Source of the DNA: a virus
Strand: one strand, 5' to 3'
Virus record (IMG/VR): IMGVR_UViG_3300021963_000021
Coordinates: 186,001 to 250,000 of that record
DNA length: 64,000 nucleotides
Part shown: piece by piece, positions 1-64,000 of the stretch
Layout: every line of letters begins with the position of its first letter
How positions within the stretch are numbered: position 1 is the first letter of the stretch
Notes under the pieces: model-generated
What the model saw: only the letters and a program-made list of their open reading frames with translations
What the model was told of the DNA's origin: nothing
The model's database searches: none
Made by a program: the position numbers and the translations under genes

Positions 1-131
1 TTGACCTCTTTTAGGTCTGGACATTCTTTAAACATTTCTTCAGGTGCGTCTGGAAAAGACATCTTAACAGGTGCTGTAGTCATACAACCTGCTAAGAGTA
101 ATACTGGTAATAAGATTAAAAGTCTTTTCAT
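1..131 (-). CDS. Lipoprotein, o-spanin candidate (partial)
   Basis: This reading frame starts at ATG 131 and runs off the left edge of the window. The visible N-terminus begins MKRLLILLPVLLLAGCM, a signal peptide ending in the lipobox LAGC, so the mature protein should be an outer-membrane lipoprotein anchored at Cys16. Its ATG overlaps the TGA of the membrane/coiled-coil gene upstream (ATGA). The order of an inner-membrane coiled-coil protein followed by a small lipoprotein matches Rz/Rz1-type spanins, which disrupt the outer membrane at lysis. The lipoprotein call is read directly from the sequence; the spanin role is inferred from the pairing. Confidence 0.6.
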   Translation of the reverse strand, partial: MKRLLILLPVLLLAGCMTTAPVKMSFPDAPEEMFKECPDLKEV

Positions 132-592
132 TTTTTATCTTTTTTAATTGTTTTCGCTGAGTGATTTAAAATATTAACTGCGTCATCTGGTACTTTACAT
201 TCGGCATTGATGATCACTTCTTTTTCTTTGATTTCTTCTTGTACAACTATTTTGGTATCAGTGATTACTTGGACTCGGTCCTTGTACTCGACAACAATTT
301 TTTCGTTTACCTGTTGTGACTTTTCTTCAGCAGCCGCCACTTGTTTTTCTAGTTCAGCAACACGCTCTCTCCACATTATTTCGACACCATAGCCGCCTTT
401 GAAATACACGCCGGCAGTTAGCAGTAACACACCGATGATCTGGATTGGAGTGCGATACTGATTAACAAATGGTATAAACTTAATGAAGAATCCTGCTAGA
501 GTGCCTACAGCACCGATAAGCAGGACCGTGTTAATAATCCATAGCAAAACGGAATCTGGAATTAAACTGATCATCCAGCCTATCTGCCCCAT
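128..592 (-). CDS. Membrane coiled-coil protein, i-spanin candidate
   Basis: The protein has 154 residues. Two hydrophobic segments lie at about residues 14-42 and 50-66. A charged, heptad-like stretch rich in E, K, Q and V follows at about 74-130, and the C-terminus is basic. This fits an inner-membrane protein with a periplasmic coiled coil, the layout of an i-spanin, although classical i-spanins have a single membrane segment. A good Shine-Dalgarno (AGGAG, 7 nt) precedes ATG 592. The stop overlaps the start of the lipoprotein gene downstream. It could instead be an unrelated membrane protein. Confidence 0.5.
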   Translation of the reverse strand: MGQIGWMISLIPDSVLLWIINTVLLIGAVGTLAGFFIKFIPFVNQYRTPIQIIGVLLLTAGVYFKGGYGVEIMWRERVAELEKQVAAAEEKSQQVNEKIVVEYKDRVQVITDTKIVVQEEIKEKEVIINAECKVPDDAVNILNHSAKTIKKDKK

Positions 593-593
593 C

Positions 594-1334
594 TTAGACT
601 CCTGATATTCTAATAGTCATAGCTCGGTTGCCGTTTTCTAATACAAAGGCTTCACCGTATTTGTTAATATTAAAGTCGCCTAATAATTTTGTTAACCATA
701 AAGATTCAGCTGTGCTCTTGGTATCAATCTTAAGTGTTTCAGTTAGATCTTTTTGTATGTCGTCCTTGGCTCCGAACTTAACTATATCAAAACTAAACTT
801 CATACCGAATGGTTTTGTTATAGTAATTTTGTTGCCTTCGACAACTATTGAATCCTTGTATGTCTTTCCAAAGAATCGTGTAATTCCATCAACACGTTTT
901 GATTCCATCATAGTTTCATAGTCTAGCGCAGATGTTGGAACAATGCGGTTAATGTTTTCTTCGTTTAGATCATGTGAAGCAGTGCTTCTGTAATACTTGA
1001 ACTTCCACTCTTTGATATTAGTCAGTCTAGTAATACCATCGACTAGTTCGTGGATGTGTTCAGCTAGCTTAGGGCTTCTGGCTAATTCTACGAATACATG
1101 ATAGGTTCCTTCACGATCTTCGCCGGCGCTGACATCAGCGTCTAATACAAAGCCGTACCCTTTTTCTATAAATTCCATCATGTCTTTGGCAGGTGCTCTA
1201 TCTCTAGCTCTAAAAGACAATACGCAGACATCTCTGTCTTCGCCCATCTTGCTTTGGAATGCGTCAATTTCAAAAACATTGAACAGCATATCTTCTAAGT
1301 CATTAGGTCTTAGACCTTCTCTTAGTACTCTCAT
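594..1334 (-). CDS. Conserved phage protein, unknown function
   Basis: A 246-residue soluble protein of mixed alpha/beta character with no signal peptide or membrane segment. I do not recognise a catalytic motif. Its start is coupled to the preceding gene by a TAATG overlap at 1334, and its stop lies 1 nt from the membrane gene that follows. It is therefore co-transcribed with the 171-residue protein upstream and the spanin-like pair downstream. This is a real gene by length, coupling and ribosome-site logic; function unknown. Confidence 0.6.
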   Translation of the reverse strand: MRVLREGLRPNDLEDMLFNVFEIDAFQSKMGEDRDVCVLSFRARDRAPAKDMMEFIEKGYGFVLDADVSAGEDREGTYHVFVELARSPKLAEHIHELVDGITRLTNIKEWKFKYYRSTASHDLNEENINRIVPTSALDYETMMESKRVDGITRFFGKTYKDSIVVEGNKITITKPFGMKFSFDIVKFGAKDDIQKDLTETLKIDTKSTAESLWLTKLLGDFNINKYGEAFVLENGNRAMTIRISGV

Positions 1335-1849
1335 TATACTTCTCCCTCTACAGGTTCAGTTGTGCCTTGCTGTGCTTGGGTCATTGGCATATCTACCTTG
1401 GGGATATCTTTGTCTACTTGATTTGTCTTGAGATCTCTGTAACCCTTGTTGATATCGAACATTAGTTTCTTAGGCATATGGATTTCAACGATCCATATAG
1501 GTTCGCGGTCGATCTTACCTTTTTTAGTTCCTGGTCGAATATCGTCGGGAGTTTTAATCTTACGAACTTTAGAAAGTTCTTCTTGTTTGTACAGCACTTT
1601 ACAGCCGTAATCTAACAAACGCTTCCCGCCCTGCGGGTTTGGCATTTTTTTAAGTGGCCACATAAAGCTACAGGTGACCCAGTATCTTGAATCTTTTGGA
1701 CCCGCAACAAGCTCTCCGTCGATCCAGTTTTCGTAAACATACAGATCTAGCTCGTCTAACACACGCTCGAAATCCTTCAAAATACTCAAGCTGGTAGTAG
1801 AACCATATATGTTTTCGATGTTTTTTAGCACTTCTTTGATATCTTGCAT
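1334..1849 (-). CDS. Conserved phage protein behind a late promoter
   Basis: I place the start at ATG 1849 (MQDIKEVLKN), giving 171 residues. An upstream ATG at 1885 is possible, but the late-type promoter ATAAATA at 1870-1876 would lie inside that longer frame, with transcription starting near 1864. The C-terminal third is low complexity (P, Q, T, E rich). No recognisable domain is visible. It is the first gene of the operon 1849 to 1, ending with the spanin-like pair, and is divergent from phoH. Confidence 0.55.
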   Translation of the reverse strand: MQDIKEVLKNIENIYGSTTSLSILKDFERVLDELDLYVYENWIDGELVAGPKDSRYWVTCSFMWPLKKMPNPQGGKRLLDYGCKVLYKQEELSKVRKIKTPDDIRPGTKKGKIDREPIWIVEIHMPKKLMFDINKGYRDLKTNQVDKDIPKVDMPMTQAQQGTTEPVEGEV

Positions 1850-1869
1850 AGGTGATTTGTCCTCACAAG

Positions 1870-1876
1870 TATTTAT
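1870..1876 (-). promoter_or_regulatory. T4-type late promoter element
   Basis: The sequence is ATAAATA followed by CTTG on the minus strand, matching the T4-family late promoter core TATAAATA read by the gp55-type sigma factor with the clamp. Transcription would start about 6 nt downstream, ahead of ATG 1849. Confidence 0.5.
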
Positions 1877-1996
1877 TTCGATCAAAAAGTTATCATAAGT
1901 TATTATATTTTTAAAATGGTTGTAAATATCTGTGTGTTCGGCAACGGCACAAACGGTTTGGGCCCGTGCCTAGCACATCAATAGGAGGCTTACCCT

Positions 1997-2737
1997 TTGA
2001 GAAAAAACCGAAAAGCAGCTAGAAATCTAGCAGTGAAAGAAGTCGATAACGTAGTTCCGTTAAAGCAATTCCTACCAAGGAAGAAAAATAGAGTACTGAT
2101 ATATCCTAAAAACCTCAGTCAAGAAAACTATCTCCTAAAACTCCAAGAAGCTAAAAAACATATTGTATTTGCCGTAGGGCCTGCGGGCACTGGTAAAACT
2201 ATGTTGGCTTGTCAACAGGCAGTGCGCCTATTTCAAGAAGGAGAAGTTGATAAGATTGTTGTAACTCGACCCGCTGTAAGCGTGGATGAGCAGCATGGAT
2301 TCCTACCAGGAACTCTACAACAGAAAATGGAACCTTGGACAAGACCTATTTTTGATGTCTTTGAGGAATATTATTATGCCAAGGAAATTGAGACTTTTGT
2401 CAAAGAAGGAGTGATTGAAATAAGTCCGCTAGCATATATGAGAGGACGAACATTTAAGAAAAGTTTTATCATTGCTGACGAGATGCAGAACGCAACTCCG
2501 AGCCAGATGAAAATGCTGCTAACTAGACTAGGGGAAGGTTCACGTATGGTAGTTACCGGGGACCTACAGCAAGCTGATCGACCAACACACAACGGTTTGC
2601 TGGAATTTTTAAAACTATACGATAATTTTAAAAATCACAGGTACATTGATGTATGTCATTTCACAGTCGCAGACGTGGAAAGACATGAAGCAGTCAAGGA
2701 AATACTTGCGATCTATAAAGAAATTGAAGGGGTATAA
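1997..2737 (+). CDS. phoH: PhoH-like P-loop ATPase
   Basis: A 246-residue PhoH family protein, common in marine T4-like phages. A Walker A motif (GPAGTGKT) lies near residue 61, and a Walker B-like segment (FIIADEMQNA) and the sensor region VVTGDLQQAD follow. Family members are ATPases or helicases linked to RNA metabolism and phosphate stress; the role in phages is not settled. The start is TTG at 1997, chosen because a strong AGGAGG lies 7-8 nt upstream and the reading frame has no nearby ATG. It stands alone on the plus strand and converges with the ferredoxin gene 10 nt away. A GC-rich hairpin (GGCAC/GTGCC) lies in its leader near 1948-1972. Confidence 0.93.
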   Translation: MRKNRKAARNLAVKEVDNVVPLKQFLPRKKNRVLIYPKNLSQENYLLKLQEAKKHIVFAVGPAGTGKTMLACQQAVRLFQEGEVDKIVVTRPAVSVDEQHGFLPGTLQQKMEPWTRPIFDVFEEYYYAKEIETFVKEGVIEISPLAYMRGRTFKKSFIIADEMQNATPSQMKMLLTRLGEGSRMVVTGDLQQADRPTHNGLLEFLKLYDNFKNHRYIDVCHFTVADVERHEAVKEILAIYKEIEGV

Positions 2738-2747
2738 AACAAGAAGT

Positions 2748-3071
2748 CTACTTTTTTAGATATTGAAGTTTGCCTGGGACACCGTCCCAAGCATTAGCAT
2801 CAGGCAGTGGCTCTTTTTTAATTGTTAAATTGGGCCACTGACCGGATAATTCTTTGTTGAGATCAAACCAAAACTTGACATCAATGTCAACATTGCTGTC
2901 GGGAACAATGGCATCTACTGGGCATTCTGGTACACAGACTCCGCAGTCGATACATTCGTCTGGATTGATGGCCAAGAAATTTGGGCCTTCATAGAAACAG
3001 TCAACTGGACATACTGTGACACAGTCTGTATGTTTACATTTGATACAGTTTTCTGTAACTAGATATGCCAT
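2748..3071 (-). CDS. fdxA: Ferredoxin, 7Fe/8Fe type (FdxA-like)
   Basis: A 107-residue bacterial-type ferredoxin. The N-terminus carries two cluster-binding motifs: C9-x2-C12-x4-C17-x3-C21 in the first (with the extra spacing typical of the 3Fe/4Fe site), and [12 protein letters not shown] near residues 40-51. The C-terminal part ends in a tryptophan-containing extension as in FdxA. It would carry single electrons, for example to radical SAM or other reductive enzymes. It is downstream of the clamp loader gene and joined to it by a TAATG overlap at 3071. Phage-encoded ferredoxins of this kind are less common than plant-type ones. Confidence 0.9.
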
Positions 3072-3991
3072 TAACCGAACAACTTTGACAAGCGGATTAA
3101 AGTTGCGGAGAGATTTATTTCAGGATCCACAATAACACCGTGGTCTAAAAGTCCTTGTTTGACAATTAAGATAGCCTGATTTTGCTTTTCTTCATTACCG
3201 AAGATACTTGGATTATCATACAACCAACGATATACTTCGACCATTTCTTCAGCACGTAGTTTGCCACACAGCAGTTTTCTTGCTTCTTGGATCTTTCCTG
3301 CCTTAAACAATTCAACCATTTCAAACTTCCATTCGACATCGCCTGCGTCTGCTTGATTAGGCTGTGCCAACTTTAGTTCGTGTACATTTTGCTGTACAAG
3401 ATTGATACACTTACGAAGATCTGGATATGTGCTTGACACGTATACATCTAATGTTTCGAGATCAAACTCAACTTCTTCGGTTACTAAGATAGTTGCTACA
3501 CGGGCAATGAATTCAGTTTGATCAATCTTGTCAAATTGGAACTTTTGACAGCGACTTTGGATAGCATCCATGATCATCCAAGGTTTGTTACAGGTTAAAA
3601 TGAACCTTGCTGTCTGATGATATTCTTCCATAACCCCGCGAAGTGCTGCCTGCGCATTATGTGTTAGATAATCAGCCTCGTCTAGCAGCACAACCTTGAA
3701 CGGACCAAACGGGATCATCTGTACAAAGTTTGTGATTTTCTCACGAACATCGTCTACAGAGTTAGTACGTGATGCGTTCAGTTCGAGGATGTCGTATTCT
3801 TCAATGCCAATTTCATTGATTAGCATTTTTGCCATTGTGGTTTTGCCAATGCCTGGAGGCCCACTTAGCAATAAGTGTGGAATGCTCTTGTCTTTGATCC
3901 ACATCTCTACGATTTTCTTTTGATGATCATCACGCCAAACGTATCCGTCTAATGTCTTAGGGCGATACTTTTCTACCCATAAATCTTTCAT
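3071..3991 (-). CDS. 44: Sliding-clamp loader large subunit (gp44-like)
   Basis: A 306-residue AAA+ ATPase. Walker [10 protein letters not shown] is near residue 45, the Walker B box DEAD near residue 108, and the SRC arginine-finger motif (QSRCQKF) near 150, all as in RFC-type and T4 gp44 clamp loaders. With a small subunit (gp62, not seen here) it would load the gp45 clamp on DNA for replication and late transcription. The start ATG overlaps the TGA of the nucleotidyltransferase gene upstream (ATGA). Confidence 0.92.
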
Positions 3992-4422
3992 TGTGTTAGC
4001 CCTTTGTTAATTTCTGCTGCTACTACTCTTTGTCTTAGTTCTGTTGTTGAGAAGTTATGCTCACGTTTATTGAAATATAATTCAATATCTCTCATTTCAC
4101 ATTCCCAACGCCCTGTGAAATCTTTTTCCATATACTCTTGTCCTAGTATTCTAACATTAATAGTATAAGAAAGCAAGATGTTTACGAGATCTTGTTCTGT
4201 TTCGTAGACAAGAATTTCGTCGACATACTTACAGGCTTTGAGTTGTTCGTAGCGTTCAAAGACACTTTGGATAGGTTTGTTTTTAGTATCCGGTCTATCG
4301 ATGGTAGGATCAGTTTGTAGGCCTACAATCAAATGATCGCATTGTGTCTTTGCTTCTTTGAGCATCATTATATGCCCAGCGTGGAACAAATCAAACGTTG
4401 AACAGGTAAACCCTATTTTCAC
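3988..4422 (-). CDS. Cytidylyltransferase-like nucleotidyltransferase
   Basis: A 144-residue protein of the HIGH-type nucleotidyltransferase superfamily. The N-terminal TCSTFDLFHAGH carries the HxGH signature, and TTELRQRV near residue 126 matches the C-terminal family motif (S/T-T-x-L-x-x-R). Relatives activate glycerol-phosphate, phosphoethanolamine or sugar phosphates with CTP. The substrate cannot be read from sequence. The start is GTG at 4422, overlapping the upstream gene's TGA. It may relate to the surface-sugar functions elsewhere in the window. Confidence 0.8.
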   Translation of the reverse strand: MKIGFTCSTFDLFHAGHIMMLKEAKTQCDHLIVGLQTDPTIDRPDTKNKPIQSVFERYEQLKACKYVDEILVYETEQDLVNILLSYTINVRILGQEYMEKDFTGRWECEMRDIELYFNKREHNFSTTELRQRVVAAEINKGLTQ

Positions 4423-4661
4423 ACCATTTCCTCAACGATGCCTAGAACTTCTGCTAGGGCTAGACAAACACCTGCCATTAACAAGTTACCAGAAATTAAA
4501 ACAACGGCTCCGATAATTCGAATACCGCTTTTGGCAAAACTGATATACTTGTGTTTGACAGGATCAGGAATCTTTACTTCTGGTGTTTCTTTTTTAATAA
4601 CTGCGTCTAGTCTGCTTCTAAGATCTTTCATGATCTCTATATTTTGTTCATGGTCATTCAT
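4419..4661 (-). CDS. Small membrane protein
   Basis: 80 residues. A charged N-terminal half is followed by a hydrophobic segment at about 47-75, probably one long or two short membrane spans. No family is recognised. Its start overlaps the end of the glycosylase gene (8 nt) and its stop overlaps the GTG start of the nucleotidyltransferase. Confidence 0.55.
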   Translation of the reverse strand: MNDHEQNIEIMKDLRSRLDAVIKKETPEVKIPDPVKHKYISFAKSGIRIIGAVVLISGNLLMAGVCLALAEVLGIVEEMV

Positions 4662-5079
4662 ATAAAATCTCCTCGGATAGATATCTTTTTAATTCTTTGT
4701 CTGTGGGTTTCACAGTATAATTCTTTTTGAAAAAAATCTCGTAGCTGTCACTGCCGTATTTGCCAATGCCATATAAATCTGTAGCATCGTCGCCGTCCCA
4801 GAATAGATAATCAAAGCTCATTTTTCTCAGTCGTTGTTCTCGGACATTAACCATGCCCAGCGACTTGATAACTTCCTTGACATCTTCGGGTCTACTGCTT
4901 AGATATGCTTTAGGACTAGCCCATCTAGAAAGAAAATCGGGCAGTACTTTTTTAACAGGTTTCCTGCCGGTCTGATTAAGCATGATGACAGACACCATAT
5001 GCTCCCATCCTCGGATCCAAGGATCGCTGGATGTTAGCTGTTGTTGTACCATTAAATCGTCTTTAAGAGGCTGAGTCAT
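4654..5079 (-). CDS. MBD4-like HhH-GPD DNA glycosylase
   Basis: A 141-residue helix-hairpin-helix glycosylase resembling the catalytic domain of MBD4. The segment LYGIGKYGSDSY corresponds to the MBD4 hairpin LHGIGKYGNDSY, and the aspartate in KPTDKELKRY aligns with the MBD4 catalytic Asp (PEDHKLNKY). MBD4 removes thymine or uracil from G mismatches; there is no Fe-S cluster motif. A likely role is repair of deaminated cytosine in phage or host DNA. The promoter -10 (5085-5090) is only 5 nt from ATG 5079, so the mRNA may be leaderless. Alternative: a different HhH-GPD specificity. Confidence 0.75.
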   Translation of the reverse strand: MTQPLKDDLMVQQQLTSSDPWIRGWEHMVSVIMLNQTGRKPVKKVLPDFLSRWASPKAYLSSRPEDVKEVIKSLGMVNVREQRLRKMSFDYLFWDGDDATDLYGIGKYGSDSYEIFFKKNYTVKPTDKELKRYLSEEILYE

Positions 5080-5084
5080 ACCTC

Positions 5085-5114
5085 ATTATACAAAAAAAAA
5101 TAGGGGCCTGTCAA
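5085..5114 (-). promoter_or_regulatory. Sigma-70 promoter inside a terminator
   Basis: TTGACA (5109-5114), an 18-nt spacer and TATAAT (5085-5090) point toward the glycosylase gene. The -35 box is the loop of the upstream terminator hairpin, and the terminator T-run forms part of the spacer. The -10 ends 5 nt before the ATG. Confidence 0.65.
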
Positions 5115-5124
5115 GGCCCCTATT
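5092..5124 (-). terminator. Intrinsic terminator after the MazG-like gene
   Basis: A perfect 10-bp stem (AATAGGGGCC/GGCCCCTATT, 5099-5124) with a 6-nt loop is followed on the minus strand by nine T residues. It ends the transcript of the gene at 5126-5497. Confidence 0.85.
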
Positions 5125-5125
5125 G

Positions 5126-5497
5126 TTATTCTTTTGCCAAAAACGGCTTTAAGTCGGGAGGCGTCCACCCCACTGGTTTGAGTACTTTTCCGTCCTCACG
5201 TTTACGAACCTTGCCTGTTTCTGAATCAATCTTGGCAAAGTTTGTCTTCATGACTTCTTTCCAGGCACCTTCAGCATCTGAGCCTAAACTGTGCATAGCA
5301 CCGATAGTTACTACTAGGATGTCTGTTAAAGCGTCTAAAGTTTCTAGTTGTAGCCCGCCTTTTAATGCTTCGGCTAACTCTGCTACTTCTTCCTCGATCA
5401 GTTTACAGTATAGATAAAATTGATCGTGGTTATAGTGATCGGTGGTTTGATCACAGGCCTTCATAAATTTTTCTTGATCTCGAAATGCGTTTGTCAT
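5126..5497 (-). CDS. mazG: MazG-like NTP pyrophosphohydrolase
   Basis: A 123-residue all-alpha NTP pyrophosphatase of the MazG/HisE superfamily. The metal-binding motifs EEEVAELAEAL (near residue 35) and DALTDILVVT (near 55) give the EExxE...ExxD pattern. Such enzymes hydrolyse nucleoside triphosphates; phage versions are proposed to alter nucleotide pools or ppGpp-like signalling. It is translationally coupled (ATGA at 5494-5497) to the co-chaperonin gene upstream and is followed by a strong terminator. Confidence 0.85.
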   Translation of the reverse strand: MTNAFRDQEKFMKACDQTTDHYNHDQFYLYCKLIEEEVAELAEALKGGLQLETLDALTDILVVTIGAMHSLGSDAEGAWKEVMKTNFAKIDSETGKVRKREDGKVLKPVGWTPPDLKPFLAKE

Positions 5498-5886
5498 TTG
5501 TTTTCCAGTCTGTATGCGTCTACGGCTTGTTCTACATGAATGCCTTTGTTGATGTTAACTACGTCTTGAGGCTTTTCGTCGGACCACATGATGATAGATT
5601 TATTTTCTACCAATCTAATAGTGATAGTCTCGCCATCTTCTTGTTCGTATTCAATACCACGAGTCCAGCGACCATGCTCAACGCAGATCCAATCACCTAC
5701 GTTAAACTCCTCTTTGTGCTCTGGACCTACTGCCCATACTCGAGCCCACCGAGGATAGATGCCCTCGACTTTACCGTCATCGTTTTTAATAATGATACCG
5801 GTCTGTGTTTTCTGCTCTCCAAAATACATATCTGAAACCATTACCTTATCTTGTAACAGTCTTAGTTTACCTTTAAGAGCAGCCAT
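5494..5886 (-). CDS. 31: Co-chaperonin, GroES/gp31-like
   Basis: A 130-residue Cpn10-fold protein. The N-terminal LRLLQDKVMVSDMYFGEQKTQ and the mobile-loop-like region leading to TGIIIKNDDG resemble GroES (PLxDRVxV...GGIxL). The section GPEHKEEFNVGDWICVEHG matches the GroES G..V.VGD.V....Y segment. T4 gp31 replaces GroES so that GroEL can fold the large major capsid protein. The length is slightly above GroES (about 97) and similar to gp31 (111). The gene starts where its upstream neighbour ends (5886). Confidence 0.75.
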   Translation of the reverse strand: MAALKGKLRLLQDKVMVSDMYFGEQKTQTGIIIKNDDGKVEGIYPRWARVWAVGPEHKEEFNVGDWICVEHGRWTRGIEYEQEDGETITIRLVENKSIIMWSDEKPQDVVNINKGIHVEQAVDAYRLENK

Positions 5887-6122
5887 TATTTGTCCTCGGC
5901 TTTCTTAACCTCAGCAGAGTCTGCTTTAACAGCACGTGGATTTCTAGCGTAGTAATCATTCATAATTTCTTCGCGAGTCTTTACGACTCTTCCACCTGCG
6001 CCTAGCTCGTCACCACGAGCATTTACACGAACATTACCCACTGCTGGAGTTAGTTCGTTAACTAGGGCTAGTTTTTCCATATCAACTTCTTTGCCCTGCA
6101 TGCTTTTATAAGTTCTACCCAT
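5886..6122 (-). CDS. Small charged protein, unknown
   Basis: 78 residues, hydrophilic, with no membrane segment and a lysine/glutamate-rich C-terminus. No domain is recognised. It overlaps the DnaE-like gene by 8 nt and abuts the co-chaperonin gene. Real by gene coupling only. Confidence 0.5.
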   Translation of the reverse strand: MGRTYKSMQGKEVDMEKLALVNELTPAVGNVRVNARGDELGAGGRVVKTREEIMNDYYARNPRAVKADSAEVKKAEDK

Positions 6123-6597
6123 TATTTCCTCCTTTGAAGAATTCTTCTATTGGCAAGCTATATTTAATACTATCGATCTTATGTACCCCTATCAAATAGA
6201 GTACGTAACTGGCTACTGAACTACCTCGACCTACACCCCAAACTATGTTATTAGCTCTAAGGGTATCAACTAGGTATTTTATAGCTTTTAGCACGTCGAT
6301 CATTTCGTGCTGCTTATATAGATTTATCTCATCTATTAATCTTTGATAATTTTCTTTTGGACATTTTTCAATAAGGAACGCTTCTATATCCATGTCCTGA
6401 TAATCTTTTGGAATAAACCAATCTCTGTTTTTTGGAATTTCAGTAACAGGCATTGGATAGGTTAACTTTTCATCAAAGCAGCGTTTGATATAAAGTTCTA
6501 GGTCGTTGGAAATCTCAGATACTATAGCACCTTCAATGGCGCTAGGACCTCGTTTAAGTATACCGATTATTAGGTCTTGATCTGTATTACTGAACAT
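6115..6597 (-). CDS. DnaE-like DNA polymerase III alpha fragment
   Basis: A 160-residue protein whose C-terminal half matches the start of the bacterial DnaE palm: VGRGSSVASYVLYLIGVHKI followed by DSIKYSLPIEEFF, compared with GPGRGSAAGS..AYALGIT..DP..Y.LLFERF. The N-terminal PKDYQDMDIEAFLIEKC also resembles the DnaE segment that precedes it. It stops before the catalytic PDIDIDF motif, so it cannot be a polymerase. It may be a stand-alone nucleotide- or polymerase-binding module. Coupled by overlaps on both sides and apparently intact. Confidence 0.65.
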   Translation of the reverse strand: MFSNTDQDLIIGILKRGPSAIEGAIVSEISNDLELYIKRCFDEKLTYPMPVTEIPKNRDWFIPKDYQDMDIEAFLIEKCPKENYQRLIDEINLYKQHEMIDVLKAIKYLVDTLRANNIVWGVGRGSSVASYVLYLIGVHKIDSIKYSLPIEEFFKGGNNG

Positions 6598-6829
6598 TAA
6601 TCAATTGATCCAAGTCTTTATCTAGTTTGTTATTACTGTCTGTCATAGTTTGACGATGTCGTCTTGCTAATTCTTCTCTATATATTGTAACAAACATATT
6701 GACTTGTGTCAAGAGATCATAGTTCCCCAAACGTTGCGCTTGGAAGTATTTTTTGGTCAATTCTTGTAATTTAAGCTCTAGCTCAGCATCTTTTAATACA
6801 GTTAGATCTGGAGCAAAAGGGTGTATCAT
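6587..6829 (-). CDS. Small helical protein, unknown
   Basis: 80 residues, mostly predicted helix, rich in L, E, K and Q. No motif recognised. It is 1 nt from the structural gene upstream and overlaps the DnaE-like gene by 11 nt. Possibly a virion or assembly accessory protein given its position at the boundary of the structural block. Confidence 0.5.
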   Translation of the reverse strand: MIHPFAPDLTVLKDAELELKLQELTKKYFQAQRLGNYDLLTQVNMFVTIYREELARRHRQTMTDSNNKLDKDLDQLINVQ

Positions 6830-6830
6830 A

Positions 6831-7427
6831 TTATGAGAATGAACCTAGGTAGTTCATGAACAGCACTTTATCGCCATTGGTTCTGGCTCTAACAATGATT
6901 TCGATTAGAACTGGATTTCCTAAAGCTTCAGTGGCGCCAGTTACTGTTACACTGGTTGGAAAGTTTGAACTTTTCTTAATAGGAATTACACCGTCGGTGA
7001 AAAATGTAGCAGTTCTTGTTGTTGCGCCAATGGCATTAAGTTCCAAAATCATTCTAGAAGAGTTAGCATCGGGTATACCGTCAAACTCGAATTGAACATT
7101 TCGATCTAACACTAATAATTGATGGTCACCGTTGCCAAAGTCTAGAGTGAACAGGGCTGTATTGCTAGTTCCGCCATCAAGTACTTTGTGGGAATTCTGT
7201 CTAAGCACAGCATTAGAAATTTCCTGACCACTGAAATCTCCGCCATTTTCTGTGGCTTCAACTTGAAGACCTGCGGTCTTTGCCTGTAACGCACCAATTT
7301 CTGTAGATGCTGTGTTAAAGGCATTTTTGATAATGCCGAAATTATCACGGAAGCCTTGTGTGTCGTTGTCTATCCCGGCTTTTGGATATGTTTCGTCAAT
7401 TGTTGTGTAAACTATGTTGCTGCTCAT
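6831..7427 (-). CDS. Virion protein with shared N-terminal motif
   Basis: 198 residues. The N-terminus contains DTQGFRDNFGIIKNAFNTAS, a version of the (G)D..R..F.KVN..F..LY motif also found at 11439, 14807 and 15946. The C-terminal part is beta-rich. This is probably a small baseplate or fibre-attachment protein. It is coupled to the large Ig-repeat gene at 7427 (TAATG). Confidence 0.6.
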   Translation of the reverse strand: MSSNIVYTTIDETYPKAGIDNDTQGFRDNFGIIKNAFNTASTEIGALQAKTAGLQVEATENGGDFSGQEISNAVLRQNSHKVLDGGTSNTALFTLDFGNGDHQLLVLDRNVQFEFDGIPDANSSRMILELNAIGATTRTATFFTDGVIPIKKSSNFPTSVTVTGATEALGNPVLIEIIVRARTNGDKVLFMNYLGSFS

Positions 7428-10003
7428 TATACTTTTTCTCCACGTTGCGGAAATGCTAGATATTTATCCTCTATAATTCCGTCGACAGAATCTATGATAT
7501 AGCGGTCTACATCAAAGTCTATCGTTTTAAAATCAAATTCGCTGTTTTTTATTCTTAATATAATTTCGTCTGCGTAGCCCGGTTTTACAAAACAAATAGG
7601 AATCGCACTGACAAATCCTGGTTCTACATACCCGTTTTCTTGTATGCTACGCATCCACAGCGGCAAATAGGTGCGATCTCGTTGACCAACACCTTTTATA
7701 CGTTTTCGCATATTTTTAATACTGTTTGGAAACACTCTTTGGTGATCCTGGTCACTGACTAACGGAATATCGCTGTCAATTTTTTGTGCTGTTTGATTAA
7801 CTAACACAGGACTATTAATCTTGTTTGGTAATTGTACTGTTCTAGAAATACTCTTTCCGTTTTTTATCAATGGGTCTAAGACATCTACATATACAACTTC
7901 GTAGATTATTTCTTGAGTAGTTTGATCTTTGCCCACAGCTTTTTTAACATCACCAAAAATAAAACGCTTTCTATAATGGTTTCTGCTCATTGCCTGTACA
8001 AAGGTTTCTGACATTTCACTTTCTATACCAGCATATGCCAGCATCTTAAGTTCGTCTTGAACTCCAAATGCTGGGTCGCCATATCTATAGATCTTTTCCG
8101 GAGCAAAAATCACGTTATTAGAAATAAAGTCATTCCAGCTATCACGTTTAGATTTTTTCTGTAATACCTTAAAGTACATATTACTATAGACGATATCTGC
8201 TATACTAGAAATCTTAATTTGAAAAGTCTTTGAGCTTTCTGTGTAGTTAAAGATATCTTTGGCACCTACTACAAATGTGTAAGTTCTATCAAAATCTGTT
8301 AATTGGTTATCAAAGGTAACATTGTAATCGCGATCTGAACTGCCATCCCAGTTATAGAATCTTGTTATACCTGGCTTATCGATAGAACCGATTTGATTTA
8401 CCTTGCCAATGATTTCGCCTGTTGACAGCAATTTTAACCCTGGAGGCAATTCGCCGGATTCGTGTTTGTATAAAACAAGTCCGCCTCTAAGTTTAGACAC
8501 TGCTTCGACATAGAGTTGACTGTCTTTGTTTGGAGATATGCTGCCTAACGCTTGATTACTGAGCCATTCTATTCCACTTTCGATTTCACCGATAACGCTT
8601 AGTTTAAATGTTCTTGGTGTTGAAGCTCTAGTGCCGCTGGTATAGTTAGCAGTAGCAGTCACAGTGAAAATGTAATCTTTGGTAATTCTAGGCTGGTAAG
8701 GTAATTTACCTGTTAGCTCACCGGTGATAGTATCAATAGTTAATCCTGGAGGAACAACGCTGTCGTAGCCAAATATAATTTCAGAATCAATAGATATTCT
8801 AGAAGTTACGTTTGGATCGACATAAACTCTATATCTATAGTTGCTTCTAACTTCTAGGGTTGAATCTAATTTTTCTACGTCTACTATTGTATATGTTCCT
8901 AGCGTACTGTCTGTATAGTCGTAGACATCAGCTATGGCAAACTTTTGATTTTTTCTAGGAATACCATAGTTACCTTTGGCATCTTTAGACATTACAACTT
9001 CTATATACGCATCGTTATCTCGAGCTAATCTAGTAGTGATACCTTTGAACTCTGGGTTTATAGTTTCTACCTTGTAGGAAATGTACCCAGGCAGCGATGG
9101 CGGATCATATACTTCTAAGTATACAGTCGCATAGTTATTGGCACGTCTTAGTCCTAGATTAGATTCTGTTATCCATATAGGATTTCTAACATAGGTATTG
9201 TCCGCACGGAAGATACCTGTACCTACCTGCATTATGGTATTATCTGATCTTAGGAAATCTTCGCTGACTACATAGATTTGAAATGTTCTACGTGTTTCGT
9301 TTATACCGTCTGTGGCTGCTACAGTAAATTGATAGTAACGTGTTAGTCTTCTAGGAAAGTTTGTTTCGTCAAAATAGTCATAGAGTCTATCGTCAAACGT
9401 AAAACTATCAAAACCGTTGACTGGTCTGGTTCCTAGATCGTATGGTGCTGCATCGAAAAGATTCAGATCATAGTTACCGCTGTATATTCTATAATCTAAG
9501 GCAAATATAGGATCAGTAAACCCGCTGATACGCCCAGTATTAGTTAGTGTTAGACCTGGCGGCAATTCGCCACCGTTATATGGAATGTAATATTCAATGG
9601 TATCACCAGCTGGTAAGTCTGGATCTAGTGCTATTAATTGGAAATCTACTTTGTCGTTATCTAAAACAAAAAATGTAGAATTAGGTCCTACAGGTAGCAG
9701 TCCTTCGTTGGTCGCCCATACAGGGCTGTCACTGCCTTCGACTGTGATGTTAAAGGTTCTGTCTTTGCTTTCGACACCGTCATTGGCTCTAACAACAAAT
9801 CTTGAGATCGTTGTTTTTTGTACTTCTAAAGGAGTACCGTTGATTACGCCATTGTCGATCCTAAGACCTCTAGGTAAAGAACCAGCCTGAAGAGAGTAAG
9901 TTACTGTACCCGCAGTTGATGTTGCTACTAACGCAATATTTTGTATGTCGCGTTCGTTAATGGTCCCTAGAGAACCAGATACAGTAATCCATTTTAGTGA
10001 CAT
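7427..10003 (-). CDS. Ig-repeat virion protein (tail/baseplate)
   Basis: 858 residues. At least four copies of the putative-Ig (He_PIG) signature are visible: LPRGLRIDNGVINGTP, LPPGLTLTNTGRISG, VPPGLTIDTITGELTG and LPPGLKLLSTGEIIG. They are separated by beta-rich, cadherin-like domains of about 100 residues with RTFxxxV strands. The last 250 residues are different and probably bind neighbouring baseplate parts. Such domains act as spacers and carbohydrate-binding modules on phage tails. No signal peptide. It lies within the structural operon. Confidence 0.75.
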   Translation of the reverse strand: MSLKWITVSGSLGTINERDIQNIALVATSTAGTVTYSLQAGSLPRGLRIDNGVINGTPLEVQKTTISRFVVRANDGVESKDRTFNITVEGSDSPVWATNEGLLPVGPNSTFFVLDNDKVDFQLIALDPDLPAGDTIEYYIPYNGGELPPGLTLTNTGRISGFTDPIFALDYRIYSGNYDLNLFDAAPYDLGTRPVNGFDSFTFDDRLYDYFDETNFPRRLTRYYQFTVAATDGINETRRTFQIYVVSEDFLRSDNTIMQVGTGIFRADNTYVRNPIWITESNLGLRRANNYATVYLEVYDPPSLPGYISYKVETINPEFKGITTRLARDNDAYIEVVMSKDAKGNYGIPRKNQKFAIADVYDYTDSTLGTYTIVDVEKLDSTLEVRSNYRYRVYVDPNVTSRISIDSEIIFGYDSVVPPGLTIDTITGELTGKLPYQPRITKDYIFTVTATANYTSGTRASTPRTFKLSVIGEIESGIEWLSNQALGSISPNKDSQLYVEAVSKLRGGLVLYKHESGELPPGLKLLSTGEIIGKVNQIGSIDKPGITRFYNWDGSSDRDYNVTFDNQLTDFDRTYTFVVGAKDIFNYTESSKTFQIKISSIADIVYSNMYFKVLQKKSKRDSWNDFISNNVIFAPEKIYRYGDPAFGVQDELKMLAYAGIESEMSETFVQAMSRNHYRKRFIFGDVKKAVGKDQTTQEIIYEVVYVDVLDPLIKNGKSISRTVQLPNKINSPVLVNQTAQKIDSDIPLVSDQDHQRVFPNSIKNMRKRIKGVGQRDRTYLPLWMRSIQENGYVEPGFVSAIPICFVKPGYADEIILRIKNSEFDFKTIDFDVDRYIIDSVDGIIEDKYLAFPQRGEKV

Positions 10004-10013
10004 TCATAATCCC

Positions 10014-11426
10014 TTACCAAGAAGTACCAGATACTGCTGATCTCTTCCAGATGTTAGCTATTCCGTCGTAGCTGGCTGTACACACATATATGTAATTGCC
10101 GTCAGCGAAAACCATGCCTTCAACATCGCCTGGCTCTCCGATTGACGCTGAAGGTACAGCATGTCTATATGTCGCTCCAGTTTCTGCTGGATTATAGAAT
10201 TTGATAGTCTCACCGTTTGATGTTGCTCCTGCCGATACTGAGAATGTTTCAGTAGTAGTGATAACACCGCCGATAGCACTGGCTACAGTTCTTAATGACA
10301 CGCCAGGTAAGCTGAACACCGCACCTGCTCTGATACCATCTGTGCTAGCAACTGTGAATGTAGATCTAGATGCTGGACCAGGAACAGCACCATTAAGTGT
10401 TGTAGTTACTGGCAGTTGATTAGCAATCCCGCCTTTGACCTGCATTCTGTGTGATGAACTATCTACAGAAATTGTAGGTATGTTGCCCTCAGGAGTATAT
10501 GGCCAATCTCCCATTTGTATTCTACCACTACCGCCTATGAATAGGTTTCTAAATGGTGTTTGGTCGTATCCCACATCCCAAGCACTAGCAGTTGACGCAA
10601 CTACGTGATTTTTAATAGTACCGTTTAAGTTGACACTGTTTTCGTTTCCGTCAATAAGTGCGAACCCGCCTAGACCTGAATCATTTGGAAACACGCTACC
10701 GTGAAGGTCACCATAGAATTGACCATTGAACGCACCTTCTCCGCCGGATCCTGTGTCGCCGACAGTTACACCTGATGAAGATTTTAACAGGCCTGTAAAT
10801 TCGCCTACTACAGCTCCTGCTACGTTACCTGCTACGTCACCTGTGACATTACCTGTGACATTGCCTAATAGATTTCCTGTAATACCTGCGCTAGCAGATA
10901 TAGTGCTTGTTTCAATTGGGCCAACAACCTTTCCGGTTAGACCATCTAAAAGCTGAACGGAGTTATCAGCAAATACTGATCCTTTAACATCGCCTTCGTG
11001 GAATCCCATGGTGTCAGCGTTGACTTGTCCAGCTTCAACAGTGTCAGCATAGATTGTTCCCCATCTTTTAGTGTCTGTTCCTAGATTGTATGTGCCGTCA
11101 TTGTTTGGAATCAAACTACTTGAAATGTCTGCGGCAAACACAACTTCGTCATCATTGCCAGTTCCTAAGGTGATGTTGCCGTCTGCTGTGATATTGCCAG
11201 ACGCATGTATGTTACCGGTAATGTCTATATTACCAGTACCGACGATGTCGTTGCCACCTAAGTCAATGTCACTAATAAGCTCGCTTCCGCTAGCTATTAG
11301 TTTTCCACCGACTGATCCATCACCAGCGTAAATGGCTCCCTGATCTGTTACGTAGATCAGTTCTCCTTCTAGCGGTGTATACGCTGCTAATTCAGCTGCG
11401 GTTCCTCTTTTTAATCTTAGAGCCAT
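10014..11426 (-). CDS. Tail fibre protein
   Basis: 470 residues. The N-terminus (LKRGTAAEL..TPLEGELIYVTD followed by AIYAGDG) is a common tail-fibre start module. It is followed by glycine-rich triple-helix-like repeats (GNITADGNITLG, GNVTGNVTGDVAGNVAG) and a C-terminal domain with a CTASYDGIANIWKR segment. It probably forms a trimeric fibre. 10-12 nt gaps to both neighbours place it in the tail operon. Confidence 0.75.
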   Translation of the reverse strand: MALRLKRGTAAELAAYTPLEGELIYVTDQGAIYAGDGSVGGKLIASGSELISDIDLGGNDIVGTGNIDITGNIHASGNITADGNITLGTGNDDEVVFAADISSSLIPNNDGTYNLGTDTKRWGTIYADTVEAGQVNADTMGFHEGDVKGSVFADNSVQLLDGLTGKVVGPIETSTISASAGITGNLLGNVTGNVTGDVAGNVAGAVVGEFTGLLKSSSGVTVGDTGSGGEGAFNGQFYGDLHGSVFPNDSGLGGFALIDGNENSVNLNGTIKNHVVASTASAWDVGYDQTPFRNLFIGGSGRIQMGDWPYTPEGNIPTISVDSSSHRMQVKGGIANQLPVTTTLNGAVPGPASRSTFTVASTDGIRAGAVFSLPGVSLRTVASAIGGVITTTETFSVSAGATSNGETIKFYNPAETGATYRHAVPSASIGEPGDVEGMVFADGNYIYVCTASYDGIANIWKRSAVSGTSW

Positions 11427-11438
11427 TCTATTTCTCCG

Positions 11439-12119
11439 TTATATGTTACCTAGGTCTAATTCTGTTTCACTTGGATACACTATAGTACCAAAGTCAAAAT
11501 CTATGTTAGAAAATAAAAATTGAAGAGCATTTTGTGTGATTCCGGTTATACTTCCAAAATCGATGTCAAATACTCCTCTTGCTATATTTTCTCCGCCGAA
11601 ACCGTATATGTTTCCTTCATAGTTGTTAGCGGTAATATCTCCATTGATATTGATATCACCTGTACCTGTGATATCAAAACCATTTAATTCTAAATCGGAA
11701 GTTAGTGTATTGATAGGCGATGCTTCAATAGTTATAACAGTGCCTGAACGGGTTACTGTTACGTTATCACTTCCTTGTAAAGTTAAACTTGTCGTTGGGC
11801 TAGTAGCCGCTACCGTTCCGTTAGAAGTAACGATCTGACTAAAAATATTTTGTAACGGCGATTCGATAGTTATATCGTTGTCGTTTTGCGTGACTGTTAC
11901 ATTGCTACTACCTTTGATAGTTCTAAGTTCTAGCTCGGCTAATGTTTTTTGTTTAAACACTTCAGCACCGTCGCCGATGTTTACACCTATAACTCCTAGT
12001 TCGTTATACAAATCTCTGAAAAGATTGTTAACTTTACCGAATGCAGATCGTAGGTCATCGCCTAAGCCATCGTTAACTTGGTTTCCTAGATTCGGTAGTA
12101 ATGATTCATTCACAGCCAT
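11439..12119 (-). CDS. Fibre/baseplate protein with shared N-terminal motif
   Basis: 226 residues. The N-terminal GDDLRSAFGKVNNLFRDLYN is the shared attachment-type motif. The rest consists of beta-helical repeats rich in V, T, I, G and D (LQGSDNVTVTRSGTVITIEAS type). It could connect a fibre to the baseplate. A late promoter element lies about 20 nt upstream of the ATG (12139-12145). Confidence 0.65.
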   Translation of the reverse strand: MAVNESLLPNLGNQVNDGLGDDLRSAFGKVNNLFRDLYNELGVIGVNIGDGAEVFKQKTLAELELRTIKGSSNVTVTQNDNDITIESPLQNIFSQIVTSNGTVAATSPTTSLTLQGSDNVTVTRSGTVITIEASPINTLTSDLELNGFDITGTGDININGDITANNYEGNIYGFGGENIARGVFDIDFGSITGITQNALQFLFSNIDFDFGTIVYPSETELDLGNI

Positions 12120-12138
12120 GTTTTCGCCCTATATCCAA

Positions 12139-12145
12139 TATTTAT
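12139..12145 (-). promoter_or_regulatory. T4-type late promoter element
   Basis: ATAAATA followed by TTGG on the minus strand. The predicted start is near 12133, giving a 13-nt leader for the gene at 12119. Confidence 0.45.
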
Positions 12146-12156
12146 CAACTGTTCCA

Positions 12157-14805
12157 TTATCCTTTAGCCCTTATTTTTGGACGGGGGTATACACTGCCCG
12201 TAGCGGGTCTATACTGGTAGTTTTTCTTAGGAAATACGTTACCTGTAAGAGGTCTTTCTTGAGGATAATATAGATACAGATTAGCACTGCCTTGTAGATC
12301 TGTAGTATTTGTGGGACCGCTTGGTCCTATTTGTGTTAACTGATTTGATTTAGCATAGGCCAGCAAATAGTTCTTAGCCTGTGCTTGATTCATGTTAGGA
12401 TAGATTTCTAGAGCACATGCTAATACTCCGCAGACCTGCGGGCTAGCCATACTAGTTCCACTTATTTTACCTAGATAGTAACTAGAAGATCTAGGGTCAG
12501 TTGTGCCCGAAGGATACGAACTTATGATATAAGTGCCGGGAGCATAGATATCAGTTCCCGGACCGCAGTCTGAATAGGATGCTTTAACTTCGGTAGATGT
12601 GATATCTACAGAACCCACGCAGATGGTATTGAGATTGTAATTACCACCGGCAGCTATACTGTCGTTGGCTGTTGGGCTACTTCCTCTCATATAATAATAT
12701 ACTTGTCCGGGATATCTAGCTGACATTTCAAAAGTGTTATCCCAGTCTGGGCCACCTGGCAAATCGTGTTTCCATTTTCCATTGCCGGAAGCACCTACAT
12801 ATAGTATACCTTCTGCCTGTGCGTCTTCTACGTCTGCATCCAGCGCAGCTACACGAGCAGGGATACGTTGACCGGCTATGAATCCCCAGGCATTGAGTTG
12901 TTCTGTGGTAAAACTACCTGCGCTAGATTTATTTGCGTTAGCGCCTACTTGTAGGTCGATACGATTCACTGAGTTTTCATAGAATATGTATTCTGCTACC
13001 ATAGTAGGACTTCCTAGAGTTCCACCTATTCCGTTTGTACCTTCAATTCTTACACGGAATGTTCGATCAGGAGTTACTCCGGATGTACCGTAGTAAATGC
13101 GTTGTACTGAATTATCTGCGGCTGTTAACATTATCTTAGGATAGTTAGGAGTTGAAGGACTTATACCACTGTATACATTAGACCCGCCGCCAAGCGTTAG
13201 ATAAAAGTTAGTGCCGACATAAATTTCACTGTATAGGGTACCTAGATATGAAATGTTGAATGGCAATGACAACTGCCAATATCCGTCATCGTTGTTGCCC
13301 ATAGTAGGAGTAGTCGACACAGATAACCCTGTAGTTGATCCTAATGAGTTAGATATGGGAGACACTGTGGCAGTAGCTGTGCCGCCAGGCACTGATACTG
13401 TGGCATTCATAGCTACAGCAGTTACTGGGTTTTCAACAGTGGCATTGTCAATGATTGACACGAACTCGATAGTATATACTGCTGTGTTAGGCAATGCTAC
13501 AGTTTGCTCGATGATCAGTTCAATGTCTCCACCGGAAGTAGATGTTTCTGGGCCAGCTGTGTAGGCGTTGATAACTGTAGCACCTTGTTTGATATTAATG
13601 CCTAATGTCATTGTGGTGGTGCCATTAAACCCGCCTGTGGCAATATTATTGAGCACACTTAAGGTACAGGGTCCTTGAACAGTTGTTGTATATAAGTTAT
13701 CTGGATTTTGATCACCTAGATAGGAAAAGGAAACCTGTCCTCCGTCCTGTGTCCACGCAGCAGGCTTTGATAATATCCTAGAGCTTGCGTCCACGATCGA
13801 CCCTGTTGTGGTAATTCGATTACCGGCATTTTCTAAACCGACTAGATCAGCTAGTTTTGCGTTAGCTGTGTATACTCCACTGAGGCCAAGATATGTAAAA
13901 CTCCCTGTAGGTGCGTATCTTGTTCCTCGGTATGTGACTGCGGTGATATCATTGAAACTCCATTCGTTAGCAAAGATACTCATACCCCAACTGTTGTTTG
14001 TCACTGTTGGGTTTTTTCTACCTGTATTAGGATTTATGCTTTTGTTAGCATGAAACTGTCTTACATAATCCATGACATATGGAAAGTTGTAATTTGCTCC
14101 ATCACCTGCTAGATAATAGATATTATAGATGTTAGCATCTCTAGCCCAACCTTGTGTGTTGCCTGCTACAGTACCTGCTACGTGAGTCGAATGTGAGCCA
14201 GTGCCATACACATAATTAGAAGCTGCGGTTCCTTTAACAACAGGATCATGCTGTCCCCAATTATATTGTACGGTTCTTGTACCGCCTGTACCGTCAGCAT
14301 TGACCGCGAATTCTGGGTGGTTCCAAACTATTCCGTTCTCGTCAACGACAACAACGTCGACATTTTTTCCTGTGGCATTAAGAGTTACAGTACCAGTTTG
14401 CGTAGTAGTTCCGTCTGAACCCCAACCTGATCGTTGCGCACCTTCTGTACAGCGAAGTAACGCAAAATTTTTCATCGTGCTAGATGTAGAACTGGATTTA
14501 TTCCAGTTTGTTGATGTTTGTGTGTATCCGGTAGTGCCTGCGCTGATGCCTCGGTATCTTGGATGTATTTCTACTGATCTTATTCTTGGATCATTTTTTA
14601 ACTGTTCAGCTTCCCAGTCAGTGAGCCAATAATGTGTGTTTCTACTGCTGGGCCTACGTTCTGCCAGCAGTATAGATCTAGTCAGCTCAGTGTTAGGTGG
14701 AGCGATTCCTTGGGTTTCGAGTTCATTATAAATGTCATCAATGTCTAGCATATCGTTTACTGTAACGATATATTCTTTGACCTTGATATAATCTTTTAAA
14801 GACAT
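12157..14805 (-). CDS. Subtilisin-like serine protease, virion associated
   Basis: 882 residues, S8 family. The catalytic triad is visible: D155 in VVVVDENG, H205 in GSHSTHVAGTVAG and S785 in ISGTSMASPQVCG; an oxyanion Asn is expected in the NNSWGMS segment. A beta-rich insert of roughly 350 residues lies between the His and Ser regions, and about 90 residues precede the catalytic domain. No signal peptide is present, so it is likely assembled into the tail. There it could mature tail proteins or digest a surface protein at infection. It sits between two fibre genes; its ATG at 14805 lies 1 nt from the gene before it. Confidence 0.88.
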   Translation of the reverse strand: MSLKDYIKVKEYIVTVNDMLDIDDIYNELETQGIAPPNTELTRSILLAERRPSSRNTHYWLTDWEAEQLKNDPRIRSVEIHPRYRGISAGTTGYTQTSTNWNKSSSTSSTMKNFALLRCTEGAQRSGWGSDGTTTQTGTVTLNATGKNVDVVVVDENGIVWNHPEFAVNADGTGGTRTVQYNWGQHDPVVKGTAASNYVYGTGSHSTHVAGTVAGNTQGWARDANIYNIYYLAGDGANYNFPYVMDYVRQFHANKSINPNTGRKNPTVTNNSWGMSIFANEWSFNDITAVTYRGTRYAPTGSFTYLGLSGVYTANAKLADLVGLENAGNRITTTGSIVDASSRILSKPAAWTQDGGQVSFSYLGDQNPDNLYTTTVQGPCTLSVLNNIATGGFNGTTTMTLGINIKQGATVINAYTAGPETSTSGGDIELIIEQTVALPNTAVYTIEFVSIIDNATVENPVTAVAMNATVSVPGGTATATVSPISNSLGSTTGLSVSTTPTMGNNDDGYWQLSLPFNISYLGTLYSEIYVGTNFYLTLGGGSNVYSGISPSTPNYPKIMLTAADNSVQRIYYGTSGVTPDRTFRVRIEGTNGIGGTLGSPTMVAEYIFYENSVNRIDLQVGANANKSSAGSFTTEQLNAWGFIAGQRIPARVAALDADVEDAQAEGILYVGASGNGKWKHDLPGGPDWDNTFEMSARYPGQVYYYMRGSSPTANDSIAAGGNYNLNTICVGSVDITSTEVKASYSDCGPGTDIYAPGTYIISSYPSGTTDPRSSSYYLGKISGTSMASPQVCGVLACALEIYPNMNQAQAKNYLLAYAKSNQLTQIGPSGPTNTTDLQGSANLYLYYPQERPLTGNVFPKKNYQYRPATGSVYPRPKIRAKG

Positions 14806-14806
14806 A

Positions 14807-15946
14807 TTAGCTCTCTAGTTGTATCACTGTGGTTGTAACTGTGATAGTTCTGGTCGATCCGCTTAGATTTGTTACTGCTGCGTAGATATTCGTTGTTGGT
14901 GTAGCATCGTCATTGTATCCTAGCACACCTGGTGAAAGTATCACAGTTTCTGAACCGGCTGTGATAACTTCCGCAATAACCCCTGCTCCTGCGCTAGGAT
15001 CAGTTCCTTGACTTCTGCTAGCGTCTGCTGTTCGTGCTGCGTCAGTGATGTAAAATCTAACCCATGCTGCTGCGTTGGTGTTTATTTTATACATCATGTA
15101 TGTTTTGTAACCTGTTATGGTTATATTGCCTGTGGCATTATTTGCCAGTGAAGCTGTAGTGCCACCGGCTGGAACTCTTGAACCTAGACCAGTCCCGCCA
15201 CCACCACCTGTTACTGTGGTAAAACTAAATCCTCCCGAGCCGTTAGTAGTCAGTACCTGTCCTACTGATCCGTCGGTTATACCTAAATTTAAAATACTTG
15301 TCGGTATTGTTGGTCTTCCTGATAGATCGCCGTATGCTCCGCTAGTAGCCACAGTAGCCAATGATGGTCTTCCTGATAGATCGCCGTACACACCTGATGT
15401 TGCTACAGTGGCCAATGAAGGCCTGCCAGATAGATCACCATATGCTCCGGACGTTGCTACTGTAGCAAATGTAGGTTTTCCAGATACGTTAGACCATGTT
15501 AAACTTGCTGATGTTATAAAACCAGCACCGTTAGTTAACTGATTAGTATTGGTCGGGATCGTAGGTGCTCCAGATACACTTGACCAATTCACTGTACCTG
15601 TCCACGCAGTGCTCTGCTGACTGCTATCTGGAAAATTTAAAGTATCTGCTGATAAGTTACCGACTGTGAGACTTCTGGTAGATGTATTACCTCGAGTTAA
15701 TACAGTATCTATAGTGTCAGTACCGCCCACAACTGCTATAGTTGTACTAGTCCAGGTGTTGGATTCTGGATCCCAACCTATAACATCATTGATCGATGTA
15801 CCGTTTGTTATTCCGAGATCTTCAATAGATTGCGGAATATCAAAATTATAAACTTCTTCAAAGTTGTCGTTTATATCTGATACTGCTAATCGAAGTTTAT
15901 CCCATGTTAAAGGGGGACTGCCTGGGGATATGATTTTTTTAGTCAT
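14807..15946 (-). CDS. Tail fibre protein with tandem repeats
   Basis: 379 residues. An N-terminal motif related to the shared one (DKLRLAVSDINDNFEEVYN) is followed by at least three near-identical repeats of about 16 residues (ATVATSGAYGDLSGRP). A glycine hinge GGGGTGLG and a beta-rich C-terminal domain follow. The repeats are the collagen-like shaft repeats common in phage side fibres. TAATG coupling joins it to the 2744-residue gene upstream. Confidence 0.72.
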   Translation of the reverse strand: MTKKIISPGSPPLTWDKLRLAVSDINDNFEEVYNFDIPQSIEDLGITNGTSINDVIGWDPESNTWTSTTIAVVGGTDTIDTVLTRGNTSTRSLTVGNLSADTLNFPDSSQQSTAWTGTVNWSSVSGAPTIPTNTNQLTNGAGFITSASLTWSNVSGKPTFATVATSGAYGDLSGRPSLATVATSGVYGDLSGRPSLATVATSGAYGDLSGRPTIPTSILNLGITDGSVGQVLTTNGSGGFSFTTVTGGGGGTGLGSRVPAGGTTASLANNATGNITITGYKTYMMYKINTNAAAWVRFYITDAARTADASRSQGTDPSAGAGVIAEVITAGSETVILSPGVLGYNDDATPTTNIYAAVTNLSGSTRTITVTTTVIQLES

Positions 15947-18900
15947 TATACTCTTCCTACGACGATTTCAATTGTACCAATTCTATCGCTGTCATAATCT
16001 TCCAGCGCCTTGCCGATTATTGTACCTGGGCTAGCAACAGTACCTGCTGATATCGCAATACCTGCGATACCGCTGGCAACTATTAGATCGCCTTTCTTAA
16101 CTTTACCTACTACCTTAGTTGGAACACGACCTTGTAGTGCTACGCAGGTCCTTGTGCCTTGTTGTTCGGAGTTTAGAACAAACGCAGGATTAGTTGTTAC
16201 TACACCGGCTACTCTAGTTGTTGCGGCTTCGTTGCACAGTGTAATCTCAGAGTCACCGCCGAACATTACTACAGTTCCGGGCTCGTATTCTTTGTCTGAA
16301 GCATACCACTCTGCTAAGTCAGCCCAAGTAGCACTCATTCTAGACCCAGCATTTACGTTCCAATAACCAGAAATGTACCCGTTGGTTAATACACCGCCTG
16401 TGGTTGTTGACGCAAGTGTACCGCCTTTGACGTCAATGACACCGTTGGTTAGTCCGCCAGTATCTGTGAATCTATGTTCACGAGCAATGTATGAAGTATA
16501 CTGTCTAGCTGATGTTGAGCCATCATTTAAACGTATACCTGAACCACCATTGCCGTTTCTTACTAATGTGTAGTAGGAACCAGTCGCGCCGTCGTCTAAC
16601 ACTCTAGTCAATGATGAAGTAGTAGTTGAGTTGACTGTGAAGTTAACCCCGTCACCGGCATTGATCCCACCGGTTAGTGTTATCGATCCGCTGGAAGTAA
16701 CACCCGTGGTAGTCAATGCTCCTATAGCAATTTCACCGCTTGGGCCACGTTGTACGATAGTATTATTAGCATTAGAGCTGCCATAGGTCACAGTGGTAAA
16801 TTTACCTGTACCGGTTCCTGTTGACGACCTAACAACAACACCGATACTTGGAACTTCAGCTCGACTTAGTCCGTCGGCATCCTCGACAATAGTTCTAGCG
16901 TCAATTGGTACAACAGCACCTGTTGGTGTTCCTGTTGTTGGAACACCTCGACGACCTAGTACCTTTGTTACTGTGCCAGACAGTGATGTTTGGTCTGTGG
17001 CATCATACACGCTAGGATCGATGTGAGCAAGTTTAGCTCTTGATATACCTGTAGTAGTTGATGTTGCGTCTTTTAGTGCTAGGAATCCGTTGACAATAGT
17101 AAACTCTGTGTCCTTGGCGCCTGACAGCATACCATATAGTCTTACTTTTGCTGAGCCACTGATTACACCACCGCCGGATGTATTTGCTGGAATATCAAAA
17201 GTATCAGTTGTTACGTTTGAAATTTTCCAGTCACCGTTGATCGCAGTTACAGTAGTTTCACCAGAAATAACAACTACGTTGTTGTTGCTAAATCCGTGAC
17301 CAGCAGCAGTTATCGTGGTAGACACTGTGGTATTTGCTGTGTATGCTGTTACACTATATCCGTCTGCTGTAGTTGCTTTCGCAGTGTTCAACGCAAGTTT
17401 GTGTTGACCAATCGCAGCATCGTAATTAATATCTGCGTCGACAATAGTGTTGTCATTGATTGTGGCATTGATAGTTGTACCACTTCTAGTAAATGTTAGA
17501 TATCCGCCGACTGTGGCGTTGGTAAAGTTTGCTCCAGTGCCAGTAAACACTAATATATCTGAATTAGATACACCGTATGTTGGCGAGCCTGTTTCTGGTC
17601 TCCAACCAGATGGACCATCTTCTAAGTTAGCCATCTTCATGAAGAATCTTGGAACAGCTTCTTCACCGCCTGCTATACCCTGTCTCGGTTGTGGTAAGTT
17701 AAGCACACGGTTGTCGTCCATGTCCAAGTTGCCCTTCATAGACAACTCACCGTTCAGTGCTAGGTAACCTGGACCAATCAGTCCGTCAGTTACACGCACA
17801 CCAAAGTGTGATAGACCTAAACGTCTATCGATATATGTTCTTGTAGCATTTTCTGTTGGCACTGCCTGTGAGTCTGGAAGTCCAGAACCTCCCAATGAAG
17901 TGTCATTAGAGAATTCAGAAATTTCTTGACCTTGACGTAGACGTAAGCTGTCAATACCGCGCAAGTTAATGCTAGCATCAAGAGTTACCTGTCCAGTACC
18001 TTGGTCAACAGCAAAGAAGTCACCGACTCGGAAGTTACCTGATTGGTCAGTGCTTACAAAGAACACACGTCCTTTGCCCTTTTCAATTACTTGATTTTCT
18101 TTGTCCGGAGTGTTAGCCGGAGGTCCAAAGATGTTATTTGGATAGTTAGTATCAGCATAAGAGCCAGTACCGATATCTAAGAAATCGTGTCCTGTTGCTC
18201 TCATAGTTGAAATATTAACAGTAATATCACCGACAGCACCTGCTCTGATACCAGAGTTTAATGTTAGGTTACCGTTGCTGGCATTAACTGAATATGTTAG
18301 ACCACCTAACACCTGTAGAGAACTTGTTCCGCCGCTGAACACACCGAACCCAGTGCTGTCTAGCGTCATAGTCAATGCTGAATCTGTGTACAGCGCAAAA
18401 TTGGTATCGGAAGTGACTACTACAGCCATAGAGCCGCTGGCATCACTTAATCCGTAGACTGTGCCGCCTGTTGTGGCAGTTATCTTAATAGTGCCAGCAC
18501 CTACGGTATGAATAATGTATGTTTCATTGGCAACGATGCCGCCAAACACTACACCTGAGAACACAATTCTTTGACCAGCAGCCAGCCCTGCAGTTGAACT
18601 AACAGTGATATTATCTGTAGATGCTACAGTAGCTGTGGCAGTTATGCTGTAGGTCAACGGATTCACATAATAGGTGTTACCGTTTAACTGAGTCATGCCT
18701 GTAACACCGGTAAACTTGATTCTTCTACCAGCATTTAGATATTGCTCAGTTGATGTTGTGATAACGCAGGGATTGGCCTTGGTAGCTGCTGATACTGTGG
18801 CAGTTCTAGTTACCGCTAACGGATTTGTTAAATTCCTAAAGGTCAATACGCCAATTGGGTTATTTGGATCTGCTGAGTTTACATCATAACCTGTGATTTC

Positions 18901-21900
18901 ATAGACAGAATCTTGATAACCGAAAATATGTCCACCTGTGCCAGTAGTAGATCCGTCGTAGATCGCAGCACCTGTGATAGGATAAACAACACGTTGGCTG
19001 TCTACGAATGATAGTGTCTGTACGGCAATCTGATCATCACCTGTGTTGCCAGACCATGTTGGAACAGTAAATGATGTACTGCCTTCTAACACTGGTAGGT
19101 TAACGTAGTTGTATCCATCTTTACTGCCTACAATAACATCTGCGGTAACTGCGTCAAGTCCTTCGTATTGTGTAAAGCTAAGAACACGTATGGTGTTGGT
19201 TCTATCCTCGTTAAAGATCAGCGCAGTAGAAGGTCTTGTGGCAACGATTTCTTCCTTGCCAGCTATAACAAGTTCTTCGTTTTGACGTATGATTACAGGT
19301 TTACCATTTGGTATGTCGATAGCTAGACCAGTCTGTCCTGTGACTAATCCTAAGCCCAGTGAGCAAACACCGTCTGGTAAATCTTGTGTACTAGCGGTGT
19401 TGATAACGTAGGTCTTAAGACCAAGACGAGTATTGCCGCCTGGATCACCGGTGTGATCGATATCAACAAACGAACCACTTCTTGGAACATACTGATAGTT
19501 GGACACATATAGTGTCAATTCGCCCTCGGCATTGGTTAAATCTAACCCTGGATTTGTATATGCGCTGGCCGTCTGTATCAGAGGGAATTTCAATGATACT
19601 ATGTCTGGAACTTCGTTGGGGTCAGCACCTTCTGCTTTTAGACCGTAGAACCCGTGTGCTGATGAACCGTTCAACGCACGAATCTGCGCACCGTTCAACG
19701 CATACATCGCTGTGTAGCAATAGTAGGTAAACATTGACACAGATTCGATCAAGCCGTTGTTCATAGCAAAGATGCCATAGCCCATGTCGTTGACCTGCGT
19801 AAAGTCATTGCCTAGCATCGACTTGTTACCAGCAGTACCGATAATAATCTTACCACGTCCGTTGCTGACAAAGTCTACAACTGTGGCCTGTATGTTACTG
19901 ATTTCAGCAACCACTAAGTTTCTTGCGCCCTGTAGTGTGGCACTTTGACCTGTGATAGTTGGGTTGACTGTGGCAGTGGCAGTATCATAGTCGCCGTCGG
20001 CAACATAATCTATCAACACATCTGTTAGTGTGTTTGTTCTTGTAGTTTCACTAGCAGATGCTGCTGGTAGTGCTACGTTTTGATTTAATATGTTTCCAAC
20101 TGACTTAGTCCACGATGTGTTGTCGTTGACAACTACATAACCTAATACAGTTTTTAATCTAGCTAAGGCAGCAGCAGTCTTTGCTTCTTGACCTAGGATA
20201 ACAGTTCCACCTGTTGCTAGTGCGCTGTAATAGGCTTCGGCGGCATTCTTGGTTAAGCTGTTGCCACTGTAAAGTATATCATAACACATCGCATCGATGA
20301 TATATCCTACGTCTCTAGAGCAAGCCGCTCCGTCGATGACATCTGAAGATGTAAATGGAGCAATGTTACCTGCTTTTTGTACATTAATCCAAGCAATAAT
20401 TTCTGCTTGAATAAACGCCTTGTTAGCAATTAATATATCCTTGGCCTTGACTTTGTTGTCAGTGCCGCTCATTCCTGTCGGTGTTGGATATGTTATAGCA
20501 GGAACAGATGCTGTTCCATTTTCTATAATATCTCTGATCAGCAACATTCTATCGCTGATTGTATTTCTAGCAGCAGAATATGTTCCTGGGTTTAGAAGTT
20601 TCTTAGCTTCTTCTTCAGCTTTGATGATAGCATTAAGCGTAGCAGTTAACTGATTTGTTGTAACATCAACGGCATATGATCTTAGATATGCTCTTCCTGC
20701 GTTGATAGATTGGAAGTTAGATCCTAACACCATGTCATATAACACAGCATTAACAATCAAGCCAACGTCACGAGAACAATATGTTTCATCATAGGCAGCG
20801 GCAGTTGCTCCGTAGAAAGGAGTATCTAACACGCATTCGTATTGTGGATAGATGCCTGGAACATCTGCGGTATTGCCATCTTGAACTAGTGTTTGGATGT
20901 AACTGATCGCGGTGTTTATGTTATCCGTGATGTTGGCATCAAGTAGATCTTGAGCTTCTAGGTCAATGTCAGTGGCCTGTTGGAACGCAAGTTTGTGTCC
21001 GGTTCCTGTGCCAATACTGGTTATGTTAATTTCAATAGAAGTGTTAACTTCTTTTTCTCTGGCAATCACCAGTTCCAGCGAACGATATAGTTGTACAGTG
21101 TTACCATCAAGCACATAGATGTAATATGTGCCACCGTCTGTTAGCGGACCTTCTGTAGCAGACATTGGTGTGCCACCTTCTGCTGTGTAAACAACTCTTG
21201 ACCCGTTGGTAAAACTATGACCAGGTATAGATATAGAGTTTGTTACTAAGCTAACATCGTTGATAGGATTGAATATTTTAGAAGTTCTTAAAACACTTGG
21301 TGGATCGTTGTTAACGATCTGTGTCATCAAATATTTGCCATACTCGATCGCATCAATAGTTTCGTCGACTTGATCAGCTGGGAATACACGACCAGATTGT
21401 CTAAAGTGTGCGTGACCTGCTCTTAGTGAGTTATTAAAATCACCAAACAAGTCGATAGACACAGCATCAACGATAAATCCAGTGTCACGCTTACACAGTG
21501 CTTCGTCGTAATCTAAACTTGGATAAACTGTATTGATGTATTCTATAACTTCTGATTGTATAAGTTCTTTGTTAGACTGTAGCAGTGATTTGGCTTTATA
21601 GATTTTTTCGCCGTATCTTACAATAACTTCTATGATATCAAAACAATTTCCAAGCACAGTTTCAGCAAGGTCACCGTCAGTGATTGATGGGATGGTTGTC
21701 TGTACTACTGTTCCTACTGCTGGCCATAGATCTTGATTGATTACATAGGTTGCGATTTCTTTGGCTTTAGCTATAGCGTCAGCAGTCTGCGATACCTGTC
21801 CAGATACTACAGTTGCTCCGTTGTTGAAATACAAACGACCTGCTTGTGTACTGTTAATGTAACCGCCATAAAGCACATCTTGTACAACAGCATCGACAAT

Positions 21901-24180
21901 AAGTCCTACGTCTCTATAACATTTTGCTTCGTCATATTCTAGACCAAGAAATTCACCGTTGATCCAAGCGATTGTTTCTGATTGAATAAATGCTCGGTTC
22001 TGTTCTAGCAGTACCTTAGCGCCGAAATATTCAGTTTCGATTTTGTTAACAAGTGTGATACGATATAGTTCGCCGCCCAGCACAAAAGAGTTAGGTAACT
22101 GTGGTTCGCGAACTAGACCACCTATGATAATTTTTTCTGTACTAGTGCCTACGCGGCCTAGTAATATACCTTCTAGGTTTCCTGAGAAGCCGTCGACAAA
22201 CTGACCACCAGCAAATTGTTTTTCGTTGATGCTTCGTGAGAAGCTGGTACCTGTTTGGCAGTAAGGTGATTTAGATCCGATCTGACTGTTTGGATCAAGC
22301 ACCATCATGAATCCGCCATGACCTTGTACTGTTAGGTTTCTAACAATAGTAGCGTCACCGCATAGGAACACGTCCATCTCATTGTTGTCTAACGGTCGGC
22401 TTGAATAGTCTAATGGATCTGTTAGATAGTGATAACCGTATTCGTATTTGGCAGCACGTAGGCCGTCGATGATTTGATCTCTACGGAAATACAAACGTGC
22501 CCAAGGACTTTGGCTAACGCCTTGTTTTGGTCTAATAATAGCACGACGGAATTCACTACCACGTAATGAAACGTTAGGAGGAATTCTTAATGGAAAGTTT
22601 TCATAGTAAACACCAGATTCTATTTCAATAGTAATCTGTATGTCTTTAACTGGCTCACCGTATTCGATAATTTCATCGTTTTCAAATACGCCACTGATCA
22701 ATTCAATATCAAAAATCTCACGGCCAAACGAGTCTCTAGAACCGTTGTGGCTGATAATTTTAGCAACAGCACGTGAGTTTAGACCTCTTAGACATTGACC
22801 TTCACGAAGATCGTCATCAAAGTCTGATCCTTTGTTGTCTGTTTCTAACAATAGTCTTGGTAGGAATATCTCAACAGTAGGAATTACGTCGTAGCCCGAA
22901 CCACCTCTTGCGATAGTGACTTCTTTGATTTCACCGCTGATTTCTGTAACGTAGGCCTCTGTGCCGCCACCAGTTCCGCTGCTGGTAACAATAACCGAAG
23001 CGCCTGAACCATACCCGGAACCACTGTCTGTTACTATGATACTGGTAACTGTAAATCTAGCAGAGATGCTAGCAGTGCCACTACCGCTACCACCTACAAG
23101 ACCTATATTATCTAAATCATCTGGTAGTAGAGAATATACACCCTGTTGCTCAATGGCTACCTGTGTGATGCTTCCTGCGAAGTCCTTTGCTACAACACGT
23201 AGCAGAGCAGGGACAATAGCAGTACCGCCGCTGATACCAAGTGTATCGCCGATTTCGTATCCAGTACCGCCTTGAATGATAGAGATTAATGTATCTGGAT
23301 CGAGACCTAGTCTTGCTTCAGCAAGCGCACCTGCGCCAGACAACGGAGATTCAATAATATCAAACAATGTACAATTTTCTGTACCGTTATTGAATGTAAG
23401 TATTTTTTGGTAAGGTCCTAGTTCGATTGGAGCATCGTTGACTAGTTCTTCTGCTAATTCGCAGGCACGTTGTACACTTCTAAATGCTGTAGACCAAAAA
23501 CGACCTTTTGCGCTTTCTGGAATATCTGTGCGATAATCTTGACCATTAGTAGTAACGTAGATGTTTGTGATACTGCTGAAAGTCTTTGAGTCAACGTAGG
23601 ATTTTGTTGAAGCAACTAACCCGCCATAGTTAACGTCATCAGAGTCTACAGGGTTACGTGAAAGCACTAACGGTCCAGTCATTGTGCCCCAAGATGGACT
23701 AGTAGCACCTGTTTCTGGATTTACAGCATCAACACCTGCTAGGCTTAACTTACCGTCTACATAGCCTTTTGTAGCTGCGTCAGTGTCTACAGAACCTTCG
23801 GAAAGATTAGTAATACGTTTAAAGTTAGCATTAAGATTGGCAGCTAGTGTTGGGTTTCCATCGTTGATCAACGCAGATGCTAATGAGCTAAAACTAATAA
23901 CACCTGGAATAGTTTGGTTAATAACGATGGTAGCATCACCACGTAATTCTTTGAACAACAAGCGTTCGTTGTCGCCGTCGACAACTAACACTTTATTGGT
24001 ATCTGTTGTTAGGTACTGCCCAGGGGTATCGTCTAAGCCGATAAAGCTAAGAGCGCCTTCTTGCCCTAGTACAGCATATAATTCTTGGAAGTTGTCGTTT
24101 ACTTTTTTAAACGAATCACGTATACTATCACCGGTACCGTCGTTGCCTTCGACTCCGATGTTTATTTCTTTTCTTGACAT
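15946..24180 (-). CDS. Giant virion structural protein
   Basis: 2744 residues. The N-terminus has GDSIRDSFKKVNDNFQELYA, the clearest form of the shared motif. The middle contains at least four copies of a helical module with the signature YDE..C.RDxGxIVDAV..D (for example CYRDVGLIVDAVVQD, CKRDTGFIVDAVSID, CSRDVGLIVNAVLYD, CSRDVGYIIDAMCYD). A pectate-lyase-like beta-helix section lies near 500-700 (LRGSEFRRAIIRP, NLTVQGHGGFMM). The C-terminal 130 residues (DLAEWYASDKEYEPGTVVMF) resemble a domain found at the end of phage adhesins. It is probably a long tail-associated protein that contacts the host. Confidence 0.8.
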   Translation of the reverse strand: MSRKEINIGVEGNDGTGDSIRDSFKKVNDNFQELYAVLGQEGALSFIGLDDTPGQYLTTDTNKVLVVDGDNERLLFKELRGDATIVINQTIPGVISFSSLASALINDGNPTLAANLNANFKRITNLSEGSVDTDAATKGYVDGKLSLAGVDAVNPETGATSPSWGTMTGPLVLSRNPVDSDDVNYGGLVASTKSYVDSKTFSSITNIYVTTNGQDYRTDIPESAKGRFWSTAFRSVQRACELAEELVNDAPIELGPYQKILTFNNGTENCTLFDIIESPLSGAGALAEARLGLDPDTLISIIQGGTGYEIGDTLGISGGTAIVPALLRVVAKDFAGSITQVAIEQQGVYSLLPDDLDNIGLVGGSGSGTASISARFTVTSIIVTDSGSGYGSGASVIVTSSGTGGGTEAYVTEISGEIKEVTIARGGSGYDVIPTVEIFLPRLLLETDNKGSDFDDDLREGQCLRGLNSRAVAKIISHNGSRDSFGREIFDIELISGVFENDEIIEYGEPVKDIQITIEIESGVYYENFPLRIPPNVSLRGSEFRRAIIRPKQGVSQSPWARLYFRRDQIIDGLRAAKYEYGYHYLTDPLDYSSRPLDNNEMDVFLCGDATIVRNLTVQGHGGFMMVLDPNSQIGSKSPYCQTGTSFSRSINEKQFAGGQFVDGFSGNLEGILLGRVGTSTEKIIIGGLVREPQLPNSFVLGGELYRITLVNKIETEYFGAKVLLEQNRAFIQSETIAWINGEFLGLEYDEAKCYRDVGLIVDAVVQDVLYGGYINSTQAGRLYFNNGATVVSGQVSQTADAIAKAKEIATYVINQDLWPAVGTVVQTTIPSITDGDLAETVLGNCFDIIEVIVRYGEKIYKAKSLLQSNKELIQSEVIEYINTVYPSLDYDEALCKRDTGFIVDAVSIDLFGDFNNSLRAGHAHFRQSGRVFPADQVDETIDAIEYGKYLMTQIVNNDPPSVLRTSKIFNPINDVSLVTNSISIPGHSFTNGSRVVYTAEGGTPMSATEGPLTDGGTYYIYVLDGNTVQLYRSLELVIAREKEVNTSIEINITSIGTGTGHKLAFQQATDIDLEAQDLLDANITDNINTAISYIQTLVQDGNTADVPGIYPQYECVLDTPFYGATAAAYDETYCSRDVGLIVNAVLYDMVLGSNFQSINAGRAYLRSYAVDVTTNQLTATLNAIIKAEEEAKKLLNPGTYSAARNTISDRMLLIRDIIENGTASVPAITYPTPTGMSGTDNKVKAKDILIANKAFIQAEIIAWINVQKAGNIAPFTSSDVIDGAACSRDVGYIIDAMCYDILYSGNSLTKNAAEAYYSALATGGTVILGQEAKTAAALARLKTVLGYVVVNDNTSWTKSVGNILNQNVALPAASASETTRTNTLTDVLIDYVADGDYDTATATVNPTITGQSATLQGARNLVVAEISNIQATVVDFVSNGRGKIIIGTAGNKSMLGNDFTQVNDMGYGIFAMNNGLIESVSMFTYYCYTAMYALNGAQIRALNGSSAHGFYGLKAEGADPNEVPDIVSLKFPLIQTASAYTNPGLDLTNAEGELTLYVSNYQYVPRSGSFVDIDHTGDPGGNTRLGLKTYVINTASTQDLPDGVCSLGLGLVTGQTGLAIDIPNGKPVIIRQNEELVIAGKEEIVATRPSTALIFNEDRTNTIRVLSFTQYEGLDAVTADVIVGSKDGYNYVNLPVLEGSTSFTVPTWSGNTGDDQIAVQTLSFVDSQRVVYPITGAAIYDGSTTGTGGHIFGYQDSVYEITGYDVNSADPNNPIGVLTFRNLTNPLAVTRTATVSAATKANPCVITTSTEQYLNAGRRIKFTGVTGMTQLNGNTYYVNPLTYSITATATVASTDNITVSSTAGLAAGQRIVFSGVVFGGIVANETYIIHTVGAGTIKITATTGGTVYGLSDASGSMAVVVTSDTNFALYTDSALTMTLDSTGFGVFSGGTSSLQVLGGLTYSVNASNGNLTLNSGIRAGAVGDITVNISTMRATGHDFLDIGTGSYADTNYPNNIFGPPANTPDKENQVIEKGKGRVFFVSTDQSGNFRVGDFFAVDQGTGQVTLDASINLRGIDSLRLRQGQEISEFSNDTSLGGSGLPDSQAVPTENATRTYIDRRLGLSHFGVRVTDGLIGPGYLALNGELSMKGNLDMDDNRVLNLPQPRQGIAGGEEAVPRFFMKMANLEDGPSGWRPETGSPTYGVSNSDILVFTGTGANFTNATVGGYLTFTRSGTTINATINDNTIVDADINYDAAIGQHKLALNTAKATTADGYSVTAYTANTTVSTTITAAGHGFSNNNVVVISGETTVTAINGDWKISNVTTDTFDIPANTSGGGVISGSAKVRLYGMLSGAKDTEFTIVNGFLALKDATSTTTGISRAKLAHIDPSVYDATDQTSLSGTVTKVLGRRGVPTTGTPTGAVVPIDARTIVEDADGLSRAEVPSIGVVVRSSTGTGTGKFTTVTYGSSNANNTIVQRGPSGEIAIGALTTTGVTSSGSITLTGGINAGDGVNFTVNSTTTSSLTRVLDDGATGSYYTLVRNGNGGSGIRLNDGSTSARQYTSYIAREHRFTDTGGLTNGVIDVKGGTLASTTTGGVLTNGYISGYWNVNAGSRMSATWADLAEWYASDKEYEPGTVVMFGGDSEITLCNEAATTRVAGVVTTNPAFVLNSEQQGTRTCVALQGRVPTKVVGKVKKGDLIVASGIAGIAISAGTVASPGTIIGKALEDYDSDRIGTIEIVVGRV

Positions 24181-24254
24181 TCTAAATGCTCCGGTAAGTA
24201 GACCTTTACTGAAATATTTAGCCCAAAATTTTATAAGCCGAATGTAAATACCTT

Positions 24255-24542
24255 ATGTATCTACGTCAAGAAACCAGAACTCAGGAATATGTTAGGTCTA
24301 GTAAGCTAGGTAAAGAACATGTCTATAAGAGAGATAAAACAGTAGCTATCTTTAGATGCGATAACTGTGACGGTCCGTTTGAAAGAGATCTCAAGAATAT
24401 AGATCACAGACGTTTGAGCAACAACTATTTTCACTGTTGCCCAAACTGTGATGCTAAACGATTTGCCCAGAAAAAGTCTATAGATAGGAAAAAGATCTGG
24501 GATATGCCAGCTAGCAGTACGCTACCTGTTAGTAAGTACTAG
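24255..24542 (+). CDS. Small zinc-binding protein
   Basis: 95 basic residues with two cysteine pairs, CDNCDG (about residues 35-40) and CCPNCD (about 62-67). Together they form a probable zinc ribbon between charged segments rich in R and K. It could bind nucleic acid. It is divergent from the giant structural gene and converges with the iscA-like gene (4-nt overlap at the stops). A late-promoter-like TAAATA (24245-24250) lies just before the start, suggesting a very short leader. Confidence 0.6.
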   Translation: MYLRQETRTQEYVRSSKLGKEHVYKRDKTVAIFRCDNCDGPFERDLKNIDHRRLSNNYFHCCPNCDAKRFAQKKSIDRKKIWDMPASSTLPVSKY

Positions 24543-24859
24543 ACTTTGAAGCTTTCACCGCAACCGCAACGTGCGGTTTCGTTAGGATTATTAAATTCAA
24601 AACCTTCATTAAGTCCGTTTCGTACCCAGTCCATTTTAAGGCCTGCTATATAGACCATACTCTTGGCATCTGTATAAATTTTAACACCATGACTTTCCCA
24701 AACATCTTCTAGTTCGTTGGGTCGGTCGACATATTCTAAAACATAAGAAAGGCCCGAGCAACCAGTGGTTTTTACACCTACTCGTATACCTAGGCCTTTG
24801 CCTCTACGTTCTAATTGTTGTTTTACTTTTTCAGCTGCTAGTTCTGACAGCGTTATCAT
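24539..24859 (-). CDS. iscA: A-type Fe-S carrier (IscA/HesB)
   Basis: 106 residues. The three cluster-binding cysteines of A-type carriers are present: Cys34 in VKTTGCSGLSY and two in the C-terminal CGCGESF. It would accept Fe-S clusters from a scaffold and deliver them to target proteins. The start overlaps the end of iscU by 29 nt, so the two are translated together. Full family length. Confidence 0.93.
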   Translation of the reverse strand: MITLSELAAEKVKQQLERRGKGLGIRVGVKTTGCSGLSYVLEYVDRPNELEDVWESHGVKIYTDAKSMVYIAGLKMDWVRNGLNEGFEFNNPNETARCGCGESFKV

Positions 24860-25232
24860 GTTTTTCTCTATAATCCTTTACTGCTGCTTTAATCGCATCT
24901 TCTGCCAATATGCTACAATGTATTTTGACCGGAGGTAGGGCGAGCTCTTCTGCAATCGCAGAATTCTTAATGCTTCCTGCTTCGTCAAGAGTCTTACCTT
25001 TGAGCCATTCTGTAACAAGAGAGCTAGACGCAATTGCCGACCCGCATCCGTAAGTTTTGAATTTAGCATCTTCTATAATACCGTTATCGCTGACTTTGAT
25101 CTGTAATTTCATTACGTCCCCACACGCAGGTGCGCCAACCATTCCGGTACCTACATTAGTATCAGACTTATCAAAACTGCCCACATTGCGAGGATTCTCA
25201 TAATGATCAATTACCTTATCACTGTAGGCCAT
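24831..25232 (-). CDS. iscU: Fe-S cluster scaffold protein IscU
   Basis: 133 residues, full-length IscU. Cluster ligands Cys37 (APACGD, with the regulatory Asp39), Cys63 (YGCGSA) and Cys106 (IHCS) are all present. So is the chaperone-binding LPPVK (99-103) recognised by HscA-type Hsp70. It assembles [2Fe-2S] and [4Fe-4S] clusters using sulfur from a cysteine desulfurase, presumably the host IscS because no desulfurase is seen here. It follows a 38-residue membrane-protein gene by 3 nt and overlaps iscA. Confidence 0.95.
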   Translation of the reverse strand: MAYSDKVIDHYENPRNVGSFDKSDTNVGTGMVGAPACGDVMKLQIKVSDNGIIEDAKFKTYGCGSAIASSSLVTEWLKGKTLDEAGSIKNSAIAEELALPPVKIHCSILAEDAIKAAVKDYREKHDNAVRTSS

Positions 25233-25234
25233 AC

Positions 25235-25351
25235 TTACTCCTTGCTAAAAAATCCTTTTATTTTAGCTTCAAGAGTTTTGGCCCAATCCGGTTGTGGAAA
25301 ATGCCACCCAACAAATGCTCCTACTAAACCCCAAAATAGAATTTCTAACAT
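25235..25351 (-). CDS. 38-residue membrane protein upstream of iscU
   Basis: The start at ATG 25351 has a strong Shine-Dalgarno (AGGAG, 7 nt). The product has an N-terminal hydrophobic helix (LEILFWGLVGAFVGWHF) and a charged, lysine-rich C-terminus (AKTLEAKIKGFFSKE). It is probably a single-span inner-membrane peptide and forms one operon with iscU and iscA. Unknown function. Confidence 0.6.
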   Translation of the reverse strand: MLEILFWGLVGAFVGWHFPQPDWAKTLEAKIKGFFSKE

Positions 25352-25388
25352 TTTATTTCTCCTTTTTAAACTGCTGTACATATATTTA

Positions 25389-25395
25389 ATAAATA
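25389..25395 (+). promoter_or_regulatory. T4-type late promoter element
   Basis: ATAAATA followed by TTCC. Start of transcription is expected near 25401, giving a 15-nt leader with GGGAG before ATG 25416. Confidence 0.45.
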
Positions 25396-25415
25396 TTCCA
25401 CAAGGGAGATTTACT

Positions 25416-25649
25416 ATGTTAAAACTATTAGCCAAACTTTTTGGTGCCAAACCAGCTGCTCCAGCAGAAGCAGAAGCTCCATATAAAGTAGAAGCTCCGG
25501 CGGTTAAGGAAGAAGCGCCTGCTACTCCTGTCGCTGAAAAAGCAACGCAAGCGGTTGTGGAATCTATTGCTCCAGCTAAAAAGCCACGTGCTAAGAAACC
25601 AGCTGCTCCAAAGAAACCTTCAACTCGTAAACCGAAATCAAAGGCCTAA
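25416..25649 (+). CDS. Histone H1-like basic protein
   Basis: 77 residues. The N-terminal 12 residues are hydrophobic/basic. An A/P/E-rich middle and a C-terminal tail of alternating K, P and A (KKPRAKKPAAPKK, STRKPKSK) follow, as in bacterial H1-like proteins. It may bind or compact DNA. The start at ATG 25416 is chosen for its upstream GGGAG and late promoter. It overlaps the convergent uvdE gene by 12 nt. Confidence 0.6.
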   Translation: MLKLLAKLFGAKPAAPAEAEAPYKVEAPAVKEEAPATPVAEKATQAVVESIAPAKKPRAKKPAAPKKPSTRKPKSKA

Positions 25650-26663
25650 TCTTTTAGCTTCTTCGTAGAGTGCGAACGATGCTAGATTTTTAGCCTTGCT
25701 TTCGCACATGATATCGAAGTTTTCTCTAAAACTCAGAGCCCATTCATTAGCTGCTGTATTCCAGTAGAAGTTTGAGTGTGCTCTGAGTTTTGCTTTCTTA
25801 TGACCGCTTTCTAAGAGGGTCTGAAGAGCGGGACGGGTGTCTCCGGAATGTTCTCTAAGTACGTCTTCCCTAGAAACAGAATAGTGTATGACAGGGCGAT
25901 TACCACGCCAACTGTCACTAATCCTTTTAACACGATCGTCAGTTGCTTCAATATATTCTCCGGTTTTAATCCAATGGTGATGTATGTCTAACACTAGAGC
26001 ACAGTCATTGACTAGTTCAATGCTGTCTTCGATGCCCCAGGTCATTTCGTCGTTTTCGATAGTAAGTGTGTTACGAGCTTCGGGCGTCATACGAGCCAGC
26101 GCAGCACGTATTCCCATTGGGCCTTGTCGGCCTGCGATATGAACGTTGATTTTAAAGTCTTGAAACGTTTTGCCAAATCCCATCCAGCGAGCCATGTCCA
26201 CATGATATTCAAACTCCTCTATTGATCGATTTACAATATCTGGGTTATCAGATGCCAGGACAGTAAACTGACCAGGATGAAAAGACAACCGTACATTCCT
26301 CTCGCGAGCCACAGCCCCCACTTGCCCAAATGCTCTCTCGCAATAGGCTCGTACATCGGAACGCCGCCAATAGCTGCCCCAAGTAGGCTCAGTGTAGACA
26401 GGAAGTATATCGCTGCTGAGTCGTACCATTCTAAGATCTTCATCTTGTTCTCCTACCAGAGTAACAAGTTTACGAACAGCTTCTATGTTGGATTCCATTA
26501 AATCCCATAGTTTCTGTTCCGCAACATCCCTGGTTTGTCTATTTAACCAGGCTACAGTAGTGCTGCCAGTATTATACTGTTTACAGTTGTCCTTCTGCTT
26601 GATGCCGTCTATTTGACTAGGACCGTCGATCCACTTACAGGCAAAACCTATTCTTTTGGGCAT
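25638..26663 (-). CDS. uvdE: UV damage endonuclease (UvdE/UvsE)
   Basis: 341 residues of the UVDE TIM-barrel family. It shows the conserved LRMVRLSSDI.P, RLSFHPGQF and IENDE segments, and the metal-binding residues in VLDIHHHW and HYSVSRE. The enzyme nicks DNA 5' to UV photoproducts to start repair. A full-length family member with intact metal ligands. It overlaps the small AbrB-like gene upstream by 16 nt. Useful to a phage exposed to sunlight. Confidence 0.93.
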   Translation of the reverse strand: MPKRIGFACKWIDGPSQIDGIKQKDNCKQYNTGSTTVAWLNRQTRDVAEQKLWDLMESNIEAVRKLVTLVGEQDEDLRMVRLSSDILPVYTEPTWGSYWRRSDVRAYCERAFGQVGAVARERNVRLSFHPGQFTVLASDNPDIVNRSIEEFEYHVDMARWMGFGKTFQDFKINVHIAGRQGPMGIRAALARMTPEARNTLTIENDEMTWGIEDSIELVNDCALVLDIHHHWIKTGEYIEATDDRVKRISDSWRGNRPVIHYSVSREDVLREHSGDTRPALQTLLESGHKKAKLRAHSNFYWNTAANEWALSFRENFDIMCESKAKNLASFALYEEAKRLGL

Positions 26664-26833
26664 TCTGGATTTTCTTTTTTAGATATGCTGAATGACCCAT
26701 TACCTAGGTCTTCCCACGTTAATGTATCACCAAAATCCCAACCCATCTGATTCAACAGATCGGGAGGAAGCGGCAACATTAAGTCGCCGGTGTCTGGATC
26801 TTCTTCAATAAAAACTGTATAGTTGTTCTTCAT
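26648..26833 (-). CDS. Small AbrB-like or unknown protein
   Basis: 61 residues from ATG 26833. The pattern PLPPDLLNQMGWDFGDTLTW (hydrophobic helix, then GD-L-W) resembles SpoVT/AbrB-type DNA-binding proteins, but the match is weak. The -10 TATAAT lies 6 nt before the ATG, so a leaderless mRNA is likely, which argues for this start rather than an upstream in-frame one. It precedes uvdE. Confidence 0.5.
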   Translation of the reverse strand: MKNNYTVFIEEDPDTGDLMLPLPPDLLNQMGWDFGDTLTWEDLGNGSFSISKKENPECPKE

Positions 26834-26839
26834 AGTCTT

Positions 26840-26868
26840 ATTATACACTGGTTGATCTAAAATAGCAA
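26840..26868 (-). promoter_or_regulatory. Promoter, probably leaderless
   Basis: TTGCTA, a 17-nt spacer ending in TG and TATAAT (26840-26845) form an extended -10 promoter. It ends 6 nt before ATG 26833. Confidence 0.5.
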
Positions 26869-26878
26869 TATATATTAT

Positions 26879-27706
26879 ATGATCTTTAACTCGTTTCGTC
26901 AACATGGTGCGTTAAACAGTCCGCCGATATTTGATGCCTTTGAAGCAGGCCTGGGAAGAATTGGGCATACAGTTGTTCAAAATCAAATGAATTCGGACGC
27001 TGCTATAATTTGGTCAGTGCTATGGCACGGTAGAATGAAACAGAACAGAGCTGTATGGGATCATTATCGACAACAGAACAGACCCGTTATTGTTCTAGAA
27101 GTCAGTTGCCTACAGCGTGACCACACATGGAAGATTGGCATTAACGGAATCAATGCTGGCTCTTATTTTGTTCCAGCCCAAGTTGATGATACTAGAATTA
27201 AAAAGCTAGGCGTGTCATTACAGTCTTGGCGGCAAGGTGAGAATATAGTTGTTTGTCCACAACACGGATTCAGTCATCAATGGAGAGAAAATCCCAGTGT
27301 TGATGATTGGCTAAGAAATACTATAACGCAAATCCAGCAGCATACTGATCGACCGATAATAGTTAGACCTCATCCTAGATTTCCAGTTAACCTAAAAAAT
27401 ATCACAGTCAGCAAAGCACCATTCAAACAAGATCTGTTGAATGCCTGGGCAGTGGTTAATTGGAACAGCAACCCTGGAATAGAATCTATAATACAGGGTG
27501 TTCCTAGTTTTGTTGGGCCTGATAGTCTTGCTGCGCCAGTTGCGAATACAAATTTAGCTGATATTGAAACACCACAGATGCCTGATCGAACTCAATGGCT
27601 CAACGAACTGGCTTGGACAGAATGGACCATTGAAGAAATGGCCGCCGGCATACCTCAGAAATTATTAATTGATCAAATCCAATTATCGACGATAACAGGA
27701 TCTTGA
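26879..27706 (+). CDS. Glycosyltransferase-like protein (GT-B-type features)
   Basis: 275 residues. RPIIVRPHPRFP and the C-terminal VVNWNSNPGIESIIQGVPSFVG are typical of capsule/teichoic-acid glycosyltransferases and related GT-B proteins (Rx-HPR...S..G.E....G.P). It may transfer or recognise a nucleotide-linked sugar. It stands alone on the plus strand and converges with a GT-A enzyme (34-nt overlap). No obvious SD before 26879, so the true start may be slightly later. Confidence 0.6.
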   Translation: MIFNSFRQHGALNSPPIFDAFEAGLGRIGHTVVQNQMNSDAAIIWSVLWHGRMKQNRAVWDHYRQQNRPVIVLEVSCLQRDHTWKIGINGINAGSYFVPAQVDDTRIKKLGVSLQSWRQGENIVVCPQHGFSHQWRENPSVDDWLRNTITQIQQHTDRPIIVRPHPRFPVNLKNITVSKAPFKQDLLNAWAVVNWNSNPGIESIIQGVPSFVGPDSLAAPVANTNLADIETPQMPDRTQWLNELAWTEWTIEEMAAGIPQKLLIDQIQLSTITGS

Positions 27707-28368
27707 ACAGCATGGACTGGCGGGTTTCCATGGAATGCTAACACAGCACAGCCGTTGGGTATTTCTGGATTCCTAACAGTTTTGAAAAAACTGTTTTTAC
27801 CAAGTCCGTGTAACTCGTCCCTAGTCCTAACTTCCCATTTATAACTGAGAATCCACTGTTCGGGAAAGAATTTGATCTCTCCACCGTAGATGCTCCATAT
27901 CCAATCTTGATCACCATGGAGCCGTTTGGCCTGTCCAAAGTTATTTTCTAATTTGTCCCATATGTCGTGATACTTGTTAGCAGGCCAACGCATCACAGCA
28001 CTGCCTAGTTTTTGGTATCCCGGTCTAAACACACGACCAACATCCTGTAGTCCTACAAAATGTGAAGCCATGTAAGTGACAAAATGATCTATGTTATTGA
28101 CGATAACCATATCTAGATCAAAATATAATATGGTATCTCCGTCGGGAAAATGTCCGTGTTTAAAGATGTAAGGTTTGTACCACCAACCATCAATAGGCAA
28201 TTTAGGTAGATCTATGATCTCTATATTATCGTTTAGATCTTTTCTATCTTCTGTGAAGCAGATAAAACGATGAGGCATCGTTAGATGCCTCCGTATCATA
28301 TTGTAGAGTTTGTTTACGTATTCTGGACCATATTTGGTTCCATGTTTTAGACAAACGACATTTAACAT
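27673..28368 (-). CDS. GT-A glycosyltransferase (GT8-like)
   Basis: 231 residues. The nucleotide-sugar motif DxD is visible as YFDLDMVI near residue 82. Further motifs are GDQDWIWSIYG (near 154), corresponding to the GDQD..N segment of GT8-like enzymes, and a C-terminal HG (LAFHG). The predicted role is sugar transfer onto DNA, protein or cell-surface glycan. The start overlaps the TAA of the 52-residue gene (TAATG at 28368). Confidence 0.75.
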   Translation of the reverse strand: MLNVVCLKHGTKYGPEYVNKLYNMIRRHLTMPHRFICFTEDRKDLNDNIEIIDLPKLPIDGWWYKPYIFKHGHFPDGDTILYFDLDMVIVNNIDHFVTYMASHFVGLQDVGRVFRPGYQKLGSAVMRWPANKYHDIWDKLENNFGQAKRLHGDQDWIWSIYGGEIKFFPEQWILSYKWEVRTRDELHGLGKNSFFKTVRNPEIPNGCAVLAFHGNPPVHAVQDPVIVDNWI

Positions 28369-28526
28369 TACCAGTGCCTTATGACGCCTGCTATGATGAA
28401 TGCGTTTGTAATAAGATATGAAAGAATTATAAATGTGCGAACAAGTGCTACCATATCAGCTTCCTGACTTGTAGCACCAGATTTCTCACCAAGGGCCTTG
28501 GCCCAAATTCTCCAGATATTACGCAT
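28368..28526 (-). CDS. 52-residue membrane protein
   Basis: Reading from ATG 28526 gives MRNIWRIWAKALGEKSG, a hydrophilic link, then a hydrophobic helix (ALVRTFIILSYLITNAFIIAGVI) and TAA. One membrane span. TAATG overlaps at both ends place it firmly between the queD-like and glycosyltransferase genes. Unknown function. Confidence 0.65.
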   Translation of the reverse strand: MRNIWRIWAKALGEKSGATSQEADMVALVRTFIILSYLITNAFIIAGVIRHW

Positions 28527-29089
28527 TAGCCCTCGTAGATTGCCGAATTGGCTCCGTGCTCAAACACTTCGACTGATTTTACACGAACACCTGGATTGAC
28601 AGGATAACGAGATTTGATAAATGAATCATCACTTAATTGAGTTCCGTGTTTCATAGTATCTAACAATTCAGTCATTTTTTCGTAACACATTTTAGCAAAC
28701 ATTTCACAACCAACTCCTGGCACAATGCGCAAATCGCAAATGCCTTGTCGACGATATGGCTCTACCTGTACACGATCTGGCTTACCGTCGTGTTCTGGAT
28801 TTGAGCTCCAACCTGACATTTCTTTGAAACGATCTAGCATTGGATCGTCTTCTGCGATTACCAAAGTATGATCGAACATATGATCTGCCCATTCTTTGAA
28901 CAGTTTAAGACCGCCAAAGTCCATACACCAGTTTTTATCATCTAGTGTTTCGCTTTCAAAGATTAATCTGATACCGATTGAGTATCCGTGTAGTGTTGAA
29001 CAGTGAGAATGAGTCGCTCTCCACTGCCTAAAGCAGCAACTTAAACCCCTATCGTTGCCGTATGTTTTTGTTGAATAGAACTTAGCCAT
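28526..29089 (-). CDS. queD: QueD-like 6-carboxytetrahydropterin synthase
   Basis: 187 residues of the PTPS/QueD family. The zinc and catalytic region reads FRQWRATHSHCSTLHGYSIG, comparable with the AAH...C..LHGH of QueD; the last His is Tyr here. MDFGGLK and FDHTLVI (D-F..LK, LDH..L) are also conserved, as is the final VEVFEHG near the catalytic Glu. The known reaction forms 6-carboxytetrahydropterin in preQ0 synthesis. Phage copies may serve 7-deazaguanine DNA modification or tRNA queuosine. Strong SD (AGGAGG, 7 nt). Behind its own promoter and a possible preQ1-like leader. Confidence 0.75.
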   Translation of the reverse strand: MAKFYSTKTYGNDRGLSCCFRQWRATHSHCSTLHGYSIGIRLIFESETLDDKNWCMDFGGLKLFKEWADHMFDHTLVIAEDDPMLDRFKEMSGWSSNPEHDGKPDRVQVEPYRRQGICDLRIVPGVGCEMFAKMCYEKMTELLDTMKHGTQLSDDSFIKSRYPVNPGVRVKSVEVFEHGANSAIYEG

Positions 29090-29127
29090 CTCTTGCCTCC
29101 TATGCTTATGAGTAAGTTTGATGACAT

Positions 29128-29170
29128 GCAGAATGTTTATAGAGGGTTGAATGCCATAGAAGTCCTCTTT
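29128..29170 (-). promoter_or_regulatory. Possible preQ1-like leader element
   Basis: In the leader of the QueD-like gene, AGAGG (29164-29168) can pair with CCTCT (29141-29145). ATAAAC follows directly, resembling the P1 stem and A-rich tail of preQ1-I riboswitches. The loop (18 nt) is longer than usual and the second helix is not clear. A six-codon reading frame (M-A-F-N-P-L-stop) with the purine-rich AAGAGGA upstream overlaps it, so a leader peptide is the alternative. Confidence 0.35.
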
Positions 29171-29189
29171 GTGTCTGTGTATGTTTAAT

Positions 29190-29217
29190 ATTATACTTGA
29201 AGATATTTATAAGTCAA
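29190..29217 (-). promoter_or_regulatory. Sigma-70 promoter for the QueD-like gene
   Basis: TTGACT (29212-29217), a 16-nt spacer and TATAAT (29190-29195). It lies in the end of the preceding gene, about 100 nt before the QueD-like start. Confidence 0.6.
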
Positions 29218-29781
29218 TAGCTCTACGTTGATTTTTTTCCATTTCTCGGGAATAATCCAATTTTCAGAATTGTATATTTTAAATCTTATGTTTGGAAAAC
29301 ATTCAAATACTTTTTCAGTTTGATGTATCCAGTAAGATGGATCTATGGCATGTGCGTCTGCTTTAACATAATTGCCGGTGCCTTTGTATATATTATTGAC
29401 TTTCTTGTCCGTGTCGTAGAGATCGAACCCTAACAGCCAAACTTCTTCAGAGGCTAGTTGAGCAGCTAACAATACAGCGTATGGTCCACTGCCCCAGTGA
29501 AACGCTTCGTCTGCTCTAAGATCGCCGCTGTATGGTAAATCAGGTACTGCTTTTACTTTTGAATCAGTGAAATGACTTAACCACATAGATCTTGTGTAGA
29601 TATTTTTTATAGGAGTTGGCAGTGCTTCTTTGACCATCCTGCGATCAACACAGACTAAATGATCAACTGTATGATCTCTAGCTATGGCGTTACAGCCCAC
29701 GGACGTGTGATTATCAAGAATGGATTTGAGATCTATAAGGGCTCTGCTTTCCCCGTTACCGATTGCTAATACTGCCGACAC
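29191..29781 (-). CDS. DUF115/MptE-like or sugar-related protein
   Basis: 196 residues. LAIGNGESR at residue 5 and VGCNAIARD.TVDHLVCVD with a later WLLGFDLYD follow the pattern of DUF115-like Rossmann proteins (GNGPS...G.N.......D......D.....G.D) found near sugar and flagellin glycosylation genes. The substrate is unknown. Located 1 nt from the fibre gene upstream and ahead of the promoter for the QueD-like gene. Confidence 0.5.
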   Translation of the reverse strand: MSAVLAIGNGESRALIDLKSILDNHTSVGCNAIARDHTVDHLVCVDRRMVKEALPTPIKNIYTRSMWLSHFTDSKVKAVPDLPYSGDLRADEAFHWGSGPYAVLLAAQLASEEVWLLGFDLYDTDKKVNNIYKGTGNYVKADAHAIDPSYWIHQTEKVFECFPNIRFKIYNSENWIIPEKWKKINVELLTYKYLQV

Positions 29782-29782
29782 T

Positions 29783-31219
29783 TTAGCCTATGATGCCAAA
29801 AGGTCTCCAATCACCTGGTGTGCCAGTTCTTGTACATACCCAACCTACTGGTTGACCAGTTTTAGGATCTGTATTCCACATGATGTCACCTTTGTTAAAG
29901 TTACCGTTTTGTGGAGCCTGCTCACCGTAGGTCTGGAGCTGGTTCTTGAATTTGATGGCTCCATTGACATGTAGGTCTACGCTAGGATCCGGAGAGTTTA
30001 CTCCGATAGCTACCTTGCCATGTACTGACACCTGTGTCGGTGATTGTGTTTTATTGCCTAGTGTAATGTTACCGTTGTTGTGTACAGTCACTCTAGCAAC
30101 TTCGTCGGTTTTCAATAGTAGATCGTGATATCCGTGTACACCGACTTCTGCCTGTGACTGCTCGTTGATGTCTAATTTTAACTCAACGCTATTTGCTGAC
30201 AATGAGAAACGACCGGTTGGTGTTAGGTCGCCCATCCATAATCTTTGGGCAGTAGGATCAAAGAACAGGTAATTGTCAAAGTTAACATCACCTAGAACTG
30301 TTAGATTTTTTAATTGGCCTAGTTCTGTTATACGACTTTTACGCACAGTTGGGCCTAGTTCTTGTGCTGTTAGTATATTGATGTTGTCGATCATAAAAGC
30401 ACGATCACGGCCTAGATTGATGCTTTCTGTAGATGTTATTCTATTGCCAGTGTCTAGCACAAATTGTTTTAATGAACCGCTGCCGCTCCAAACCATGCCT
30501 CGACCTTCTAACGGGTTTCCAGCTGATGCTTTAAACTCAATAGGACTGGTTCTTTCTATTCTAATGTCTGCGGAAAGTTCTTGTACTTCTAATTTATTGG
30601 CTTTTAAAAGGCCAGTAACGTTGATATTTTCTGCTGTAAGATCCTTTTCTACAACAGTAGAACCGGAGATATTTTTAACGGAAATAGTGTCTACAAACAC
30701 TGCTTCGTCTTTGATTACCAGTTTATTAGTAGTTGCTTCGTCCTTGATACCAGTGGAAGCAAAGTTCATAATAGACCCGCCCTGGATCAAATTACCACTG
30801 AGCGTTCTTTGGGGAATACGTTTGATTAAATCTGCGTAGTTAATATCAACATTGGCTCTTAGGGTTCCGGATACTGTTAGATCTTGTAAAACAGTCATAG
30901 TGTTTGCTACAACGTTTTCTTCTACAGTAACTGATCCTTTTATGTTGGGAATTCTAGCAGATCGAATGTCTGCGCCTTCGTCGGTTATGCGTATTACCGT
31001 ACCTGTGGCAGAATCTTTTATTCCCGAACTGGCAAAATTCTTAACAGTTCCACCGCTAATTTGGTCGCCAGATATGGCTCCATAGGGTATGGATTTTACT
31101 ATTTCTGAGGTTTTTGAAAGCACAGTTTCTAATGTTACGCTTTCCGAAGATGTTCTTTCTACGGATTTTAGCAGTATTTTTAAACTGTCTAGAGCTTGAT
31201 CGATGTCGGTTTGTTTCAT
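29783..31219 (-). CDS. Tail fibre protein with duplicated module
   Basis: 478 residues. Two tandem copies of about 80 residues form the first half (IPYGAISGDQISGGTVKNFA and IPQRTLSGNLIQGGSIMNFA, each followed by SSGIKD/STGIKD). Beta-rich shaft segments (VSGTLRANV, VTGLLKANK, VLGDVNFDN) and a C-terminal GxxxxPGDWRPFGIIG end follow. It is divergent from the plus-strand fibre gene at 31277. The late promoter element at 31228-31234 would leave a leader of only about 3 nt. Confidence 0.7.
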   Translation of the reverse strand: MKQTDIDQALDSLKILLKSVERTSSESVTLETVLSKTSEIVKSIPYGAISGDQISGGTVKNFASSGIKDSATGTVIRITDEGADIRSARIPNIKGSVTVEENVVANTMTVLQDLTVSGTLRANVDINYADLIKRIPQRTLSGNLIQGGSIMNFASTGIKDEATTNKLVIKDEAVFVDTISVKNISGSTVVEKDLTAENINVTGLLKANKLEVQELSADIRIERTSPIEFKASAGNPLEGRGMVWSGSGSLKQFVLDTGNRITSTESINLGRDRAFMIDNINILTAQELGPTVRKSRITELGQLKNLTVLGDVNFDNYLFFDPTAQRLWMGDLTPTGRFSLSANSVELKLDINEQSQAEVGVHGYHDLLLKTDEVARVTVHNNGNITLGNKTQSPTQVSVHGKVAIGVNSPDPSVDLHVNGAIKFKNQLQTYGEQAPQNGNFNKGDIMWNTDPKTGQPVGWVCTRTGTPGDWRPFGIIG

Positions 31220-31227
31220 AGTACCAA

Positions 31228-31257
31228 TATTTATCCTTATCCTATATACAATAAATA
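31228..31257. promoter_or_regulatory. Back-to-back late promoters
   Basis: Minus-strand ATAAATA (31228-31234) faces the gene at 31219 and plus-strand ATAAATA (31251-31257) faces the gene at 31277. Both have the T4-type late core. Confidence 0.5.
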
Positions 31258-31276
31258 CTAGGTATGAGGACGAGAG

Positions 31277-34200
31277 ATGCCATTAACTAATATTTTTAAC
31301 CCGTCTACAGCGGTTAACACAGGTACGAACGAAATAACTATTGCCGGACATGGATACCTCCCAAACCAAGGAGTTTTGTATTCTAACGGTGGCGGCTCCA
31401 GCGTGGGCGGGCTAGTTGATGGCTACAAATACTATGTGATTTATATCAACGCCAATACTATACAATTGGCTAATACTGAGGACGAAGCAAGAAACAACAT
31501 AGCTGTCGATCTGCTTTCTACTGGAGCAGGAACGACACATACATTAATTGAAACAAACATATTTCCTAACAGCGCAGCCTATTACGATTTCTATAGAAGA
31601 CTGAGACTGGTGGGAGATGGGTTACCCATAGAAGGTGTAACACTAGAAGCAGACAGTGTTCGAGACAGCCTAACTTTGGTCGCTGGTAATAACATCACAT
31701 TAGAATGCGACACAAATGACATTGCTCTAGATCAATTTACGATCAATGCTCCAAACTATGATTTAAAATTCCTAACAGGAACCAGCGATCTAAGACTTTA
31801 CAATGATGCTGGCCTGGACGAGACTGTGACCTTTAAAGCAGGTACAGGCGTTGCTATCACTCACAACAGTCTAACTGAAATTGAATTTACCAGCTTTGGT
31901 GTTACAGAGTCTGACACACTGGAATCAGTTACTACTCGCGGAAATATCACAAACAACAGACTAGTAATGAATAACATCACAGTAGCTGAGGTTATTTCTA
32001 CTCCGGGCGTCGATGGTGTTAGCGGAATATCGGGATCTAAAATCGGTACTACCAACATCAATACTACAGGTGACGGTACTCTTGATAATGTTCTTCGTTT
32101 TGCTAACACGATAACTTCTAGCAGTGATCCCGCAGAAACTATTACAATAAATTTTACTGTGCCTAACGCAGGTACAATGAGCTATTCGGCGAGCTATATC
32201 GCTGAAAGTGCGATGTTGACTTCTGGCGATGTAACACTACAAAGACAAAATCCTAGTACATTGGTTTGGACTAACTTAGATTCTCAAAGCGGCACATTGG
32301 CCAGAACTGGATATGACGTACAAGGTATCTATGCCGAGCTGAGTTTCACTCCTGTAAATTACAGAATAATTTGGAACTGGACTGGCAATACTTCTTTTGT
32401 TAGATTGGCTTTTAACATCTACTTTGAAGTTGAGCCTGTAGCCGGATATGAATTAATTAAAACAACTACAGAAACAAAACATTTAATTTTGGGAGTCGAT
32501 GACGGCTCGATAACTGTACGCGGCCCTGCGACATTCACAGGATATATCGACACAGAAGGTCTACGCATCTACGAAAACAACATCGTAGGCACAAACTCTA
32601 ATGATGACATAGTCGTTGACCTGAATGGAACAGGTGCTCTAGAACTTAGAGCCACTACATTTAAAACAGATCAAACGACATTTAATTTGATCAACACTGT
32701 GGCAACCACAGTCAATGCTTTTGGTGCTGCTACAACAATCAATGTTGGCGCAAATACAGGTACGTTAACAATTGGAAACCCAACAGTTGTTGGTACACAA
32801 GCAACTCAGAATCTTTACAACACTGTGGCAACTACTGTAAACGCATTTGGTGCTGCGTCTACTATCAATGTTGGCGCAAACTCCGGAACTATCACGATTG
32901 GTAATCCTACACTAGTTGGTACACAGACAACACAGAATGTCTACGACACCGTGGCTACTACTGTAAATGCCTTTGGAGCCGCAACAGCGATAGACATAGG
33001 TGCTAATACAGGCACGATTACGATTAACAATCCTACATTGGTAGGTACACAAACTACTCAAAATGTCTACGACACTGTGGCAACCACAGTTAACGCATTT
33101 GGCGCAGCTACAGCTATAGACCTCGGTGCTACTACTGGTACATTGACTATTAACAATCCCACAGTAGTTGGTACTCAATCTACGCAGAATCTTTACAACA
33201 CAACTGCTACAACACTAAACTTCGCAGGAGCAGCATCAACTATAAACATGGGTGCTAGTGGCGGTGGCGGCACGATGACCATTAGAAACGACAATGTCGT
33301 GATGAATGGAGATCTACAGATTCAAGGTGGTGATATAACCACTAACCAAACATCATTCAATCTACTCGATGGTACAGCAACTACTGTTCAAGCATTTGGT
33401 GCTGCTACAACATTAACTTTTTCGACAGCGGGCGGAACTACAACAGTTAGAGGTAATGTAGTAATCAATCAAGACCTACAGGTCAAAGGTGGTGACATTA
33501 CTACCAATGCTACTACATTTAATTTACTAAACACCGACGCAACGACTATCAACGCTTTCGGTGCTGCGTCTACTATCAACTTAAGAAATCTTGTTATAAC
33601 ATCAAGTAACACGATAGACTCTAGCGACAGTTCTGGAATCACATTTATACCGTTAGTAACATTTAACAGCGACATTGTGGTCGAAAATGATCTAACTGTT
33701 AACAGAGCGATGACAATTGGCACTAACTTGACAGTCACTGGCGACTTGACTGTTAATGGTACAACTGTAACATTAAACACATCGACCTTAGATGTAGAAG
33801 ATCTCAACATAACAGTAGCCAAAGGCGCAGCTACAGCAGCAGCGGCTAACGGCGCAGGATTAACTGTTGACGGGGCATCAGCAACACTAACTTATGCGTC
33901 AGCCGACGATAGTTGGAATTTTAACAAATTATTGAAAGCTACAAGCCTACAAGGCACTCCAGTTGGAACTACCACAAGGGCCGCAGGTAACTTTACTACC
34001 TTAGATGCTAACGGTGATGTAACGTTAGGCGACGCTACTGCTGATACTATCACAGTTAATGGAAAATTTGCTAACGGTACTATACTTCGAGCAGGTACTA
34101 CTGCTACTAACACATTGGCATTAGCTGCCTACGACACTGACACTGGTCCAGCTTGGACTAATTTAATAACATTAACTTCTAGTACAACACCTACACTAAC

Positions 34201-35020
34201 ACTAACATCGACAGGTGTTGGTACTATCAACAACATGAGCATAGGTGCTACTACAGCATCTACAGGTAGATTTACGACATTGAATGTTGTTGATACAACT
34301 ACTACTGCTTATAATTTAAGCCTGGCTTCTACATCATCTACAGCATTAACAGCTGACAGAGCGTTAACGTTTGATGTTGTAAACGCAGCTAGAACAATCA
34401 AGTTAGCAGGCAACGTTGATCTTGCCAATAACTTGACCACTGGTGGTGCTGTTACGTTCTCTGGAGCGTTCTCGTTTACAGGAACGTTATCAAACAATAC
34501 GTCAGTGACATTTCCAACGACAGGAACATTGGCAACCACAGGTAACCTGAGTCAGTTTGCTGCTACGACATCTGCTCAACTGCTCGGTGTTATCAGTGAT
34601 GAAACAGGTAGCGGATCTTTAGTATTTGGCACATCGCCGACTATAGCCACCCCAGACATTACTTTTAAGAATGCCGCTGTTACAGGGGACGCAGACTATG
34701 CGTTCGATGCTTCTGCTACCACTGTGGCATCGTGGATAGCAAACTTTACGACAACACGAACTCTTATCGTTTCAAATCTAACCGCAGGCAGAATGGCAAA
34801 GGTCTATGTAAGAAACACCAACGGTACAGCAAGACTGATCAACGTCACTGCTAGCACAACGGCTGCTGGTCATGTGGCAGTAAACTTAGCTGGAAACTTT
34901 GTAGGTGCCAATGCTGCTGGACAAGTAAGTGCTACTGGAGTAACATTAGTTGCCACCAGCGGTACTGCTGTTATCACAGTGTGGAACGCCGGCGGCAACC
35001 TAGTTGGTATGGTTAATTAA
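31277..35020 (+). CDS. Long repeat tail fibre protein
   Basis: 1247 residues. About seven tandem units occupy roughly residues 470-770, each around 40 residues with the core TVATTVNAFGAA(T/S)TIN followed by VGANTGTLTIGNPT and VGTQ.TQN. They are followed by divergent repeats and a beta-rich C-terminal domain (VYVRNTNGTARLINV). The N-terminal region has a loop-and-strand domain (AGHGYLPNQGVLY). It is the only large structural gene on the plus strand. Its stop overlaps the convergent gene at 35017. Confidence 0.75.
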   Translation: MPLTNIFNPSTAVNTGTNEITIAGHGYLPNQGVLYSNGGGSSVGGLVDGYKYYVIYINANTIQLANTEDEARNNIAVDLLSTGAGTTHTLIETNIFPNSAAYYDFYRRLRLVGDGLPIEGVTLEADSVRDSLTLVAGNNITLECDTNDIALDQFTINAPNYDLKFLTGTSDLRLYNDAGLDETVTFKAGTGVAITHNSLTEIEFTSFGVTESDTLESVTTRGNITNNRLVMNNITVAEVISTPGVDGVSGISGSKIGTTNINTTGDGTLDNVLRFANTITSSSDPAETITINFTVPNAGTMSYSASYIAESAMLTSGDVTLQRQNPSTLVWTNLDSQSGTLARTGYDVQGIYAELSFTPVNYRIIWNWTGNTSFVRLAFNIYFEVEPVAGYELIKTTTETKHLILGVDDGSITVRGPATFTGYIDTEGLRIYENNIVGTNSNDDIVVDLNGTGALELRATTFKTDQTTFNLINTVATTVNAFGAATTINVGANTGTLTIGNPTVVGTQATQNLYNTVATTVNAFGAASTINVGANSGTITIGNPTLVGTQTTQNVYDTVATTVNAFGAATAIDIGANTGTITINNPTLVGTQTTQNVYDTVATTVNAFGAATAIDLGATTGTLTINNPTVVGTQSTQNLYNTTATTLNFAGAASTINMGASGGGGTMTIRNDNVVMNGDLQIQGGDITTNQTSFNLLDGTATTVQAFGAATTLTFSTAGGTTTVRGNVVINQDLQVKGGDITTNATTFNLLNTDATTINAFGAASTINLRNLVITSSNTIDSSDSSGITFIPLVTFNSDIVVENDLTVNRAMTIGTNLTVTGDLTVNGTTVTLNTSTLDVEDLNITVAKGAATAAAANGAGLTVDGASATLTYASADDSWNFNKLLKATSLQGTPVGTTTRAAGNFTTLDANGDVTLGDATADTITVNGKFANGTILRAGTTATNTLALAAYDTDTGPAWTNLITLTSSTTPTLTLTSTGVGTINNMSIGATTASTGRFTTLNVVDTTTTAYNLSLASTSSTALTADRALTFDVVNAARTIKLAGNVDLANNLTTGGAVTFSGAFSFTGTLSNNTSVTFPTTGTLATTGNLSQFAATTSAQLLGVISDETGSGSLVFGTSPTIATPDITFKNAAVTGDADYAFDASATTVASWIANFTTTRTLIVSNLTAGRMAKVYVRNTNGTARLINVTASTTAAGHVAVNLAGNFVGANAAGQVSATGVTLVATSGTAVITVWNAGGNLVGMVN

Positions 35021-36225
35021 GCTACTTTAAGTAGGACTGTATCTTCGTTGATACGTCCGTTGAGCTTGATGTCTACGGCTTTGATATCTTCCAAGAATTT
35101 ACGAAGTGCTACCTTGCCAGCTGCTTTGAACTCTTTGATCTGTTCTTCGGGCTTACGTAGAGTTTTCTGTACGCTCTTAACTTCGTCAAACCCAATCAAC
35201 GAAGTACCCTTAACACGCAGTTCACCATAGGCTGCGGCCACATACTTGCCTAACTTACGAGTTTTAGTGTTAAACACCCAAAGCTCTTGACTACCGATGA
35301 TATCCGCAGGGTTAATCGAAACCAGCTTGAGCTGCTCGTCAGTTTTCTTGAACTTCATCTTAGCAACCAACTTGTCCTTAGGCACAGCTTTCTTAGCACG
35401 TGGCTTGCGATTGACTTTGCCTTCCTGCTGAAGCATGTCACAGGCGCTGATGATTTCCTGATAGAAGTCATGTAGTTTCTTGATCTGTTTCTTAGACAAC
35501 CAAGAATAGCCTTCTTTGAGCTGCTCGTCTTTGCCTGCCATAGCTTCAACGACTTCGTCGAAAGGACGCTGATAAAGATCTTTGATTACGCGAGCATGAG
35601 CACCTTTACATTCCTTGCCTTTGAGCAAGTTAACGATCTTGATAGCCTTTGGATCAAACCCTTCAGGATCTTTTAAGAAGTTGTCATGAGCATCTTCGAT
35701 CTCTTCAGTCATCTTGAAAGCAGCTTCACGAAGACGGTCTTGGATACTAGGTTGAGGAACGCTAGAAACTTCTTTCTTTTCTTCCTCGGGCTCTTTGATA
35801 GTCTTGCCACGTTCAATGGCTTCGACGATTCGCTCTTTAAGAAACACAGTCACAGGCTTTAGATCGCCCATAGTACCAGCAAGCTCTGCCCAATAAATTG
35901 CTTCTTTCTCGTTGAAGTCTGGCATACCGGTGCGTAAGCAACGAGCAATTATAGCAGCCTGGGTAAGATTAAAAGCACCAACGGCTTTAACCAAACGAAT
36001 GTCTTCTGCGGAATATTTGTTTTCCTTCATCCACGCATACAGGTCAGGCAGTAGGTCTGCTACTTTATATTCTGCGTAGTAGTAAGCAACAGCATTGCGA
36101 CGGAAGCGATGAAATTCTTCACCAGTCATTTTCTCCCAATCAGCCCACTTTGGATCAGGATTATGTCCACGACGAACACCTGCTGATACAGAAACTTTCT
36201 TGGGGGTGGATTTGGTTACAGCCAT
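35017..36225 (-). CDS. Conserved early phage protein, unknown
   Basis: 402 residues from ATG 36225, which has AGGAG 6 nt upstream; ATG 36228 is too close to it. The protein is lysine/glutamate-rich and mostly helical with no membrane segment. A segment near 255-330 is strongly basic. No recognisable enzyme motif. The perfect sigma-70 promoter 32 nt upstream suggests early expression by host RNA polymerase. It may be a regulatory or DNA-associated protein. Confidence 0.6.
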   Translation of the reverse strand: MAVTKSTPKKVSVSAGVRRGHNPDPKWADWEKMTGEEFHRFRRNAVAYYYAEYKVADLLPDLYAWMKENKYSAEDIRLVKAVGAFNLTQAAIIARCLRTGMPDFNEKEAIYWAELAGTMGDLKPVTVFLKERIVEAIERGKTIKEPEEEKKEVSSVPQPSIQDRLREAAFKMTEEIEDAHDNFLKDPEGFDPKAIKIVNLLKGKECKGAHARVIKDLYQRPFDEVVEAMAGKDEQLKEGYSWLSKKQIKKLHDFYQEIISACDMLQQEGKVNRKPRAKKAVPKDKLVAKMKFKKTDEQLKLVSINPADIIGSQELWVFNTKTRKLGKYVAAAYGELRVKGTSLIGFDEVKSVQKTLRKPEEQIKEFKAAGKVALRKFLEDIKAVDIKLNGRINEDTVLLKVA

Positions 36226-36259
36226 CATATGCTCCTATGCTTAGTTAAACAATACTTAT

Positions 36260-36288
36260 ATTATATGCTCAAACGAGCAGCTTGTCAA
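36260..36288 (-). promoter_or_regulatory. Consensus sigma-70 promoter
   Basis: TTGACA (36283-36288), 17-nt spacer, TATAAT (36260-36265), a perfect match. It drives the 402-residue early gene; the -35 overlaps the end of the 64-residue gene upstream. Confidence 0.85.
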
Positions 36289-36479
36289 CCGGCTTCTAAA
36301 CGGGCAACTTCTTCAATATCGCCATCTTCGGATTCTTTATAGATCACTACAGCCAAAGCGCCTTGGCCTAAAAGACCTTCTGCTATATCACGGGCTTGTT
36401 TTTCGCTAGCTGTAGTTTCGATTAACTCTTGATGCCCAATTTCGTCTTCTTCCCAAACTTCAAATAGAATGTAGCTCAT
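36285..36479 (-). CDS. Small acidic protein
   Basis: 64 residues, strongly acidic (E/D clusters), possibly alpha/beta. No family recognised. ATGA coupling to the upstream gene at 36476-36479. Confidence 0.5.
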   Translation of the reverse strand: MSYILFEVWEEDEIGHQELIETTASEKQARDIAEGLLGQGALAVVIYKESEDGDIEEVARLEAG

Positions 36480-37003
36480 TTGTCGTTATCATCCCACGGG
36501 ACTGGAATCCAGCCCAGTTTATAAAGATCCTCTCTAATTTCTTCAGTCACAACACCTTCTGGCACATAGCCTTTGACACCTTCGGCGTCTCCGTTGCCTA
36601 AGCCATCACCTATGCCACTACAATACCAATCAATGTAGTCGCCTTGCTGTCGCATGTTAGCAACAATGCCGCCTGCTGATCTCCAAGAGCAACTCCAAAG
36701 TTCTTCTTTCAAGATTGGCATGACCTCTAACTTTTGGAACTGCATATTACACATGGCCGCATACAAATTTTGGGCATAGGCATCACTGGCACGTGCCTTT
36801 TCACAGATCCAGTCAGTGCTTCGGAGGCACCATTCCATATCTTCGGGGTGTGATTGTTCTGCCCACTGATCATCTTCGTTGAGTACTTTTTCAAACCAAT
36901 CTAGATAATTTTGATTTGGTTCTTCTCCCTTTTCAGCGCAGCGTTCGACATACCCTTCCTTTTGAAAGGTATGCCGCTGTGGGCTTTTTGAAACTTTAGA
37001 CAT
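36476..37003 (-). CDS. Conserved phage protein, unknown
   Basis: 175 residues, rich in W, C and acidic residues; the C-terminus ends in PVPWDDNDK. No enzyme motif is recognised. Tightly coupled to both neighbours by overlaps. Probably early, given the promoter at 38391 upstream of this run of genes. Confidence 0.5.
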   Translation of the reverse strand: MSKVSKSPQRHTFQKEGYVERCAEKGEEPNQNYLDWFEKVLNEDDQWAEQSHPEDMEWCLRSTDWICEKARASDAYAQNLYAAMCNMQFQKLEVMPILKEELWSCSWRSAGGIVANMRQQGDYIDWYCSGIGDGLGNGDAEGVKGYVPEGVVTEEIREDLYKLGWIPVPWDDNDK

Positions 37004-37227
37004 CAGTGTAGTTCAGGAGGTTGAAAAGTTTTGACCTGATCTCTGCTGTTAGAGATAGCTTCTATGATACGATTGAACTCGTCGTTAGACAAGGCAGTTT
37101 TGTAGATACTGAGAGCCTGGGCCATCATGATACCAGCAATAGCCATAGCATTGTTTTCATTGACTTTTTGGCCGGTAAATTCCATGTAGTCGTTGTACAG
37201 CATCTCTAGTTCTGAATCTTCGATCAT
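37003..37227 (-). CDS. Small helical protein
   Basis: 74 residues with a hydrophobic central helix (AMAIAGIMMAQALSIY) flanked by acidic segments. It may be a small membrane-associated or helical oligomeric protein. Overlaps the neighbouring genes. Confidence 0.5.
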   Translation of the reverse strand: MIEDSELEMLYNDYMEFTGQKVNENNAMAIAGIMMAQALSIYKTALSNDEFNRIIEAISNSRDQVKTFQPPELH

Positions 37228-37430
37228 TTAATTTGTTCTTTCTGTTTATACTGTCTTTTGAGCCACCACTTATAAATGGCCCAATACTCATCTATTTTAT
37301 AAGGTCTCTCACCGTATGTCAAGTGTTCTTCACAATTTTCTATCCAAATATTGTGAACCCATTTTCGGAACGGGCTGACAATCGGAAGGCTTAGGTGGTC
37401 GTCCCCAACAGTATTCACATTCTTCATCAC
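37224..37430 (-). CDS. Small W/Y-rich protein, overlapping gene
   Basis: 68 residues with FRKWVHNIWIENCEEHLTYG and YWAIYKWWLKRQY. The start is GTG 37430, which has GAGGAG 7 nt upstream. Its first 101 nt overlap the zinc-ribbon gene in another frame. Both frames look coding. Unknown function. Confidence 0.5.
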   Translation of the reverse strand: MMKNVNTVGDDHLSLPIVSPFRKWVHNIWIENCEEHLTYGERPYKIDEYWAIYKWWLKRQYKQKEQIK

Positions 37431-37539
37431 CGCATTTCTCCTCTAACCATTTATCACAGGTTGGACAATAGTGAGCATCAGCTGTTTCTTCATAGAGATT
37501 TGGTCCGCCGCAATCGGGACAGGTCTTGTTTAAGTCCAT
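37330..37539 (-). CDS. Zinc-ribbon protein
   Basis: 69 residues with four cysteine pairs: CPDC (8-11), CPTC (28-31), C...C (38/43) and C at 46. This indicates one or two zinc sites. The last ~25 residues overlap the following gene in a different frame. Coupled to the W-rich gene upstream. Confidence 0.6.
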   Translation of the reverse strand: MDLNKTCPDCGGPNLYEETADAHYCPTCDKWLEEKCGDEECEYCWGRPPKPSDCQPVPKMGSQYLDRKL

Positions 37540-38363
37540 AGACCGTGACGCACTTTGATTAATCGAATCATCATTTGTTCGTCTTCTTTCTCGTAGTCGG
37601 CTTCAATCTTACGAAGCAACTTGTGAGCTTTGTCGCTCATTTTTTTGAGTTCGGGACTCTTGTCGTTGCTCCAGCTTAGGCGACCACCGTTGGCTGCTCG
37701 ACTTGCTTCACAATAGTCAGACCAACCACTTGCTTCATATGGGTCTGGTCTGTTGCGGTAAGTTTGTGTCCACCAGGTGTACAGATCTAGGATTTCTTGT
37801 GCTTTGATAGCTTGTGGTGTAAGTTGACCTAGATTTTTTGAATCAGGACCGACTTCATCTTCCTTCCAACGTAGGTTGCGTTGCCATTCGAGATTGTCTA
37901 ATCCTGCCTGTGGACAGCGCCATGTGCGTACACGCCACCAACCGACTGCCCACCAAGGCATGTTGTACTTAGGTCTTTCTTCGGGACTCCATGCTAGATG
38001 CCACCATGCTAGTTCGACTTCGACAAAGTCTTGTAGTTCGTTAAACAGGCATGGTAGGAATCTATTTCCCACATCACACCACACACCGGGCTCAATGTCG
38101 CGAGGGTGAGCGGTAAGAGCATTTGTTTTGGTAATGAAACGATTATTGATGTAATATTTTACAGCATAAAGTTTGTCCGGCACAAAGTAGACAACTTTTT
38201 GTAAGATGTCTAATCCTTCTTCTGCTAACCACCAACGAATGGGATATGCGGCTTTGGCTCTGGCTTCCCATTCGTGCCATTCTTCACTGGTGCCACACTT
38301 TAGCTTCGTGGTTCCACGTAGCCAGTCAGCAAATTTTGAACAGGTCCAATAATGGTTGCGCAT
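37530..38363 (-). CDS. Conserved tryptophan-rich phage protein
   Basis: 277 residues with an unusually high tryptophan content (about 20 W). The N-terminus is MRNHYWTCSKFADWLRGT and the region VKYYINNRF..KTNALTAHP is distinctive. I associate this type with T4-like phages but know no function. No membrane or signal segment. It is the first gene after the consensus promoter at 38391-38419 and so likely early. Confidence 0.6.
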   Translation of the reverse strand: MRNHYWTCSKFADWLRGTTKLKCGTSEEWHEWEARAKAAYPIRWWLAEEGLDILQKVVYFVPDKLYAVKYYINNRFITKTNALTAHPRDIEPGVWCDVGNRFLPCLFNELQDFVEVELAWWHLAWSPEERPKYNMPWWAVGWWRVRTWRCPQAGLDNLEWQRNLRWKEDEVGPDSKNLGQLTPQAIKAQEILDLYTWWTQTYRNRPDPYEASGWSDYCEASRAANGGRLSWSNDKSPELKKMSDKAHKLLRKIEADYEKEDEQMMIRLIKVRHGLWT

Positions 38364-38390
38364 GTTATTTCTTTCGAGTGATTAAACTTA

Positions 38391-38419
38391 ATTATATGAT
38401 CTTTGAAAAACTTTGTCAA
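38391..38419 (-). promoter_or_regulatory. Consensus sigma-70 promoter
   Basis: TTGACA (38414-38419), 17-nt spacer, TATAAT (38391-38396). It starts the early run of genes from 38363 leftward; the -35 overlaps the end of the DUF2061-like gene. Confidence 0.85.
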
Positions 38420-38625
38420 GAGGCGTCAGTCTTACCCCATTTGATTTTTAACCAAATTCTTTCATGTATATAATAATCTACACTCAAAAGAATATGTAAG
38501 ACTGTGGCGAAACCTGTAGCCTGTCCAATACTGCCTGTGAATAGATAGGTATAGAATATTGTGAATAACCATGCCGTGATACGATAGCTGATCATTCGTG
38601 CGATAGTTCTTTTATGTGTTTCCAT
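38416..38625 (-). CDS. DUF2061-like membrane protein
   Basis: 69 residues with the DUF2061 pattern: a basic start (KRTIARMISYRI), two membrane helices (WLFTIFYTYLFTGS and TGFATVLHILLS), and the motif YYIHERIW near the end. Family members are small inner-membrane proteins of unknown role. ATG 38625 overlaps the stop of the gene upstream. Confidence 0.75.
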   Translation of the reverse strand: METHKRTIARMISYRITAWLFTIFYTYLFTGSIGQATGFATVLHILLSVDYYIHERIWLKIKWGKTDAS

Positions 38626-39005
38626 TATATTTTCCTCTGGTATCCTGCTAGATTGAGTAACACGCTGTATTGCTCGTAGGCTTTTCTTACAGCTTCGTTA
38701 GTTTGTCTAAAGTGAGATTCTTCTCTTTCTTTTTCCATTAGCATATCGAACAGGTCTCTAGGAGCATCGGCTCTTCTATGATTAAAGAAACGATTCTCCA
38801 TTTCTACTAGAGTTTTTAATCTGCTTTCCGGAATTTGTAGAGTATAGAGTTTTTCAGTTTGATACTCGATCATGTCATCTCTAATGATCGCAGCATTTGT
38901 GGGCTCAGTGAAAAAAGTCGGAGGATGGTATCTAGCATACCTCCCTGTGTCGTTTACTATTTTTACTTCGTAGTTTTTACAAAAGTCTTGTAGATCTTGT
39001 TTCAT
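38625..39005 (-). CDS. Conserved phage protein, unknown
   Basis: 126 residues, predominantly helical and charged. No recognised motif. Coupled by single-base stop/start overlaps (TAATG) on both sides. Confidence 0.5.
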   Translation of the reverse strand: MKQDLQDFCKNYEVKIVNDTGRYARYHPPTFFTEPTNAAIIRDDMIEYQTEKLYTLQIPESRLKTLVEMENRFFNHRRADAPRDLFDMLMEKEREESHFRQTNEAVRKAYEQYSVLLNLAGYQRKI

Positions 39006-39493
39006 TAATCCCTCTTAAGGATATCCATGAGCTTTTGCTTTTCTTCGATATCTTTGACCATATCGTCATACTGCTTTTTTAAATCTCTTAGCTTGTCCCA
39101 TTTTTCTTCAAGATCGGGCCTGCCGTATAAGATAGCCAGTCGTTCTTCCATCTTGTCCATGAACTCTTTAAGACTCTTCCTGCCGATTTTAATATCAGCA
39201 CTTTCGTCTAGATCGAGACCATCGCCAGTGATCTTTACAGTTCCGTTGCTATTACTAACGCCTGTACCGGTAGTAGACCATTGGACTGGGCTATAGGTAA
39301 ATGATGTACCTGTGCCAATGGTATAGGTTGTACCTGAACCGTAATAAGGAGATGATGTAACAGTACCACCAACAGTAGAGCTAGCACTTCCTGAATACTT
39401 ACCTAGGTCTATAGTAATAGGAGAAATCGTATCGGTAGTGTTATCGCTACTGCTGATGGTTATGATATCATCCGTGAAAGATGATTCGGCCAT
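39005..39493 (-). CDS. Low-complexity plus coiled-coil protein
   Basis: The start is placed at ATG 39493 (MAESSFTDD), just after the stop of the upstream gene at 39501; a longer frame from 39550 would overlap it. 162 residues: an S/T/G-rich first half (TISSSDNTTDTISP, YYGSGTTYTIGTGT), then DGLDLDESADIKIGRKSL and a C-terminal coiled coil. It may be a virion-associated protein. Confidence 0.5.
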   Translation of the reverse strand: MAESSFTDDIITISSSDNTTDTISPITIDLGKYSGSASSTVGGTVTSSPYYGSGTTYTIGTGTSFTYSPVQWSTTGTGVSNSNGTVKITGDGLDLDESADIKIGRKSLKEFMDKMEERLAILYGRPDLEEKWDKLRDLKKQYDDMVKDIEEKQKLMDILKRD

Positions 39494-39500
39494 ATTTTTC

Positions 39501-39695
39501 TTACTTGGCTTTCGCTTCTTTGCGGGCATTCTTCTCTGCTGTGATTTCATTTCTGCGAGCCTTCACTAGCTTACCTACTTCGGCTAACGCCTTACGTGAA
39601 CGTGTACCTGCTGCTGAGTTACCACCTGTGAACTTGGCATCTTCTGCTAAGAAAGATTCAAATGCTGATTTTAATGCTTCTACTGTGTTTGACAT
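39501..39695 (-). CDS. Small basic histone-like protein
   Basis: 64 residues, alanine- and lysine-rich (SRKALAEVGKLVKARRNEIT, EKNARKEAKAK) with an N-terminal helix. Possible DNA- or RNA-binding protein. No family recognised with certainty. Confidence 0.5.
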   Translation of the reverse strand: MSNTVEALKSAFESFLAEDAKFTGGNSAAGTRSRKALAEVGKLVKARRNEITAEKNARKEAKAK

Positions 39696-39738
39696 AATAA
39701 TTCCTTTTGTTTATGTGTCTTTTACTTATGATACTAAT

Positions 39739-39849
39739 TGGTGTGGCCGGTAGGATTCGAACCTACAAAGACGGCGGCTATGCCTGTGTCCCTTTCCCGG
39801 GTGCGTTTCACAACGGACTGGAGGTCTACCATGTTCCACTCACGGCCAC
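39739..39849 (-). tRNA. Oversized tRNA-like gene, anticodon unclear
   Basis: The 7-bp acceptor stem (GTGGCCG/CGGCCAC), a perfect T arm (GTAGG-TTCGAAT-CCTAC) and an encoded CCA are all present. The remaining ~75 nt do not fold into ordinary D and anticodon arms, and the total length is 111 nt. Candidate anticodon loops include CTCCAGT (CCA, Trp) and TTGTGAA (GTG, His), but neither has a good 5-bp stem. It could contain a short insertion or be a tRNA mimic. It lies apart from the main tRNA cluster. Confidence 0.55.
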
Positions 39850-39910
39850 AATAATAGTGTAACACAATACTATGTAGTAGAACAAGACACCGGCATAGAA
39901 ATTATAGCCA

Positions 39911-39935
39911 AAAGAAAGCCCGCCGGAGCGGGCTT
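39911..39935 (-). terminator. Terminator after the AhpD gene
   Basis: An 8-bp perfect stem (AAGCCCGC/GCGGGCTT) with loop CGGA (39916-39935), followed on the minus strand by TCTTTT. Confidence 0.75.
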
Positions 39936-39940
39936 GAGTT

Positions 39941-40453
39941 TTAAGCGTTTAATACTTTTGCCAAACTGTTAATCACTGCGGCAATACGACCAATGTCACG
40001 AAGTTGGTCAACAGAGTAACCTTCCTTCTTGAGTGTTTCATAATGCGCCTTAACACAGAAATGGCACTTGCCAACGATGCTGGCAGCTAGACTATAGGAC
40101 TCAAAACGAGCCTTAGTTGTGCCGCCATGATTAGCAATAGCGTTCATGCGCAGTTGCGGAGGTATACCTTCTAAATCGCCGCCGACCATTTCAACATATG
40201 GGTACCATACATTGTTCTGTGCCATTAGCGAACCTGCGGTCATAGCAGCATCACGTTCTTTCTCATCAGTAATGTTGCTCATGATATAAGAAATTAACTT
40301 TCCGTTACCAGTTGACATAGCAGCGGCAAGTGCGCAACCTTCTGCTTCTTCTACTGGCAGTGTGCTACGTTTGATAACAGCATCCAGATTTAGTTTTGTG
40401 TCCTTGGCATATTCTGGCAAGCCTTCTTTAAGTGCGTCTACCCACTGTGTCAT
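39941..40453 (-). CDS. ahpD: AhpD alkylhydroperoxidase
   Basis: 170 residues, closely following Mycobacterium-type AhpD. Catalytic residues keep the same numbering: Glu118 (RFESYS), Cys130 and Cys133 (CHFC) and His137. AhpD reduces the disulfide of AhpC, using lipoyl or other thiol donors, and has weak peroxidase activity itself. It forms an operon with ahpC (40863-41402) and an SGNH-like gene between them, with ATGA coupling at 40450, and ends at a strong terminator. Confidence 0.93.
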   Translation of the reverse strand: MTQWVDALKEGLPEYAKDTKLNLDAVIKRSTLPVEEAEGCALAAAMSTGNGKLISYIMSNITDEKERDAAMTAGSLMAQNNVWYPYVEMVGGDLEGIPPQLRMNAIANHGGTTKARFESYSLAASIVGKCHFCVKAHYETLKKEGYSVDQLRDIGRIAAVINSLAKVLNA

Positions 40454-40863
40454 CGTGTCTGTTCTCCTAGAATTTTATAACCCTTCCCAGTAGGATGGAT
40501 TCCGTCTTTGCTCATATGTGCTTCAGGCCTTGGAAGAACTGTGTCACCGTATTCTTTAGCAATGCGTTCGATAGCATCTTGAGGTATAGGCTTACGTTCT
40601 TTACCAGGACTGATCCAAAAAACACGATCAGCTTTTATTTCTGATCGCATCTTTCGTAGCTCATGTTCGGTTTTTACACCTTTATGATCGTTGGCACCCA
40701 AACTTACAATTACGGTCTTAGAGGGTTGAGCAGAAGCCTTGGCTAGATAATCTTTATTCCATTGCCAACTATTCCATCCACCTTTAGCATAACTTACACA
40801 TTCGGGACGAGCCATCGAAGTTCCAACTGCGATGCTGTCGCCAATAATCATACAATCGAGCAT
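40450..40863 (-). CDS. SGNH/GDSL hydrolase-like protein
   Basis: 137 residues. Block I GDSIAVG carries the candidate nucleophile Ser; LGANDH corresponds to block III (GxND). The C-terminal DGIHPTGKGY gives the D-x-x-H pair (block V). The usual SGNH catalytic residues are therefore present in a short protein. It could deacetylate or hydrolyse a sugar ester. Its placement between ahpC and ahpD, with overlaps at both ends, is unexpected for a redox operon. Confidence 0.75.
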   Translation of the reverse strand: MLDCMIIGDSIAVGTSMARPECVSYAKGGWNSWQWNKDYLAKASAQPSKTVIVSLGANDHKGVKTEHELRKMRSEIKADRVFWISPGKERKPIPQDAIERIAKEYGDTVLPRPEAHMSKDGIHPTGKGYKILGEQTR

Positions 40864-41402
40864 TATAGGGTTTCTCCTCCGACTGTGCGGTTACAAGCAC
40901 ATAGTTCGCCAGTTTGTAGCGCATCCAATACACGAAGTGTTTCTTCTGGGCTACGACCAACGTTCAAGTTGTTGACAGTAACGTGTTGGATAACGTTGTC
41001 TGGGTCAACAATGAATGTTGCGCGAAGTGCAGCGCCTGCTGGCCAATAAAACACGCCTAGCTGATGTACCAGACTCTTTTCACTGCGCTGTGTGTCAGCA
41101 AACTGAGTATGTGTGATCTTTTGTAGATCTGCGTGTGCTTTCTGCCATGCTACTTTACAGAACTCATTGTCTGTGCTACCTGTGAGCAATACAGCGTCAC
41201 GGTCAGCAAAGTCTGATGTAAGTTTGTCATAGGCTACGATTTCTGTAGGACATACAAATGTAAAATCCTTTGGGTAGTAAACGATTACTTTCCACTTGCC
41301 TTCAAATGACTTTTCGGTAATGTCAAAGAAAGCATCTTCTGGTTGTCCAGGCTTGACACCTGTGATTACAAACGGTTCTAATTGATCGCCAACTGTTTTC
41401 AT
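40863..41402 (-). CDS. ahpC: AhpC-type 2-Cys peroxiredoxin
   Basis: 179 residues. The peroxidatic Cys51 sits in DFTFVCPTEI. The C-terminus GELCACNR carries Cys168 and Cys170, the three-cysteine arrangement of mycobacterial AhpC, which is recycled by AhpD rather than AhpF. It would reduce hydrogen peroxide and organic peroxides. Strong SD (AAGGAG, 7 nt). The promoter region upstream contains a 22-bp palindrome, suggesting regulation. First gene of the ahpC-SGNH-ahpD operon. Confidence 0.95.
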   Translation of the reverse strand: MKTVGDQLEPFVITGVKPGQPEDAFFDITEKSFEGKWKVIVYYPKDFTFVCPTEIVAYDKLTSDFADRDAVLLTGSTDNEFCKVAWQKAHADLQKITHTQFADTQRSEKSLVHQLGVFYWPAGAALRATFIVDPDNVIQHVTVNNLNVGRSPEETLRVLDALQTGELCACNRTVGGETL

Positions 41403-41426
41403 TTTATCTCCTTGTGTGTGTTGAAA

Positions 41427-41455
41427 ACTATACAGAACATAATATTCTATGTTCT
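41427..41455 (-). promoter_or_regulatory. ahpC promoter with palindromic operator
   Basis: The -10 is TGTATAGT (TATAGT at 41427-41432). The -35 region is poor and lies within an inverted repeat AGAACATA-N6-TATGTTCT (41434-41455). A perfect 8-bp palindrome replacing the -35 suggests an activator or repressor site; the regulator is unknown. Confidence 0.5.
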
Positions 41456-41537
41456 AATTGTACATTTATTTAAACTATTAATCAAGCAGATTAATAGATT
41501 TTTTTAAAAAATATTTCTATAACGCTTATTGAAAAAA

Positions 41538-42098
41538 TCAATTACGATCGGTGTAATTGTAGTTGACCATAATGCCCCAACTTTCTTCTAGACGTTTTGA
41601 GCTTTGGTCAGCATTGAAATTCACAGACTGTAATTGAGCACCATTGCCAAGATGGAAACGAGCAACTGGATCTTTGCGTGTTTCTATAAACTCGCGGATC
41701 TGTTCTTCTGTCGGAACTTCGCTAAAATGCTTGCGAAGACTTGGAATAGGACTCAGCGTATATAACTGTTCGATGCCTTCTCTGCGGCAATATCTGAGAG
41801 CTTCTTGTATGATGTCAACGCCCACGCCCGCGGCTGCTCCGGGTAAACGGAACACGGTATAGAACATAGCTACTAGTTTTTGTTGACTTGGAGTTAGTAT
41901 GTCATTGACGCTGCGATTCATATGATCAGAGAGTTTGGCGCAGACTAGTGCCATTGGAGTACCTTGTTCTTCTAACGCAAATACAGTTCGACCGTCTACT
42001 AAACGATCTTCAATGGATATTCCTGGATGTACAGGATCCAATTCTAAAAACTTCAACCATTCTGAGTTAAACCCAGGATCACCAAGACGAACTAACAT
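41538..42098 (-). CDS. Malonyl-CoA decarboxylase-like protein, short
   Basis: The start is set at ATG 42098 (SD GGAG, 8 nt); 186 residues. The C-terminal half matches the catalytic (acetyltransferase-fold) domain of malonyl-CoA decarboxylase: TLSPIPSLRKHF, DPVARFHLGNGAQL and ESWGIMVNYNY. The key His of HLGNGA is kept. Full enzymes are about 400-460 residues and have a helical N-terminal domain, which is missing here. It may act on an acyl-CoA or have lost activity. Preceded by a late promoter element at 42123. Confidence 0.7.
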   Translation of the reverse strand: MLVRLGDPGFNSEWLKFLELDPVHPGISIEDRLVDGRTVFALEEQGTPMALVCAKLSDHMNRSVNDILTPSQQKLVAMFYTVFRLPGAAAGVGVDIIQEALRYCRREGIEQLYTLSPIPSLRKHFSEVPTEEQIREFIETRKDPVARFHLGNGAQLQSVNFNADQSSKRLEESWGIMVNYNYTDRN

Positions 42099-42122
42099 TT
42101 TATTCTCCAATCATAATATGCG

Positions 42123-42129
42123 TATTTAT
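42123..42129 (-). promoter_or_regulatory. T4-type late promoter element
   Basis: ATAAATA followed by CGCA. The predicted start near 42117 gives a 19-nt leader with the GGAG for ATG 42098. Confidence 0.45.
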
Positions 42130-42146
42130 TCATAGGAATAAAAACC

Positions 42147-42172
42147 AAAAAAAAAGGACCCGAAGGTCCTTT
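42147..42172 (-). terminator. Terminator after the RNA repair operon
   Basis: Stem AAAGGACC/GGTCCTTT with a TTCG tetraloop on the minus strand (42153-42172), followed by a run of T. It ends the transcript of the gene at 42182. Confidence 0.8.
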
Positions 42173-42181
42173 GAACCTACA

Positions 42182-42394
42182 TCATTTTGATGATAGCAGA
42201 TCTTGAGCTTGTCGTACTTCGTTTTCTAAGTACTCAATTCTTGCTGCCGCTTCGTCTAACAAAGTGGCTATTTTATCTGGTGCGCCTTCTTCTACGCTCT
42301 TACGACCAGGAATTTGTCTCCTAATTTCAGCTCGCTTACGAAGTCGAAACACCAGACTCTGCTCGCTAACGGGCAGGTGGCTTTCATCTTTCAT
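42182..42394 (-). CDS. Small coiled-coil protein
   Basis: 70 residues with a basic middle (RLRKRAEIRRQI) and a C-terminal coiled coil (LLDEAAARIEYLENEVRQAQ). Coupled to the RNA ligase gene (ATGA at 42391-42394) and followed by a terminator. No family recognised. Confidence 0.5.
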   Translation of the reverse strand: MKDESHLPVSEQSLVFRLRKRAEIRRQIPGRKSVEEGAPDKIATLLDEAAARIEYLENEVRQAQDLLSSK

Positions 42395-43281
42395 ATCCTC
42401 TCCATAAAGTTTCTAACCCAGGCCAGACGAGCTTGCTCGTCCATGGCTGTGTATTCAACAATGTTGGCACGGATAGCATCTACTAGTGGATAGTATTCTT
42501 CGTCTAGTTGGTGCTTGATATCTTTGTTCAAGTCCACTAACTTGTCTGTACGTGGATTGCGAGCAACCCATTTTGAAGTCAAGTAGTAAGGGCTCTTGAT
42601 CTTAGCACTCACACCATCTTCTGTATAGAATACATAACCTTCGTGTTTACATTCCTTGGCCATTGCTGATAGTCGTGCCATGTTAGTTGTTACACTTTCT
42701 GGCACAAAGCATCCTAGCACACGACTCATTTCCATTAACATGAACGGATCATGTTCGACTATAGAGTTCCATTTGTTTTCACGATAGCCTAGGATGTACA
42801 TGCCTTCCTTTTCAGGAACGATATGCGGGTCGTTACGGTGAACGCACTCAAACATAAATGTATATCCTTGCCAACGATCACACAAGTCAAAATACTTTGT
42901 TTCGTCGATCAGTTCACGTGCCATTTTAACATAGTCGCTGTCTGTGCTACCAGTAGTAGACACCAACAGTTTGCCGTTATGATAAGTCATAGCAACCATG
43001 AATCCGTTGACTTTACGAAATGCTGTAACTTTGGTTTCTGGAGCAAGCACTGGTGCTTCCTTTTCGATGCCATAGTTATAGATTTTAGTAAATGGGTATG
43101 TCACTAGATTGAAGTCAGTGTCTACAATGGATCCACGACATTCCGCAATAAAGGGATTCCACAGACTATCGTAGAACACTTTCTTCTTGTATTTGAGCAC
43201 GTAGATACCTTCACCAGCTTCTTTCATATTAACTAGGTTGCTGGTTTCTACATACTCCTTCAGCTCATCTTTAAACATCAT
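42391..43281 (-). CDS. RNA ligase, T4 Rnl1 family
   Basis: 296 residues. Nucleotidyl-transfer motif I is AFRKVNG (KxxG, with Lys as the AMP acceptor). Further motifs are YTFMFECVHRNDPHIV (IIIa), EGYVFYTEDG (IV) and AKIKSPYY (V). T4 Rnl1 seals tRNA broken in the anticodon loop by host nucleases. The C-terminal domain is present but shorter than in T4. It is the last of a phosphoesterase-kinase-ligase gene set with ATGA coupling to the kinase. Confidence 0.88.
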   Translation of the reverse strand: MMFKDELKEYVETSNLVNMKEAGEGIYVLKYKKKVFYDSLWNPFIAECRGSIVDTDFNLVTYPFTKIYNYGIEKEAPVLAPETKVTAFRKVNGFMVAMTYHNGKLLVSTTGSTDSDYVKMARELIDETKYFDLCDRWQGYTFMFECVHRNDPHIVPEKEGMYILGYRENKWNSIVEHDPFMLMEMSRVLGCFVPESVTTNMARLSAMAKECKHEGYVFYTEDGVSAKIKSPYYLTSKWVARNPRTDKLVDLNKDIKHQLDEEYYPLVDAIRANIVEYTAMDEQARLAWVRNFMERI

Positions 43282-43739
43282 GTTCTCCAGATTTCTTTAT
43301 AGCCTTCTTCTTCAGTTGGCCATTCAAAATTATCAATCATGCTGCGGACAACATGATCGGGGATTGATTTGCCAGGGCGGCTAGCCAAACGACGAGCGTG
43401 TTCTTCGGCAGACGGAGTAGGAAAGACCACAGCGATGTGCCAGTAGTCGGGTAACATACGGAACTTTCTAGCACGACTTTTTACAGTTGTGTTAGTTTGG
43501 TCCCAAATGATATCTCGACCTGCGGCCCTAGCACGAACTACAGCGCGAGTCATTAGACGAACAGCACGTGGCATTACTTCGTCAAAGACTTCGTTGTAGG
43601 TCTTGCCTAGGCGTTTAGCAAACTTTTCTACATAGACATCGGTGGAAATATATTCCATACCTACTGCCCAGGTTTGGCCTGCCAGCCATGTAGTTTTGCC
43701 ACTAGCCGGCACTCCAACTAAAATATATGCTTTAGCCAT
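43278..43739 (-). CDS. Polynucleotide-kinase-like P-loop kinase
   Basis: 153 residues. Walker A GVPASGKTT at residues 8-16, a D..N segment (IIWDQTNTT) and a lid with R residues (ARRLASRPGK) match T4 PNK-type 5'-kinases; the phosphatase domain of T4 Pnkp is absent. It would phosphorylate 5'-OH RNA ends before ligation. It is coupled to the phosphoesterase gene (8-nt overlap) and the ligase gene. Confidence 0.82.
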   Translation of the reverse strand: MAKAYILVGVPASGKTTWLAGQTWAVGMEYISTDVYVEKFAKRLGKTYNEVFDEVMPRAVRLMTRAVVRARAAGRDIIWDQTNTTVKSRARKFRMLPDYWHIAVVFPTPSAEEHARRLASRPGKSIPDHVVRSMIDNFEWPTEEEGYKEIWRT

Positions 43740-44280
43740 GATGTGATTTTACCTCTCCGGTCATTGCGTCTGCGATTGCACGTTCCATAGTAACAGCGAT
43801 CATTCCTGTCGCATCCATGCCCATATCACGACAGCGATAACGTTCCATTCCACTGGTACCACCGTGTAAGTGTCCGTGGAAATGAACAGCACCTCTGTGC
43901 ATTTGATCCCATTCAGCGATAGGATAATGGAACATAACTACCCTAGTTTTTTCATATGTCATACACAAGTACGGATGTACTTCTGCGAAACAACTACGAA
44001 ACACAGGGTCGTTTAACAATTTGCGATCGTGGTTGCCCTCGATCAAAATTTTTGTACCATTTAACCGACGCATGATGTTTACTGCTTTTGCCGCAGGCAA
44101 GAACGCAACATCACCTAATATGTAGACTGTGTCTTCCGGAGCGATAGTGTTATTCCATTCCAACACCATTTGCTCGTTCATATAGTCTACATCGTTGTTA
44201 AATCTTGCTCTCGACTGTGGACAGAATTTCATGATATTGGCATGCCCAAAGTGTAAGTCACTGGTTATCCATGTAGTCAT
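43732..44280 (-). CDS. Metallophosphoesterase
   Basis: 182 residues, calcineurin-like. The metal-binding motifs are SDLHFGH (D-x-H), GDVAF (GD), EGNHDRK (GNHD) and HFHGHLHG (GHxH). Position and the neighbouring kinase and ligase suggest a 2',3'-cyclic phosphate or 3'-phosphate removing step on RNA. In bacterial Pnkp the phosphatase is also of this family. Other phosphodiesters cannot be excluded. Confidence 0.85.
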   Translation of the reverse strand: MTTWITSDLHFGHANIMKFCPQSRARFNNDVDYMNEQMVLEWNNTIAPEDTVYILGDVAFLPAAKAVNIMRRLNGTKILIEGNHDRKLLNDPVFRSCFAEVHPYLCMTYEKTRVVMFHYPIAEWDQMHRGAVHFHGHLHGGTSGMERYRCRDMGMDATGMIAVTMERAIADAMTGEVKSHHG

Positions 44281-44303
44281 AATTCGCCCTCTTTATATTT
44301 CAA

Positions 44304-44675
44304 TTATTTCTTTAAAGCTTCTAGGGTAGCAAGCATTGAAGCCCATTGTGTGCTCGGGTCTACACCTTCATTGAAGTTGTGTAGCGCCATTAGGGTTTCA
44401 AATTTGCCTTCTGGAACCTTAAAGAAAATGTTAGCATAGGTACAATCGAAGTCGTCATCGGCGTCATGGCTGTACCAAGGGTGTTCTGACATTTCGTCAA
44501 AAACATCTTCGTAACTTTCTCGGTTACCGCCACCGTTGCGAGTATGAACAACGATATAACCATCTTCTAAATAGACATTTCGAAAACGACCGAAGTCTTC
44601 TCGAGTCTTACCTAACAGAGACAAAATTTTGTCAGTGTCAGGATTCATACCAAACAGCATATTGTACAATGACAT
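44304..44675 (-). CDS. Conserved phage protein, unknown
   Basis: The start is at ATG 44675 (MSLYNMLFGM), which has GGAG upstream; an earlier frame would overlap the phosphatase gene. 123 residues, acidic, with distinctive VHTRNGGGNRESYED and HDADDDFDCTYA segments. Apparently conserved in T4-like phages, function not known to me. Confidence 0.6.
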   Translation of the reverse strand: MSLYNMLFGMNPDTDKILSLLGKTREDFGRFRNVYLEDGYIVVHTRNGGGNRESYEDVFDEMSEHPWYSHDADDDFDCTYANIFFKVPEGKFETLMALHNFNEGVDPSTQWASMLATLEALKK

Positions 44676-44688
44676 ATCGTCTCCTTTC

Positions 44689-45204
44689 TTAGTCCCAATC
44701 TTCCTCACGTTGCGGAGGAACCCAAATTTTCTTGTTGCCAAGCTCGTCGTATTCAAAAGCAACACCATTAATTGTGTGAGGCTCGTTTTCGTCATACGTC
44801 CAACCAAGCACTTTCATCATCTTGTGTTTGACCATTAAGTTGGGGCTACGAAAGACTTCAGTATCACGGAAGCCCATCATTACGCCGACTTCGCAGACAG
44901 CACCCGAACGACAAACACCAGCAACACAATGTACAACAACATTCATTCGTTGTTCCATTGCGTGTTCTAGCAGTCTCACTAGTTGTTCTGCTTGCTGATC
45001 AGTGACTTTGAATTCTTCGCCCCATTTGTCATCTCGTTCTAGATCTAAGAACTCAAACTGATGAGTTTCTTTGAACTGATGCCTAGGAGTAGGAAACTCC
45101 ATAGCAGGATCTACGATCTGTATCAACATAGAGTTGATACCAGCATCAATATGATGACCTTTCGGAATGTCTGCCAACGCTACGTTTTGTATCCAAGGAT
45201 TCAT
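44689..45204 (-). CDS. Dual-specificity protein phosphatase
   Basis: Start at ATG 45204 (SD GGAG); 171 residues. The active site is HCVAGVCRSGAV (HCx5R-S), with a general acid Asp likely in FLDLERDD. Cysteine phosphatases of this class remove phosphate from Ser/Thr/Tyr or from RNA 5' ends. Here the neighbours are a release factor and RNA repair genes. A promoter at 45372-45400, inside the release factor gene, could drive it separately. Confidence 0.85.
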   Translation of the reverse strand: MNPWIQNVALADIPKGHHIDAGINSMLIQIVDPAMEFPTPRHQFKETHQFEFLDLERDDKWGEEFKVTDQQAEQLVRLLEHAMEQRMNVVVHCVAGVCRSGAVCEVGVMMGFRDTEVFRSPNLMVKHKMMKVLGWTYDENEPHTINGVAFEYDELGNKKIWVPPQREEDWD

Positions 45205-45206
45205 TG

Positions 45207-45884
45207 TTATCTCCATAGTAAGTCAAAGTTACCTTTGAGAACAGTAGAACATTTTGATCTACAACCAGTTAAATGATCTTGAACAGAGTCATCTTGGAAT
45301 CGGTAAGTGCGGATTTTATCTCCACGCATACCTGATCCTACCTGTTGGCGTCTATCACTTGCTATACTATTATTATACGATCTTTTGAGTTCTAAGTCAA
45401 TGCGCTGTTGTAAAGTTGCCATAGCTTCGTTGTAGCTATTTTGGCGACTTCGGCATTCGGCTTTGGCTATTATACCTGTAGGAAGGTGTGTGATGCGGCA
45501 GCTATTTTGGTGCTTGTTCCGAAATTGTCCACCCGCTCCTGTACCGCTGTACCATTCGATCTTGAGATCGTTTTTGGTAACAGCAACAGAGTCAGGATCT
45601 GGAGACCCGTCTATGACAGCGACGGTAACAGTTGAAGTGTGGACACGACCTTTTCGTTCGGTCGGAGGCACTCGCTGGATACGATGACCACCGGGCTCAT
45701 TATCTAAGCCTGATAGATCTACACCCTCTACAAGTATCGAACACTCGCCAGGACGTACATCTATCAGGCGGGTAGTTCAACCCAGTTTATTTCCTAGTTT
45801 TTGGTAAGCGGTCGCGAGATCACTTACGAATAGTTTACTATCTTCGCCGCCTTCTGCGGCACGGATTTCAATAGTGCGTTTCAT
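45207..45884 (-). CDS. prf: Class I release factor (RF1-type) with in-frame UGA
   Basis: ATG 45884 has a strong SD (AAGGAG, 6 nt). The protein begins KRTIEIRAAEGGEDSKLFVS, matching the RF1 segment IRAGTGGDEAALFAG, and so lacks RF1 domain 1. Codon 36 is TGA (45777-45779). The same frame continues with homologous sequence: GGHRIQRVPPTERKGRVHTS, with PPT at 73-75 in the place of the PAT anticodon-like motif, and GTGAGGQ (GGQ at 118-120). Total length is 225 codons including the UGA. Counting from the conserved Tyr27, the UGA falls where RF1 has Trp. The P-x-T tripeptide predicts recognition of UAA/UAG. A functional protein needs readthrough. Confidence 0.82.
45372..45400 (-). promoter_or_regulatory. 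Sigma-70 promoter inside the release factor gene
   Basis: TTGACT (45395-45400), 17-nt spacer, TATAAT (45372-45377). It points toward the phosphatase and RNA repair genes. Confidence 0.65.
45777..45779 (-). other. In-frame UGA codon of the release factor gene
   Basis: Context GGT-TGA-ACT. Both sides are homologous to RF1 in the same frame; both other frames meet stops within about 5 and 22 codons. Possible recoding site read by Trp tRNA. Confidence 0.75.
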
Positions 45885-46099
45885 GGTTTTCTCCTTTTAT
45901 ACCAACTGTACTTGTCACCATTTGGTAACAGACCGTTGTTAACAGAATCGGCGCCAAAGACGCCGACTATTTCCATACCGTCACCGTTTATGGTAACAAG
46001 TATGCCTAATTCTTTTGCGAAAGCCATTGCTTCCGATAGATCTTTTACTGCTTCCACACAACCTCTACCCGTTGTGTCATTCCATTTTACTTCATACAT
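45881..46099 (-). CDS. Small protein, unknown
   Basis: 72 residues, mixed composition, ending YSWYKRRKP. Its TGA overlaps the release factor ATG (ATGA). An ATAAATA element (46104-46110) lies immediately before the start, so a leaderless late transcript is possible. No family recognised. Confidence 0.5.
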   Translation of the reverse strand: MYEVKWNDTTGRGCVEAVKDLSEAMAFAKELGILVTINGDGMEIVGVFGADSVNNGLLPNGDKYSWYKRRKP

Positions 46100-46110
46100 T
46101 CTTTATTTAT

Positions 46111-46188
46111 TGGCCTGCCCGGAGGGATTCGAACCCCCGACCCACAGCTTAGAAGGCTGTTGCTCTAATCCTGCTGAGCTACGGGCAG
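46111..46188 (-). tRNA. tRNA-Arg (anticodon TCT)
   Basis: Cloverleaf with acceptor CTGCCCG/CGGGCAG, anticodon loop CTTCTAA and encoded CCA. Reads AGA. Confidence 0.93.
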
Positions 46189-46193
46189 AAATT

Positions 46194-46269
46194 TGGAGCG
46201 GGAGACGAGTCTCGAACTCGCGACATCTTGCTTGGAAGGCAAGTGCTCTACCAACTGAGCTACTCCCGC
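46194..46269 (-). tRNA. tRNA-Gly (TCC)
   Basis: Acceptor GCGGGAG/CTCCCGC, anticodon stem CTTGC/GCAAG, loop CTTCCAA, encoded CCA. Reads GGA. Confidence 0.95.
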
Positions 46270-46275
46270 AATGTC

Positions 46276-46479
46276 TTAGGTTGGAAAATATTTTTCCATA
46301 ACTTCCAATTTGTCCATATACTCAGCAATCTGAGCGACTTCTTTTTCGATAGCATCCATAATATCACTGTGTTCGTGGATTGCTGTTGGGTTGTTCAGCA
46401 TCACTTCGACATTCATTTTATGTTTAGTGATGTGTGATCGAAAGTGTTCTTTCGATGCTTCAATGAGTTCTTTACGCAT
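46276..46479 (-). CDS. Small helical protein
   Basis: 67 residues from ATG 46479, mainly helical (EHFRSHITKHKMNVEVML, EKEVAQIAEYMDKLEVM). The ATG overlaps the TAA of the upstream gene. A gene between two tRNA groups; unknown function. Confidence 0.55.
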   Translation of the reverse strand: MRKELIEASKEHFRSHITKHKMNVEVMLNNPTAIHEHSDIMDAIEKEVAQIAEYMDKLEVMEKYFPT

Positions 46480-46736
46480 TATGAGTTCACCGTTTCGCTG
46501 TTTTGCTTCGAATTCCACTCTTGTTTGGCCTTTTGATAGGCGTCTTCGCTTAGGCCATGCCAACCAATACAGTCGCCTGTAGGACTACGACCACAACCGC
46601 AAGTACCTTTTTTCATATCTTCAACTTTTGGAGTCACTTTGTCTTTCCTAAAAATTAAATCGTAATTGTTGTTAAACGCTTTCGATGATGCTCTTGATTG
46701 TATAGCATCACCAGTTATATCGTTTCTTGCTACCAT
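46479..46736 (-). CDS. Small cysteine-rich protein
   Basis: 85 residues. The N-terminus ARNDITGDAIQSR is distinctive, and CGCGRSPTGDCIGWHGL is a compact Cys/His cluster that could bind zinc. No enzyme motif. TAATG coupling to the gene downstream. Confidence 0.6.
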   Translation of the reverse strand: MVARNDITGDAIQSRASSKAFNNNYDLIFRKDKVTPKVEDMKKGTCGCGRSPTGDCIGWHGLSEDAYQKAKQEWNSKQNSETVNS

Positions 46737-46752
46737 CTACATATCCTCAAAT

Positions 46753-46831
46753 TGGTCCGGGAAGTGGGATTCGAACTCACGATCTCCTGCTCCCAAAGCA
46801 GGCGCTTTAAGCCAGACTAAGCTACACCCGG
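46753..46831 (-). tRNA. tRNA-Pro (TGG)
   Basis: Anticodon stem CCTGC/GCAGG, loop TTTGGGA, T arm GTGAG-TTCGAAT-CCCAC, encoded CCA. Acceptor has one T-T mismatch at 6:67. Reads CCA. Confidence 0.92.
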
Positions 46832-46835
46832 AAAT

Positions 46836-46909
46836 TGGTTGCGGGTCCTGGAATCGAACCAAGGACTAGAGCTTATGAGACTCTCGAGATACCCCTTCTC
46901 CAACCCGCT
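46836..46909 (-). tRNA. tRNA-Met or tRNA-Ile2 (CAT)
   Basis: Anticodon loop CTCATAA. Acceptor AGCGGGT/ACCCGCA with an A1-A72 mismatch; encoded CCA. The anticodon stem lacks the GGG/CCC of initiators. A second CAT tRNA is at 50001, so one may be an AUA-reading tRNA-Ile whose C34 is modified to lysidine. Confidence 0.85.
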
Positions 46910-46916
46910 ATAAACC

Positions 46917-47492
46917 TTATAGGATTCCTTCTTTGGTCAGTGTTGCTACTGCTTCATCGCTTAGAGGAATCTCTGTCTTAATGTTAAGTTCAAGGACTTC
47001 GTCATTGATCTTTTGTTTCTGCTTGCGTAGATTGCTAAGTTCAGTCTTGAACTTGTCAATGTCTCCTGTGCTGAGCACAGAAGTGTCTACGGTATCACTG
47101 TAGCCGTAAATGCTACGACGACTAGTTTCGTTCTTGTCGTTGCGTATCTTATCCAACTTGCCGTTGATTACGACCAAGTCAGCGACTGGTGCGTGTCTGA
47201 CCATTGCTTCTAGCTGACTGATACGCTTGTCAATGAAAGCCGCACGAGTCAACAACAGGTCGATTCCGCTCTGGGCGTTTGCCGCACCTACTAGGCCGCG
47301 GATGTTATATTGCGCAGCCAACAACAGGCCACGACGCTGATCGTTTTCCAACAGCTTCTTGTTGGCAGCATCAATTTCGGCCTTTGCGTCCTGGAACTCA
47401 TTAAGCTGGACATCCAACTTAATATCGATATTTTTCAAAGCATCGCTGATGCTGTTCTGGACTACGTTTGCTTTACGAAGAGTGATGTTCAT
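46917..47492 (-). CDS. Coiled-coil early protein, unknown
   Basis: 191 residues, nearly all helical with heptad-like segments (FQDAKAEIDAANKKLLEND, FKTELSNLRKQKQKINDEV). No membrane segment. Start at ATG 47492, 24 nt after the -10 of a perfect sigma-70 promoter. The tRNA genes downstream are probably on the same transcript. Function unknown. Confidence 0.6.
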   Translation of the reverse strand: MNITLRKANVVQNSISDALKNIDIKLDVQLNEFQDAKAEIDAANKKLLENDQRRGLLLAAQYNIRGLVGAANAQSGIDLLLTRAAFIDKRISQLEAMVRHAPVADLVVINGKLDKIRNDKNETSRRSIYGYSDTVDTSVLSTGDIDKFKTELSNLRKQKQKINDEVLELNIKTEIPLSDEAVATLTKEGIL

Positions 47493-47515
47493 GTGTTTTT
47501 CCTTATGATTTATCT

Positions 47516-47544
47516 ATTATACTGCCTTGACATGCTGTTGTCAA
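47516..47544 (-). promoter_or_regulatory. Consensus sigma-70 promoter
   Basis: TTGACA (47539-47544), 17-nt spacer, TATAAT (47516-47521). Drives the coiled-coil gene and the tRNAs beyond it. Confidence 0.85.
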
Positions 47545-47562
47545 CAAAAAAATGACGGATCG

Positions 47563-47789
47563 GTAAAAGGTCAAGTAATAGACCGGACAATAGACAGTGG
47601 AAGGTTTGTAATCTTCCTATGACAATGTACAAGGTACAAAGCACAGAGGTCTATATATTTCCGATTAACAAATGACATTCTATTAGGGATCGGATCACAT
47701 AAACACGGACAGTTTTCAAGACTGTTTGCGTTAAGTTCGGATTAGGCTTGGAGCCTAAGCCATTTTGTCCATCCTCATCTACCTTTTAC
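47563..47789 (-). ncRNA. Structured spacer RNA between tRNA-Thr and promoter
   Basis: No gene is visible. A 9-bp closing helix (GTAAAAGGT 47781-47789 with ACCTTTTAC 47563-47571, as read on the minus strand) encloses several hairpins. These include GGCTT-N7-AAGCC, an anticodon-arm-like ACAGT-CTTGAAA-ACTGT, a GGAAG/CTTCC hairpin and ATAGACC/GGTCTAT. Probably a structured RNA of unknown class. Confidence 0.4.
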
Positions 47790-47821
47790 TTCACCGGCTA
47801 GTTTTAATAAACTAGCAAAAC

Positions 47822-47897
47822 TGGTGCCGGTTGTCGGATTCGAACTGACCACATCCGCCTTACAAGAGCGGCGCTCTACCTAATGAGCTAAACCGGC
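47822..47897 (-). tRNA. tRNA-Thr (TGT)
   Basis: Acceptor GCCGGTT/AACCGGC, loop CTTGTAA, encoded CCA. Reads ACA. Confidence 0.95.
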
Positions 47898-47920
47898 ATA
47901 AAACTATATATCAAACAACT

Positions 47921-48012
47921 TGGCGGAGATAGTTGGATTCGAACCAACGGTAGAGTTTAACCCCTACGACGGTTTAGCAAACCGCTGCCTTCAGCCACTC
48001 AGCCATATCTCC
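47921..48012 (-). tRNA. tRNA-Ser (GCT)
   Basis: Acceptor GGAGATA/TATCTCC, loop TTGCTAA, long variable arm, encoded CCA. Reads AGC/AGU. Confidence 0.94.
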
Positions 48013-48016
48013 GTAT

Positions 48017-48106
48017 TGGCGGAAGCGGTGAGATTCGAACTCACGGAACATTTCTGTTCGTCGGTTTTCAAGACCGGTGCAATCAGCCAGACTCTGCCAC
48101 ACTTCC
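48017..48106 (-). tRNA. tRNA-Ser (TGA)
   Basis: Acceptor GGAAGTG/CGCTTCC, loop CTTGAAA, long variable arm, encoded CCA. Reads UCA. Confidence 0.94.
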
Positions 48107-48111
48107 ATAAA

Positions 48112-48187
48112 TGGTAGGTCCTGACAGTCTCGAACTGCCGACATCCGCCGTGTAAAGGCGGCGCTCTACCAACTGAGCTAAGGACCC
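48112..48187 (-). tRNA. tRNA-Val (TAC)
   Basis: Acceptor GGGTCCT/AGGACCT, anticodon stem CCGCC/GGCGG, loop TTTACAC, encoded CCA. Reads GUA. Confidence 0.94.
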
Positions 48188-48189
48188 AA

Positions 48190-49254
48190 AAGATCTATTC
48201 TGAAACACACTGGCTGTTGCTTGTCATTGTCTTTAACTACCTCTCGGTGGCGGTAGACCAATGTGTTTTAGAATAGTGTTAAGACTGAGATTACATCTTA
48301 ACCATAAGCACCTCTAGCATTACCGTACACCTTGCGAGCATACGTTCTCTAGATATCCACTGAGCCCTATTGCTAGGTATCCCAGTCTGCTTACAGTATC
48401 GCCGTTTTAAGTCAGGCAGTAGACTTGACGCCATATGCTATTCTACACCATCTATCCCGTTAACCTTGCGAGCTATTCGAGTGCGCTAACACTCTACGAA
48501 ACTTCCAGTATAAACTAATGTCACCTTGCGAGCTTCATTAGACTTGATTGTGTTACCACTCAAGTATTAGATACTTTTCACATATGACCGAGGCAGTCTT
48601 TGCGTTTTTGTTTAATGGCTGGAGTTGAACCAGCAACATTCTGTTTAATAGACAGACGATCTACCATTGATCTACATTGCAACCTACCGTGATGAGCTAC
48701 CTCTGTTGCTGTATACTCTTTTGGAATACACAATACAACTCACCACATACCTTTCCTCTCGCGGAGTAATCAGTGATGTTTCACGACCAGTGTCCTGCGT
48801 CAAAACAGTCCACCGCCCATTTACATTGCGCTAAAGCCCTTAGGAGCGACCCCTCGGACAATAACACTACCCTTTCTCATACCAGTTAATAAGTTGGTTT
48901 TGTATGGAAGTCAGCACCACCTGTTACTTTTCACGCACCCTGGTTCCCTTGCGGGCCAGTCGATACGCATTCTTCCCCATACACTTACTTGGCTGTTACA
49001 TCCACCGGTTTTGTCAGTGAACGCATCCTCACGGATGTGAGCAGGCTTGTTTACACGAACCATTGCTGGCGCTAGTATGTAGGCATTCTAGCTTTGGGTC
49101 GATCGCTCGACTTATTCTTCGTAGACGGCGGACCGCCTACAGGATGATAAACCACCCTAGAATTTTTAAACCATATAAAAACACACTCACGGACATGGCT
49201 TGTTGGATGCAGCCTGCCTAACCGAACCAACTTCGGCAGTGTGTTTTTATATGG
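48190..49254 (-). ncRNA. Large ornate structured RNA candidate (GOLLD/ROOL-like)
   Basis: About 1.06 kb without a coding frame, between tRNA-Leu and tRNA-Val. At the 5' end (minus strand) a perfect 17-bp helix (49171-49187 with 49238-49254) holds two hairpins. Their loops GTTGG and CCAAC are complementary and could kiss (49222-49236 and 49197-49214). The 3' end has a 19-bp helix with two mismatches (about 48194-48212 with 48259-48277). In the middle the 11-mer GCTCGCAAGGT occurs three times, near 48333, 48468 and 48528, two of them in clear hairpin loops. A degenerate tRNA-like domain lies inside (48611-48681). Large RNAs of the GOLLD and ROOL classes occur in phage tRNA arrays and GOLLD can contain a tRNA. 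Class assignment is inference. Confidence 0.55.
48611..48681 (-). tRNA. Degenerate tRNA-like element (ATT anticodon)
   Basis: A D arm (GATC/GATC), an anticodon arm (TCTGT-CTATTAA-ACAGA) and a T arm (GCTGG-TTCAACT-CCAGC) are present. The acceptor pairs in only 5 of 7 positions and there is no CCA, unlike the canonical tRNAs here. An ATT anticodon is unusual in bacteria and a normal tRNA-Asn(GTT) exists at 49755. Likely a pseudo-tRNA or a domain of the large structured RNA. Confidence 0.5.
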
Positions 49255-49335
49255 TGCCCCAACCGAGACTTGAACTCGGACGCACTAGGCACTGGCTTCT
49301 AAGACCAGCGTGTCTACCAATTCCACCATCGGGGC
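49252..49335 (-). tRNA. tRNA-Leu (TAG)
   Basis: Acceptor GCCCCGA/TTGGGGC, anticodon stem CTGGT/GCCAG, loop CTTAGAA, long variable arm, encoded CCA. Reads CUA. Its CCA end overlaps the first helix of the large structured RNA. Confidence 0.94.
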
Positions 49336-49393
49336 AATGTTTGTCTAACAATGTTAAAGAGCGTTACGCTGTTTTGTTTAACAGCATATGTAT

Positions 49394-49422
49394 ATTATAT
49401 CTTCTAACTGCCGCTGTGTCAA
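49394..49422 (-). promoter_or_regulatory. Consensus sigma-70 promoter
   Basis: TTGACA (49417-49422), 17-nt spacer, TATAAT (49394-49399). Drives tRNA-Leu(TAG), the large structured RNA and the tRNAs downstream. Confidence 0.85.
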
Positions 49423-49452
49423 CACATTCTGGACATATTAGAAAATATTTTT

Positions 49453-49526
49453 TGGTGCCCAGACCAAGAATTGAACTTGGAATAATCGCTTATCAAGCGA
49501 CCGTTATACCATTTAACTATCCGGGC
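49453..49526 (-). tRNA. tRNA-Ile (GAT)
   Basis: Acceptor GCCCGGA/TCTGGGC, loop TTGATAA, encoded CCA. Reads AUC/AUU. Confidence 0.94.
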
Positions 49527-49535
49527 ATATTGAAT

Positions 49536-49750
49536 TTGTTGTAGTAGTGCCACCATCGTTATTGGCACCATTCACCTGGATTAACAAAGCCCGGGCAGGA
49601 CTCGGTACGTCACTTGGGATACTAGTCCAGTTAGCAACCAATCTGCGCCGATCTTCCGATCAGCCGGGAGTTGAACCCGTCCCCTTCTACTATTTCGGTA
49701 GTTCGAACTTACCTAGATAGCGTGACATTCTCTTGCTGACACTACAACAA
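49536..49750 (-). ncRNA. Structured spacer RNA between tRNA-Asn and tRNA-Ile
   Basis: A perfect 10-bp closing helix (49536-49545 with 49741-49750) fills the gap between two tRNAs. Inside are a T-arm-like CGGG-TTCAACT-CCCG hairpin (near 49672), a CTAC/GTAG hairpin and GTGCCA/TGGCAC. It carries AGCAAGAGAAT (49727-49737), also found in the next structured spacer. No coding frame. Confidence 0.45.
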
Positions 49751-49754
49751 AACT

Positions 49755-49829
49755 TGGCTCCCCAGGGTGGGATCGAACCACCGACAAACGGATTAACAGT
49801 CCGCTACTCTACCTCTGAGCTACTAGGGA
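49755..49829 (-). tRNA. tRNA-Asn (GTT)
   Basis: Acceptor TCCCTAG/CTGGGGA, loop CTGTTAA, encoded CCA. Reads AAC/AAU. Confidence 0.94.
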
Positions 49830-49835
49830 ATAAAT

Positions 49836-49910
49836 TGGTGGAGGATAGCGGAATCGAACCGCTGACTCAAGCGTGCAAGGCTAGTGTTTTCCCAATTAGA
49901 CTAATCCCCC
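49836..49910 (-). tRNA. tRNA-Ala (TGC)
   Basis: Acceptor GGGGGAT/ATCCTCC, loop CTTGCAC, one T-T mismatch in the anticodon stem, encoded CCA. Reads GCA. Confidence 0.92.
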
Positions 49911-49914
49911 AAAT

Positions 49915-49990
49915 TGGCGCCTCGTAGGGGAGTCGAACCCCTGTGTTCCGCTAGACAGGCGGGCATAATAGACCGTTATATGAACGAGGC
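49915..49990 (-). tRNA. tRNA-Asp (GTC)
   Basis: Acceptor GCCTCGT/ACGAGGC, loop CTGTCTA, encoded CCA. Reads GAC/GAU. Confidence 0.94.
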
Positions 49991-50000
49991 AAAACTTGTT

Positions 50001-50076
50001 TGGTAGCAGTAGTTGGACTCGAACCAACGATAAACACCGTATGAAGGTGCCGCATTAGCCGCTATGCTATACTGCC
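50001..50076 (-). tRNA. tRNA-Met (CAT)
   Basis: Acceptor GGCAGTA/TACTGCT, loop TTCATAC, encoded CCA. Elongator-type by lack of initiator stem features. Confidence 0.9.
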
Positions 50077-50080
50077 ATAT

Positions 50081-50225
50081 CCATTTAGAAGTAACACAGT
50101 TTACTATTCTCTTGCTACCGAATGTGTAGTACCTTACAGGTCTACGTTACTAGTATCATCGGCTTTCCGCTTCGAACAAGGTTAGGTCTGATCATGACCC
50201 GACGAGCTGTGTTACTACTAAATGG
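50081..50225 (-). ncRNA. Structured spacer RNA between tRNA-Lys and tRNA-Met
   Basis: An 18-bp closing helix with one A-A mismatch (50081-50099 with 50207-50225) occupies nearly the whole spacer. The interior holds ACCTT/AAGGT and smaller hairpins and the shared AGCAAGAGAAT (50106-50116). No coding frame. Confidence 0.5.
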
Positions 50226-50228
50226 TAA

Positions 50229-50305
50229 TGGTGTGCCCTCTGGGATTCGAACCCAGGACCCTCTGATTAAAAGTCAGATGCTCTAACCTACTGAGCTAAG
50301 GGCAC
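50229..50305 (-). tRNA. tRNA-Lys (TTT)
   Basis: Acceptor GTGCCCT/AGGGCAC, anticodon stem TCTGA/TCAGA, loop CTTTTAA, encoded CCA. Reads AAA. Confidence 0.95.
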
Positions 50306-50360
50306 AATCGTTTACCAGATTTACCATCATCTCCCATGGTAATTTCCTCCTTAAAAAACT

Positions 50361-50436
<76 letters not shown>

Positions 50437-50442
50437 ATTATA

Positions 50443-50518
50443 TGGTACACGGTACGGGAATCGAACCCGTCTTTCCGCCTTGAAAGGGCAGCGTCCTCAA
50501 CCGATAGACGAACCGTGC
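50443..50518 (-). tRNA. tRNA-Glu (TTC)
   Basis: Acceptor GCACGGT/ACCGTGT, loop CTTTCAA, encoded CCA. Reads GAA. Confidence 0.94.
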
Positions 50519-50546
50519 GTAAAAAATTTTCAATTGTCAAAGAACG

Positions 50547-50623
50547 TGGAGCACAGGGTGGGACTCGAACCCACGAATCAACAGTTTTGCAGACTGCGCC
50601 ATTGGCCTCTCTGGTACCTGTGC
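50547..50623 (-). tRNA. tRNA-Cys (GCA)
   Basis: Acceptor GCACAGG/CCTGTGC, loop CTGCAAA, encoded CCA. First tRNA after the promoter at 50638. Confidence 0.94.
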
Positions 50624-50637
50624 GTTAAAGTCTATCA

Positions 50638-50666
50638 AGTATATGATAAATCAAACAGCTTGTCAA
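50638..50666 (-). promoter_or_regulatory. Consensus sigma-70 promoter for tRNAs
   Basis: TTGACA (50661-50666), 17-nt spacer, TATACT (50638-50643). Transcription would start about 8 nt before tRNA-Cys. Confidence 0.85.
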
Positions 50667-50751
50667 CTACTATTTTAGGTTTTTGTCGATGATGATCATC
50701 AAAACCGCTAACATGATTAGAACTGCCAATGCCCCATGTGAGTCTCCTTGT

Positions 50752-50825
50752 TGGTGCTCTAGCCAAGAATTGAACTTGAAATTCAGTCTTACCAAGACTG
50801 TGTTATACCATTTAACTACAAGAGC
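50752..50825 (-). tRNA. tRNA-Thr (GGT)
   Basis: Anticodon stem CAGTC/GACTG, loop TTGGTAA, encoded CCA; acceptor has one T-T mismatch. Reads ACC/ACU. Confidence 0.92.
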
Positions 50826-50826
50826 A

Positions 50827-50905
50827 TGGTACCCCTGCTCAGATTTGAACTGAGAACAACTTCTCCTTTTGAGAGAGACGACTTTACCAATTTGTCCACA
50901 GGGGC
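50827..50905 (-). tRNA. tRNA-Leu (CAA), reduced variable arm
   Basis: Acceptor GCCCCTG/CAGGGGT, anticodon stem TCTCT/GGAGA, loop CTCAAAA, encoded CCA. Sequence resembles tRNA-Leu but the variable region is only about 7 nt rather than a long arm. Confidence 0.8.
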
Positions 50906-50911
50906 ATACTT

Positions 50912-50987
50912 TGGTGCTGCCTCCTGGGATCGAACCAGGTTCCTCGGTTCTTCAGACCGGTGCTATGACCACATCAGCTAAAGCAGC
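50912..50987 (-). tRNA. tRNA-Phe (GAA)
   Basis: Acceptor GCTGCTT/AGGCAGC, anticodon loop CTGAAGA, encoded CCA. Reads UUC/UUU. Confidence 0.94.
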
Positions 50988-50997
50988 ATTTAATCTT

Positions 50998-51072
50998 TGG
51001 TGGATCTTGTAGGATTTGAACCTACGACCAACAGCGTGTCGAGCTGCTACTCTACCACTGAGCTAAAGATCC
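50998..51072 (-). tRNA. tRNA-Val (GAC) with C at position 33
   Basis: Acceptor GGATCTT/AAGATCC, anticodon stem GCAGC/GCTGT, loop TCGACAC, encoded CCA. Position 33 is C instead of the near-universal U. Confidence 0.8.
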
Positions 51073-51073
51073 T

Positions 51074-51147
51074 TGGGGTGAAACCGGGAATCGAACCCTG
51101 TCTACCTGTTTCACAGACAGGTGTGCGACCACTACACTAGTAACACC
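51074..51147 (-). tRNA. tRNA-His (GTG)
   Basis: Loop CTGTGAA, anticodon stem CCTGT/ACAGG, and the His-type GGTG...CACCCCA ends. The acceptor has mismatches. It begins 1 nt from the preceding tRNA. Confidence 0.88.
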
Positions 51148-51152
51148 ATTAT

Positions 51153-51229
51153 TGGCCGGCCCGGAGAGACTCGAACTCCCAACCTCTAGTTTCGAAGACT
51201 AGCACTCTAATCCATTGAGTTACGGACCG
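51153..51229 (-). tRNA. tRNA-Arg (TCG)
   Basis: Acceptor CGGTCCG/CGGGCCG, anticodon stem CTAGT/ACTAG, loop CTTCGAA, encoded CCA. Reads CGA. Confidence 0.94.
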
Positions 51230-51235
51230 ATAACT

Positions 51236-51309
51236 TGGCTGGGGATGATGGATTCGAACCACCACAGACGGAATCAAAATCCGTAGTCCTACCATTAGAC
51301 GAATCCCCA
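51236..51309 (-). tRNA. tRNA-Gln (TTG)
   Basis: Acceptor TGGGGAT/ATCCCCA, loop TTTTGAT, encoded CCA. Reads CAA. Confidence 0.94.
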
Positions 51310-51313
51310 ATAT

Positions 51314-51387
51314 TGGCACCGGACCAGAGACTCGAACTCCGACGAACGGTTTTGGAGACCGTCATGCTGCCATTACATCAGCCCGAT
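51314..51387 (-). tRNA. tRNA-Trp (CCA)
   Basis: Acceptor ATCGGGC/GTCCGGT, anticodon stem ACGGT/ACCGT, loop CTCCAAA, encoded CCA. Reads UGG and could misread UGA, relevant to the release factor gene. Confidence 0.93.
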
Positions 51388-51388
51388 A

Positions 51389-51742
51389 TTATTTGATTGT
51401 GTCGTACCGAGTATCTTCGGTTTCGATAAAGTTGACCATTCCAACAGAGATATGATATCCTTCTGTTTTCATAGCTTGATATGCTTTTTGATACACGTCT
51501 GATTCTAAGAGATTCTTTTGAAAATCTCTAGCTTTAAACATGTCTTTAGAAAAGAAGTAGACGTTTTCTACTTGTGTTGTAGCATCCCAATCCCATGACT
51601 GCTTATCTTCTATAAGCCCTTGTTCTACACAGTCTTTTAGAAACGCAACGAATTCTAAGGAGATATCTTCTCTAAAGTTGATATCATCTTGGGTCTGAAA
51701 TTCAGCTCCGTAGTAAATTTGCTGTATTTGTGTAGCTATCAT
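51389..51742 (-). CDS. Small protein inside the tRNA cluster, unknown
   Basis: 117 residues, acidic, with no recognised domain. ATG 51742 has AAGGA 8 nt upstream. It is preceded by a late promoter element (51761-51767) and ends 2 nt from tRNA-Trp. A protein gene embedded among tRNA genes. Confidence 0.6.
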   Translation of the reverse strand: MIATQIQQIYYGAEFQTQDDINFREDISLEFVAFLKDCVEQGLIEDKQSWDWDATTQVENVYFFSKDMFKARDFQKNLLESDVYQKAYQAMKTEGYHISVGMVNFIETEDTRYDTIK

Positions 51743-51760
51743 GATTGGGATCCTTTTAGC

Positions 51761-51767
51761 TATTTAT
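51761..51767 (-). promoter_or_regulatory. Late promoter element next to tRNA-Tyr
   Basis: ATAAATA immediately 3' of tRNA-Tyr, ahead of the gene at 51742. It would switch this gene to late transcription. Confidence 0.4.
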
Positions 51768-51768
51768 C

Positions 51769-51855
51769 TGGTGGAGGAAGTAAGATTCGAACCTACTAGT
51801 CCCTAAGAAAACAGATTTACAGTCTGCCGCACCCCTCCAACTGTGCCGTTCCTCC
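51769..51855 (-). tRNA. tRNA-Tyr (GTA)
   Basis: Acceptor GGAGGAA/TTCCTCC, loop CTGTAAA, long variable arm, encoded CCA. Confidence 0.94.
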
Positions 51856-51856
51856 A

Positions 51857-52108
51857 TAATAAGTTACGCACTCATAGTCTATGACTACCTGTCCTTCCAG
51901 TCAACGGAAGTAGAATGCGTGTATTGAAATGCTCTCCGCTACGCTGTCATGCCCGTTCCAAGGGTCAAGAGAAAGCATTTTAATACGCTACCATTTATAC
52001 TCCTGCGTTTTCGCCACAGTTTCATCCGGTAGGCCGCCCGTTTGCTGGATGTTTAACGTGCCCAGCGAGGTCCTCGTTACCTCTTTTTCACACGTAGTAC
52101 AAAATGAA
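51857..52108 (-). ncRNA. Structured RNA upstream of tRNA-Tyr
   Basis: No coding frame. On the minus strand a 13-position helix with one mismatch (51921-51933 with 51974-51986) encloses a CCC/GGG hairpin. Next to it CGCATTC/GAGTGCG closes a junction with CTTCC-N7-GGAAG and TAGTC-ATA-GACTA. It lies between the terminator at 52111 and tRNA-Tyr. Confidence 0.4.
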
Positions 52109-52135
52109 AAACCCCAGGGTTTCTAATCCTGGGGT
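52103..52135 (-). terminator. Terminator before the structured RNA
   Basis: 8-bp stem ACCCCAGG/CCTGGGGT (52111-52135) with a 9-nt loop and TTTTTC after it on the minus strand. Confidence 0.8.
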
Positions 52136-52159
52136 CCTTTGGGTAAGTTTGTGTTGCTT

Positions 52160-52297
52160 TTACGCTACACGATCCTCCCGGGACCCCTGAATCTCTGGTG
52201 TACGATCATTTGATAGACTAATCGCAGACCAATAAGAGGGCATAAAGCCGCCTTGTTTGGCTGAGCAATATTGTCTATGAAGTGATGTCGTTTTCAT
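52160..52297 (-). CDS. 45-residue protein between promoter and terminator
   Basis: ATG 52297 to TAA 52160 encodes MKTTSLHRQYCSAKQGG followed by FMPSYWSAISLSN and a charged end. Two sigma-70 promoters lie upstream and a terminator downstream, so this is a separate short transcript. The SD (AAGGA) is rather distant (13 nt). It could also be a non-coding RNA. Confidence 0.4.
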   Translation of the reverse strand: MKTTSLHRQYCSAKQGGFMPSYWSAISLSNDRTPEIQGSREDRVA

Positions 52298-52348
52298 TTG
52301 ATTCAAAATTTCCTTAAAAGTTACACGTTATCTCTAACGCATGTCCTT

Positions 52349-52377
52349 ATTGTACATTTATTTAGCCTGCTTGTCAA
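52349..52377 (-). promoter_or_regulatory. Sigma-70 promoter (proximal)
   Basis: TTGACA (52372-52377), 17-nt spacer, TACAAT (52349-52354). Reads into the 45-residue gene. Confidence 0.75.
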
Positions 52378-52430
52378 CCCCTATTTTTCTTTCTGGAAAA
52401 ATTTCTGGTCTTCTTACAAACTATGCTTCT

Positions 52431-52459
52431 ATTATATGTTCTTTTTATTTATGTGTCAA
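52431..52459 (-). promoter_or_regulatory. Sigma-70 promoter (distal)
   Basis: TTGACA (52454-52459), 17-nt spacer, TATAAT (52431-52436). Perfect consensus, in tandem with the promoter at 52349. Confidence 0.85.
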
Positions 52460-52488
52460 TTAAAATATACCCAGATTATGTGGCATTT

Positions 52489-53055
52489 TTACAACATTTG
52501 GCTAACATCTTCGTTGAACCTTATGGTAGCAACGACCCTTAGTGTGTCATAGGGATTGTGTACACCATGCGGAACATTGATGCGTAGTATAGCAGGTTTT
52601 GTTAGTTCAAGTCTATGGACTTCTCTTACCGAACTGTGTGAGTTGCCTCCGCAGTCATAGACTGGATAGAACACATCTGGATCGTCATTAACCTTTTCGT
52701 AGAACAGTGTTGTGGTGCCTTCGCAGTGTTCTAAAGGAAAATTCATAGCAAAGGTTGGTTCGTACAAAGTCCAATCTTCGTCTTTGGCATCAATGTGAAT
52801 GAATACTGACTCAGGATTAGCAGGGTCTGTGATTTCCATACTGTTCTTTGGAATACAGAAAAAGATCAATTGTCTAATAGTAAGATTAAAGTTGTCCTTG
52901 AGCATCTTGACCAGGTCAGGAAGTTCTCTTTCGACTTCATCAGGGAAGTGGCACCACCAAAGAGTGTCGGTGTTTCCTTTGGTATTGCGAAAATCAATCA
53001 ATGCCTGTCTATGTTTTTCAAAGTCAGGTATGTTTATAAATTTTGAATATTTCAT
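52489..53055 (-). CDS. 2OG-Fe(II) oxygenase-like protein
   Basis: The start is placed at ATG 53055, which overlaps the upstream TGA (ATGA). 188 residues. VFIHIDAKDEDW gives an H-x-D pair, and VPHGVHNPYDTLRVVATIRF gives the distal His and a basic residue in the order expected for a double-stranded beta-helix oxygenase. Identity as an oxygenase is inferred from this pattern. Last gene of the enzyme cluster. Confidence 0.5.
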   Translation of the reverse strand: MKYSKFINIPDFEKHRQALIDFRNTKGNTDTLWWCHFPDEVERELPDLVKMLKDNFNLTIRQLIFFCIPKNSMEITDPANPESVFIHIDAKDEDWTLYEPTFAMNFPLEHCEGTTTLFYEKVNDDPDVFYPVYDCGGNSHSSVREVHRLELTKPAILRINVPHGVHNPYDTLRVVATIRFNEDVSQML

Positions 53056-54176
53056 TCCCAAACGTGTGCGCCTTTTTTAGGTACAGCAAAATTCAAATAA
53101 GTTTCAATTTTAGCTAGATCTTCTTTGGTTTTCAACGAGCATAGTTCGTTAGCAAAGTGTAATTCAACACCCAAATCTAATGCTAGTTGTAGAAGTTCAC
53201 TTCTACGCTCTACATCGTCGGTTAAACAGTACATGCTACACAGCACAATACCATCAGGGCGTTCTTTTATGTAGTGTTCTAGACCAGGTTGCCAGTCCAT
53301 ATGTTCGTTTTCAAACTCATAGCTGTTGTAACTGATCTTGTTTTTGACACAATATGGTTCTATAATGGCACGCTGCATTGGTAAGGGGATGTCTTTTGAA
53401 AACTTAGAATTCCAGCCAGCATAGGTAATAAAGCTCTTGCCAGTGTAGTCACCGGTCTGTGTTACTTCGTAGTCGCCAGGCAAGCGCATAAAGCCCCCAG
53501 GCAGTCGACGACCCCATTCTTCGCCTTCGATAAGGATACGCATATCCATACTAACACGAGTGTAGCCTTCTTCGTTGTTGACATTTCCGTGTATGTGTTC
53601 TTGGAAGAACAAATGACTCTGACCAGGTTTGAGTGTAACTGGCCATGCGTGTTTTAAACACTCATCTTCAAACTGTTCGAGACTCCACTTTTCAGCTAGT
53701 ACACGTTTAGTGACTTCTCTACTGATATCCAGATCCATCATCCACATGGTGTTAGTGCCTTTAGCTTCTGTAAAAGGTGTCCAAATGGTTCGGCAACCAC
53801 GACCATTGCCAACAAAGATACCTTGGTGGAAGGCCAACCTACGACCAACTTTGGCCTGCTGTGGAATCACTACACGCAGAGTTCCTTGGCGTTGTATCAT
53901 GTAACGTTTGTTTTGTATACGTTGAGGTACAATACTTTGAGCAAACTCGTCAAACAGTTCCATAAAGTCTCTGCGTGAACAGGCATTTTGAACATGCTGG
54001 CTGACTTTAACAATCTCGGGAGGAGATAAAACTTCGTGTAGTGTCTCTAATTCTTTGACCTGTGGTGCGACTTCTTGTACGATCGACAGGGCCCATGCCG
54101 GCCAGTTGTACTTGTTTACATCATAGTTAAGGGTTTTATTATCCCAATGTTCCTGTAAAGGTGTTAAAGTTGCCAT
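53052..54176 (-). CDS. Oxygenase plus LIC12192-type fusion
   Basis: 374 residues from ATG 54176 (SD GGAG, 6 nt). Residues about 1-240 resemble 2OG-Fe(II) oxygenases of carbohydrate clusters (FHQGIFVGNGRGCRTIW, a distal FFQEHIHGNV and R in YTRVSMDMR). From about 245 the protein matches the sporadic carbohydrate cluster LIC12192 family: TGKSFITYAGWNSKF, PLPMQRAIIEPYC, RPDGIVLCSMYCL and ELHFANELCSL. In bacteria these two families are usually separate proteins in O-antigen clusters; here they are fused. Confidence 0.65.
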   Translation of the reverse strand: MATLTPLQEHWDNKTLNYDVNKYNWPAWALSIVQEVAPQVKELETLHEVLSPPEIVKVSQHVQNACSRRDFMELFDEFAQSIVPQRIQNKRYMIQRQGTLRVVIPQQAKVGRRLAFHQGIFVGNGRGCRTIWTPFTEAKGTNTMWMMDLDISREVTKRVLAEKWSLEQFEDECLKHAWPVTLKPGQSHLFFQEHIHGNVNNEEGYTRVSMDMRILIEGEEWGRRLPGGFMRLPGDYEVTQTGDYTGKSFITYAGWNSKFSKDIPLPMQRAIIEPYCVKNKISYNSYEFENEHMDWQPGLEHYIKERPDGIVLCSMYCLTDDVERRSELLQLALDLGVELHFANELCSLKTKEDLAKIETYLNFAVPKKGAHVWE

Positions 54177-54200
54177 TCTATTCTCCATATATGCTAATTA

Positions 54201-55301
54201 TCACAAGGAATCACCTTGGACAAAATTTTTAATTTCAGATACTGCTGCTTGATTTAGTAAAGTCGATTCTCCGCACTGGTGAGCGCACCTATCTAATCTA
54301 TTACAATTAGTCCAACTGTCTTTTATCTCGTTGAATATTTTACTGTTGACGATGTCTGATAGGGCTGTGTGATTTAAATCAATGCTTTTTAGCCCACCAT
54401 TGTTTTCTATCATTTCAAATAGTTTAGCTCTGTCTGGGTGAAGCTCGGGTTCGTAGCCATAGAAACGATCCAACAGCCATCCGCAGGGCAACACATAGCC
54501 TTCTGCTGACACACAGACTAGTCCAGTTTTCTGTGCCATACAATTTATGTTAGTGTTCTTAAGGTACGAATCGTAATCGCCAAATTTCTCTACGATTTTG
54601 TCATAGACATCATAGCCTCTGTTGAGGTATTTTTTATCAGTGGCAGGTTTAAGCCATCTTATGATTTTGTTATCCTTGTCGTGTACAGGACTTGCGTCTA
54701 TTTTTTTATGTGTTTTATCAATAAATCTAGAAGTGAACTTGACTACGAATCCTTTGAATCCTAATTCAGTACTGAGTTTTCTTGCTGCGTTGACTTGATG
54801 TTCATTGTGCTGGAATACGATATAACTCCATACAGCGTTGCCGCCTGCTTGTATAAAGTTGCGAGCGTTGTCCATAATTTTATCAAAGTCTGTGCCTATC
54901 CTGTAGAGATGATTAGTGTCTTCGAGACCGTCTACGCCAAAAAACACAGTATCCTGCGGTCTAAGAGTCTTGGCTAATTCTTTCCACCAAGCACTACTGC
55001 GAAGGCTTCCGTTAGTTCTTATGGTTATCTGTGCCTGAGACACAGAGTGAAAGTGTTTAACGATATCTATTAGATCAGGATGTACACAGGGATCACCGTA
55101 GGTGCCACACAATCTTATTTCTTTCATGTGTGCTAGTTCTTTTTCTTTGAACTTTTCTCCAATCCATTCAAGGCTGAGATCCACTAACGGTAGTGTAGGC
55201 CAAGTTTTTCCTCCATAGTAATTTCTAATACATTGAGGACAAGACGCATTACACCTTGTAGTGAGTTCAAATTCTATCTGTGTTAGTTTATCGTAGAACA
55301 T
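54201..55301 (-). CDS. Radical SAM protein with SPASM-like C-terminus
   Basis: 366 residues from ATG 55301, which shares a base with the TAA of the amidinotransferase gene. The radical SAM triad C17-x3-C21-x2-C24 (CNASCPQC) binds the [4Fe-4S] cluster. LCGTYGDPCVHP is the GGE-like SAM-binding region. C-terminal cysteines (GYVLPCGWL, CNRLDRCAHQC) suggest auxiliary clusters as in SPASM proteins. These enzymes carry out hard radical steps on peptides or small molecules; substrate unknown. Confidence 0.85.
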   Translation of the reverse strand: MFYDKLTQIEFELTTRCNASCPQCIRNYYGGKTWPTLPLVDLSLEWIGEKFKEKELAHMKEIRLCGTYGDPCVHPDLIDIVKHFHSVSQAQITIRTNGSLRSSAWWKELAKTLRPQDTVFFGVDGLEDTNHLYRIGTDFDKIMDNARNFIQAGGNAVWSYIVFQHNEHQVNAARKLSTELGFKGFVVKFTSRFIDKTHKKIDASPVHDKDNKIIRWLKPATDKKYLNRGYDVYDKIVEKFGDYDSYLKNTNINCMAQKTGLVCVSAEGYVLPCGWLLDRFYGYEPELHPDRAKLFEMIENNGGLKSIDLNHTALSDIVNSKIFNEIKDSWTNCNRLDRCAHQCGESTLLNQAAVSEIKNFVQGDSL

Positions 55302-56356
55302 TAACTGTAGTCTAGTAATTCGCCACGACGTCTTAGGTCTAATGTGGTACAATGAAAGCCGCCTGACAAAGTACTGGCGTGCCGCATAGGCAATGGAATC
55401 ACATCAAAGCCGCGTGATTCTAACATTTTAATCAACGGCAACTGCTCTTTGCCTACCATTATTGTTTTTGGATCTACACTTAGTACATTCATGCCTATGA
55501 ATCTACTGGTAGTTGCTAGTCCACCCGGGCACCATTTGCTCACAGGTATTTCTACAACATCGTCAAAATATATTTTGTCCCACTTTTCAAATATTTTAGG
55601 ACAGTTATTGGGATTTACCCTAGAGGAGTTTAATAACACAGTGTGATCGTTCAGTGGAATGATGGTACTGTCAAAGTGTCCGAAACTATAAATGTGTTCA
55701 GCCATGTGTATTCTATAGCCCAATGGTTCTAACAGATTCTTTAACCACTTCATACCCCATTTATTTCCTGTGTTAGAAATTTGAAACAGAATGTCTTTGC
55801 CTAATCTCACACAGTTAGGAGCATCAAACACTGGCTCTAAATCTCTCAGTGTTGGTTTTGATAGGTCTTCAAAGGTATAACTCTCATCAGGCAGTATAGG
55901 TTTAGGTGCCGACACCCAAGCACATCCGTCTTTGATTGCGTCTAACATGATATCGTGATAGGCCCTTGTTTCAAAATATCTAGCTCGCATACAACTAGGA
56001 GTTTCTATCATGATGTTGCCTAATGGCAGTAACAGATCTCTGGGGCACCAAGTATGATACCCAGAAGTCTTCCAATCAGGAGTGCCGAATTCAGCATCGT
56101 GATTTATGTCTTTAGGTCTATGTACAATAACTCCTAGAGACTTTAGTGTGTCAGACATGACTTCTAGATCTTCATTAGCTTCGTCTATCAGTGCTTTTGG
56201 AAATGGTCCTTCTAGTCCTTTGATCTGTTCTTGTGAATATTCAGTGTAGACCATGCTGTGTGTACTGATGTCAATGTTGGCCATGCGAGCACCAGTGGCT
56301 GTGCCGACAATAATTTCCTCTAACGGATCCCAATGATTGTGACTGGATATTTTCAT
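55301..56356 (-). CDS. Amidinotransferase (glycine amidinotransferase-like)
   Basis: 351 residues. Typical family features are WDPLEEIIVGTA, YHTWCPRDLLLPLGN, the His segment SFGHFDSTIIPL and the nucleophile Cys in SGGFHCTTLDLRR near residue 335. The reaction moves the amidino group of arginine to an amine via an amidino-cysteine. In bacteria relatives make guanidino compounds in natural products. Strong SD (AAGGAG). Coupled to the radical SAM gene that follows. Confidence 0.85.
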   Translation of the reverse strand: MKISSHNHWDPLEEIIVGTATGARMANIDISTHSMVYTEYSQEQIKGLEGPFPKALIDEANEDLEVMSDTLKSLGVIVHRPKDINHDAEFGTPDWKTSGYHTWCPRDLLLPLGNIMIETPSCMRARYFETRAYHDIMLDAIKDGCAWVSAPKPILPDESYTFEDLSKPTLRDLEPVFDAPNCVRLGKDILFQISNTGNKWGMKWLKNLLEPLGYRIHMAEHIYSFGHFDSTIIPLNDHTVLLNSSRVNPNNCPKIFEKWDKIYFDDVVEIPVSKWCPGGLATTSRFIGMNVLSVDPKTIMVGKEQLPLIKMLESRGFDVIPLPMRHASTLSGGFHCTTLDLRRRGELLDYS

Positions 56357-56357
56357 G

Positions 56358-57509
56358 TTACTCCTTTACTGTAACTAGATGGGTAAAACTTTTCTGTTTA
56401 AACCATCTTGTTAATTCTTCTTCTGTTATGCTGTAATTATTAGATAAAAAATCTAATAGGCTGTTGTTTCTTTCTGCTTCTTTAACAAATATGTTAAAGT
56501 TATGTTCTATGTCATTACGTATAGCTGCTTTATTTTGTTTTATACTTTGTAAGAATACTTCTGTGTTTAACACTATTAGATCAAAGCGATTGTTTTCGTT
56601 AGATAGATGTCCATACGGGAACATATATTCTTCAAATGTCCTTAATCCTTTTGACACTAGATATTGATATTGTTCTACTTCGCCTGCGAAAATAAAAGGA
56701 TGTCTGTTAACCACAGTGCGCCATGTCTTTTCTGTTAGAAATTTATAATCTGTAGCAGGCGGGTAAGCATTGCCTTCGGATATGATACTGAAACAGGTGC
56801 CGTAAAACACACTGGGATCTATCCAACCAGGATTTTGACACCAATCAGTTTCGTGTATTTTAGTTTCTAATAGCTCTGCTGAGGATAGCCTAGAGTAATC
56901 TTTGGCTGTTGAATACAGATCGTCTATGGATCTATCACAGTCATTTAAGAATTGATCATAGTTATACATATCAGCTAAGGCATTTCTACACCATTCTTTA
57001 TCTGACTCAGTCCAAGGAGGGAAAAAACTATACTCTGATCGATTCAGCAGGCCGCTGTTGTAGAATTTACTCAACAATACTATTCTATTTGATCTAGATG
57101 GTACGCCACCTAGGAACAAAAACTTTTCTGCTGTTGGATTCCACGTAGCAGTTTCTTTGTTATTGTAGCTTTGATAGACCATGTTTAAGTTGAAATCCCA
57201 AAACATGATCTTATAGTTTAGATTTCTTTCGTCTAACTTGTGTTGATAGTCATCGCACATGCCTACAATCAATACAAGATCATTTATATTTTTTGAATAG
57301 CAATAGTCTTGTATACGCTGTAACAGAGAATAGTATTCTTCGTTGTCTTTGTATAAGAATCCGTCAACTAACATTAGACCAATAATAGAATCGCAGCCTT
57401 CTTGGCTGGCAATATCTATTTCTTTTAACACTAGGTCTTTGGTTAGGTCTAAAATGTCTACAGATTTGGTAGTATATAACACTTCGAAATTTATTATCTT
57501 AGCTTTCAT
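56358..57509 (-). CDS. Glycosyltransferase-like protein
   Basis: 383 residues. The region S.ISEGNAYPPATDYKFLTEKT followed by WRTVVNRHPFIFAG and YLVSKGLRTFEEY is the pattern of the C-terminal part of GT10/exostosin-type transferases (E.......T.K..........PFI..G......L...GF..F). The N-terminal half is not recognised. It may add a sugar. Overlaps the PLP enzyme gene by 11 nt. Confidence 0.6.
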   Translation of the reverse strand: MKAKIINFEVLYTTKSVDILDLTKDLVLKEIDIASQEGCDSIIGLMLVDGFLYKDNEEYYSLLQRIQDYCYSKNINDLVLIVGMCDDYQHKLDERNLNYKIMFWDFNLNMVYQSYNNKETATWNPTAEKFLFLGGVPSRSNRIVLLSKFYNSGLLNRSEYSFFPPWTESDKEWCRNALADMYNYDQFLNDCDRSIDDLYSTAKDYSRLSSAELLETKIHETDWCQNPGWIDPSVFYGTCFSIISEGNAYPPATDYKFLTEKTWRTVVNRHPFIFAGEVEQYQYLVSKGLRTFEEYMFPYGHLSNENNRFDLIVLNTEVFLQSIKQNKAAIRNDIEHNFNIFVKEAERNNSLLDFLSNNYSITEEELTRWFKQKSFTHLVTVKE

Positions 57510-58410
57510 CTATGCTACCTAGGTGTAAAAATTTATGAAAGCTGAGTCTATTGGTATTTCCGCCTCTGTTGTATTCTTCCCAACCTGCTCCGCCAATGCC
57601 GAATAACACTGTACTGCTAGGATCAACTTTTAATTGTTGGCAAAATTCTAATTGTTTTTGTTTATAACGATCTGGTATAAAGTCTGGGCTGAATGTTTCA
57701 ATGAATTTCTTTCCTATATATGCGCCTAGACGGTTAACATATTTGCTTTTGTTCAGAACAAACATACTGTCATCATCATCTGTTTTAGTTAGACGCATAC
57801 CGACTCGAGCATGAGCAATAGGAAATGTTTTTGATAGACTAAACACTACGTCAGTTATACAGTTATAACTTAGATCAAACTCAATACCTGAACAAATTCC
57901 GTAATAAGCACAGTCTATTAACACAGGAATTTTCAACTGCTCACACTGTCTTAACACTTCGGCATGTCTACTATGTTGATTTCCGGTGTCGGCAAATGGT
58001 ATAGATATTACTACAGCATCGTTAGCGTCTAAAGGAGAGTTCTCGATGTGCTGCCAGTTGGGCCAACTGTTACGCCAAACCAATTGATGATACATATATT
58101 CGCCTTTGAAACATCTAAATCGTCTGGTATTGTTTTTCATGTAAAACTTATCAAATGATTCAGTGGTTCCGTTTGAATAACATCTATAGGTAAAATTATC
58201 CAAACCTTTGAAACTGTTTTTAGTACCAGATTTAATCCAATCTAAATACTCCGAACAGAAGTTGCCGACAACATTATCATCGTCCAACACATCGTGTACA
58301 TGTTGGAGTGATTCATTAAGCACAGCCATAGTATCAGAATCTCTAATAGCAAAAGAGTTTCCAAATTTTAAATGGCGCTTGTCCATAGGCAATTTTTCTT
58401 CACGGTCCAT
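57499..58410 (-). CDS. PLP-dependent aminotransferase, class I/II fold
   Basis: 303 residues from ATG 58410, the end of the inverted repeat; an upstream frame start at 58461 is unlikely. Fold-type I signatures: PVLIDCAYYG (Asp for the pyridine N, Tyr), FSLSKTFPIAHARVGMRL (S-x-S-K with the Schiff-base Lys and the phosphate-binding Arg) and RLSF near the C-terminus. It is shorter than the usual ~400 residues, so the small domain is reduced. Probably makes an amine donor. Confidence 0.78.
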   Translation of the reverse strand: MDREEKLPMDKRHLKFGNSFAIRDSDTMAVLNESLQHVHDVLDDDNVVGNFCSEYLDWIKSGTKNSFKGLDNFTYRCYSNGTTESFDKFYMKNNTRRFRCFKGEYMYHQLVWRNSWPNWQHIENSPLDANDAVVISIPFADTGNQHSRHAEVLRQCEQLKIPVLIDCAYYGICSGIEFDLSYNCITDVVFSLSKTFPIAHARVGMRLTKTDDDDSMFVLNKSKYVNRLGAYIGKKFIETFSPDFIPDRYKQKQLEFCQQLKVDPSSTVLFGIGGAGWEEYNRGGNTNRLSFHKFLHLGSIDES

Positions 58411-58452
58411 ACTTGTAGTTATCTGCGCTGTTATTGTATAACTACAAGTATG
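58408..58452. promoter_or_regulatory. Divergent leaderless promoters in an inverted repeat
   Basis: A perfect 15-bp inverted repeat (58408-58422 and 58438-58452) with a 15-nt centre. Each arm ends in the ATG of one of two divergent genes (58410 minus, 58450 plus). TTGTAG, an 18-nt spacer and TATAAC (plus) or GATAAC (minus) put the -10 about 7 nt before each ATG. Confidence 0.6.
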
Positions 58453-59208
58453 ATATCGCAAGAAGCACTAGATTTTTATAAAAAGAACAAAGACCTGAAA
58501 TGGCGGATGTATCCGATCCCTGAAAATCTAACCACGGATATTGAAAAGGCAAATTGGATACTAAACGAAGCCGAGTTTGGTTGGATAGAATTAGATCTAT
58601 CTATCGATCTTGCTGGCTGGCAATTAGAAGCAGGTCAGTGTCGTGACTATTTTGTTGCCCACAGAGAAAACAGTTCTCATGGATGGCGCAGTTGTTGTAT
58701 ACATGGTATAGGTATTGATAAAACCGGTGCGTGGACCAACTACGGTTATACCGACGAAGCAGACGTTCCTTACCGATGGACTGATCTAGCATACCGAGCT
58801 CCCCAGGTAACCAACTTCTGGAGGAATAATTTCCCTGCTGTTGATTACCGAAGGATTCGATTTATGGATATCATTCCAGGTGGATCCATTAATCCACACA
58901 GCGACAGACCCGGGAATCTACCAGGCGAAGAAAACTTTGATGCTTTGACGTTTGGTGTTCCTGTTAACATAGCCGTGTTACATCCAGAAAGCTGTCACAT
59001 GGTACTAGAAGGATTTGGCACTGTGCCATTCCAAGAAGGTCAAGCATTTATTATCAACATACGACACAGGCATTCTGTGATTAATTTTTCAAATAAACAT
59101 CGTGTACACGTTATCGGCCACAGTAAAGGCTACGGTAAACGGTTAGAAGATTTTGCTAGTCTAGTAGTCAGGAGTTATCAGAAACAATATGAACATTATA
59201 AAGTATAA
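58450..59208 (+). CDS. Aspartyl/asparaginyl beta-hydroxylase-like oxygenase
   Basis: 252 residues from ATG 58450. Core motifs are FMDIIPGGSINPHSDRP (His with a downstream Asp), the R/H cluster IRHRHSVINFSNKHRVHVIGH, and W..NNFP. It resembles aspartyl/asparaginyl beta-hydroxylase-type 2OG oxygenases, Fe(II) and 2-oxoglutarate dependent. Substrate unknown. It overlaps the next plus-strand gene by 20 nt. Confidence 0.78.
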   Translation: MISQEALDFYKKNKDLKWRMYPIPENLTTDIEKANWILNEAEFGWIELDLSIDLAGWQLEAGQCRDYFVAHRENSSHGWRSCCIHGIGIDKTGAWTNYGYTDEADVPYRWTDLAYRAPQVTNFWRNNFPAVDYRRIRFMDIIPGGSINPHSDRPGNLPGEENFDALTFGVPVNIAVLHPESCHMVLEGFGTVPFQEGQAFIINIRHRHSVINFSNKHRVHVIGHSKGYGKRLEDFASLVVRSYQKQYEHYKV

Positions 59209-60400
59209 TAGAAATAACGAAAAAAAGAATGTAGTCTATTGTATGGTAGATAATTCTCGTGAATTCTCACCCAGAATTAGACAGATAATAAAAAACATAG
59301 CCGACTATACTGTGTCTAATCTGTATATAAAAAATATAGATCTCTTACAGGGAGAAGATGAAGATATACTTTTAGATATTGCCTGTGATTCTGGATACGA
59401 TCACGCTGTGGTGTTCAACATAGGAACAGAGTTTATAGGCGGCAGTGGCTTCTTTAATGTTGTTGAAAATCTAGTCCAGCAGGATTATTTTATAGCAGGG
59501 CATATACTAGACAGAAAAGATGCTTACTATGAACTACACCATCAGTGTTACATTGTTAATCTGCGCTACTATAAACGATTAGGCAGACCGGAGGTAGGTA
59601 ATCAAGAGCTAGGTGCGCAGCATCGTCAATGCGAACCCTGGAGAAGTCCAGAAAACTATCATGATGATTATACACCTATTTGGGTCTCCGGTGGTGACGA
59701 ACATAAAACATACAATCATAAACTACACGGCTGGAATATACTAGGTATAGCCTTTGAAGAAGATTACAAAGTTGTGGTATTCGATGATGAACTAAGACAA
59801 CACAAACGACATCACTATCCTGAGTCTAATAAGGATTTTAATAAATCCCTACAATGGTTACATTTTAGACAGAACTACTGTGCCAACGATTTTGTACATA
59901 CGGAAAACACTGATTTAGAACACGACATTGGAGTTAGTGATCTACAGCAATTAGTAATACCAGCCAGTGGAACTATGTATACAGATCTCTTGGTCGACGG
60001 AGGATCTGTAATAATGTATGATTACAATCAAAATTCTCTAGACTATTGGAATGAACACTCCCCGTCTGATTATCAATTAAAAAGAGTAGATCTATTAGGA
60101 GCAGAGTTTGACCTCGATGATTTATTCGATACCAGCATACCAAACACACTTATCAATCTAACAAATATTTTCTGTTATGAAGGAACCTGTGCGTTCGCAG
60201 ACATTGACTACAGAGTCTATAAAGAAAATCAACTGTTGGAAAAATTACAGTCACAATGCCCAGACGTATTTGTTAATTTTACAAATAGAGCAGCCATGGG
60301 ATTTATCGATGATTTGAAGTTGTTTGGGAAAGCCAAGGATTTTGAGTTGACAGATTTAAAGAAGGCCTTTAAGCCGACATACTGGTTTTTAAATCGCTGA
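59189..60400 (+). CDS. Unknown enzyme-cluster protein
   Basis: 403 residues. The N-terminal part (NVVYCMVDNSREFSPRIRQI) and middle (HGWNILGIAFEED, KRHHYPESNKDF) have a glycosyltransferase-like flavour. The C-terminal GGSVIMYDYNQNSLDYWNEH faintly recalls a methyltransferase Rossmann segment. I cannot assign it. It follows the hydroxylase by overlap and converges with a radical SAM gene (32-nt overlap). Confidence 0.5.
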   Translation: MNIIKYNRNNEKKNVVYCMVDNSREFSPRIRQIIKNIADYTVSNLYIKNIDLLQGEDEDILLDIACDSGYDHAVVFNIGTEFIGGSGFFNVVENLVQQDYFIAGHILDRKDAYYELHHQCYIVNLRYYKRLGRPEVGNQELGAQHRQCEPWRSPENYHDDYTPIWVSGGDEHKTYNHKLHGWNILGIAFEEDYKVVVFDDELRQHKRHHYPESNKDFNKSLQWLHFRQNYCANDFVHTENTDLEHDIGVSDLQQLVIPASGTMYTDLLVDGGSVIMYDYNQNSLDYWNEHSPSDYQLKRVDLLGAEFDLDDLFDTSIPNTLINLTNIFCYEGTCAFADIDYRVYKENQLLEKLQSQCPDVFVNFTNRAAMGFIDDLKLFGKAKDFELTDLKKAFKPTYWFLNR

Positions 60401-61523
60401 TTGCTTTATTGAAAAACTGTTGACTTTCTGACCAACTCGGGACATGTTGATAGTTTTCTATGTAGTTATGTAACCACGGATTCAAATCTTTTAGATCTTC
60501 GCTGCGTATTTCATTTAGCTTTCTATGAAAATTTATAAAGTGTCCAAACAGATCCTCTCCGTCTTGATCCATATAATTTAATACCTGTTCGTTGTTTATA
60601 TAAGATCTAACAGCGTCTTTGAACTCTTTAGGTGTATTCTTTAAACTTAGAAACACAGGATATTGTATTACCTGATGTGTTCTAATAAACAACGGATAAT
60701 AGTCTTTTATAAAATCGTCTAGTTCTTGAATCATGTTAGCATTATAGACACTGACTGCGCTGTGTATCATAATAGTTGAACTATTCAAAGGACGATGTCT
60801 AGCAAGGTCGTGCCAAAAGTTCATCACATCTACTACATTATCAAAGTTAGATCCTGATCTAATTACATTGTTTAATTTTCCATAGGCATCTATGCTGAGG
60901 GCTATTTTTATTTTCTTGGCACCTTCAACGGCTTTTAGCACATTACCACTTGGGATAGTAGTACAGTTAGTGCTCATTGATAACGTAATATTATCTAACT
61001 GTGGTAAGGATCCAAGAAACTCGTCAACATCATTGCTAATCGTAGGTTCGCCGCCATAGATATCTACCATCTCTATTTTGCTGATATCTAGTTCTTTGTA
61101 GATGGTATTTTTGTGATACTTCTTGTCGCTTAAGGTTTGTCCATAAAGAAGTTTCTCTTCTTCGTACCAAAGATGACTGTAAGGACTAGCACAGCTACGA
61201 CATTTGAGATTACATACATTGTCAAAAAATATTTCAGCAATCTTTAGAGTGTCAGAGGTATCAACACCAAACTCATCTATGGTCTTTTGACGCATAGATC
61301 TCATACCAGCAGCTTCCTCGGCAGGGCACTGGCAACCTATACCGTGCTGACCATTTAACATACGCTGTCTAAGATCTTCCATATACTTTCCTTGTCGCAC
61401 TTCTTGTATAGGAATTATCTTTTGAAACGGTCCCGAGTCCATGTATTGTCCACAGGGCAGAACTGTGTTATTGGCCTGTAAACTTATACCATTAAATGGA
61501 TACGGGCAGTAGGTGTTGCTCAT
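60369..61523 (-). CDS. Twitch-domain radical SAM protein
   Basis: 384 residues. The N-terminal PYPFNGISL...LPCG and a CQCP site form a twitch-like auxiliary cluster region. The SAM motif is C104-x3-C108-x2-C111 (CNLKCRSC), followed by YGGEPTISNDVDEF. Similar to the protein at 62011 but divergent, apparently an old duplication. Substrate unknown, possibly a peptide or tRNA base. ATGA coupling to the 2OG oxygenase gene upstream. Confidence 0.85.
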   Translation of the reverse strand: MSNTYCPYPFNGISLQANNTVLPCGQYMDSGPFQKIIPIQEVRQGKYMEDLRQRMLNGQHGIGCQCPAEEAAGMRSMRQKTIDEFGVDTSDTLKIAEIFFDNVCNLKCRSCASPYSHLWYEEEKLLYGQTLSDKKYHKNTIYKELDISKIEMVDIYGGEPTISNDVDEFLGSLPQLDNITLSMSTNCTTIPSGNVLKAVEGAKKIKIALSIDAYGKLNNVIRSGSNFDNVVDVMNFWHDLARHRPLNSSTIMIHSAVSVYNANMIQELDDFIKDYYPLFIRTHQVIQYPVFLSLKNTPKEFKDAVRSYINNEQVLNYMDQDGEDLFGHFINFHRKLNEIRSEDLKDLNPWLHNYIENYQHVPSWSESQQFFNKAISDLKTSMSA

Positions 61524-62014
61524 AGGTATTCTGTTACCAACAGCATGATCCTAGGAGTATGTCCGATGTTGGCAGCACCGTGTATATCAGTAGGGTCGTC
61601 GAACTCAAACAAATCGCCTTTTTTGTAATTGTTAATTAACTGATCTTTGTAGATGAATACATGACCGGCTTCGTAGTCTTGTAAAGGCATCCAGTATCTT
61701 TTACAGGGTTTATCGTGTGTGTGAGGATCGGCATGTATGGGCATAAACTGTCCGGGCATCATTTTTGTAAACCAACAGTGCGAAGGACCCTGACACCAGG
61801 GTGGGAACATTTTAATGTTTAAATCTTTTTCTTCATATACCCACCAGTTTACTGCTGTTAGATCATACCCGGCTTCTTTAGCTCTAGCATATTCAGCAAC
61901 TTCTTGTGCGTATGCTGGCGGCCAATCTCTAGGTCTTGCTTGACCTTCTTTTTCTAATATGGCTGTAATCCAAAGATCGTTGATCCAGCGGGCGTAGTTG
62001 TTTAACAGTTTCAT
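61520..62014 (-). CDS. 2OG-Fe(II) oxygenase
   Basis: 164 residues. The Fe site is visible as MPIHADPHTHD (H-x-D) and DDPTDIHGAANIGHTPRIML (distal His and the 2OG-binding Arg). A small hydroxylase of this fold; substrate unknown. It is flanked by two radical SAM genes with ATGA overlaps at both ends, suggesting sequential action. Confidence 0.75.
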   Translation of the reverse strand: MKLLNNYARWINDLWITAILEKEGQARPRDWPPAYAQEVAEYARAKEAGYDLTAVNWWVYEEKDLNIKMFPPWCQGPSHCWFTKMMPGQFMPIHADPHTHDKPCKRYWMPLQDYEAGHVFIYKDQLINNYKKGDLFEFDDPTDIHGAANIGHTPRIMLLVTEYL

Positions 62015-63150
62015 GTCTTAAGACCTCTAATCTGATCTATGAAAAATATTTTACTATCTACTCTATTAGGATTCTGTTTTTTGTATTGTTCTATGTATTC
62101 GTAGAACAAAGGATTTGCGTCTTTTAATGTTTCTTGCCTCAGAAAATCTAACTTGGTATGTGCGTTTATAAAATGCTCGAAATGATCTTCGGCATCTTGA
62201 TCTAAGAAATTTAAAATCTCAGCGTATTCATTGCCGTATGCTTCGACGATGGGTCTGATTATCTTTTTATAATCAGCAGGCAAATGATTGATAGAAAGAT
62301 AGTTAGGCCACATCAGCAATCTTCTGGTATGTTTGAATCTAGGAAAATTCGTTTCGGTGAATGTTTTTATAGGTGCTAAAAGATTAACATTATATGCGCT
62401 GACTGTGGTATGTAATTGTATTTCAGTTAGCCCAGTTCGTTGATCAAATAGACTGTCAAACACTTTCATGATTTCGCAAGACGACTCAAAATCAGCACCA
62501 CTTCTAAAATAATCGTTGATGCCTCCATGACCATCTATACTCAATGTTATCCAAAGGTCTTTGGCTCCCCTAAAAATTTCCATCCATCTCTCTGAAGGGA
62601 CCACTGTACAATTCGTGGATATTCCTAGGAAGATATTTTTAAGTTTTCCCTGCTGTAACAAATCATACATGAAGTTTTCGGCTTTTTTGCTTAGGAGAGG
62701 TTCTCCTCCTGAAAGATTAATTTCAGCCAGTTCACTGTAATCTAAATTTTCTTGATATGTGCTAGTGACATACTTTGTGTCAATGAAAGTCTCACCGTAG
62801 AGTTCTTTTTCATCTTCAAATATTAAATGGCTGTTAGTGCTGACACAGCCTCTACATTTGAGATTACACACATTGTCAAAACTGATGTCTAAAACTTTTA
62901 GTTTAGATTTGTAGGTAACACCATATTTTTTAATATAGTCAGTACGTCTAGAATCTTTACCATGCTCTTCGTCATGGTAGCATTGAGCGCAGTTGGGAAC
63001 ACGCTCTCCATTGATCATTGCCTGTTTTACTTTTTCAAAATCTACAATGCCTGTGATTTCGTCGTGTGCCCAATAGCAACAGGGTGCTACTAGATTAGGC
63101 ACTACATTAAGACCGATCCACGGAAATGGACAATATGTATTAGAAGTCAT
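62011..63150 (-). CDS. Twitch-domain radical SAM protein
   Basis: 379 residues. PFPWIGLNVVPN and APCCYW, then CAQC, form the N-terminal cysteine region. The SAM cluster is C95-x3-C99-x2-C102 (CNLKCRGC), followed by SGGEPLLSKKAENF. A paralogue of the protein at 60369. It requires Fe-S clusters and an electron donor, both of which the phage could help supply (IscU/IscA, ferredoxin). Confidence 0.85.
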   Translation of the reverse strand: MTSNTYCPFPWIGLNVVPNLVAPCCYWAHDEITGIVDFEKVKQAMINGERVPNCAQCYHDEEHGKDSRRTDYIKKYGVTYKSKLKVLDISFDNVCNLKCRGCVSTNSHLIFEDEKELYGETFIDTKYVTSTYQENLDYSELAEINLSGGEPLLSKKAENFMYDLLQQGKLKNIFLGISTNCTVVPSERWMEIFRGAKDLWITLSIDGHGGINDYFRSGADFESSCEIMKVFDSLFDQRTGLTEIQLHTTVSAYNVNLLAPIKTFTETNFPRFKHTRRLLMWPNYLSINHLPADYKKIIRPIVEAYGNEYAEILNFLDQDAEDHFEHFINAHTKLDFLRQETLKDANPLFYEYIEQYKKQNPNRVDSKIFFIDQIRGLKT

Positions 63151-63965
63151 TAATAACTACCTAAGTTTCCTATGCCGATTTTATTTCTAAAATCGTCTGT
63201 GAATTTACAATCAATCCTTAGACCATATTCTTGCTCTAGGCTGTGTTCCCCGCCATGCCAATCTTGATCATTCCAGAAAGCAGCGTGTGAGTTCACATAG
63301 TGCTTATCTTGTGTGTCTGGATCCCATATATAGAATCCACGTTTTGTACGATATCTAATGTGTATAAATTCGTTGTTATGTGGTGTATAGTAGTCGTTCT
63401 CGAATACACCATTCTTGGCATCTAGATCTCTGTGTTCAAATGCCTTGCCGTTGTGATCGCATAAGAAGAATATCACACGACCTATTCTGTCTATGATATT
63501 CTGCTGCTGTAGATTTTCCACCCAACGTACTACGTTAGGAAAATGTTGGCTTTCTTCGGTCTTTTGGCGTTCGGAATTACGTTCATTCCAATCTCCCTCA
63601 TTCCACAAGAAGTAATATATGTAAGGGTCATTGGCACCTAGTGCTGATTTAAGATATCTAGTAAACAGATTTCTTTGTTTGTAGTCTTTGAAATCTTTAG
63701 GGTATATTTCTTTTCCCTGTACTTTGATAGGATGGTCGTCTGCTAATGCTAGGTATTCTTCATGTGCTTTGTATATTGGTTTCCAGTCCCATTTGTAACT
63801 GCCACGGCTTTGATCAAAGCCCGGCGCCATCCAAGTTCCTTCTTTGGCATAATCTCTAGCCAACGCAAGGCCTTTACATATCTCAGGATGTAAATCTATG
63901 AACCCTTGTATGTCCAAATAAGGGTCTAAATTAATATAAGGGTGTCCACCAATACCGCGAATCAT
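63150..63965 (-). CDS. 2OG-Fe(II) oxygenase-like protein
   Basis: 271 residues. FEHRDLDAKNG gives H-x-D; FIHIRYRTKRGFYIWD and HAAFWNDQDWHGGEHS supply a distal His and basic residues, the order of a double-stranded beta-helix oxygenase. The assignment is by pattern. First gene of the operon that includes the two twitch radical SAM genes, TAATG overlap at 63150. Confidence 0.55.
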   Translation of the reverse strand: MIRGIGGHPYINLDPYLDIQGFIDLHPEICKGLALARDYAKEGTWMAPGFDQSRGSYKWDWKPIYKAHEEYLALADDHPIKVQGKEIYPKDFKDYKQRNLFTRYLKSALGANDPYIYYFLWNEGDWNERNSERQKTEESQHFPNVVRWVENLQQQNIIDRIGRVIFFLCDHNGKAFEHRDLDAKNGVFENDYYTPHNNEFIHIRYRTKRGFYIWDPDTQDKHYVNSHAAFWNDQDWHGGEHSLEQEYGLRIDCKFTDDFRNKIGIGNLGSY

Positions 63966-64000
63966 ACAACTACTTATTCGCTATATACGATATGAACAAC

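Follow-up and report, generated by a model that had tools for sequence, protein, structure and literature searches.

An in-frame UGA in an RF1-type release factor gene of large phages and its candidate recoding by readthrough or frameshifting

How can a release factor gene be expressed when a stop codon interrupts it, and is the interruption functional? At the locus described here, the ribosome must read past a stop signal to build a protein that itself reads stop signals. The locus lies in a window of 64,000 nucleotides, which corresponds to positions 186,001 to 250,000 of the 363,943-base virus record IMGVR_UViG_3300021963_000021; coordinates below refer to this window. An initial annotation, made from the sequence, had noticed that codon 36 of an RF1-type release factor is TGA, at the position of an RF1 Trp, and had suggested a regulatory switch that differs from the +1 frameshift of bacterial prfB. 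The observation was right and is more interesting than stated, and the interpretation is partly supported. The analysis adds a stem-loop that begins 7 nt past the UGA, bacterial relatives that share this UGA, further relatives with a prfB-type frameshift, and an RNA-repair neighbourhood.

The interrupted release factor gene

The gene is located on the minus strand, from 45884 to 45207, and comprises 225 codons if the UGA at codon 36 is read as Trp. Its reading frame starts with the ATG at 45884-45882, runs for 35 codons to the TGA at 45779-45777, and continues for 189 in-frame codons to a TAA at 45207. The translation is MKRTIEIRAAEGGEDSKLFVSDLATAYQKLGNKLG-UGA-TTRLIDVRPGECSILVEG and onward up to the TAA. 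A strong Shine-Dalgarno sequence, AAGGAG (45891-45896), precedes the ATG, as had been noted, and is retained in relatives. Read through the UGA, the product contains the Pfam domains PCRF (5e-21) and RF-1 (4e-19), and RF1 is its nearest match by sequence in a PDB search (2e-39). An AlphaFold model of the factor (pLDDT 83.5) has a TM-score of 0.83-0.87 to most ribosome-bound RF1 structures.

Both the PxT recognition motif and the GGQ motif of canonical RF1 are present. The tripeptide "anticodon" is of the RF1 type, PPT (P73-P74-T75, 45660-45668), with the conserved H82 after it, and the GGQ motif for peptidyl-tRNA hydrolysis spans residues 118-120 (45525-45533). The recognition residues Q70, PPT and H82 are invariant or nearly so across the phage set. 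From its PPT tripeptide the product is predicted not to read UGA, in agreement with the initial annotation. The factor has no N-terminal domain 1 and thus departs from canonical RF1 (prfA); it scores 192.8 bits with the canonical RF1 profile, for which the cut-off is 400, and matches only positions 107-333 of 347. No second gene with an RF-1 domain was found in the record.

The TGA at codon 36 was found in every related phage locus from IMG/VR that covers this codon, 38 of 38 and a further 51 of 51, with relatives reaching down to 56% protein identity. All 90 phage copies, the window and its 89 relatives, therefore carry TGA, and none has TGG. The aligned residue is Trp in 38 of 39 canonical RF1s and Phe in the remaining one. 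The base that follows the UGA is A in the window, and A, G or C but never U among the relatives listed. Pairwise dN/dS has a median of 0.12 over codons 2-35 and of 0.15 over codons 37-225, so both sides of the UGA are selected as one protein. The locus thus displays a conserved stop with protein selection on both sides, as in the readthrough class. The frame is identical on both sides of the UGA in the window and in all 89 phage relatives, and the frame change at a CUU-UGA site is not seen there. Frameshifting within the window was considered and rejected: a +1 shift after GGU meets a stop four codons on, and a -1 shift abolishes the RF1 homology.

A sequencing error or a decayed gene could in principle account for a single in-frame stop in a metagenomic assembly, and most of the sequences compared are metagenomic. 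The same TGA in 89 of 89 phage loci and in bacterial relatives, the low dN/dS on either side and the conserved start, Shine-Dalgarno sequence and catalytic motifs make such an accident extremely improbable. Judged from these alignments, the UGA is conserved far beyond chance and the gene that carries it is not decayed. The pattern that the initial annotation had named as a refutation, ordinary Trp codons in homologues beside a clearly broken copy in the window, was not borne out.

Equally hard to sustain is the view that UGA means Trp everywhere in the phage or its host (code 4), with nothing programmed at codon 36. Huge phages with related truncated factors do read TGA as Trp. In the present phage, however, TGA is an ordinary stop, as had been claimed, and ends 86 of the 270 ORFs of at least 150 amino acids. 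Reading the record with code 4 opens little extra coding sequence, and code 15 likewise brings a small gain in coding density; no tRNA-Trp(UCA) was found. Every relative has one TGA only inside the release factor gene, and some of them end this very gene with TGA. A reassigned code is accordingly given very little weight.

A stem-loop 3' of the UGA

A conserved 62-nt stem-loop (45708-45769), which we consider a putative stimulator of readthrough, is separated from the UGA by a 7-nt spacer, ACTACCC (45770-45776). Around the UGA a small stem (45770-45783), whose 3' arm falls within the spacer, is partly conserved, with 68% of cells paired. Over 87 nt the minimum free energy is -43.1 kcal/mol, with a z of -7.2 against dinucleotide shuffles, none of 200 being as good. 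Covariation was counted on 65 aligned relatives. The stem-loop has 142 double-change cells that are still paired, against 58 ± 10 in shuffled alignments, which do not preserve relatedness, and at most 55 in slid versions, which do; the covariation score is 0.222 versus 0.148. Under a null that keeps protein and codon usage fixed, structure along the gene peaks at codons 37-65 (mean z -2.3), and many of codons 37-60 show suppressed synonymous change. Among 40 candidate sites in the 364-kb record, defined as a TGA that ends a frame of at least 25 codons and is followed by at least 80 open codons, the structure downstream of codon 36 is the strongest. RNAalifold on all 65 sequences gave a weak consensus (-2.1 kcal/mol, 12 pairs), because several divergent members build the inner stem differently; stronger evidence comes from the covariation counted on the named structure. 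No Rfam model matched the element. Raised synonymous conservation was also observed at codons 91-101 and 162-178 of the gene (window about 45350-45614).

A conserved RNA structure at a fixed short distance 3' of the stop is thus present in the phage lineage, and is weaker in the alphaproteobacterial relatives described below. Their downstream structures are shorter and variable, with z from +0.1 to -4.3. The long hairpin is therefore a feature of the phage lineage and not a constant one. In viral readthrough with 3' RNA structure, as in MLV, alphaviruses and plant viruses, a stop codon is followed by a short spacer and a stable stem-loop or pseudoknot. The likeness to the present site is in layout only, since here the ribosomes are bacterial and the gene encodes a release factor. 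If confirmed, the element would be a conserved 3' readthrough signal acting on bacterial ribosomes.

A UGA with a conserved hairpin immediately after it is also the layout of bacterial selenoprotein genes, and the hairpin could be taken for a bacterial SECIS element that directs selenocysteine insertion. At this site, however, RF1s have Trp, and relatives without UGA have Trp, Tyr, Phe or Leu; Cys never occurs. Neither SelB nor a gene for tRNA-Sec was found in the phage record. SelB also scored above its curated cut-off in none of seven UGA-bearing alphaproteobacterial genomes, some of which are MAGs; matches below the cut-off are presumably other translation GTPases. We regard selenocysteine as a most improbable reading of this codon and, together with sequencing error, a pseudogene and a genome-wide UGA=Trp code, as largely excluded.

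The hairpin might instead govern initiation or transcription, with the locus yielding two products: a leader peptide of 35 residues, and a C-terminal domain translated from an internal start. A GTG start is available at 45671, and relatives in Variovorax are annotated in two pieces. This arrangement is nonetheless improbable. Codons 37-71 are conserved as RF1 protein ahead of any plausible internal start, the hairpin has no U-tract, and its position is locked 7 nt past the UGA.

Relatives with readthrough or frameshift sites

Bacterial relatives were collected in one scan of bacterial genomes. TGA occurs at the same place in seven alphaproteobacterial chromosomal or MAG loci, and Thalassospira, Jiella, Gemmobacter and Rhodovibrio are among the bacterial relatives that have it at the position of codon 36. 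Plasmids of Bosea sp. RAC05 and Rhizobium leguminosarum keep it as well. In the Variovorax relatives a TGA divides the annotation into two genes, and annotation will render genes of this kind as pseudogenes or as split ORFs. Among 385 genomes of the class of the Thalassospira relative, the matches listed included no further UGA-bearing copy and only stop-free RF1-like genes, so the gene looks sporadic in that class. No further relatives came from a scan in which the most distant phage member served as the query.

In myxobacterial and other relatives, the C-terminal part of the factor is offset by +1 from the N-terminal part. Nearly all of these sites read CTT-TGA or CTT-TAG, and many have CGG-AGG three bases before the CTT, as in prfB; UAG is used by four members. 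Chromosomal copies with the prfB-like site include L163-L168 and other myxobacterial loci. The tripeptide is altered to PPN or PPG in some frameshift-type members, which hints at altered codon recognition. In the relative from Hahella the codon aligned with the UGA is TGG (Trp), and a CTT-TAG site for +1 frameshifting follows six codons downstream. In a quick tree of 69 proteins, the family splits from canonical RF1 and RF2 with an SH-aLRT of 100, and the UGA-readthrough members form one group with Hahella at a support of 98. No such recoding site is present in one myxobacterial MAG copy (L129) or in the huge phages with TGA read as Trp.

With UGA readthrough in one branch and +1 frameshifting next to the same site in others, the need for recoding appears to be kept while the mechanism changes. 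This swap is the strongest argument, from sequence comparison, that recoding itself and not merely the UGA would be functional. The earlier contrast with prfB accordingly holds for the window and the phages, where the frame does not change; for the family it is weakened by the relatives that use a prfB-type +1 shift next to the site. As a separate observation, three huge phages (L043, L045 and L047; LR745206, LR756502 and LR756501) have related truncated RF1-like genes with in-frame TGAs. Such codons fit a code with UGA=Trp, under which termination would need no more than an RF1-type factor.

Release factor genes that undergo recoding are already known from prfB and from R726 of Mimivirus. In prfB, which encodes RF2, an early UGA also blocks a release factor gene and makes recoding necessary (PMC5009743), and the myxobacterial relatives have a prfB-like site, typically CGG-AGG-NNN-CTT-TGA. 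The window differs from prfB in that it keeps the frame, has a 3' hairpin in place of the 5' Shine-Dalgarno-like element, and encodes an RF1-type factor. The idea that a bacterial release factor could be controlled by readthrough of its own early UGA predates the sequencing of prfB. A 2016 review of recoding describes such early-stop readthrough as absent from sequenced bacterial RF2 genes and an RF1 counterpart as unknown (PMC5009743). The nearest precedent is the release factor gene of Mimivirus (R726) and Megavirus (mg280), in which an early in-frame UGA is read through, probably as Trp (PMC3521657). These viruses, like the phage, have a viral tRNA-Trp with a Hirsh-like adenine in the D-arm, and CUU-UAG-C frameshifting also occurs, as in the Hahella relative here; a stem-loop comparable to the 3' hairpin of the phage is not reported in the text searched (PMC3521657). 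Theirs is a class-I protein of eukaryotic/archaeal type from a eukaryotic virus, whereas the present one is of the bacterial RF1 type in phages and bacteria. A description of the present family was not found in the open-access literature. A natural family that appears to use UGA readthrough in a release factor gene, and to swap it for frameshifting, makes the old idea directly testable.

Decoding of the UGA and a possible role in ribosome rescue

Given a conserved UGA in place of the Trp, selection before and after it, a conserved hairpin in the phages and +1 frameshifting in relatives, we consider it probable that hairpin-stimulated readthrough with Trp insertion produces the RF1-type factor in competition with termination by RF2. 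The complete domain-1-less factor, which would act on ribosomes, would be made only if ribosomes pass the programmed UGA, and the stem-loop would favour this event. A near-cognate tRNA-Trp(CCA) would insert Trp and restore the RF1 residue, while termination by host RF2, which would compete with this tRNA, would leave a useless 35-residue peptide. As cited in PMC7918605, UGA readthrough in B. subtilis goes up from 6% to 19-54% when prfB is mutated. Since RF2 would compete at the UGA and prfB mutations raise readthrough, we propose that more factor is synthesised as UGA termination slows.

By analogy with prfB, the factor could instead terminate at the UGA itself, despite its PPT, and so limit its own synthesis. 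Nearly all members of both recoding types use UGA, and some frameshift members have PPN or PPG tripeptides. Against such autoregulation, Q70, PPT and H82 hardly vary in the phage set, and the UAG in four frameshift members indicates that reading of UGA is no fixed requirement. This alternative is unlikely, though less so than those considered above. An RF1-type factor should not terminate at UGA, which makes the sensor logic odd and gives no reason to expect simple prfB-like autoregulation. The RF1-type motif makes cross-sensing of RF2, or of general termination stress, likelier than strict autoregulation.

The phage encodes the tRNA-Trp(CCA) mentioned in the initial annotation (51314-51387, minus strand), a possible helper of the proposed readthrough. 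As read from the cloverleaf, its D-stem contains the pair U11-A24, as in the Hirsh UGA suppressor, and the tRNA-Trp genes that flank relatives appear alike. A24 occurs in ordinary tRNA-Trp of other bacteria too, and the bacterial relatives do without a phage tRNA, so the link is suggestive only. Because chromosomal relatives retain the UGA, the phage tRNA cannot be a general requirement. Two other tRNA genes were noted. At 48610-48681, in a cluster of 28 tRNAs, lies a tRNA-like gene called as tRNA-Asn, whose anticodon, AUU, is unusual. A lone tRNA with a CUA anticodon, called tRNA-Pyl by ARAGORN and possibly an amber suppressor, lies at 19529-19603 of another record of about 339.5 kb (L066), whose coding density is not markedly raised by reading TAG as sense.

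Downstream of the factor on the same strand, the next gene encodes a dual-specificity/tyrosine-phosphatase-like protein (44689-45204) that also lies close to the factor in the majority of related phage loci. The neighbourhood scan further identified a calcineurin-like metallophosphoesterase (43732-44280), a polynucleotide-kinase-like P-loop kinase (AAA_33, 43278-43739) and a T4 Rnl1-type RNA ligase (PF09511, 42391-43281), all on the minus strand. Homologues of these four proteins lie close to the factor in many related phages, and in one of them (L100) factor, phosphoesterase and ligase are consecutive. Directly upstream of the factor in Novimethylophilus, whose copy is a distant relative of the frameshift type, lies a fusion of kinase, phosphoesterase and ligase. 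RNA-repair genes were not found beside the alphaproteobacterial copies scanned; the link to repair is thus supported in phages and one bacterium only.

A comparable association is known for PrfH and RtcB2, in which a factor without domain 1 frees peptides from ribosomes that have been damaged and RtcB2 joins the RNA again (PMC9223846, PMC6514570). PrfH (RFH), like the phage factor, is a class-I factor that lacks domain 1, has GGQ and adjoins RNA-repair genes (PMC1586002, PMC9223846). The phage factor differs from PrfH in that it retains the RF1 PxT and is recoded, and it scores 38.7 bits with the PrfH model TIGR03072, well below the curated cut-off of 166.65. RtcB was not seen among the eight neighbours scanned in the phage, where the Rnl1-type ligase takes its place beside the kinase and phosphoesterase.

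When translation is attacked, the factor would probably rescue ribosomes together with the neighbouring RNA-repair enzymes. The suggested sensor would then couple failure of termination to ribosome rescue and RNA repair in the conflict between phage and host. A broader reading, for which we see about even chances, is that large phages, alphaproteobacterial plasmids and chromosomes, and myxobacteria share a family of rescue factors linked to RNA repair. Its members would be recoded next to one site, by hairpin readthrough in one branch and by prfB-like frameshifting in the other, and failing termination would be the switch for ribosome rescue. Another component of ribosome rescue, a permuted tmRNA gene (Rfam tmRNA_permuted, 137 bits), was observed at 18510-18888 of another phage record of about 298.5 kb (L064).

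Follow-up and report, generated by a model that had tools for sequence, protein, structure and literature searches.

The window, a stretch of 64,000 nucleotides spanning bases 186001-250000 of a 363,943-base (364-kb) phage or virus record, carries 28 tRNA genes detected with ARAGORN, all on the minus strand. Within this array, the ~1.06 kb between tRNA-Leu (49252-49335) and tRNA-Val (48112-48187) is without a convincing protein gene. A preliminary description, made from the letters alone, had proposed there a single ornate RNA of about 1 kb, bounded by long terminal helices and matching in its location the large RNA classes GOLLD and ROOL. All features of this candidate read on the minus strand. 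Our best explanation, which as a whole we hold with high confidence, is that three RNA modules follow one another on that strand in what would be one transcript of the tRNA array: first a spacer hairpin (49255-49170), then a GOLLD RNA of full length (49168 to ~48280), and finally a second spacer hairpin (48276-48195). The features referred to below are:

49394-49422, minus strand: sigma-70 type promoter TTGACA-17-TATAAT, matching 12/12 consensus positions, upstream of tRNA-Leu
49252-49335, minus strand: tRNA-Leu(UAG) (ARAGORN, Rfam), the upstream neighbour, presumed to share the transcript
49170-49255, minus strand: 5' spacer hairpin with arms ACCAUAUAAAAACACACU/AGUGUGUUUUUAUAUGGU and an interior of 52 nt; the 17-bp helix of the preliminary description
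48260-49168, minus strand: GOLLD RNA body (~909 nt), conserved across 11 sequences by alignment and pair counts
48749-49168, minus strand: GOLLD 5' domain (~420 nt), outside the Rfam model; helices 1-22, strong covariation
49049-49152, minus strand: tertiary helix between the loop of the first hairpin, GUUUAU (49152-49147), and the linker GUAAAC (49054-49049); helix 2, 100% paired
48282-48746, minus strand: GOLLD 3' domain (~465 nt), Rfam RF02032 positions 1-416; 211.6 bits, gathering cut-off 150
48689-48746, minus strand: outer stem GUGGUGAG/CUCAUCAC, 48746-48739 with 48696-48689; helix 23, 100% of cells paired
48590-48703, minus strand: pseudoknot helix GAGGUAG/CUGCCUC; helix 25, 100% paired, changes on both sides at 4/7 pairs
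48610-48681, minus strand: tRNA-like domain in the variable linker, with D, anticodon and T arms and a 4-bp acceptor; helices 26-29
48395-48575, minus strand: tertiary helix of the 3' domain, AGUAUC (48575-48570) with GAUACU (48400-48395); helix 31, 100% paired, four sequence versions
48195-48276, minus strand: 3' spacer hairpin with a conserved stem and a hypervariable interior; the 19-bp helix of the preliminary description
48112-48187, minus strand: tRNA-Val(UAC) (ARAGORN, Rfam), the downstream neighbour
43278-44280, minus strand: polynucleotide-kinase-like and phosphoesterase-like genes
42391-43281, minus strand: RNA-ligase-like gene

The overlapping RNA-ligase-1-like, polynucleotide-kinase-like and phosphoesterase-like genes near the array (42391-44280, minus strand) form a probable tRNA repair cluster, and an RF-1 domain protein, recognized by family match (45207-45671, minus strand), is possibly a ribosome-rescue factor; this neighbourhood fits a phage that protects translation. 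Genes of similar size beside the array (54201-63150) include at least three encoding radical-SAM-like proteins. By DNA similarity, the region had no match among 50,697 phage records, and for the tRNA-array part of the window the matches listed were to tRNA genes alone. A 20-mer from the GOLLD 5' domain was not found in bacterial genomes. Phage relatives reached through the protein encoded at 35017-36228 amounted to 37 records, mostly fragments, with a GOLLD in one only.

The covariance search for which the preliminary description had called, to distinguish a known class from a new one, returned GOLLD: the Rfam model RF02032 matches positions 48282-48746 (minus strand) with 211.6 bits against a cut-off of 150 (E 2e-58), over model positions 1-416 of 416, and this is the single copy in the 364-kb record. 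ROOL gave no Rfam match at E up to 5 in the stretch searched. The setting in a phage tRNA array and the size would suit ROOL or another known large RNA class as well, but given these scores the probability of such an identity is negligible. Relatives were fetched from viral contigs with two patterns, one of 16 bases taken at the conserved 3' end and another taken in the 5' domain. GOLLD exceeds the Rfam cut-off in 13 records, with scores of 186-270 bits, and 11 non-redundant sequences, including the window, were aligned end-to-end. A covariance model built on the core of the 5' domain recovers close relatives and, weakly, L155 (15.8 bits, E 0.008); neither L148 nor L156 was matched, and we thus make no claim of a universal 5' domain. 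In L158 (and L067), otherwise nearly identical to L107, a clean 200-nt deletion is present in the 5' domain, which may mean that this domain is dispensable or that the contig is misassembled.

The fold rests on the covariation in this alignment. A consensus structure was obtained from RNAalifold, and a scan for extra covarying runs added the pseudoknot partner and two tertiary helices. The real alignment contains 40 covarying runs vs 1 and 6 after shuffling of the columns, and 24 runs with at least three covarying pairs vs 0. The resulting structure has 279 pairs in 43 helices, with 96.7% of cells paired over the 11 sequences, as compared to 33-41% when the partners are slid; the covariation score likewise falls from 0.481 to 0.042-0.077. 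The preliminary description had made its proposal depend in part on compensatory changes in homologues: 149/279 pairs change on both sides, in 457 cells vs 143 on shuffling, a value that 0/500 shuffles reached. The 420-nt 5' domain, which lies outside the Rfam model, contributes 22 covarying helices, and the 3' region contains helices 23-43. Since the outer stem crosses the GAGGUAG/CUGCCUC helix, which closes the linker bearing the tRNA-like domain, the linker exits and re-enters the fold at this pseudoknot. Both tertiary helices may be intra- or intermolecular, as covariation fits either. The repeated 11-mer CACCTTGCGAGC reported earlier is present at 48328, 48462 and 48522, and corresponds in the RNA to the tip CUC(GCAA)GG, i.e. 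the GNRA tetraloops of three GOLLD hairpins. From sequence comparison, both the fold and the identity of the RNA as a member of the known GOLLD class are almost certain.

From the promoter at 49394-49422, transcription would run through tRNA-Leu and the 5' spacer hairpin into GOLLD. A promoter with at least 11/12 consensus positions is found upstream in 9/10 relatives, and one with 10/12 in L163 (529 nt of sequence there). In L153, L164 and L258, the -10 box ends at most 10 nt from the start of the GOLLD body; this fixes the 5' boundary and places the 17-bp helix outside GOLLD. In the pathway that we propose, host RNA polymerase would transcribe the region from 49394-49422 through tRNA-Leu, and the tRNA maturation enzymes, together with cleavage at the long stems, would release a transcript of ~0.9 kb.

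Both terminal helices are found as described: the 17-bp perfect helix pairs ACCATATAAAAACACAC (49170-49186) with GTGTGTTTTTATATGGT (49239-49255), and the 19-bp helix, with two mismatches at the DNA level, pairs CTATTCTAAAACACATTGG with CCAGTGTGTTTCAGAATAG (48195-48276, minus strand), where the RNA has one A.C mismatch and one U.G wobble. The boundaries drawn from them do not hold, however, as the two helices are separate spacer hairpins flanking the body (48260-49168), outside the GOLLD fold. Likewise, the complementary GTTGG and CCAAC loops are present inside the first helix but belong to the 5' spacer hairpin and not to GOLLD; five bases within 52 nt make a weak match, and the single relative, L304, keeps GTTGG with CCAAT, a G.U. 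The 5' hairpin, which starts at the ACCA end of tRNA-Leu(UAG) and whose interior is 85% identical in L304, is facultative: it is absent from L153, L164 and L258, in which the promoter abuts GOLLD. The 3' hairpin is found in every relative with enough sequence on that side; its upper stem hardly varies, its interior is completely different between relatives, and its lower stem covaries (CUAUUCU/AGAAUAG, UUAUAU/AUAUAA, GAUAUAAG/CUUAUAUC); its A.C or C.A mismatch is mostly fixed, and paired in L150. Both end helices share the core AAACACAYU/ARUGUGUUU, of which the strict form occurs in the window's own genome in these two copies only. The 48-nt interior of the window's 3' hairpin is identical in L302, L303, L365 and L389, and it sits in the frame AUAUAAA/UCUAUAU behind tRNA-Lys in L302, L303 and L365 and in AUUCUAA/UCAGAAU behind GOLLD in the window.

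The same hairpin occurs elsewhere in the tRNA arrays of relatives. Scanning viral contigs with the strand-symmetric pattern CATATNNAAACACAYT-N20-50-ARTGTGTTTNNATATG gave matches in at least 119 contigs vs 0 for a scrambled core; as a class, the long helices exceed chance by a wide margin. Of the 129 hairpins listed, 128 lie in stretches that contain tRNA genes; the nearest tRNA is no more than 30 nt away for 98 of the hairpins, 50 are near tRNAs at both ends, and the frame is often flush between two tRNAs. A looser pattern yielded 206 unique hairpins that fall into 136 interior groups, and matching interiors have the same orientation in 274/276 comparisons. When flush behind a tRNA, the hairpin follows tRNA-Lys(UUU), -Gln(UUG) or -Glu(UUC) in 83/105 cases (67/89 when collapsed by interior group), vs 13.6% of the tRNAs in hairpin loci for these three together; part of this bias will reflect shared ancestry of a few slots. 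With the strand-symmetric pattern, the inner variable pair of 103 oriented hairpins is U.G in 77, C-G in 14, U-A in 12 and C.A in none; that U.G is common but C.A never seen points to selection on the tRNA-sense RNA. Folding is better for the interiors than for shuffled sequence (mean z -0.48, s.e. 0.08), several interior groups display compensatory changes, and identical or near-identical interiors sit in different frames. Rfam, searched to E 5 over window positions 45600-52500, left the spacer hairpins unmatched; at gathering thresholds in 13 hairpin loci, the best 150 of 201 matches were to tRNA and one tmRNA. A tmRNA (beta_tmRNA, 137 bits; the permuted-tmRNA model matches too) lies at 13913-14302 of L287, a viral contig with three spacer hairpins. 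One hairpin had a hit of 21 nt (E 0.2) in Phage NCTB, at a place without an annotated tRNA, which we attribute to chance. A literature search, beyond the reach of which lay many subscription papers, turned up no account of such hairpins between tRNA genes.

We rate the spacer hairpins as probably a new RNA element family. We lean slightly towards a more specific reading, in which the end helices represent a new phage RNA family whose constant frame, ACCAUAUNNAAACACAUU ... AGUGUGUUUNNAUAUGGU, carries one of well over 100 different small structured RNAs as an exchangeable insert. The interiors would then form a shared pool, for instance of decoys or of antitoxin mimics directed at host defences, and recombination at the frame would transfer them from one array to another. 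The alternative that they are plain RNase III processing stems with unconstrained loops is a serious one, to which we nonetheless give less than an even chance: the stems of 17-27 bp are flush with tRNA ends, and the 3' copy stands beside GOLLD in all relatives extending there, but the interiors have better folding than shuffled sequence, contain compensatory changes and pass intact, always in one orientation, from frame to frame, and the constraint on the core AAACACAYU goes far beyond the needs of a stem. If the reading as a family with exchangeable interiors is true, the gaps of phage tRNA arrays would house small structured RNAs organized as a cassette system of wide distribution.

Other non-coding elements are present in the array. 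A 220-nt element (49528-49753, minus strand), flush between tRNA-Asn and tRNA-Ile, recurs in more than 15 further viral contigs with 75-94% identity along most of the element, has compensatory changes at 25/61 pairs (14 sequences) and a T-arm-like GGGUUCAACUCCC, and is without an Rfam match; we consider it a candidate new structured RNA. Between tRNA-Lys and tRNA-Met, a long-stem element with the core AACACAG/CUGUGUU (50077-50232, minus strand), conserved in L150 and L294 and also without an Rfam match, has AGCAAGAGAAU in common with the 220-nt element. Finally, a conserved non-coding stretch of 275 nt (47541-47815, minus strand) lies beside a second 12/12 promoter (47544-47516); it is 75-81% identical in several relatives' contigs, including contigs without GOLLD within the available sequence, and has some covarying pairs.

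An embedded degenerate tRNA had also been recognized in the preliminary description, and it is present in the linker: at 48610-48681 (minus strand), ARAGORN reports a tRNA-Asn(att), and Rfam a tRNA of 54.9 bits that spans model positions 4-67 only. Its D, anticodon and T arms covary (helices 27-29). Instead of a 7-bp acceptor, the domain has four pairs, the outer three positions pairing in 15/30 cells, and a CCA end is found in none of the aligned sequences; the domain is thus tRNA-like, kept for its shape, and not a usable tRNA. The anticodon loop is CUAUUAA in the window (anticodon AUU) and CUNUUAA in 10/10 aligned sequences with the domain, N being A in the window and G, U and C in five, two and two sequences, respectively. 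In L172, a short linker takes the place of the domain, and L155 has a GCU anticodon loop.

It is very improbable that GOLLD releases the embedded domain as a functional tRNA: its three arms are intact and covary, but the acceptor is reduced to four pairs, poorly extended outward and devoid of CCA, and the anticodon AUU of the window stands in an array that already has tRNA-Asn(GUU) and tRNA-Lys(UUU). The truncated acceptor, which makes a decoding role unlikely, is in turn compatible with a decoy, in which GOLLD would display many anticodon loops of the Lys/Asn type (CUNUUAA) and soak up host anticodon nucleases. We regard this as unlikely, notwithstanding the loop, which is kept in all ten sequences that bear the domain while each of the four bases occurs at N, and the kinase-, phosphoesterase- and RNA-ligase-like (tRNA repair) genes nearby (42391-44280), as L172 is devoid of the domain, L155 has GCU in the loop, the nuclease target is putative, and the conservation of the anticodon could be ancestry.

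The solved GOLLD env-38 is a closed homo-14-mer of 380 A, in which the 5' domains (residues 1-420) form caps and the 3' domains (421-833) form rings, with the disordered linker lying inside the cage; for some members, tRNAs are reported within this internal linker (PMC12286853). The domain sizes in the window (~420 and 465 nt) match those of the solved GOLLD, and with the same sizes and layout, the most likely mode of action is to form a cage of many copies with the tRNA-like domain inside. By this analogy, many copies would assemble into a hollow homo-oligomer whose interior would hold the linker with its tRNA-like domain. That the window GOLLD forms such a cage is reasonably probable, even though its 5' domain, the cage cap, is not recognizably shared with the distant GOLLD L148. 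As to its use, the most plausible proposal, held with low confidence, is that the cage would transport or protect some translation-related component while the phage infects. GOLLD, a rare class of RNAs of 0.9 kb, is one of a small number of natural RNAs for which self-assembly into cages free of protein is known, and this giant-phage group provides 11 well-aligned GOLLDs with a covarying 5' domain; the cases with and without a tRNA-like domain, together with the putative natural deletion variant, are material to probe cage and cargo roles.

Among known systems, RNase III processing stems of tRNA and rRNA transcripts resemble the spacer hairpins as long imperfect stems between stable RNAs, whereas the hairpins have a fixed core, exchangeable structured interiors and a fixed orientation, with no Rfam family matched. 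The core sites of integron attC are RYYYAAC and GTTRRRY. The hairpins share with attC an imperfect palindrome and a hypervariable tip, but their arms are AAACACAYT/ARTGTGTTT without a GTTRRRY/RYYYAAC core, it is the variable tip itself that is exchanged and not a flanking gene, and in the tRNA-sense strand U.G occurs whereas C.A never does, which speaks for RNA. As for the large RNAs, ROOL is likewise a large, ornate, cage-forming phage RNA near tRNAs, to whose covariance model the window RNA has no match. With GOLLD (RF02032; env-38), the window RNA has in common a score above cut-off over the full model, the two-domain layout and sizes, the location in a phage tRNA array, a linker that can hold a tRNA, the GNRA tips and the conserved 3'-terminal hairpin UGUAAUCUCAG; it differs in that the covariance model of the 5' domain from its lineage gives no match in L148, and in having a tRNA-like domain with a 4-bp acceptor and flanking spacer hairpins.
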